Shown: positions 1 through 21,410 of the stretch, in pieces | Numbering within the stretch: position 1 is the first letter of the stretch | How the letters are laid out: every line of letters starts with the position of its first letter | NCBI GenBank assembly: GCA_946885435.1 | Contig: CAMPGL010000016.1 | Location: 1-21,410, forward strand | Reading direction: 5' to 3' | Origin: an uncultured Brevundimonas sp. | GTDB taxonomy: Bacteria > Pseudomonadota > Alphaproteobacteria > Caulobacterales > Caulobacteraceae | DNA length: 21,410 nt | Translations under genes and position numbers: made by a program | Notes under the pieces: generated by a model | Databases searched by the model: none | What the model saw: the letters and a program-made list of their open reading frames with translations, nothing else | What the model was told of the DNA's origin: nothing

Positions 1-2
1 CC

Positions 3-410
3 AGCCTGACGGCGCGCGAGAATGTCGCCCTGGTGACCGAGATCGCCGAGGCGCCGTTGAAGCCCGAGGACGCCCTGGCGATGGTGGGTCTCGAGGATCG
101 GCTCGACCATTTTCCCGCTCAGATGTCCGGGGGCGAGCAGCAACGGGTGGCCATCGCACGCGCCGTCGCCAAGCAGCCCTCCGTCCTGCTCTGCGACGAG
201 CCCACGGGAGCGCTCGACTTCGCCACGGGGGTCCGCGTGCTGGAAGCGCTGAAGACGGTGAACGACAATCTCGCCGCCACCACGCTCCTGATCACGCACA
301 ACGCCAGCATCGCCGGCATCGCCGACCGCGTGGTGGTCTTCTCCGACGGGCGGGTGAGCAAGGTCGAGGAGAACCGGACCCGGCGCCTGCCCAGCGAGAT
401 CTCCTGGTGA
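3..410 (+). CDS. ABC transporter ATP-binding protein, C-terminal part (5' end outside window)
   Basis: Only the last 135 residues are inside the window; the frame is open to the left edge, so the Walker A region is missing because of the window boundary, not truncation. Visible are the ABC signature MSGGEQQR, the Walker B stretch [11 protein letters not shown] and the H-loop LLITHN. The TGALD pattern after Walker B is typical of the LolD/MacB-like subfamily that pairs with FtsX-type permeases. It should power the permease encoded next; the two genes overlap by four bases (GTGA at 407-410), indicating translational coupling. The substrate cannot be read from the sequence. Family assignment is secure; the transported molecule is unknown. 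Confidence 0.93.
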
Positions 411-2791
411 CCGGGCCCTTCGCCGCTTTGGGCAGCCTGGACCGGAAACTGGTCCGCGAGCTGTGGGCCATGAAGGTCCAGGCGCTGGCCATCGCCTTCG
501 TCATCGCCGGTGGCGTGACCGTGCACCTGATGGCGGCCGGCATGCTGAGTTCTCTGCAGGACACGCGGCGCGCCTATTACGAGGCCAATCTGTTCGCCGA
601 TGTCTGGGCGCCGACGGTCAGGGCGCCGCTGCACCTGATCGAGGATATCCGGGCCATCGACGGCGTTCAGGCGGCGGCCGCCAGGATCCGGGCGCCGGCC
701 CTGTTCGCCATGGAGGGGATGAGCGCCCCGGCCAGCGGCGAGATCATCTCACTGCCCGATACGGAGGAGGTTTCGGTCAATCGCCTGCACCTCGTTCGCG
801 GCCGTCTGCCGACGGCCGGGCAGCGCGACGAGGCCGTCGTTCTGAAATCGTTCGCCGACGCCCACGGTTTGGATATCGGCGACGCGATCCCGGTCACGCT
901 CTACGGCGGGCGCCGCCGGATCGTCGTGGTCGGCGTGGCCCTGTCTCCCGAGCACGTCTACGCCATCGCGCCGGGGCAGTTCGTGCCCGACGACCGCCTG
1001 TTCGGCGTGCTGTGGATGCGTCGCGCGGCCCTCGCCCAGGCCGTCAACCAGGCCGGAGCCTTCAACGAGGCGGTGGTCCGGCTGTCCCGCGACGCCTCGG
1101 AGCCCGCGGTGATCGATGCTCTGGATCGCCTGCTGGCCGCCTACGGCGCGCCCGGCGCCTATGGTCGCGCCGACCAGGTCTCCGACGCCTTCGTGTCGAG
1201 CGAGATCGACCAGCTGACCACGATGGGACGGGTGCTGCCCCCAATCTTCCTGCTGGTCGCCGCCTTCCTCGTGAACGTCGTGGTGACGCGGCTGATCGCC
1301 GTTCAGCGGGCGAGCATCGGACTGCTGAAGGCCTTCGGCTACCGGGATCGCGACATCGTCGCGCACTTCCTCAAGCTGGTAGGCGCCATGACGGCTGTCG
1401 GCATCCTGATCGGGGGCGCCGCGGGAACCTGGCTCGGCCAGGTCATGGCCGAGCTCTACATGGAGTATTATCGCTTTCCCTACCTGCTGTTCCGGGCGGA
1501 TCCGGCGGACTACGCCCTGGTCGTCGGGGTGGCGGCGGCGACGGTGATGGGGGGCGCGGCCCTGGCCGTGCGTCGCGCCGCGCAGCTCAGCCCGGCCGAG
1601 GCCATGACACCGGCCCCGCCGCCCGACTACTCGAAGGCGCTGGGCGCGCGGATCACCCGTATGCCGCTGATCGACCAGCAATCCCGGATGATTCTCCGAC
1701 AGATCGTGCGCTGGCCCTGGCGAGCCGGACTGACGATCGCGGGGGTCGCGGCCTCGGGCGGGCTGCTGATCGCGACCTCGTCCATGATGGACGGCATGAG
1801 GCTGATGATCGCCTCCAGTTTCAGCGTGTCCAATCCTCACGACGTGTCCGTCAGCTTCGTCGAGCCCCGGTCACGCGCGGCCCTGTTCAGCCTGTCGCGC
1901 GAAACGGGCGTGCTCGCCGCGGAAGGCTTTCGGGTCGTGCCTGTCCGGCTGCGTCACGGAGCGCGCGAGGAGCGGGCCGTCATCACCGGAGCTCCGCTCG
2001 ACGCGACGCTCTCGCGAGTGGTCGATGCGAGGAACCGGACGATCTCACCTCCGCCCGGCGGCCTGATCCTGTCCAGCGACCTGGCTGCGACCCTGGACGT
2101 GACGGCGGGCGACACCGTCGACGCCCAGGTCGCCGAGGGCAGAAGACCCCTTCTGGAGCTTCCGGTCTCAGCCGTCGTCAGCAGCTATGTGGGGTCGAGC
2201 GCCCGCATGTCGATCGAGGACCTGAACCGGGCCCTCGAGGAGGGGCCCCGGGTTTCAGGAGCCTGGCTGACCATCGACCCGGCCCGGGCCGAGGACCTCT
2301 ATGCGCGTTTCAAGGAAATGCCGGCGGTCGTCGGCGTCAGCCTGCAGGCGGACGCGGTCCGGCGCCTGGCCGCCATGCTCGACGAGAACCTGGGCCGGGC
2401 CGTCTTCATCCACATCTTCTTCGCCGGCTTGATCGCCTCGGGCGTCGTCTACAACACCGTGCGCATCTCCTTCGCCGAACGGCAGCGAGAGCTCGCCTCC
2501 CTGCGGGTGCTGGGCTTTTCGCGGGCGGACGTTTCCTACATCCTGCTGGGCGAAGTGGCGTTCCTGACCCTGCTGGCGCTGCCGCTGGGCGCGGCGGCGG
2601 GAGCCCTGCTGTCCCGGTATCTCTCGGTGGCCATGAGCTCGGACCTGTTCCGCCTGCCCTTCGTCATCGCGCCGGCCACCTTCGGCGCGGCGGGCGGGGT
2701 GGTGGTGGCCATCACGATCGTGTCCAGCCTGCTGGTGCGCCGTCAGATCGATCGCCTCGACCTGGCCGCGGCCCTGAAGACCGGAGAGTGA
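407..2791 (+). CDS. ABC transporter permease, FtsX/MacB type
   Basis: The 794-residue protein has the MacB-like double layout: an N-terminal membrane helix (about 24-46), a large extracytoplasmic domain (about 50-270), three helices (about 276-298, 322-344 and 368-388), then a second helix (about 440-460), another soluble domain and three C-terminal helices. Each FtsX core shows the usual short cytoplasmic stretch ([14 protein letters not shown] and [14 protein letters not shown]) after the first core helix. The GTG start at 407 overlaps the stop of the ATPase gene. With the following adaptor gene it forms a tripartite export or lipid/lipoprotein-handling machine in the inner membrane. The substrate is unknown. 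Confidence 0.93.
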
Positions 2792-2795
2792 TCAG

Positions 2796-4007
2796 GTGAA
2801 CGGCATCCGGCGCACGCTCAAGTTTCGGACGGTCTTCTGGGTCGTCGTCGCCCTGGCGCTCGCCGTCCTGCTTGCCTGGGCCTTCCGCCCCCAGCCGGTG
2901 CTCGTCGACATCGGCGAGGTGACCCGAGGGCCGCTGGTAGTCTCGGTCCGTGACGAGGGACATACGCGGGTACGTGACATCTATGTCGTCTCCACGCCCG
3001 TGGCCGGACGGCTGATGCGGATTGGCAATCGAGCCGGAGAGCAGGTCCAGGCCGGCGAGGTCCTGGCCGTCATCGAGCCAGGCCCGGCTCCTCTTGTCGA
3101 TGAACGTTCGCGAAGCGAACTCGAGGCCGGCGTCCGCGCAATGCAGGCCGCCCTGGCCCTGGCCCAGGCCGAGTTGGAGCGCGCCGAGGCGCAGTTGGCC
3201 CAGGCCCGCCTCGACGCTGAGCGGACGGAGCGGCTCTTCGCCGCCTCGGTCGCTTCCCAGGCGGCGCTGGACCGGGCTCGTCTGGAGATGCGTACGGCCG
3301 AAGCCGCCGTCCATAACGCCCGGGCGGGCGTCGGCGTCCGGGACGCCGACCTGGAAGCGGCGCGGGCACGTCTGGCTGAACCTTCCCTGGGCGCGTCCGG
3401 GGGCCGCACGGTGACGATCCGCGCGCCGGCCGCCGGTCGGGTCCTGAGGGTGCTGGTGGAGAGCGAGCGTGTCGTGGCCCAGGGCGCGCCGATCCTGGAG
3501 ATCGGCGATCCTGACCGGCTTGAGGTCGTGGCCGAACTGCTGTCCAGCGACGCGGCGCGAATCTCTGCGGGAGCCCCGGCCGTGATCGACGCCTGGGGCG
3601 GCCCGTCGATCGCCGCCCGGGTGCGCCAGGTCGAGCCCTTCGGCTTCCTCGACGTGTCCGCGCTCGGCGTGGAAGAACAGCGGGTCAATGTGATCCTGGA
3701 GCCGGTCGATCCTCCCCCCGCCTGGTCGGCCGCCGGGCATGGCTATCGCGTGGAAGTCGCCGTGACCGTCTGGCGGTCCGGTTCGGTCGTGCGGACGCCG
3801 GTGGCCGCGCTGTTTCGGCATGAAGGGCGCTGGGCGGTGTTCACGGTCGAGCAGGGGCGGGCTCGCCTTGTGGAGGTGGAGATCGGCCAGAGCAATGGAG
3901 AGATGGCCGAAGTCGTTTCCGGTCTCCGGCCCGGAGACCGAGTCGTGCTGCACCCGGGCCAGTTCGTGTCGGACGGAGACCGCCTGCGCGAGCGGCCGTC
4001 TTCCTAG
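2796..4007 (+). CDS. HlyD/MacA-family periplasmic adaptor protein
   Basis: A 403-residue membrane fusion protein. One membrane anchor lies at about residues 13-30. It is followed by a split lipoyl-like half motif (STPVAGRLMRI), an Ala/Glu/Arg-rich coiled-coil hairpin at about 95-190, the returning lipoyl half (IRAPAAGRVLRV), and a beta-barrel and membrane-proximal region ending in GLRPGDRVVLHPG. The GTG start at 2796 lies four bases after the permease stop and has a GGAG element upstream. It should bridge the ABC permease to the outer membrane or periplasm. No TolC-like partner is visible in the window. The family is clear, the substrate is not. Confidence 0.92.
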   Translation: MNGIRRTLKFRTVFWVVVALALAVLLAWAFRPQPVLVDIGEVTRGPLVVSVRDEGHTRVRDIYVVSTPVAGRLMRIGNRAGEQVQAGEVLAVIEPGPAPLVDERSRSELEAGVRAMQAALALAQAELERAEAQLAQARLDAERTERLFAASVASQAALDRARLEMRTAEAAVHNARAGVGVRDADLEAARARLAEPSLGASGGRTVTIRAPAAGRVLRVLVESERVVAQGAPILEIGDPDRLEVVAELLSSDAARISAGAPAVIDAWGGPSIAARVRQVEPFGFLDVSALGVEEQRVNVILEPVDPPPAWSAAGHGYRVEVAVTVWRSGSVVRTPVAALFRHEGRWAVFTVEQGRARLVEVEIGQSNGEMAEVVSGLRPGDRVVLHPGQFVSDGDRLRERPSS

Positions 4008-4028
4008 GGGCGAGGCGAGGAGTCCCCC

Positions 4029-6500
4029 ATGAGCCGCGCCCTTCCCGATCATCGCCTGGCAGGCCTGTGGAAAGACGCGGGCGGACTGGACGAACACGAC
4101 GTGCGCGCCCGGCGCGCGCGCTACGGCGAAAACCGCATTCTCGAAGCCCGGCGCCATCGCTGGCTGGGCCTGGCGGCCGATACCGCCACGGACCCGATGG
4201 TCTGGTTCCTGCTGGGCGTCGCGCTGTTGTTCGCCTGGATCGGGGACTGGGACGAGGCGGCTATCCTGGCCGCGGCGCTGGCGCCCATCGCGGGGATGGA
4301 CGCCTACCTCCACTGGCGGACCCAGGCCTCGACCGAGGGTCTGAGCAAGCGCCTCGCCGCGCGCGCCCGGGTGATCCGCGGCGGGCGACGGATCGATATC
4401 CCGGCAAGCGAGCTGGTCGTCGGCGATCTCGTCGAGGTCGAGGCGGGCGCCTGGTTTCCGGCGGACGGCCTGGTGGAGACCGGAAGCGACCTCCAGGTCG
4501 ACGAGTCCAGCCTGACCGGCGAGGCGATGCCGGTCCACAAGCATGCGTTGGCTGCCGACACCGCCCCCGGCGCCGGAATGCCGCTCCCGGATGCGGCCTG
4601 GGTGAGCGCCGGTTCGCGGCTTCTGACCGGCTCGGCCCGGTGCCGCATCGCCTTTACCGGCGCCGAAACCGTCTACGGACAGATCGCCCGCTCGGTCCAG
4701 GACAGCCGCAGAGATCGGACACCGCTTCAGAAGGCGATCGGCGGACTGGTCCGGCAGTTGCTCGTCGCCGCCCTTGTCGCCTGCCTGGCCCTGGGACTGA
4801 TCCGGCTGCTTCAGGGCCACGGCCTGGTCGACGCCATCGTGACCGCGGCGACCTTGGGAATCGCAGCCCTGCCCGAGGAGATCCCGGTCGTCTTCACCTT
4901 CTTCCTGGGGGTGGGGGTCTTCCGGCTGGCCCGGCGCCGGGCGCTCGTCCGGCGCGCCGTCGCGGTCGAGAACATCGGCCGGGTCACCTGCATCTGCTCC
5001 GACAAGACCGGCACCCTGACCGAAGGCCGGCTGACCCTGGCGCACGTCATCCCCGCGGTTGACCAGGCTGCTTCCGACCTTCTGCGGACGGCCGCCCTGG
5101 CCTCCCGCTCCGAAAGCCACGACCCCTTGGATCAGGCGATCCTCGCCGAGGCGCAGCCCGGCGCCGGCGCTCGTCTGGCGACCTTCCCCTTCACCGAGGA
5201 CCGGCGGAAGGAAGCGGCTGTCGTCCGATCCGAGGCGGGCGTCACGATCGCGGTGAAGGGCGCGCCCGAAACGGTGATGGCGCTCTGCGGACTCGATCCC
5301 GCCGTCCGCCATGACTGGCTGAGGCGGACCGAAGACCTGGCCGCCTCGGCCCACCGGGTCATCGCCTGCGCCGTCCGACGCCAGCCCGACTGGGAGGGAG
5401 CAGAGCCCGAGAGCGGCTATGAGTTCCTTGGACTGCTGGCCTTCGAGGACCCGCTCCGGCCGGCGGCGGCGGGCGCGGTCGCCGCCGCCCAGGCCGCCGG
5501 GATTCGCGTCATCATGATCACCGGTGATCACGTCGGCACCGCCCGCGCCGTCGCCAGCAGGCTTGGGCTGGGCGGGCGCGAGGCCATCGTCATCGAGGGC
5601 TCCCAGCTTGCAGAGCGCCTCGCGGCGTCGGACAGCGGCCATCTCGGTTTCGATGTGGTGGCCCGCGCCGCCCCGGCCCACAAACTGGCCCTGGTGGAGC
5701 GCCTCAGAGCAGCCGGGGAGGTCGTCGCGGTGACCGGCGACGGCGTCAACGACGCGCCGGCGCTCAGGGTCGCCGACATCGGTGTCGCCATGGGCGCGCG
5801 GGGCGCCCAGACCGCGCGCGACGTCGCCGCCATCGTCCTTCTCGACGACGACTTCCGCACCCTTGTCTCGGCCATTCAGGAAGGCCGCCAGCTGTTCCGG
5901 AACCTGCAGCTCAGCTTCGCCTATCTGCTGATGGTCCACGCGCCTCTGGTCCTTGGCGCCGCGGTGGTGCCGGCGATGGGGGAGCCGCTGCTGCTCCTGC
6001 CGTCGCACATCGTCTGGCTGGAGCTGATCATCCACCCCACGGCCCTGCTGGTGTTTCAGCAGCATGCGGGGGACGCCAAGCTTGCGCGGGTCCAGGGACA
6101 TGGCCGGCCCAGATTCTTCGGGCGGCGGGAGGTCGCGGTCATAGCCCTGGCCGCGACGGCCGGCACGGTTCTGGTGCTCGTCGCCTATCAGATCGGTCTG
6201 AGCGGGCAGTCGGCGACCTATGCCCGGGCGGCGGCCCTGGCCGCCCTTGTCCTGTCACTGGCGGCGGTGGTGGTCGGGCTGACACGGCTGCGCTCCCGGG
6301 CGGCGCTCGTGGCTACGGCGGCCACGATCGCCTCGGCGATCCTGATCATCCAGCTTCCCGTCCTGGCGCGGCTGGCGCATCTGACGCCGATCGATGCGAC
6401 GCACTGGGCGCTTGCGGCGATCGGCTCCGTCGTCGTGGGGGCGATGGCATGGCTGTTCGGCGCATCGCCGCGACCGGCGACGCAGGCCGCCGGCGCCTAG
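4029..6500 (+). CDS. P-type cation-transporting ATPase (P2-like, HAD superfamily)
   Basis: 823 residues with the full P-type layout: N-terminal cation-ATPase domain, actuator loop TGEA (163-166), membrane motif PEEIP (282-286), phosphorylation site CSDKTGT with Asp325, nucleotide-domain KGAPE (410-414), and hinge TGDGVNDAP (569-577). The PEEIP motif and overall order resemble bacterial P2 ATPases of the calcium/magnesium type, but the ion cannot be assigned. The TM6 segment reads ELIIHPTALLVFQ, with His669 where many relatives, from memory, carry Asp. The ATG at 4029 follows a GAGGAG ribosome site, 21 bases after the adaptor gene, so it is probably in the same operon. Its TAG overlaps the acetate kinase stop from the other strand. 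Confidence 0.93.
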   Translation: MSRALPDHRLAGLWKDAGGLDEHDVRARRARYGENRILEARRHRWLGLAADTATDPMVWFLLGVALLFAWIGDWDEAAILAAALAPIAGMDAYLHWRTQASTEGLSKRLAARARVIRGGRRIDIPASELVVGDLVEVEAGAWFPADGLVETGSDLQVDESSLTGEAMPVHKHALAADTAPGAGMPLPDAAWVSAGSRLLTGSARCRIAFTGAETVYGQIARSVQDSRRDRTPLQKAIGGLVRQLLVAALVACLALGLIRLLQGHGLVDAIVTAATLGIAALPEEIPVVFTFFLGVGVFRLARRRALVRRAVAVENIGRVTCICSDKTGTLTEGRLTLAHVIPAVDQAASDLLRTAALASRSESHDPLDQAILAEAQPGAGARLATFPFTEDRRKEAAVVRSEAGVTIAVKGAPETVMALCGLDPAVRHDWLRRTEDLAASAHRVIACAVRRQPDWEGAEPESGYEFLGLLAFEDPLRPAAAGAVAAAQAAGIRVIMITGDHVGTARAVASRLGLGGREAIVIEGSQLAERLAASDSGHLGFDVVARAAPAHKLALVERLRAAGEVVAVTGDGVNDAPALRVADIGVAMGARGAQTARDVAAIVLLDDDFRTLVSAIQEGRQLFRNLQLSFAYLLMVHAPLVLGAAVVPAMGEPLLLLPSHIVWLELIIHPTALLVFQQHAGDAKLARVQGHGRPRFFGRREVAVIALAATAGTVLVLVAYQIGLSGQSATYARAAALAALVLSLAAVVVGLTRLRSRAALVATAATIASAILIIQLPVLARLAHLTPIDATHWALAAIGSVVVGAMAWLFGASPRPATQAAGA

Positions 6501-7690
6501 TTCGCCTCAGGTCGGCGGATCGGCGCGGGAAGCAGGCTGGCCGCGCCCCGGGCGATGACCACCTGCTCGTTCGTCGGGACGACCAGCACCCGCACCGCGC
6601 TGGAGGCCCGGCTGATCTGACGGGCGCCGCCGGCATTTGCCTCGCTGTCGAGGCGTACGCCGAGCCAGGCGCATTGCTTGGCGATGCGTGCGCGGATGGG
6701 CGCGGCGTTCTCGCCGACGCCGGCGGTGAAAACCAGGGTGTCCAGACCGCCCAGCGCCGCGGTCAGGGAGCCGATCGCCCGGACGATCCGGTAGACGTAG
6801 ACGTCGAGGGCCTGGCGCGCCTCGGGCCGTGCGCTGGCCAGCAGCGTCTTCATGTCGCCGCTCTCGCCCGACAGGCCGAGCAGGCCCGAGCGGTTGTAGA
6901 GCAGGTCCGTGACCGCCTCCACGCTCAGGCCCCGGGTCTGGAGCAGATGAAGGACGACACCAGGGTCCAGGGCGCCGCTCCGGGTGCTCATCGGCGGGCC
7001 GTCCAGGGCGGAGAAGCCCATGGTGGTGGCGAGACTTCGCCCCTGGTCCAGGGCGCACAAGGACACGCCGCTGCCAAGGTGCATGACGATCGCCCTGCCG
7101 CCCGCCCGCGGTCCGTCCTCGGCCCGCAGCATGCCGGCGATGTAGTCGTAGGAGAGGCCGTGAAACCCGTAGGCCAGGACGCCCTGGTCAATGAGGTCGC
7201 GGGGCAGGGCGTAGAGCCGGGCCACCTGAGGCTGGTTCGCATGGAAAGCCGTGTCGAAGACGCCGACCTGCCGCGCCTGCGGAAAGCGCCTCGCCGCCAT
7301 GGCGACGCCTCGCAGATTGAAGGGCTGATGCAACGGCGCCAGCGGCTCGAGCCGTTCCAGATGCGCGACGACCTCCGGCGTCAGCAGGACCGGCTCCCGG
7401 AACTCGAGTCCGCCGTGGACGATGCGGTGACCGATGGCCGCCAGGCCCCGGCTCTCGGGCCGGCCGGCGATCCAGTCCAGGGTTCGGGCCATGACGGCCT
7501 CGGGATCCCGTGTCTCCGCCCAGGTCTCGTCGAGGGTGGTGTCACCGGTGCGGGCTTGAAAACGCGGCGCGCTCCCCAGCCCCGAGACCTGCCCCGTCAG
7601 CGCGAGCGGCAGGCCTTCTACCGCCTCGTAGAGGGCGAACTTCAGGCTGGATGAGCCCGCGTTCAGCGTCAGCAGGCAGGCGCCGGTCAC
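6497..7690 (-). CDS. ackA: acetate/propionate kinase
   Basis: 397 residues, normal for the ASKHA-fold acetate kinase family, which makes ATP and acetate from acetyl phosphate and ADP. Seen are the signature LTLNAGSSSLKF (7-18), the catalytic-Asp motif FDTAFH (Asp146), GFHGLSYDYI, MSTRSG with Arg237, FTAGVGEN and the C-terminal TNEQ Glu375. The phosphate-loop motif reads HLGSG where HLGNG is usual. The GTG start at 7690 overlaps the stop of the upstream acyltransferase gene (GTGA), so the two enzymes are translationally coupled. Together they form the substrate-level phosphorylation route used when respiration is limited. Expression probably depends on the FixK-type box at 9396-9409 upstream of the operon. 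Confidence 0.95.
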   Translation of the reverse strand: MTGACLLTLNAGSSSLKFALYEAVEGLPLALTGQVSGLGSAPRFQARTGDTTLDETWAETRDPEAVMARTLDWIAGRPESRGLAAIGHRIVHGGLEFREPVLLTPEVVAHLERLEPLAPLHQPFNLRGVAMAARRFPQARQVGVFDTAFHANQPQVARLYALPRDLIDQGVLAYGFHGLSYDYIAGMLRAEDGPRAGGRAIVMHLGSGVSLCALDQGRSLATTMGFSALDGPPMSTRSGALDPGVVLHLLQTRGLSVEAVTDLLYNRSGLLGLSGESGDMKTLLASARPEARQALDVYVYRIVRAIGSLTAALGGLDTLVFTAGVGENAAPIRARIAKQCAWLGVRLDSEANAGGARQISRASSAVRVLVVPTNEQVVIARGAASLLPAPIRRPEAN

Positions 7691-8652
7691 CGCAGGTATT
7701 TCGAGGGTTTGTGCTGGCCGACCAGGATCGCCAGGGCGCACGAGGCCAGCCGCGACTCCTCCGGATCGGAGCGGCTCGTCAGGATCACGGGCACGCGCGC
7801 GCCCATGACGATCCCCGCCGACTGGGCGTTCGACAGATAGCAGAGCTGCTTGGCCAGCATATTGCCGGCCTCGATGTCCGGCACGATCAGGAGATCCGCC
7901 TGCCCGGCGACGGGGGACCGGATGCCCTTTGTCCGGGCCGCCTCGGGCGACACCGCGTTGTCGAAGGCCAGGGGGCCGTCCAGCACGCCCCCGACGATCT
8001 GGCCCCGGTCGGCCATCTTGCACAGCGCGGCGGCGTCAAGGGTCGAGGTCATCGCCGGGTTCACCGTCTCCACCGCCGCGAGGATGGCGACCTTCGGCTC
8101 GGCCACGCCGACGGCCTGGGCGCAGTCGATGGCGTTCTGGACGATGTCGCGCTTGGCGGAGAGGTCGGGCGCGATGTTGATGGCCGCGTCGCTGATCAGC
8201 AGGGGCCGCGGATAGCCCGGCACGTCGAGCACGAAGACGTGGCTCATGCGGCGGTCAGTGCGCAGGCCGGACTGCGGGGACACAACGGCCTCCAGCAGTT
8301 CGTCGGTATGCAGGGCCCCCTTCATGAGGGCCGTGGCCCCGCCACGCGCCGTCAGTTCGCAGGCCCGCGCCGCGGCGGCATGGCTGTGCTCCGTGTCGAT
8401 CAGCTCCAACTCCCGGACATCCAGGCCCGCGGCCTCGGCCGCCGCCAGTATGCGTGCCTTGGGGCCGACCAGGATCGGCTCGATCAGCCCGCGTCGCCCG
8501 GCCTCCACGGCGCCGGTGAGGGACAGGGCGTCCACCGGATGGACCACGGCCGTCCGTAACGGCGGCCGCCCTTGGGCCAGCGCCATGAGACGCCGGAGCT
8601 GGGACCCTGTGGCAGGGGTCGGCCTGGCGGGGGGCGGGACGGTTTCTGCCAA
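7687..8652 (-). CDS. phosphate acetyl/butyryltransferase (Pta/Ptb family)
   Basis: About 321 residues of the phosphate acyltransferase family that converts acyl-CoA and phosphate to acyl phosphate. Visible family features include the N-terminal substrate-handling segment (HPVDALSL, GLIEPILVG), LMKGALHTDELL, and the core VLDGPLAFDNAVS followed by ADLLIVPDIEAGNMLAKQL. The length without an extra N-terminal domain fits the Ptb/MaoC-less Pta type rather than long Pta. I place the start at a TTG at 8652 because CGGAG lies just upstream; the frame stays open further upstream, and GTG 8715 or ATG 8586 are alternatives. It sits between a flavodoxin-fold oxidoreductase and acetate kinase in one operon and supplies the kinase with acetyl phosphate. 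Confidence 0.88.
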   Translation of the reverse strand: MAETVPPPARPTPATGSQLRRLMALAQGRPPLRTAVVHPVDALSLTGAVEAGRRGLIEPILVGPKARILAAAEAAGLDVRELELIDTEHSHAAAARACELTARGGATALMKGALHTDELLEAVVSPQSGLRTDRRMSHVFVLDVPGYPRPLLISDAAINIAPDLSAKRDIVQNAIDCAQAVGVAEPKVAILAAVETVNPAMTSTLDAAALCKMADRGQIVGGVLDGPLAFDNAVSPEAARTKGIRSPVAGQADLLIVPDIEAGNMLAKQLCYLSNAQSAGIVMGARVPVILTSRSDPEESRLASCALAILVGQHKPSKYLR

Positions 8653-8687
8653 GTCGGGCTCCGATGTCTGGCGACGGCGGGATGATG

Positions 8688-8700
8688 GGCGGAAACCGCC
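8688..8700 (-). other. small intercistronic hairpin before the acyltransferase gene
   Basis: The sequence GGCGG-AAA-CCGCC can form a 5-bp stem with a 3-base loop in the roughly 100-base gap between the oxidoreductase and acyltransferase genes. No T-run follows on either strand, so it is more likely an mRNA processing or stability element than a terminator, or it may be chance in GC-rich DNA. Confidence 0.25.
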
Positions 8701-8752
8701 TGATCGAACAGCCACGTCGTGGCGCCGCGCGCCGGACCTGGGCGGTCGCGGC

Positions 8753-9334
8753 CTACGCCGCGTCTCGCCCGAGCGCGGCCATGCGAGCCAGCCAGCGACG
8801 CACCTGGGCGGGATCGTTGGCGCCCACCCCGCCGAACATGGTCGTTCCCTTGCGCCTGATGCCGGCCAGCCCGAGCACCGAGCGCTCGAAACAGCGCACC
8901 CCGCTGGCGCCGAAGACGAGGCGGAAGGCCACGGCCGGCATGCCCATGGAGACGACAAGGCGCGCCGTCAGGCCCTGCAGCAGGCCCTCGGGCATCTGGT
9001 TCTTGCGCCAGCGCATGGTGAACTGAGGCCGGAAGACCTGCTCGAAGAAGCCCTTGGTCAGGGCGGGCAGGCCGCCGAGCCACAGGGGGAACACGAGGAC
9101 CATGTGGTCGGCCCATTTGATGTCGCGCTGAACCGCCGCGATCACCGTCGGCGGCGGGCCGTCGTTGAACTCCGCCGCCGAGCGCAGGAGCGGAAAATCG
9201 ATCTGCCCGATAGTCACACGGCGCACCTCGTGCCCCGCAGCTTCCGCGCCCGATGCGTAGGCTTCCGCCAGAGCCGCCGACAGTCGCTCGCTGGAGGGGT
9301 CGGGGTTACCGTTGATGATCAGGATCTTCGTCAT
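8753..9334 (-). CDS. flavodoxin-fold NAD(P)H oxidoreductase (NQO/Flavodoxin_2 family), copy 1
   Basis: 193 residues with the flavodoxin-like N-terminus KILIINGNPDPSS that binds the flavin phosphate, followed by the quinone-reductase core VFPLWLGGLPALTKGFFEQVF and a C-terminal region with MFGGVGANDP. Such proteins use FMN or FAD to move two electrons from NAD(P)H to quinones or similar acceptors in the cytoplasm. It is the first gene of the - strand operon with the acyltransferase and acetate kinase. Two more members of the broad family occur in the window (12715 and 18982), but this one is the most distant of the three. The start at 9334 has no strong ribosome site. A near-perfect FixK/FNR box lies 68 bases upstream. 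Confidence 0.88.
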   Translation of the reverse strand: MTKILIINGNPDPSSERLSAALAEAYASGAEAAGHEVRRVTIGQIDFPLLRSAAEFNDGPPPTVIAAVQRDIKWADHMVLVFPLWLGGLPALTKGFFEQVFRPQFTMRWRKNQMPEGLLQGLTARLVVSMGMPAVAFRLVFGASGVRCFERSVLGLAGIRRKGTTMFGGVGANDPAQVRRWLARMAALGRDAA

Positions 9335-9395
9335 GGGTGCATGGATGAGAGAGGCGAAAACGCCCCAAGGCTCATCTCAACGCGGCGGGCCCGCC

Positions 9396-9409
9396 TTGAT
9401 CCGTATCAA
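9396..9409 (-). promoter_or_regulatory. FixK/FNR-type box A (oxidoreductase-pta-ackA operon)
   Basis: TTGATCCGTATCAA matches TTGAT-N4-ATCAA at all ten conserved positions. Its centre lies 68.5 bases upstream of the start at 9334, leaving room for a class-II promoter at about -41.5 with a short leader. It overlaps the TGA stop of the fixJ gene (9406-9408). Confidence 0.85.
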
Positions 9410-10017
9410 TCCTGGTCGAGGCCTGCCTTCAGGCCGCTGCGGATCAGGTCGGCATAGGTTTCGGCGCCCATCTTCGCCATGACCTTGGCCCGATAGATCT
9501 CGACGGTTCGCGGGCTGATATCGAGCTCGCGCGCGATCTCCTTGTTGGACTGGCCGACCAGAAGGGCGCGGAGAACCTGCCGCTCGCGCGCCGAGAGGGT
9601 CGCCTGGCGCCGCTCCAGTTCAGGGTCGGTCGACGACGACACGGCTGTCAGCGCCTGGCCGAGGACCCTCAGAAGGGTCTCGTGCTCGAACGGCTTCTCC
9701 AGAAAGTCGGAGGCCCCCTTCTTCATGGCCTCGACCGCCATGGCCACGTCCGCGTGCCCGGTGATGACGACGATCGGCAGCTTGGGATGGGCGCGCTTCA
9801 GCCGCTCGACCAGTTCGAGGCCGCTGATCTCGGGCATGCGAACATCGGTGATGACGCAGCGCGTATGGCCGTCGACGGCGCCGAGAGCGTCGAGCGGATT
9901 TGCGAACGCGCTGGCCTGATAGCCGGCGGCGTCCAGCAGGAAGGTCAGGGATTCCCTGGCCGCATCGTCATCGTCGACGACGAGGATCATTCCGTCACGG
10001 TTCATCGGCCTGCTCAT
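9406..10017 (-). CDS. fixJ: FixJ-type two-component response regulator
   Basis: 203 residues with an N-terminal receiver domain (acidic cluster DDDD at 15-18, phospho-acceptor Asp58 in TDVRMP, Lys108 in EKPF) and a C-terminal LuxR-type helix-turn-helix (about 141-195, including LSARERQVL and [23 protein letters not shown]). The length and domain order match FixJ, which activates fixK transcription when phosphorylated by FixL. The gene follows fixL with overlap: the fixL stop is at 9995-9997, inside this gene if the start is 10017 or the in-frame ATG at 10005, which has AGG spaced before it. The acceptor residues are intact, so it should be functional. Confidence 0.92.
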
Positions 10018-11464
10018 CGTCGTCCAGAAGCGGAAGCGTCAGTTCGAATCGCGCCCCGCCGTCGGGGAGGTTGCTGGCCTGAATCCGGCCGCCGTGGGAC
10101 TCCACGATGGTGCGGCAGATCGACAGGCCCACGCCCATGCCGTGCGCCTTGGTTGTCACGAAGGGCTGGAAAAGATGGCTCAAGACCTCATCGGGCAGGC
10201 CCGGCCCGGTGTCGGTCACCACGATCCGGACGAAATCGCCCTCGGCCCGCTCCGACCGGATCAGCAACTCGCGGCGCTCGGAAACGGCCATCGCCTCCAT
10301 CGCATTTCGGATGAGGTTCAGCAGCACCTGCTGGATCTGGACCTTGTCGACGAGGACGTCGTCCAGCTTGGGGTCCAGGCGCACCTGCAGGCGCACGCCG
10401 AGCTCCTTGCCGCCCACAAAGGCGAGGGCCACCGCCTCCTCGATCAGCTTCGAGAGGCTTTCAAGCCGCGGTTCGGCCTCGCCCTTGGCGACGAAGTTGC
10501 GGAGCCGGCGGATGATTTCACCGGCCCGATGGGTCTGCTCACTGGTCCGCGCCAGGATGTCCCGCGCCTTCTTGCTGGACAGGCCTTCTGGCTGATCGGC
10601 CATCAGGGTGAGCCCGCTCAGATAGTTGCTGATGGCCGAAAGGGGCTGGTTCAGTTCGTGCGCCAGGGTCGAGCTCATTTCGCCCAGCGCCGTCAGCCGC
10701 GTCACATGGACCAGTTCATCCTGCAGTTCGTGCAGCCGCGCCTCGGTCTGCTGGCGTTCCGACAGGTCTCGGACGAAGCCCGTGAACAGCCGCTCGCCTA
10801 GTCCTTCGACCTCTCCCACGGCCAACTCCATAGGGAAGGTCGAGCCGTCCTTGCGCTCCCCCGATACGACCCGCCCGATACCGATGATGCGGCGTTCCCC
10901 TGTGCGCCGGTAGCGTTCGAGGTAGCCGTCGTGCTGTTCCCGATACGGCGAGGGCATCAGCATGCTGACGTTCCTCTCGAAGACCTCTGCGGTGCTGTAG
11001 CCGAACAGCCGCTCGGCGCCCGGGCTGAACGAGCGGATCAAACCCTGGTCGTCGATCACCACCATGGCGTCCGGCACGCTGTCCAGGATCGATTCAAGAT
11101 GCGCCTCGCGCCTGCGCAGTTCGCGATTCGCGTCAGCGGCCCGACGACTCACCCGCGCCAGACGGTCGCCTGACAATCCCGCGATCAGACCGAGGGCGGC
11201 GAAGATCGCCGAGGCCAGCCAGGGCGGATCGCCTCCGCGGAAGACGAGAAGCCCGGACAGCGTCAATAGGCCGACGAACGTCGACCCCAGGGCGGTGGTC
11301 AGGCCGCCCGACAGGCCCGCCGCATAAACGATCGGCGCCATCGCCAGATAGACCAGGCCGGGACGCGTGCCGTCCTGGGTCAGCCACAGCGCCATCGGCG
11401 CCGCCGCGGCCGGCGCGGCGACGAGACCCCAATTGATCCACCGACGGTCGATCATGACCCCCAT
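9995..11464 (-). CDS. fixL: FixL-type oxygen-sensing histidine kinase (heme PAS)
   Basis: 489 residues: four likely membrane helices within about 10-100, a PAS domain (about 120-240), a HisKA domain with phospho-acceptor His269 in [13 protein letters not shown], and an HATPase_c domain with N-box Asn387, DTGPGLP (418-424) and GMGVGLSI (442-449). The PAS domain carries the FixL heme-pocket pattern: QHDGYLERY with His178 at the place of Bradyrhizobium FixL His200, and [12 protein letters not shown] with Arg198 at the place of Arg220; Ile193 and Ile196 match Ile215 and Ile218 (a constant offset of 22). Oxygen bound to heme should silence the kinase. The in-frame ATG at 11455, with GGGGG before it, is an alternative start. 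Confidence 0.94.
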
Positions 11465-11590
11465 TTAGAGCGAAGCTTGCGCCGATCGGGCGCTATGTCT
11501 GTCACCTTACGTACATATCCTTATGGAAGCAGCCCGAATATGAAGGCCGGAGCGGCCGCGATACCCCTTGCTGCGACAGGGGAGGCGGAC
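11465..11590. promoter_or_regulatory. divergent fixL / fixK control region with candidate FixJ site
   Basis: This 126-bp gap separates the divergent starts of fixL and the fixK-type gene. It holds TTACGTAC at 11507-11514, containing the palindrome TACGTA (11508-11513), which resembles the GTACGTAG-like FixJ-phosphate sites described for rhizobial fixK promoters. GAATAT at 11536-11541 could serve as a -10 element, placing the site in the -40 region for fixK. There is no FNR/FixK box here, so autoregulation by FixK is not supported. The site call rests on motif resemblance only. Confidence 0.5.
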
Positions 11591-12229
11591 ATGACCGCTG
11601 CAAATCAAATCGACCCTCCGGTCGCCGCAAATGATCCGCTGGCAACCTTGGGCGAAATTCGAACCGTCCGCGACGGGGTGGAGATTTTCACCCAGGGCGC
11701 GCCCGCCGAATACGTCTATCGCGTGCTCTCCGGCACGGTACGGACCTCGCGTCTGGCCGAGGATGGACGTCGCCAGATTGGCGATTTCCACTTCGCCGGC
11801 GACGTGCTGGGTCTGGACGAAGGCGAAGAGCACGCCTTCTCCGCTGAGGCGCTGAGCGGCTGCGAAATCCTCGTCATCCGCCGCCGCACGCTCGAGACGG
11901 CCGCCGGCGGCGACCTGATGATCTCCGAGGCGCTGCGCCGCGCAGGGTCGGATCGCCTGCGCCGGATGCAGGCGCACCTCATCCAGATCGGTCGCAAGAG
12001 CGCCATCGAGCGGGTTGCGGCGGTCCTGGCCCAGTTCGCCCGCAGGGCCGACCAGGAGATCGTCGACCTGCCCATGAGCCGGCAGGACATCGCCGACTAC
12101 CTCGGCCTCACCATCGAAACCGTGTCCCGGATGATCTCCCAGCTCCAGGCCTCGAAGGTCATCCGCCTCACCACGCTTCGGCAAATGCGCATCTGCGACC
12201 CGCAGGCCCTTCGCCAGCTGGCCGCCTGA
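11591..12229 (+). CDS. fixK: FixK-type transcriptional activator (CRP/FNR superfamily)
   Basis: 212 residues: a cyclic-nucleotide-binding-like beta-roll (about 16-105), a dimer helix (about 112-140) and a winged helix-turn-helix (about 158-205). The recognition helix reads TIETVSRMI, with Glu176, Ser179 and Arg180 in the E-xx-SR arrangement that FNR and FixK use to read TTGA half-sites, which fits the boxes in this window. The N-terminal cysteine cluster of oxygen-labile FNR proteins is absent; only Cys91 and Cys202 are present, so oxygen control must come from FixLJ. I chose ATG 11591 because GGGGAGG precedes it; the frame is open upstream to 11477 but that part lacks family similarity. Confidence 0.92.
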   Translation: MTAANQIDPPVAANDPLATLGEIRTVRDGVEIFTQGAPAEYVYRVLSGTVRTSRLAEDGRRQIGDFHFAGDVLGLDEGEEHAFSAEALSGCEILVIRRRTLETAAGGDLMISEALRRAGSDRLRRMQAHLIQIGRKSAIERVAAVLAQFARRADQEIVDLPMSRQDIADYLGLTIETVSRMISQLQASKVIRLTTLRQMRICDPQALRQLAA

Positions 12230-12246
12230 CCCCGGAGGAGACCGAA

Positions 12247-12348
12247 ATGCCCATCGAATCCCAGATCGTCGTCAGCTTCATCGTCGCGGTCTTCGTGACC
12301 TTCGGCGTCACCCTGGCCTTCGTGTCCGCTTGGTCCCGGAAGGCCTAA
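12247..12348 (+). CDS. 33-residue single-span membrane peptide
   Basis: A short gene starting MPIESQIVVSF and ending SAWSRKA, with a strong ribosome site (GGAGGAG) ahead of ATG 12247. Residues about 7-28 are hydrophobic (Val, Phe, Ala, Leu), followed by a basic end, so a single membrane helix with the C-terminus in the cytoplasm is likely. It begins 17 bases after the fixK-type gene and ends two bases before the cytochrome c start, so it is in the same operon. The size and position recall small subunits of terminal oxidases such as CcoQ or CydX, but there is no oxidase here and I recognise no specific family. The function is unknown. Confidence 0.7.
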   Translation: MPIESQIVVSFIVAVFVTFGVTLAFVSAWSRKA

Positions 12349-12350
12349 GC

Positions 12351-12718
12351 GTGTTCTGGATCGCAGCGCTTCTGCTGTCGCTGATCATCCCCCCCGGACA
12401 GCGGCAGGGCCCCCCGGCCGACCTGCAGGTCTCGCCCATACGAGGCGAGCGGCTGGCCCAGGAGCGCTGCGGGACCTGCCACGCCGTGGGTCCCGAGGGC
12501 GAAAGCCCGTTGCCGTATGCGCCGCCGTTCCGGACGATTCCCGGCCGCTATCCGGTCGAGAACCTCGAGGAGGCCCTCGCGGAAGGGATCATCGTGTCCC
12601 ACGATGCGGTGATGCCGACCTTCGAGCTGGAGCCGGACGAGATCGCGGATATTCTGGCTCACATGCGCACCCTCGAGCCCGTGAGCCGCTGGGGCTTCGG
12701 AAGGAGCCTCGCCCGTGA
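12351..12718 (+). CDS. small c-type cytochrome, copy 1 (3' end uncertain, possible frameshift)
   Basis: The N-terminus FWIAALLLSLIIPP is a short export signal or anchor. It is followed by the heme-binding CGTCH (Cys40, Cys43, His44) and the probable axial Met88 in HDAVMPTF, then a final helix IADILAHMRTLEP: a one-heme class I cytochrome of about 110-120 residues, acting in the periplasm. GTG 12351 has GGAAGG upstream. The frame has no stop near the expected end and continues out of frame through the next gene to 13061, where the extra residues look like a shadow of that gene. A one-base shift after residue 110 would end it at TGA 12716-12718, overlapping the next GTG as at other junctions here. 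The end given is this inferred one. Confidence 0.72.
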
Positions 12719-13302
12719 ACCACGCCGTCATCCTCGCCCAGCCCAAGCCGCGCTCCTTCATCCGGCTGCTGGCGGAGACCTACGTCGAGGCGGTCCGCGA
12801 GCGGGGGCATGGCGCCGACCTCATCGACCTCTATGCAATCGACTTCGACCCGCGCCTTCAGCTGGCGGAGATCCCCGGGGCGGACGGCGCCCGGCCGTCG
12901 CCGGATGTCGAGGCTCAGCGGGAGCGGCTGCGCCATGCCGAGATCTTCGCCTACTTCTATCCGATCTGGTTCGGCGGACCGCCGGCCATCCTCAAAGGCT
13001 ATGTCGAGCGGATATTCACCGCCGGCTTCGGCTATCGCACCATCAAGAACGGCGGCACTGACCCGCTGCTGAAGGGCCGCAAGCTCATCAGCGTGACCTC
13101 GTCGGGCTCGGAGAACACCTGGCTGGTCGAGAGCGGAGGCTGGGAGGCGGTGCGCACCGCCTTCGACAACCGCATCGCCGGCGCCACTGGCCTGGAGGTG
13201 CTCGATCACGTGAACTTCGGTGGGGTGGACGCGGATCTCGATCCGGCGAAGGTCAATGAAGCCGTGGAGAGCGTCCGGCGCGTGGTGCGCGAGTTCTTCT
13301 AG
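12715..13302 (+). CDS. flavodoxin-fold NAD(P)H oxidoreductase, copy 2
   Basis: 195 residues of the NAD(P)H quinone oxidoreductase (Flavodoxin_2) family. The flavin-phosphate segment is ILAQPKPRSF, followed by the family pattern DLYAIDFDPRL, the core FYPIWFGGPPAILKGYVERIF and the flavin-contact stretch FGYRTIKNG. It closely parallels the gene at 18982 (DLYRLNFDPRL, FHPLWFNSAPAMMKGYVDRVF), so the two are paralogues, and each lies near a small cytochrome c. GTG 12715 has a GGAAGGAG ribosome site. It is the last gene of the operon after the fixK-type gene and ends 12 bases from a convergent gene. The electron acceptor is unknown. Confidence 0.9.
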   Translation: MNHAVILAQPKPRSFIRLLAETYVEAVRERGHGADLIDLYAIDFDPRLQLAEIPGADGARPSPDVEAQRERLRHAEIFAYFYPIWFGGPPAILKGYVERIFTAGFGYRTIKNGGTDPLLKGRKLISVTSSGSENTWLVESGGWEAVRTAFDNRIAGATGLEVLDHVNFGGVDADLDPAKVNEAVESVRRVVREFF

Positions 13303-13314
13303 GCGGGTCGCGTC

Positions 13315-13554
13315 TTACCCGCGATTGAACCGGCCCCACAGCGACAGGGCCAGGAACAGGACCAGATCCACCACAGCGGCGGCGATGAACAGCAGCAGGA
13401 CGGCCGCGATCAGCGTCTCCTCCCGCGCCGCCTGACCTCCATGATAGGCCCCCCGCGCCACGATCAGGGTGAAGATGACGGCGATCAGCAGGGGCGGGAT
13501 CGATGCCACGAACATGGCGACCGCCGGCGCCCATGGACCCTGGCGCGGGGGCAT
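13315..13554 (-). CDS. 79-residue membrane protein of unknown function
   Basis: A small protein with two predicted membrane helices (about 12-33, AMFVASIPPLLIAVIFTLIV, and about 48-72, LIAAVLLLFIAAAVVDLVLFLAL) joined by a short polar loop, ending WGRFNRG. The ATG at 13554 lies two bases after the stop of the 125-residue gene upstream, so the pair is co-transcribed. I do not recognise a named family. As the third gene of the operon behind box B it may be produced at low oxygen. A longer upstream reading of this frame would run into the neighbouring gene and was not accepted. Confidence 0.72.
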   Translation of the reverse strand: MPPRQGPWAPAVAMFVASIPPLLIAVIFTLIVARGAYHGGQAAREETLIAAVLLLFIAAAVVDLVLFLALSLWGRFNRG

Positions 13555-13556
13555 CG

Positions 13557-13934
13557 TCAGCCGGGCTCCGCGTCGCGAACGCTGACCACCCGGAAGGGGT
13601 GGAGCTGGCCGTCCGTCATGCGGATCGACACATATTCGCCGGGCTGGAAGCTCTCCTGTTCGAGCCGGTAGCCCGCCTCGTCGAGGCGATCCTCCTCTCC
13701 GAAGTCGAAGACCCAGCGGCCGCCGGACACGTGCGCGAGGGTCCCGACCGCCTCGGTCTCCCCCTCGCGGAACCGGCGGACCCGGCAATGCGACGGATCG
13801 CGCCGCCAGCCGGCGGGATCGAGCCGACCTTGCGCGTCCAGCGGCGCGACGATGTCGTAGCCGAGATCAGGATCGCCCAGAGGCCGGCCCGGCTCGCGGG
13901 CCAGCTCCAGGCGGATGTGCGAATAGGCCGCCAT
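13557..13934 (-). CDS. hypothetical protein, 125 residues
   Basis: A soluble, charged protein without signal peptide or membrane helix. The N-terminus (YSHIRLELAREPGRPLGDP) is followed by GYDIVAPLD, a middle section with SHCRVRRFREGE, and a C-terminal beta-rich part (GEYVSIRMTDGQLHPFRVVSV). I cannot name a family or function. The gene starts five bases after the stop of the ElaB-like gene and ends two bases before the next start, making it the middle gene of a three-gene operon behind the FixK-type box at 14282-14295. Codon use matches its neighbours, supporting real coding. Confidence 0.75.
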   Translation of the reverse strand: MAAYSHIRLELAREPGRPLGDPDLGYDIVAPLDAQGRLDPAGWRRDPSHCRVRRFREGETEAVGTLAHVSGGRWVFDFGEEDRLDEAGYRLEQESFQPGEYVSIRMTDGQLHPFRVVSVRDAEPG

Positions 13935-13939
13935 GCCGC

Positions 13940-14230
13940 TCAGTGCTCTCCGGCGCGTCGCGACAGGGCGAAGCCGATCAGGGCCGCGGCCGACGCGATG
14001 ACGGCGGCCGTGGCGATCGGGTGCGCCTTCACGCCTTCCACCGCATCCTCGCCAACGTCCTGCAGCTCCTCGCCGAGCCGCTTGGCGGCCTTGCGCAGCG
14101 CCTTGGAGGATCGCCGCATGGCCTCGGCCGCCTCGTCGCCCGTCTTGTCGGCGGCCTGGCGCAGATCCTCGGTGATCTCCGACACCAGTTCATGGATGTC
14201 GCGGTTCAGCATCTCAGTCTTCTTGGCCAT
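13940..14230 (-). CDS. ElaB/YqjD-like (DUF883-type) membrane-anchored protein
   Basis: 96 residues: a long amphipathic helical region rich in Lys, Glu and Ala (1-68), then a C-terminal hydrophobic helix (about 70-90, HPIATAAVIASAAALIGFAL) and a basic tail SRRAGEH. This is the layout of the ElaB/YqjD/YgaM group, which in E. coli are inner-membrane proteins linked to stress and stationary-phase ribosome binding. ATG 14230 follows AAGGAG. It is the first gene of an operon with two unknown proteins, and a FixK-type box lies 58 bases upstream. The exact role here is inferred from family only. Confidence 0.83.
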   Translation of the reverse strand: MAKKTEMLNRDIHELVSEITEDLRQAADKTGDEAAEAMRRSSKALRKAAKRLGEELQDVGEDAVEGVKAHPIATAAVIASAAALIGFALSRRAGEH

Positions 14231-14281
14231 GTCTCTGTCTCCTTTGCGCGGGCAGGGTGCGACCTTTCGCGGTCCCGCGGC

Positions 14282-14295
14282 ATGACTTGAATCAA
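14282..14295 (-). promoter_or_regulatory. FixK/FNR-type box B (ElaB-like operon), weaker match
   Basis: ATGACTTGAATCAA keeps TGA and TCA at the correct spacing and a full ATCAA half, but the first half departs from TTGAT at its first and last bases. The centre lies 58.5 bases upstream of the start at 14230, in the short gap after the preceding gene. Confidence 0.6.
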
Positions 14296-14299
14296 GCGT

Positions 14300-14749
14300 T
14301 CAGGCGGCGCTCAGCCGGATTTCGCGCAGGGCCGCCCGGATCTCCTCCGGCGTCGCGGCGCAGCGATCCGCGGCCTGCGAAGCGACCACCTTCCTCGACA
14401 TCGTCTTGGAAAAGGCGGCGCGCAGGCCTCCGAGCGCGCGCGGAGCGGCGATCAGCACGGCCGTGTCGAAGTCGTCATCCCGCATGATCGCCTCGGCTCG
14501 CTCGGCGACCCTGCGGACGAAATCCGCCTCTTCCCGGACCTTCGGCGATTCGCGTCCGGTCGTATGCGAACCCGTGCCGAAGCGGTCGAAGACGCGGCCT
14601 GAATGATGGCTGGCGCGGGGATGCTCGGACGACAGATCTCCCAGCCGATGCGAGATGTCGTTGAGCGGTCCGCCGCGCACCCGTTCCTCGAAAAGTCGAG
14701 CCTGGGCTCCGTCGGCGACGATTACGAGCGCAGATCCTTGCAGGTCCAT
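14300..14749 (-). CDS. host-attachment-family protein (PF10116-like)
   Basis: 149 residues resembling the family named 'protein required for attachment to host cells', which has an eRF1/archaeal Pelota-like fold. Seen are the N-terminal strand ALVIVADGAQARLFEE, the middle RVFDRFGTGSHTTGRESPK, the helix EEADFVRRVAERAE and the late LIAAPRALGGLRAAF. The gene starts seven bases after the stop of the universal stress protein and has GAGGA before its ATG, so they form one operon under box C. The family name comes from one plant-interaction phenotype; here, beside stress proteins, a general stress role is as likely. Confidence 0.85.
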   Translation of the reverse strand: MDLQGSALVIVADGAQARLFEERVRGGPLNDISHRLGDLSSEHPRASHHSGRVFDRFGTGSHTTGRESPKVREEADFVRRVAERAEAIMRDDDFDTAVLIAAPRALGGLRAAFSKTMSRKVVASQAADRCAATPEEIRAALREIRLSAA

Positions 14750-14756
14750 CGGGTCC

Positions 14757-15614
14757 TCAATGTGCGAGCAGCAGCGACGGCCCGTCCGTCGCCTGGAGAA
14801 GGGTTCGGGTCACGCCGCCCAGGACGAATTCCCGGAGACGGGAGTGGCCATAGGCGCCGGCGACCAGCAGGCCCGCATCGCGGGCGGCGCAGGCGTCAAG
14901 GATCGCCTGGCCGGCGTCCTCGCCTTCAAGGCGACTGCAGTCGGCGGCTCCGACGTCGTGAAGCTTCAGATAGGCCGCGAGCGCCTCCATCCCCGGTCGG
15001 GCCGCCGTCTCCTCATCGCCGTGGCTGACGATGTCGACGTCCCAGCTCCCGCCGCAGAGGGGCAGGGCGGCGCGCACGGCGCGGGCCGCTTCGATGCGCC
15101 CGTTCCAGGCGATCAGGGCGCGGCCGATTATGCGTTCGGGCGATCCCCGCACCACCAGCAGCGGCTGGCGCTGGCGCATCAGCACCTCCTCCGCCAGCTG
15201 GACCGCCCGATCGTGCTCCAGCTTGAGCAGATCACCGGACATGACCACCAGGTCGGCCAGGACGCAGGCGCGTTCGATGGCGCTCCACACCAGCCGGTCG
15301 TGTTCGTGAAGAACCATGCGGGGCCCTTCGAGCCCCGGCGCCAGGACGAGGTCCGCCTGCTTGGCGGCCGCCGTGCAGGCCTTCTCGATGCGGGTCTGGG
15401 CTTCCCGGTTGATCTGCTCGGCGGCGTCGAAGGCCGCGGCCGGCACGCCCCCGCCGAACGCCGCCGCGCTGGCGGCCAGTTCCGACGCGATGTCCGGGTT
15501 CACGGGCAGCACATGCGCCACGGCGCCATGCTCGGCAGCCAGCCAGGCCCCGGCCTGGATCGCAGGTCCGTCGCCGCGCCCGAAGGCCAGCACCAGGATC
15601 GATTTGTAGCTCAT
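14757..15614 (-). CDS. universal stress protein, tandem UspA domains
   Basis: 285 residues with two Usp domains (about 1-155 and 165-285). The second carries the nucleotide-binding pattern G-xx-G-x9-G in AGAYGHSRLREFVLGGVT (Gly253, Gly256, Gly266), while the first is degenerate, as is common in tandem Usps. I chose ATG 15614 because CAGGAG lies just ahead and MSYKSILV is the normal Usp beginning; an ATG at 15689 would add 25 unlikely residues and overlap box C. Universal stress proteins of this kind are common members of FixK/FNR and other low-oxygen regulons and help survival in non-growing cells. It is transcribed with the host-attachment-family gene. Confidence 0.9.
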   Translation of the reverse strand: MSYKSILVLAFGRGDGPAIQAGAWLAAEHGAVAHVLPVNPDIASELAASAAAFGGGVPAAAFDAAEQINREAQTRIEKACTAAAKQADLVLAPGLEGPRMVLHEHDRLVWSAIERACVLADLVVMSGDLLKLEHDRAVQLAEEVLMRQRQPLLVVRGSPERIIGRALIAWNGRIEAARAVRAALPLCGGSWDVDIVSHGDEETAARPGMEALAAYLKLHDVGAADCSRLEGEDAGQAILDACAARDAGLLVAGAYGHSRLREFVLGGVTRTLLQATDGPSLLLAH

Positions 15615-15666
15615 GCGCGTCTCCTGCGAACCGGAGCTACACTGAGCGCGCCGCCCAGGGCGCGCC

Positions 15667-15680
15667 TTGACCTCGATCAA
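15667..15680 (-). promoter_or_regulatory. FixK/FNR-type box C (universal stress protein operon)
   Basis: TTGACCTCGATCAA matches the palindrome with one base changed (TTGAC for TTGAT). The centre lies 59.5 bases upstream of the stress-protein start at 15614. A second box (D) faces the divergent dodecin gene 20 bases away. Confidence 0.82.
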
Positions 15681-15700
15681 TCGATCCACGGGGCGGGGCT

Positions 15701-15714
15701 TTGAGGGAGGTCAA
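15701..15714 (+). promoter_or_regulatory. FixK/FNR-type box D (dodecin)
   Basis: TTGAGGGAGGTCAA keeps TTGA and TCAA at the right spacing. The centre lies 77.5 bases upstream of the dodecin start at 15785. With box C it gives the divergent pair one operator each. Confidence 0.75.
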
Positions 15715-15784
15715 GGCCTCGCGCCCGGCGGCGCGTCATCCTGGCCGTCGGCCCAACGCGGCCGAATGGAACGGGAGACCAGCT

Positions 15785-15988
15785 ATGCTGAAGGTTGTCG
15801 AAGTCCTGGCGGAGTCCTCCGTCAGCTGGGAGGACGCGGCCAAGAAGGCGGTCGCGGACGCCGCGCGAACGCTCCGGCAGGTGCGCTCGATCTACATCGA
15901 GAACATGCAGGCCACGGTGAAGAACGGCGCGATCGAAACCTACCGGATCAACGCAAAGATCACCTTCGCCTTGGAGGACGATCGCTGA
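15785..15988 (+). CDS. dodecin (flavin-binding dodecamer protein)
   Basis: 67 residues that match dodecin throughout: KVVEVLAESSVSWEDAAKKAV, the Trp20-region SW motif, ARTLRQVRSIYIENMQATVKNG, and the closing YRINAKITFALED. Dodecins form hollow dodecamers that bind flavins and are thought to store or buffer them. ATG 15785 follows GGGAG. The neighbours include three flavin-type oxidoreductases in the same presumed low-oxygen regulon, so storage of released flavin is a sensible role. A box D operator lies upstream and a strong inverted repeat follows the gene. Confidence 0.93.
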   Translation: MLKVVEVLAESSVSWEDAAKKAVADAARTLRQVRSIYIENMQATVKNGAIETYRINAKITFALEDDR

Positions 15989-15997
15989 TCAGGGCGC

Positions 15998-16023
15998 GGG
16001 CGACCGGCGATCGCCGGTCGCCC
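15998..16023. terminator. perfect inverted repeat between convergent dodecin and hsp20 genes
   Basis: Two 13-base arms (GGGCGACCGGCGA and TCGCCGGTCGCCC) form a perfect 26-bp palindrome, giving a stem of about 11 bp with a GATC loop on either strand. It sits ten bases after dodecin and 20 bases before the end of the hsp20 gene, as expected for a bidirectional terminator. No T-run follows, so termination is inferred from position. Confidence 0.65.
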
Positions 16024-16043
16024 GTCTCCGTGCCCGAGGCGGC

Positions 16044-16538
16044 TCAGGCCACCGTGACCTCGATCTTGCGGCTGTCGCCGTTGTCCGGCTTGGGCGCGGT
16101 GATCCGGAGCAGGCCGTCCTTCATCTCGGCCTTGAGCTGAGCGGCGTCGACACCGCGCGGCAGGGGGATCGACCGGGCGAAGGCGCCGAAGCGGCGCTCG
16201 ACGAAACGGTAGTCCTTGCCTTCGCGTTTCTGCTCGGCGCGCTTCTCGCCGGCCAGGGTCAGGACGTCGTCCTCGAAGGTCACCTTGATGTCCTTTTTGG
16301 TCAGGCCGGGAAGCTCGGCGGTGATTTCGATCCCGTCCTTGGTCTCCGCATAGTCGACGTTCGGGACCGGCGCGAACATGTCGAGCCGGTCCAGGCCGCG
16401 GCCGAAGTCGGCGACCGCCCGGTCGATCTCGCGCTGGAGGGGTGCGAAGAACTGCACCGTCTGATGCGACAGGCTGCGGAAGGACGACGGCTCGGCCGCC
16501 GGCTGGGGCGCGGCGCCGGAAGAGGTCTGGGCGGACAT
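16044..16538 (-). CDS. small heat shock protein, Hsp20/alpha-crystallin family
   Basis: 164 residues with an N-terminal arm (1-57), an alpha-crystallin domain (about 58-150: VDYAETKDGIEITAELPGL, VLTLAGEKR, RRFGAFARSIPLPRGV, AEMKDGLLRITAPK) and a short tail with the I-x-V motif (KIEVTVA). It is an ATP-independent holdase that keeps unfolding proteins soluble. ATG 16538 has AGGGAG upstream. The FixK-type box at 16600-16613 lies 68 bases ahead, so expression at low oxygen is likely; no heat-shock promoter is evident to me. It ends convergent with dodecin. Confidence 0.94.
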   Translation of the reverse strand: MSAQTSSGAAPQPAAEPSSFRSLSHQTVQFFAPLQREIDRAVADFGRGLDRLDMFAPVPNVDYAETKDGIEITAELPGLTKKDIKVTFEDDVLTLAGEKRAEQKREGKDYRFVERRFGAFARSIPLPRGVDAAQLKAEMKDGLLRITAPKPDNGDSRKIEVTVA

Positions 16539-16599
16539 GGCGATCTCCCTGATGGGCGTTGAAGATACGCCAGAATGCGCCGGCCCTCCTCGATGGGCC

Positions 16600-16613
16600 T
16601 TGATGTCGGTCAA
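16600..16613 (-). promoter_or_regulatory. FixK/FNR-type box E (hsp20)
   Basis: TTGATGTCGGTCAA has one full half-site and one with a single change. The centre lies 68.5 bases upstream of the hsp20 start, the same distance as box A. It overlaps the stop codon (16610-16612) of the Cys-rich gene upstream. Confidence 0.82.
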
Positions 16614-17065
16614 TCCTCGTCGGCCTGGAGATCGTCCCTCAGGTCGCGCATGCGTTCCCTGACCTGCAGAGGATCGCCGTAGGGCACGAAGCGCGCGTAA
16701 CGCTCGTGCGTCACGGGCGGCGGGGCAGGGTGCTTGATGGGGCACCAGTACTGTTCGGTGCGGGCGGCAATCTCCTGGGCGTAGGCCAGGACCCCGTTCG
16801 CATAGCTGCAGTACCCGCAATTCACGCGCTGCATGACGTCGAGATAGGGCAGTTCCGCCCGGCGGAACGTCACATAGTTCCGCCGGCGCACCCGGGGCAC
16901 GTCCCAGAGCCTGAAGCAGACCGCCTGGTAAAGGCTCACGCAGACATCGAGCAACGCCAGCGGCGCCGCCAGGCCATAGATGAACGGCGCGCCGGCCAGA
17001 TGTCGTGCCAGCTCCGCCGGACTGGCCGCGTCGCGGGTTTCGGTCCGGAGGCTCGTGTCCGACAT
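16610..17065 (-). CDS. conserved hypothetical Cys-rich protein (C-xx-C ... C-P-I-K-H)
   Basis: 151 residues. The most striking part is NCGYCSYANGVLAYAQEIAARTEQYWCPIKH (split here for description: Cys83, Cys86, then Cys108 and His112), which looks like a site for a metal, iron-sulfur or heme-type centre. Two more cysteines (42, 50) lie in a hydrophobic stretch (about 28-50) that could enter the membrane. I recall similar unnamed proteins in proteobacteria, but no assigned function. ATG 17065 follows GGGAG. It lies 51 bases after the BON gene and probably shares its transcript, and box E is embedded at its end. Confidence 0.8.
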   Translation of the reverse strand: MSDTSLRTETRDAASPAELARHLAGAPFIYGLAAPLALLDVCVSLYQAVCFRLWDVPRVRRRNYVTFRRAELPYLDVMQRVNCGYCSYANGVLAYAQEIAARTEQYWCPIKHPAPPPVTHERYARFVPYGDPLQVRERMRDLRDDLQADED

Positions 17066-17116
17066 CGGCGGCTCCCAGCAGGTCGCGGAGCGGCCAGGGG
17101 CCGCACCGCTCTTGGA

Positions 17117-17764
17117 TCAGAGGGTCAGTCGGTCGACGACTTCAGTCACGCCGGGCACCGACCAGGCGGCGGTCTCGGCCACCCGCCGGTCGGACCAGTT
17201 GGAGACCTTGCCGGTCAGGGTGACCCTGCCCCCCTCGACGCCCACGTTGATGCGTCCGGCCTCGAGCTCGGCGCTGCGGTGGAAGGCCCGCTTGAGCTGA
17301 GACTGGATGTCGGTCGACTTCAGACGGGGCTGGATGGCGATCAGGTTGGAGACGCCGCGGACGCCGGCCAGCTGGCGGACGGAGCGCTCGGCCTCGCTGC
17401 GCTGATAGGCCCAGGTCACCTGACCCTTCAGCGTGACCCAGCCGTTCTCGACCGACACCTTCACGCCCTCCTTGGGCGCCTCGACGCTCCAGGTCAGGAC
17501 ATTGGCGGCGCGTTTGGCGATCTCGTCGTCGTCATGCTTGCCGTCGAAGGGAAGGCGCACTTCGATGTCGACCGCGACCGCCCGCACGCCCTTGACGCGC
17601 TTGGCCGCGGACTCGGCCGCCAGCTTCTGGGTGTAGTTCGGCACGTGGCCGCTCAACGTCACCACGCCGTCGCTTACGGCCACGCCGATGTTCTCGGCCT
17701 CGACGCGCGGCTCGAACTCCAATTCCTCGAGCACGTCGTCACGGATGTTCAGATCCCTGTCCAT
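17117..17764 (-). CDS. triple BON-domain protein (OsmY-like)
   Basis: 215 residues made of three BON domains (about 5-71, 78-145 and 150-215). Each has the conserved glycine pattern: GVVTLSGHV, GWVTLKGQV and GRVTLTGKV, followed by A-ERSV or A-AV-type helices and GV-x-V. BON domains bind phospholipid or envelope surfaces and mark osmotic and envelope stress proteins. No signal peptide is visible, unlike OsmY, so the location is uncertain. I chose ATG 17764 (AGGAG upstream); the frame extends to 17845 but that would cover box F. It should be activated with its downstream Cys-rich neighbour. Confidence 0.9.
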   Translation of the reverse strand: MDRDLNIRDDVLEELEFEPRVEAENIGVAVSDGVVTLSGHVPNYTQKLAAESAAKRVKGVRAVAVDIEVRLPFDGKHDDDEIAKRAANVLTWSVEAPKEGVKVSVENGWVTLKGQVTWAYQRSEAERSVRQLAGVRGVSNLIAIQPRLKSTDIQSQLKRAFHRSAELEAGRINVGVEGGRVTLTGKVSNWSDRRVAETAAWSVPGVTEVVDRLTL

Positions 17765-17831
17765 GAGACTTCTCCTGACTGCAGGCGAGATTCCGCCGCG
17801 GGCAGACTCGCTCGAGACGAGGCGGAGCGCC

Positions 17832-17845
17832 CTGATCTCGATCAA
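17832..17845 (-). promoter_or_regulatory. FixK/FNR-type box F (BON protein operon)
   Basis: CTGATCTCGATCAA differs from consensus at the first base only. The centre lies 74.5 bases upstream of the BON start at 17764. Box G for the divergent cytochrome gene begins 18 bases away. Confidence 0.8.
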
Positions 17846-17863
17846 TTCTCGGGCGGCCGACGC

Positions 17864-17877
17864 TTGATCCAGATCAT
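17864..17877 (+). promoter_or_regulatory. FixK/FNR-type box G (cytochrome c, copy 2)
   Basis: TTGATCCAGATCAT differs from consensus at the last base only. The centre lies 55.5 bases upstream of the cytochrome start at 17926. Confidence 0.8.
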
Positions 17878-17925
17878 GGCGTCCCAGCCGCCGGTGGCCC
17901 CTCCTTGGCTGAGCTGGAGGATTCC

Positions 17926-18279
17926 ATGGCTTCGCTCTTCTGTTTGCTGACGGCTCTGTTCGTCCTTGTCAGCCAGCCGTCCGAAACCCCACCGCCGGAC
18001 GACTTCCTGGCGGAGATGCGCGGACAGGCCATCGCCCAGGACCGTTGTGCGACGTGCCACGCCATCGGGCGCGAGGACGCCAGTCCGGACGCAGAGGCCC
18101 CGCCCTTCCGCGGATTCCGTGCGCGAGCTCCGCTCCTCTTCGATGACCCGGAGTTCCGCGGGCGGATGACCACCGGCCATCCCGTGATGCCCGATGTGAA
18201 CCTCAGCGCCGAGGAGATCCAGGATCTGACCGCCTATCTGCGTAGTCTGGAGGACGAGTCCGACGGGGTGATCTACTAG
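17926..18279 (+). CDS. small c-type cytochrome, copy 2
   Basis: 117 residues: a hydrophobic N-terminal export segment (2-16), the heme site CATCH (Cys41, Cys44, His45), and the probable axial Met88 in TGHPVMPDVNL, ending with the helix IQDLTAYLRSLED. It is a one-heme class I cytochrome in the periplasm and a clear paralogue of the cytochrome at 12351, with CxxCH and Met88 at nearly the same positions. ATG 17926 follows GGAGG; an upstream TTG at 17905 is possible but less likely. No oxidase or reductase partner is in the window. Its TAG overlaps the stop of the convergent kinase gene. Confidence 0.9.
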   Translation: MASLFCLLTALFVLVSQPSETPPPDDFLAEMRGQAIAQDRCATCHAIGREDASPDAEAPPFRGFRARAPLLFDDPEFRGRMTTGHPVMPDVNLSAEEIQDLTAYLRSLEDESDGVIY

Positions 18280-18884
18280 GTCGGACCCCGCTCGATGACG
18301 ACCTCGACGCGCAGGCCGCCAGGCGCGGAGTTGAAGACGATGCGCCCGCCCATCTGTCCCACAAGCATGCGAACGAGCGACAGGCCGAAACCGTCGCCGC
18401 CGCCCACAGGCAGGCCGACGCCGTCGTCCTCGACGACAAGGCGATATCCGGACGGCGTCCGCGTCAGGTCCACCTCCACGCGGCCGGCGCGGTCCTGCAG
18501 GCCGTGCTCAAGGGCGTTGCCGACCAGCTCGGCGGTGATCGTCGCCAGGGACGAGGCGATCCTCGACGGCGCGACGCAGACATCCGCCTGAAGTTCGACG
18601 CAGGCAAGCCGGTCCAGCGCGTCGAGCGCGGCCACGTCACGGCAGACATCGCCGATCAGGTCGTCGAGATGGACACTGTCGCCCTCGCCCTCCTGCAGGC
18701 GCTGGTGCAGGCGCATCACGACGCCGACGCGGCGGCTGGCTTCCTTCAGCAGGCCGGCGGCCTCGGGCGGGGCGGTCCTGGCTTCGAGCCTCAGCAGGCT
18801 GGCGACCGATTGCAGACTGTTGCCGATCTGGTGATGGGCCGCCTGGATGGCCGTGCGGGAGCCAGGAGACATGTCCTGTACCAT
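18276..18884 (-). CDS. sensorless histidine kinase, HisKA_2/HWE-like
   Basis: 202 residues with only the kinase core. The phospho-acceptor region HHQIGNSLQSVASLLRLEAR matches the H-xxx-N-x-LQ pattern of HisKA_2 kinases (His18), and the ATPase part has the N-box ELVGNALEHG, DDGVGLP and GFGLSLVRML. There is no PAS, GAF or membrane sensor, so any input must come from another protein or from its own amount. I chose ATG 18884 because GAGGAG lies just ahead; the frame also allows 18917. No response regulator is adjacent. HisKA_2 kinases in alphaproteobacteria often feed the PhyR general stress pathway, which is a possible but unproven role. Confidence 0.85.
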   Translation of the reverse strand: MVQDMSPGSRTAIQAAHHQIGNSLQSVASLLRLEARTAPPEAAGLLKEASRRVGVVMRLHQRLQEGEGDSVHLDDLIGDVCRDVAALDALDRLACVELQADVCVAPSRIASSLATITAELVGNALEHGLQDRAGRVEVDLTRTPSGYRLVVEDDGVGLPVGGGDGFGLSLVRMLVGQMGGRIVFNSAPGGLRVEVVIERGPT

Positions 18885-18934
18885 GACGATCTCCTCGACG
18901 AGCTTTACTGTAGTCAACCTCGGCCCGATCGCGC

Positions 18935-18948
18935 TTGAGGCAGATCAA
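18935..18948. promoter_or_regulatory. FixK/FNR-type box H (between kinase and oxidoreductase copy 3)
   Basis: TTGAGGCAGATCAA keeps TTGA and ATCAA at the right spacing. The centre lies 57.5 bases upstream of the kinase start at 18884 and 40.5 bases upstream of the oxidoreductase ATG at 18982, so one box could serve both divergent genes. For the second gene TAGGCT at 18970-18975 is in -10 position if transcription starts at the ATG. Confidence 0.75.
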
Positions 18949-18981
18949 GGAGTCGCCCGCCGAGCGATCTAGGCTGTCAGC

Positions 18982-19593
18982 ATGGCCAGCAAACCCCTTC
19001 GCATCGCCGTGATCGCCGCGCATCCCAGGAGCCGCAGCTTCACCATGTCCGCCGCGAGGGCCTTCGCCGAGGCGGCCGTGGCGGCCGGCGCGGAGGTGAC
19101 GATCCGGGACCTCTACCGTCTGAACTTCGACCCGCGGCTCAGGGCCGGCGAGCTGCCCGACCATCAGGGCTTCTCGGCCAGACCCGACGTGAGACGGGAG
19201 CGCGCGGCGCTGGCCGGTTCGGACGTCTTCGCCTTCTTCCACCCCCTGTGGTTCAACAGCGCGCCGGCGATGATGAAGGGGTACGTGGACCGCGTCTTCG
19301 GCATGGGCTTCGGCTATTCGGCTTCCGGCCTGGAGGGCAACCAGCCCCTGCTGGGCGGCAAGCGACTGGTCGTCTTCACCTCAACCGGCGCACCGCAACA
19401 GTGGGTCCAGGACACTGGCGTCTCCGCCCTGCAGGCGCAGGTCGACCGCCACCTGGCCGCCGTGACCGGCCTGGACCTCATCGGCCACCACAACTTCGGC
19501 GGCCTCACCCCGAGCCTGCGAAGCGACGTCGCCCGAGTCCACCTCGACCACATCCGCAACGAGGCGCGCCGGATCGTGCGGGCGCGTGCCTAA
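18982..19593 (+). CDS. flavodoxin-fold NAD(P)H oxidoreductase, copy 3
   Basis: 203 residues of the NAD(P)H quinone oxidoreductase family: flavin-phosphate segment VIAAHPRSRSF, DLYRLNFDPRL, core FHPLWFNSAPAMMKGYVDRVF, then FGYSASGLEGNQPLL and the late HHNFGGL. It is a close paralogue of the protein at 12715 and a more distant relative of the one at 8753. It should reduce quinones or related electrophiles with NAD(P)H in the cytoplasm. No good ribosome site precedes ATG 18982, and the spacing to box H suggests a leaderless message. It is the last gene of the presumed low-oxygen cluster on this side. Confidence 0.9.
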   Translation: MASKPLRIAVIAAHPRSRSFTMSAARAFAEAAVAAGAEVTIRDLYRLNFDPRLRAGELPDHQGFSARPDVRRERAALAGSDVFAFFHPLWFNSAPAMMKGYVDRVFGMGFGYSASGLEGNQPLLGGKRLVVFTSTGAPQQWVQDTGVSALQAQVDRHLAAVTGLDLIGHHNFGGLTPSLRSDVARVHLDHIRNEARRIVRARA

Positions 19594-19727
19594 CGCTGAG
19601 CCTCGCGGCGGCTGCGCACGTCATCGTCACATGGGGAGAAGAGGCTGCCGGTGCTGTCAGTCCAACGCGAACAAGTCTCCACCGAGGGCTGCCTGAGCGG
19701 CCTGTGGGACTTGGTCTCGTGACTCCC
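19594..19727. other. intergenic stretch with no recognised gene
   Basis: Between the oxidoreductase stop and the first IS6-like codons I see no open frame with family resemblance, no operator box and no clear hairpin. The transposon's left end may lie here, but I could not identify a terminal inverted repeat. Confidence 0.4.
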
Positions 19728-20036
19728 CTTTCGTTCAAGAGACACCGCTTCCAGGCCGGAGGTGACCCGTAACTCTGGCGCGCTGTCGATGACGAAGGCG
19801 AGGTGCTGGATCTGGTGGTCCAGAAGCGCCGGGGTACCGCGGCCCCCCTGGAGCTGCTGCGCCGTCTGCTGCGCAATCAGCCGTCGTGGTCGCGGCCTCG
19901 AGCCGGCGCTCACCACGCGGCCTGGGGTCATTAGAAATGCTCGAAACCGCATTGACCTGAACAGCCACCGTCGGGCGTCGGCTTGTTGCGAGCGCGAGGT
20001 CAAGCTACGCATGACCGCCGTAGCGGATTGGAATTA
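19728..20036 (+). pseudogene. IS6-family transposase remnant, internally deleted and frameshifted
   Basis: Translated fragments fit an IS6/IS26-like DDE transposase. At 19728-19754 the frame reads LSFKRHRFQ, like the usual IS6 N-terminus. At 19773-19880 it reads LWRAVDDEGEVLDLVVQKRR and then GTAAPLELLRRLLRNQ, which is the region around the catalytic core. The part between (roughly the helix-turn-helix and first catalytic Asp) is missing, a TAA interrupts at 19770, and the C-terminal part survives only as a shifted fragment (NRIDLNSHRR near 19950-19985). No intact inverted repeats were found. The element is dead; it marks a past insertion or rearrangement between the stress cluster and the RTX gene. 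Confidence 0.7.
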
Positions 20037-20041
20037 AAAGA

Positions 20042-21410
20042 ATGTCGTACACGGTTTCGCAGGAGGAGCGCGTCAACGGCTTCACCTGGAGCCGGCAGTC
20101 TGCTCCCCAGACGGTGACGCTCGCTGATGGCAGCTATCTCACCGTGTGGAGCGGGGCTGGCCCCGAGGACACTGGGTACGGCATTTACCTCCAGCGCTAC
20201 GATACCGAGGGTGAACCCGTTGGCCCGCAAAGGCTGGTCAACACCACCACGGTCATGTCGCAGCGCAATCCCGAGGTGACTGCGCTCGCCAACGGGGGCT
20301 TTGTGGTGACGTGGGACAGTACGTCTCCAAGTAACCTGCCCGCCGACGCGGCTACTTTGGGCGTGTTCGCACAGGCTTTCGATGGCGCTGGTGAGCCGGT
20401 AGGCCCGGAGACGCAAGTGAACGGCGTTGGCCATTCACAGCGCGTGACGCCCCTACCGGAGGGGGGGCATGTGGTCACCTGGGTGCAGCACGCTGGCGAA
20501 CCCTGGTCTGGCGTGTTCAGCAAGCGGTTCGACGCGGCCGGCCAAGCGCAAGGCGAGCCTTGGCGGCTCGACGACGACCTCGACGCCACCCTGCCTAGCT
20601 TGATCGAGACAGATTTCGGCTTTGTGGCCGTATGGCGCGCATACAATGAGGCAACCGGAGGCACGATCGCGATCCAGTCCTTCGCGAGCGAGGGAACGCG
20701 CATCGGGCAGACGTTTCGCATCCCGCGCGACACTGACACGACGGCGCCTGAGGTGGTCCGCCTCGCCGAGGGTGGGCTTGCCTTGGTGTGGACGCAGACC
20801 GACGGCCTCTACGCCCAGATTCTCAAGCCGGACGGAGAGCCTCTCGGGGACCGCGTGCTGGTCCAGGCGGCCCCTCCGGGAGCGCAACTGATCCACTCGG
20901 TCGTGGCCACTCCCGACGGCGGCTTCATGGTCGCCTGGGATCAGTTCTCCGGCGCTGGCTCGAATGTCGTGGAGGCGCGCGCCTTCTTTGCGGACGGCAG
21001 CCCCAAAGGGGCGACCTTCAATGTTCGCAAGAGCGTCCAGGCGCCGGGAGAACAACCGGGGCTGGCCGTACTTCCGTCCGGGGAAGTGATCCTGACCTAC
21101 GCGCGATACGTGGGCGACCTCGAAAATTATTTCGACGTCTTTCAGGTGCGGCTCCAGCCGCTCGCCACGACCCTCAATGGAACGCCCAGCGCCGACCTCA
21201 TCTGGGGCACGGAGGAAGCTGACGTCATCAACGGCCTGGGCGGAGACGACACCCTTCGCGGCGGCCTGGGCAATGACACCCTGAACGGCAACTCCGGTGA
21301 CGACACCCTGTTCGGCCAGGGCGGCGATGACACGATGGTCGGGGGGGCGGGCGATGACACCTTCGTCCTGATCGAGGCGGGCGACCAGATCGTCGAACAG
21401 GCCGGCGAGG
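20042..21410 (+). CDS. RTX-type secreted protein with seven N-terminal repeats (3' end outside window)
   Basis: The frame is open from ATG 20042 to the window end (456 residues). Residues about 24-371 hold seven diverged repeats of 34-44 residues, each a pattern like L-x-x-GG-F-V-V-T-W followed by G-V-F-A-Q-x-F-D-A-x-G-x-P-V-G (about 24-61, 78-121, 134-171, 184-222, 236-269, 284-323, 338-371). Seven such units suggest a beta-propeller. From 398 there are five calcium-binding nonapeptides of the GGxGxDxLx type. There is no Sec signal, as expected for type I secretion. No weak-start alternative looks better, although its ribosome site is poor. Codon use is looser (more AT-ending codons) than upstream, suggesting a different history. 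Confidence 0.87.
   Translation, partial: MSYTVSQEERVNGFTWSRQSAPQTVTLADGSYLTVWSGAGPEDTGYGIYLQRYDTEGEPVGPQRLVNTTTVMSQRNPEVTALANGGFVVTWDSTSPSNLPADAATLGVFAQAFDGAGEPVGPETQVNGVGHSQRVTPLPEGGHVVTWVQHAGEPWSGVFSKRFDAAGQAQGEPWRLDDDLDATLPSLIETDFGFVAVWRAYNEATGGTIAIQSFASEGTRIGQTFRIPRDTDTTAPEVVRLAEGGLALVWTQTDGLYAQILKPDGEPLGDRVLVQAAPPGAQLIHSVVATPDGGFMVAWDQFSGAGSNVVEARAFFADGSPKGATFNVRKSVQAPGEQPGLAVLPSGEVILTYARYVGDLENYFDVFQVRLQPLATTLNGTPSADLIWGTEEADVINGLGGDDTLRGGLGNDTLNGNSGDDTLFGQGGDDTMVGGAGDDTFVLIEAGDQIVEQAGE
21206..21367 (+). repeat. RTX calcium-binding nonapeptide repeats
   Basis: The protein reads GTEEADVIN, then GLGGDDTLR, GGLGNDTLN, GNSGDDTLF, GQGGDDTMV and GGAGDDTFV: one diverged and five good copies of the nine-residue beta-roll unit that binds calcium outside the cell. 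The array may continue past the window end. Confidence 0.9.

Follow-up and report, generated by a model that had tools for sequence, protein, structure and literature searches.

A compact FixLJ-FixK gene block in a Brevundimonas contig and its candidate class II promoters

Can an oxygen sensor, the regulators that respond to it and the genes under their control lie together in about 11 kb of a bacterial genome, and what might such a block do? The question is raised by a contig from an uncultured Brevundimonas species, whose whole 21,410-nucleotide stretch is called the window below.

The sensor and regulators predicted for this locus, FixL, FixJ and a FixK with an E-xx-SR recognition helix, are all encoded inside the block, and by sequence their circuit is intact. 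The fixL gene (positions 9995..11464, minus strand) encodes a putative heme-PAS oxygen-sensor histidine kinase with Pfam PAS, HisKA and HATPase_c domains; its N-terminus looks hydrophobic by eye. Against solved FixL structures (8js5, 1dp6), the RHDSY histidine and IIGIGR arginine of the PAS domain are conserved. The best-ranking NCBIfam model is FixL, at 534 bits, which is under the cut-off of 850. Adjoining fixL is fixJ (9406..10017, minus strand), whose product is a response regulator with Response_reg and GerE (LuxR-type DNA-binding) domains. The fixK gene (11591..12229, plus strand) encodes a Crp/Fnr activator that lacks the N-terminal cysteines of Fnr and carries the recognition helix ETVSR. 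Its closest solved structure is FixK2 (4i2o, E 2.4e-44), and the DNA-contact residues of FixK are conserved, as are the heme-pocket residues of FixL. The Caulobacter FixK model of NCBIfam ranks best, with 204 bits under a cut-off of 300.

A predicted FixJ-binding site, TACGTACATATCCTTA (11508..11523, plus strand), is centred 75 bp upstream of fixK. It agrees with the S. meliloti FixJ site at 11 of 16 positions and is the only place in the window with 11 or more matches. Scored with a matrix from the sites of 15 relatives, which were selected because they resemble the S. meliloti site and exclude the window itself, it reaches 16.0 bits versus 9.3 for the window's next place. In Caulobacter-type FixLJ systems, fixJ is followed by fixT, a single receiver gene. 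A Pfam scan of the 25 window proteins detected no second receiver protein, and no fixT-like gene occupies that place in the related loci L001 and L138 either; this absence holds for the window, and fixT may lie elsewhere in the genome. The FixK box that follows fixJ fronts an FMN oxidoreductase gene.

The eight FixK boxes claimed by the original prediction are all present: five are exact TTGAN6TCAA sequences (beginning at 9396, 15667, 15701, 16600 and 18935), and the other three (14282, 17832 and 17864) deviate from it at a single position. When the whole window is searched, every match with at most one mismatch falls within 9396-18948; 100 dinucleotide shuffles of the window yield a mean of 1.6 such matches and a maximum of 5. 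By our own gene limits, the 10,841-base interval 8753..19593 contains 919 non-coding bases. The boxes had been described as lying in gaps or at gene ends, and all eight centres are indeed non-coding, with a 4-base overlap of a gene end in two boxes. Distances from box centre to start codon, given as 40-78 bp, measure 40.5-77.5 bp. Across 80 loci (1.33 Mb) selected solely for FixL, TTGAN6TCAA occurs 147 times, versus 1-17 times for eleven other letter orders and 2-10 times for six other spacers. The idea that the boxes arose by chance or as by-products of coding in GC-rich DNA can point to the mismatch needed in three of the eight, but the shuffles, the letter-order and spacer controls, and the -10 geometry and conservation described below all oppose it, and we give it practically no weight; already from the sequence, a chance origin is very unlikely.

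A ninth candidate at 18904 (one mismatch), absent from the original prediction, was taken for chance and not for an operator, because the -10 element predicted for a kinase gene (TACAGT) lies in its reverse complement. Nor do we claim that paired boxes in divergent gaps keep a fixed distance, since many bins were inspected and most partners are inexact. Among 45 distinct pairs within 120 bp, each with at least one exact member, eight are 31-35 bp apart, including the window pairs 15667/15701 and 18904/18935, and the 30-34 bin is highest, with seven pairs. The window pair 17832/17864, 32 bp apart, consists of two inexact boxes and is therefore outside this count.

The position of the boxes relative to potential -10 elements suggests how they might act. 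Seven of the nine box-to-gene pairs in the window have a -10 element (A at +24 and T at +28), so that in these pairs the centre of the box falls at -41.5, where class II promoters have it; in an eighth pair the -10 is one base off. Read backwards, the boxes have this element in 0 of 7 cases. The class II geometry has a background of 3% (binomial P 7e-10), and other offsets account for 0 or 1 of the nine pairs. Measured from these predicted starts, FixK boxes are found at about -41.5 of the target promoters. The same peak appears among 216 distinct exact boxes in the compared loci, where offset 24 has 75 and offset 23 has 42, versus 2-23 elsewhere. GGC often follows the box in gene-oriented pairs, but we did not accept it as a promoter signal, because relative to the -10 in the 216 boxes it occurs 16 times in the same direction and 10 times in the opposite one. 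As a search pattern, the combination of box and -10 is specific, giving 4 to 10 matches in each of six relatives' genomes where the backward control gives 0 to 2, but it is not sensitive: counting both directions, A24/T28 accompanies only 72 of the 216 exact boxes near FixL, and three of the eight island boxes in Root608. Overall, the boxes look like working promoters.

Such promoters might be real class II promoters and yet be driven mainly by another Crp/Fnr protein of this genome, a second FixK or FnrN, with the local FixLJ-FixK as one of several inputs. The sites recognised by FNR, FixK and DNR are very similar (PMC2908626), and some relatives have two fixK homologues in one locus (L005, L046). 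We nevertheless consider this distinctly unlikely, as fixK sits inside the block behind a predicted FixJ site, and the four Caulobacterales analysed in PMC4999443 are reported to have FixK only and no FnrN.

Genes in the block are arranged around these candidate promoters. Pfam backs the proposed names of the FMN oxidoreductases, FixJ, FixL, FixK, the cytochromes c, the host-attachment/baeRF protein, Usp, dodecin, Hsp20, BON, the HisKA_2 kinase, Pta and AckA, whereas the ElaB-like protein and the 79-, 125- and 151-aa proteins belong to no family at the curated cut-off. At the left, Pfam identifies an FtsX/MacB-type permease, an HlyD protein and a P-type cation ATPase (407..6500, plus strand), an operon whose promoter is off the window. 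A box precedes 3 of 16 homologues of the ATPase, among them those of L081 and L083, each with an exact box at -48/-49; the block may therefore extend left, with this ABC-HlyD-ATPase operon as a possible part of it. On the minus strand follow ackA (6497..7675; Acetate_kinase, ORF 6497-8023) and pta (7687..8700; PTA_PTB, ORF 7687-8958), both with provisional 5' ends, and flavodoxin-fold FMN/NAD(P)H oxidoreductase 1 (8753..9334, Flavodoxin_2). Their exact box (9396..9409, minus strand) has -10 GAGCCT and a predicted start at 9361, and homologues of oxidoreductase 1 in L092 (the same place as L001) and L138 have a box at -66.

Downstream of fixK on the plus strand are a 33-aa peptide (12247..12348; hydrophobic by eye and conserved in L001, 58%), cytochrome c 1 (12351..12734; Cytochrom_C, ORF 12330-13061) and FMN oxidoreductase 2 (12715..13302, Flavodoxin_2). 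The minus strand then carries a trio composed of a 79-aa protein (13315..13554) with no Pfam or NCBIfam family, a 125-aa protein (13557..13934) with 973 homologues at E<=1e-3, and a small helical protein called ElaB-like in the original prediction (13940..14230). Their box (14282..14295, minus strand) has one mismatch, -10 CACCCT and a predicted start at 14247. A box lies within 180 bp upstream of three of seven homologues of the 125-aa protein; the compared loci contain one ElaB homologue (L113), at the locus end. Next are genes for a host-attachment/baeRF-type protein (14300..14749, minus strand; Host_attach, baeRF_family12) and a universal stress protein, or Usp (14757..15614, minus strand; Usp, ORF 14757-15689), with an exact box (15667..15680, minus strand), -10 CAGTGT and a predicted start at 15632. 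Homologues of Usp in L139, L084, L082 and L086 have a box at -55 to -57. Facing the opposite direction is the exact dodecin box (15701..15714, plus strand; -10 CATCCT, predicted start 15749), followed by dodecin (15785..15988, plus strand; Dodecin, ORF 15701-15988), of which the compared loci yielded no homologue.

The small heat-shock protein Hsp20 (16044..16538, minus strand; HSP20, ORF 16044-16820) has an exact box (16600..16613, minus strand) with -10 CATTCT and a predicted start at 16565. Upstream of it are cys151, encoding a 151-aa Cys-rich protein (16610..17065, minus strand), and a gene for a protein with three BON stretches (17117..17764, minus strand; BON, ORF 17117-17845). Residues Cys83, Cys86, Cys108 and His120 of the 151-aa protein are invariant in 37 aligned sequences, and its predicted structure (pLDDT 90) has no PDB match at E<=0.001. 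The BON-cys151 box (17832..17845, minus strand) has one mismatch, -10 GAGTCT and a predicted start at 17797. The cytochrome c 2 box (17864..17877, plus strand) also has one mismatch, with a weak -10 CCTCCT and a predicted start near 17912, and cytochrome c 2 follows at 17926..18279 (plus strand; Cytochrom_C, ORF 17905-18279). Finally, one exact box (18935..18948) serves both directions, between a HisKA_2-type histidine kinase (18276..18881, minus strand; HisKA_2, HATPase_c, ORF 18276-18917) and FMN oxidoreductase 3 (18982..19593, plus strand; Flavodoxin_2). On the kinase side, -10 TACAGT predicts a start at 18900; on the other, the -10 is one base closer to the box and the predicted start coincides with the ATG of oxidoreductase 3 (18982/3).

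Boxes also precede homologues of many of these genes in other loci, some of which were chosen because they carry boxes: 7 of 12 for oxidoreductase 1, 5/6 for oxidoreductase 3, 19/26 for Usp, 5/6 for Hsp20, 4/5 for BON and 3/5 for the kinase. Within loci chosen by FixL only, where a box occurs in 6% of random 200-bp stretches, the counts are 6/8, 1/1, 10/18, 1/2, 1/2 and 0/1, respectively. The box lies at -40 to -46 in five of six oxidoreductase 3 homologues and at -54 to -86 in three of five kinase homologues. Cytochrome c 2 homologues have a box in one of eight cases (L129 only, at -53), and cys151 homologues in 2 of 30. No box lies directly upstream of the homologues of pta (0/5), ackA (0/4) or baeRF (0/3), whose window copies lie inside operons.

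Boxes are concentrated to varying degrees in other genomes. One island of 22 kb holds 8 of the 16 exact boxes in a 2.8-Mb Brevundimonas genome, and comparable figures are 9 of 39 within 28 kb in a Caulobacteraceae MAG and 9 of 43 within 14 kb in Phenylobacterium haematophilum. In Brevundimonas sp. 2R-24, only 4 of 23 were seen in the densest 15 kb, and the block is split: one contig carries fixLJK and Usp within 20 kb, and a different contig carries Hsp20 and cytochrome c 2. Of the 80 loci chosen by FixL alone, 18 have at least four exact boxes and 24 have none. The sequence supports the circuit, the FixJ site, the class II boxes and the low-oxygen/stress gene set of the original interpretation, but gives its description of the island as self-contained and unusual no support in that form. 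The window leaves room for other FixK targets and for extension to the left, and the 18 loci, along with direct FixK2 targets of the same families in Bradyrhizobium diazoefficiens and the 50-gene low-oxygen-activated (lxa) cluster in Burkholderia cenocepacia, count against rarity. Gene clusters of this kind have been described in other bacteria, and the island is a compact version that carries its own controls; what sets it apart is that the sensor, the regulators and about nine predicted promoters fit into 11 kb and that fixT was not seen in the window. Four plasmid records match the island, none over more than 1% of it, and a plasmid origin was rejected. A transposase remnant is present at the right edge. 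Among the open-access titles and abstracts listed by literature searches, none dealt with this Caulobacterales island, which is no proof of absence.

We think it highly probable that these genes form a regulon driven by FixLJ-FixK and gathered in one Caulobacterales block. When oxygen is low, FixL would carry an unliganded heme and phosphorylate FixJ; phosphorylated FixJ would bind 11508-11523 and switch on fixK; and FixK dimers at -41.5 would activate about nine class II promoters. Pta-AckA could then support acetate fermentation, the three flavin oxidoreductases and dodecin could handle electrons and flavins, and further products would be cytochrome c 2, the Hsp20, Usp, BON, baeRF and ElaB-like stress proteins, and a second kinase. 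We infer the expression and oxygen response of these genes, which share one promoter switch at one position and therefore probably turn on together at low oxygen.

A role of the regulon in low-oxygen survival is a reasonably likely reading of this gene content. Alternatively, the genes could be FixK-controlled and serve general redox, envelope or starvation stress instead of anoxic survival, which we consider unlikely. Usp, Hsp20, BON and dodecin are general stress families, as this alternative would have it. Genes with a FixK motif in C. crescentus are also reported to change on carbon starvation (PMC3073932). However, the sensor here is a heme-PAS FixL, and a mutant of the Burkholderia cenocepacia lxa locus, whose gene content is similar, has fewer viable cells after anoxia according to PMC3759415. 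Against survival counts the report that B. cenocepacia H111 survives anoxia without lxa (PMC9104464).

The block would extend the Caulobacterales FixK regulon, redox-only in PMC4999443, to a chaperone, Usp and fermentation set. The 11-kb block offers a sensor, a cascade and nine promoters with predicted starts that can be tested together, and it bears on the roles of the 125- and 151-aa proteins and on independent evolution of a DosR-type dormancy programme in Proteobacteria. More speculatively, and less likely than not in our view, oxygen-survival islands might be recurrent and modular in Alphaproteobacteria, built of small promoter-plus-gene cassettes whose FixK class II promoter travels with them; in this lineage they would form a feed-forward cascade that has no FixT brake. 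A flavin oxidoreductase driven by FixK would then sit where other lineages have a fixT-like gene, and the transposase remnant would be a trace of assembly.

Among known systems, lxa likewise gathers Usp, Hsp20-type, BON, cytochrome c and flavin/nitro reductase genes in one cluster (PMC6127331), which is reported to be up-regulated at low oxygen (PMC9104464). It is larger, with 50 genes (BCAM0275-0323) and six Usps, and the fixK homologue BCAM0049 and FixLJ (BCAL2210/2211) are numbered outside the cluster in PMC6127331, whereas the window island has sensor, response regulator and activator inside the block. By gene content the island may work like lxa; we make no claim of common descent. In B. 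diazoefficiens, direct FixK2 targets include Usp (blr2761, bll6069), host-attachment (bll5315), Hsp20 (blr7961) and nitroreductase (blr4652) genes, and the Usp/host-attachment genes bll2590, bll4644 and bll4645 are not marked as direct in the same source (PMC6515984). These targets are scattered by locus number, unlike the single block of the window, and the regulon as described includes cbb3 oxidase genes, of which none were seen in the window. With Caulobacter crescentus FixLJ-FixK-FixT the island shares a heme FixL, FixJ and FixK, and, as reported for Caulobacterales, a FixJ site before fixK; it differs in that the window lacks a fixT-like receiver gene. The published Caulobacterales reconstruction limits FixK targets to redox genes (PMC4999443), whereas the island also includes chaperone and stress genes.

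The original prediction further likened the logic of the block to that of the mycobacterial DosR regulon, an analogy already in print for lxa, and it stands as an analogy only. The DosR regulon has a heme-based kinase and a NarL/FixJ-type regulator, and its targets are dispersed and carry a different box. To our knowledge, it has no Crp/Fnr step. Both sets of targets, as far as DosR has been described, include Usp and alpha-crystallin genes, but because the target promoters here carry Crp/Fnr boxes, the likeness that we propose is one of logic.

Sites matching the FixK/FNR-type box TTGAN6TCAA with at most one mismatch occur nine times in the window, five of them exactly, and all nine lie within 9396-18948; at the same threshold, 100 dinucleotide shuffles gave a mean of 1.6 matches and a maximum of 5. 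The eight boxes of the original prediction, at 9396, 14282, 15667, 15701, 16600, 17832, 17864 and 18935, are borne out as eight of these nine matches, and the centres of all eight fall in the 919 bases that are non-coding, by present gene limits, among the 10,841 of the island (8753..19593). The fixL-fixK interval contains no box at up to one mismatch.

In five relatives' genomes, exact boxes number 16 to 58 per genome, versus 5 to 17 for the backward pattern. Brevundimonas Root608 (G003) has 8 of its 16 exact boxes within C1:861,712-883,987, a Caulobacteraceae MAG (G011) has 9 of 39 within C45:55,962-83,915, and P. haematophilum (G006) has 9 of 43 within C1:28,948-42,587 (positions from loci L136 and L137). 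Against the relatives' backgrounds, P is 2e-10 to 6e-8 for five exact boxes within the 10.8-kb island of the window and 4e-15 to 3e-12 for the three relatives' islands, all for stretches chosen afterwards and uncorrected for that choice. Brevundimonas 2R-24 (G100) fits less well: 4 of its 23 boxes lie in 15 kb of C1 (780,496-795,741), where they adjoin fixLJK, the FMN oxidoreductase gene that we call oxidoreductase 1, Usp, baeRF and the gene of a 125-amino-acid protein (L138, L139), and its C3 carries cytochrome c 2, Hsp20 and a 151-amino-acid Cys-rich protein (cys151), adjoined by one exact box and two that have one mismatch (L129).

An unbiased control set is formed by 80 loci picked by FixL similarity alone. 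These contain 147 exact boxes in 1.33 Mb, and in the same loci eleven other letter orders match 1 to 17 times, and changing the spacer to six other lengths gives 2 to 10 matches. At least four exact boxes are present in 18 of the 80 and none in 24, many loci ending at contig ends. Further groups of exact boxes were observed in Brevundimonas genomes (L088 4794-4960, L085 4574-6766 and L087 9990-12185); these loci showed no matches to window genes, and we would guess that the boxes perhaps belong to cbb3 oxidase or heme genes.

The FixL/FixJ/FixK circuit that was proposed to lie within the block is supported at the sequence level. The PAS domain of FixL aligns with the solved FixL chains 8js5 and 1dp6, and the RHDSY and IIGIGR regions are kept; by our own count the corresponding residues are H178 and R198, which we take to be H200 and R220 of Bradyrhizobium FixL. 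The closest solved structure to FixK is FixK2 (4i2o; 2.4e-44 versus 3.5e-22 for an FNR), and the window's FixK lacks cysteine in its first 90 residues. FixL and FixK both score below the NCBIfam cut-offs. Position 11508, which lies upstream of fixK, is where the window best matches the Sinorhizobium meliloti FixJ site as quoted in PMC4999443. With a matrix from 15 relatives, the match at 11508 scores 16.0 bits versus 9.3 for the next, and 26 of 59 fixK upstream regions agree with the FixJ site at 11 or more of 16 positions. No fixT-like gene was seen within the window. Many other loci have a second, box-bearing receiver gene after fixJ, which, by position and receiver similarity only, is taken for a putative fixT. 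Between fixK and cytochrome c 1 (12351..12734, + strand) lies a candidate 33-amino-acid hydrophobic peptide (12247-12348, + strand), conserved in the Brevundimonas MAG locus L001 (58%).

Alignment on the box of 82 box-to-gene stretches, 9 from the window and 73 from homologues, included receiver genes matched by the FixJ query and some close relatives, so that pairs are non-independent; GGC is frequent 3' of the box (G 57%, G 74%, C 76%), and A at +24 and T at +28 occur in 57% and 56%. With A24/T28 and a -10 hexamer ending at -7, the box centre would therefore be at -41.5 from the predicted starts. This is the class II position of FNR-type activators. A24/T28 is found in seven of the nine window pairs, other offsets in 0 or 1; in the eighth, oxidoreductase 3 (18982..19593, + strand), the A/T pair is one base closer to the box, and the ninth, cytochrome c 2 (17926..18279, + strand), has the T only. 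Read in reverse, none of seven boxes has A24/T28 or the one-base-nearer form. Among 216 distinct exact boxes from all loci, with 60 flanking bases on both sides, offset 24 occurs 75 times, offset 23 occurs 42 times and offsets elsewhere 2 to 23 times; 72 boxes show A24/T28 in one or both directions, and two thirds lack it. The strict combination of box and -10 occurs 4 to 10 times per genome in six relatives, where its backward control gives 0 to 2. Of the 8 island boxes of Root608, 3 have the strict combination. Leaders from predicted starts would span 14 to 36 bases, apart from one: within 18935-18982, the stretch from the box to the gene, the predicted start of oxidoreductase 3 falls on its own ATG, which would give a leaderless mRNA.

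Conservation of the operators was assessed in homologues from all loci (tblastn E<=1e-4, covering at least half of the query, with 100 or more upstream bases and duplicates removed) by seeking a box within 180 bp upstream at up to one mismatch, some loci having been picked for their boxes. A box precedes 19/26 homologues of Usp, 5/6 of Hsp20, 4/5 of BON, 5/6 of oxidoreductase 3 (at distances of 40 to 46), 7/12 of oxidoreductase 1 (8753..9334, - strand; the two closest at -66), 1/2 of oxidoreductase 2 (12715..13302, + strand), 3/5 of the HisKA_2-type kinase (18276..18881, - strand) and 3/7 of the 125-amino-acid protein. The counts are 5/16 for cytochrome c 1, 1/8 for cytochrome c 2, 3/16 for the P-type ATPase, 2/30 for cys151, 10/63 for fixK, 4/86 for fixL and 32/133 for fixJ-like genes. 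No box was found in these 180 bp for pta (0/5), ackA (0/4), baeRF (0/3), HlyD (0/2) or the permease (0/1), and ElaB and dodecin had no homologue passing the filter among the loci. In the FixL-only loci, boxes precede Usp in 10/18 cases, oxidoreductase 1 in 6/8 and cytochrome c 2 in 0/7, and random 200-bp stretches of these loci contain a box in 6%. The order box, oxidoreductase (closest to oxidoreductase 2), pta, ackA recurs in G011 (L135).

Two of the encoded proteins belong to families of uncharacterised proteins. cys151 (16610-17065, - strand) has 5,076 homologues at E<=1e-3 in a family without a Pfam name, and a search of 299 Caulobacteraceae genomes found it in 43. Cys83, Cys86, Cys108 and His120 are invariant in 37 aligned sequences and could bind a metal or an Fe-S cluster; the structure model is confident and has no PDB match at E<=0.001. 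The 125-amino-acid protein (13557-13934, - strand) has 973 homologues, with 21 invariant positions in 22 aligned, and its gene adjoins fixLJK also in L003, L045, L052, L055 and L077.

The window has a GC content of 69%, and its FixL shares 75% identity with that of L001 and 71% with that in L138 (Brevundimonas sp. 2R-24). We take the window for Caulobacterales chromosome; matches to plasmid records each cover at most 1% of the island. To the left, genes for an FtsX/MacB-type permease, an HlyD protein and a P-type cation ATPase run in the same direction (407-6500, + strand), their promoter lying outside the window. Exact FixK boxes precede the ATPase homologues of L081 and L083, at -48/-49, so that the block may continue further left and end beyond the window. 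A little beyond the island's right end, an open 53-amino-acid fragment (19773-19931, + strand) is a transposase remnant: it matches positions 20-59 of the 139 in profile PF13610, the DDE domain of IS240-type transposases, at 1.4e-8. It is followed by the 5' part of a gene for an RTX calcium-binding repeat protein (PF00353; 20042-21409, + strand), which is cut by the window end and has no box at up to one mismatch ahead of it.

In what we consider the most likely working, with all product functions inferred from families, low oxygen would release FixL from inhibition by oxygen to phosphorylate FixJ, phosphorylated FixJ would switch on fixK, and FixK would activate about nine class II promoters. 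Pta-AckA would then yield ATP from acetyl-CoA, the flavin oxidoreductases, cytochrome c 2 and dodecin would handle electrons and flavin, and Hsp20, Usp, BON, baeRF and ElaB-like proteins would protect the non-growing cell.

The island was originally described as unusual and DosR-like. This kind of gene cluster is already known, because alphaproteobacterial FixK regulons, FixK2 targets and the low-oxygen-activated (lxa) cluster of Burkholderia cenocepacia have been published. The FixK regulon predicted by comparing 87 Alphaproteobacteria includes FixL, FixJ, Hsp20, HlyD, an ABC permease and cytochrome c (PMC2908626), Tsoy et al. confine FixK targets in Caulobacterales to redox processes (PMC4999443), and the genes marked as direct FixK2 targets in B. 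diazoefficiens include two Usps, a host attachment protein, Hsp20 and a nitroreductase, other Usps being unmarked there (PMC6515984). The lxa cluster has 50 genes, among them those for Usps, a heat shock protein, a BON protein, cytochrome c and a flavin reductase; it is upregulated at low oxygen and linked to anoxic persistence, and Cullen et al. likened it to DosR and suggested that the fixK homologue BCAM0049 plays a part (PMC6127331, PMC3759415, PMC9104464). PMC7078487 concerns FixT, and further literature is PMC7713065, PMC9060813 and PMC3073932. The DosR comparison had thus already been printed for lxa, and what stands of the claim is the variant: a compact arrangement that carries its own sensor, with no fixT seen in the window.
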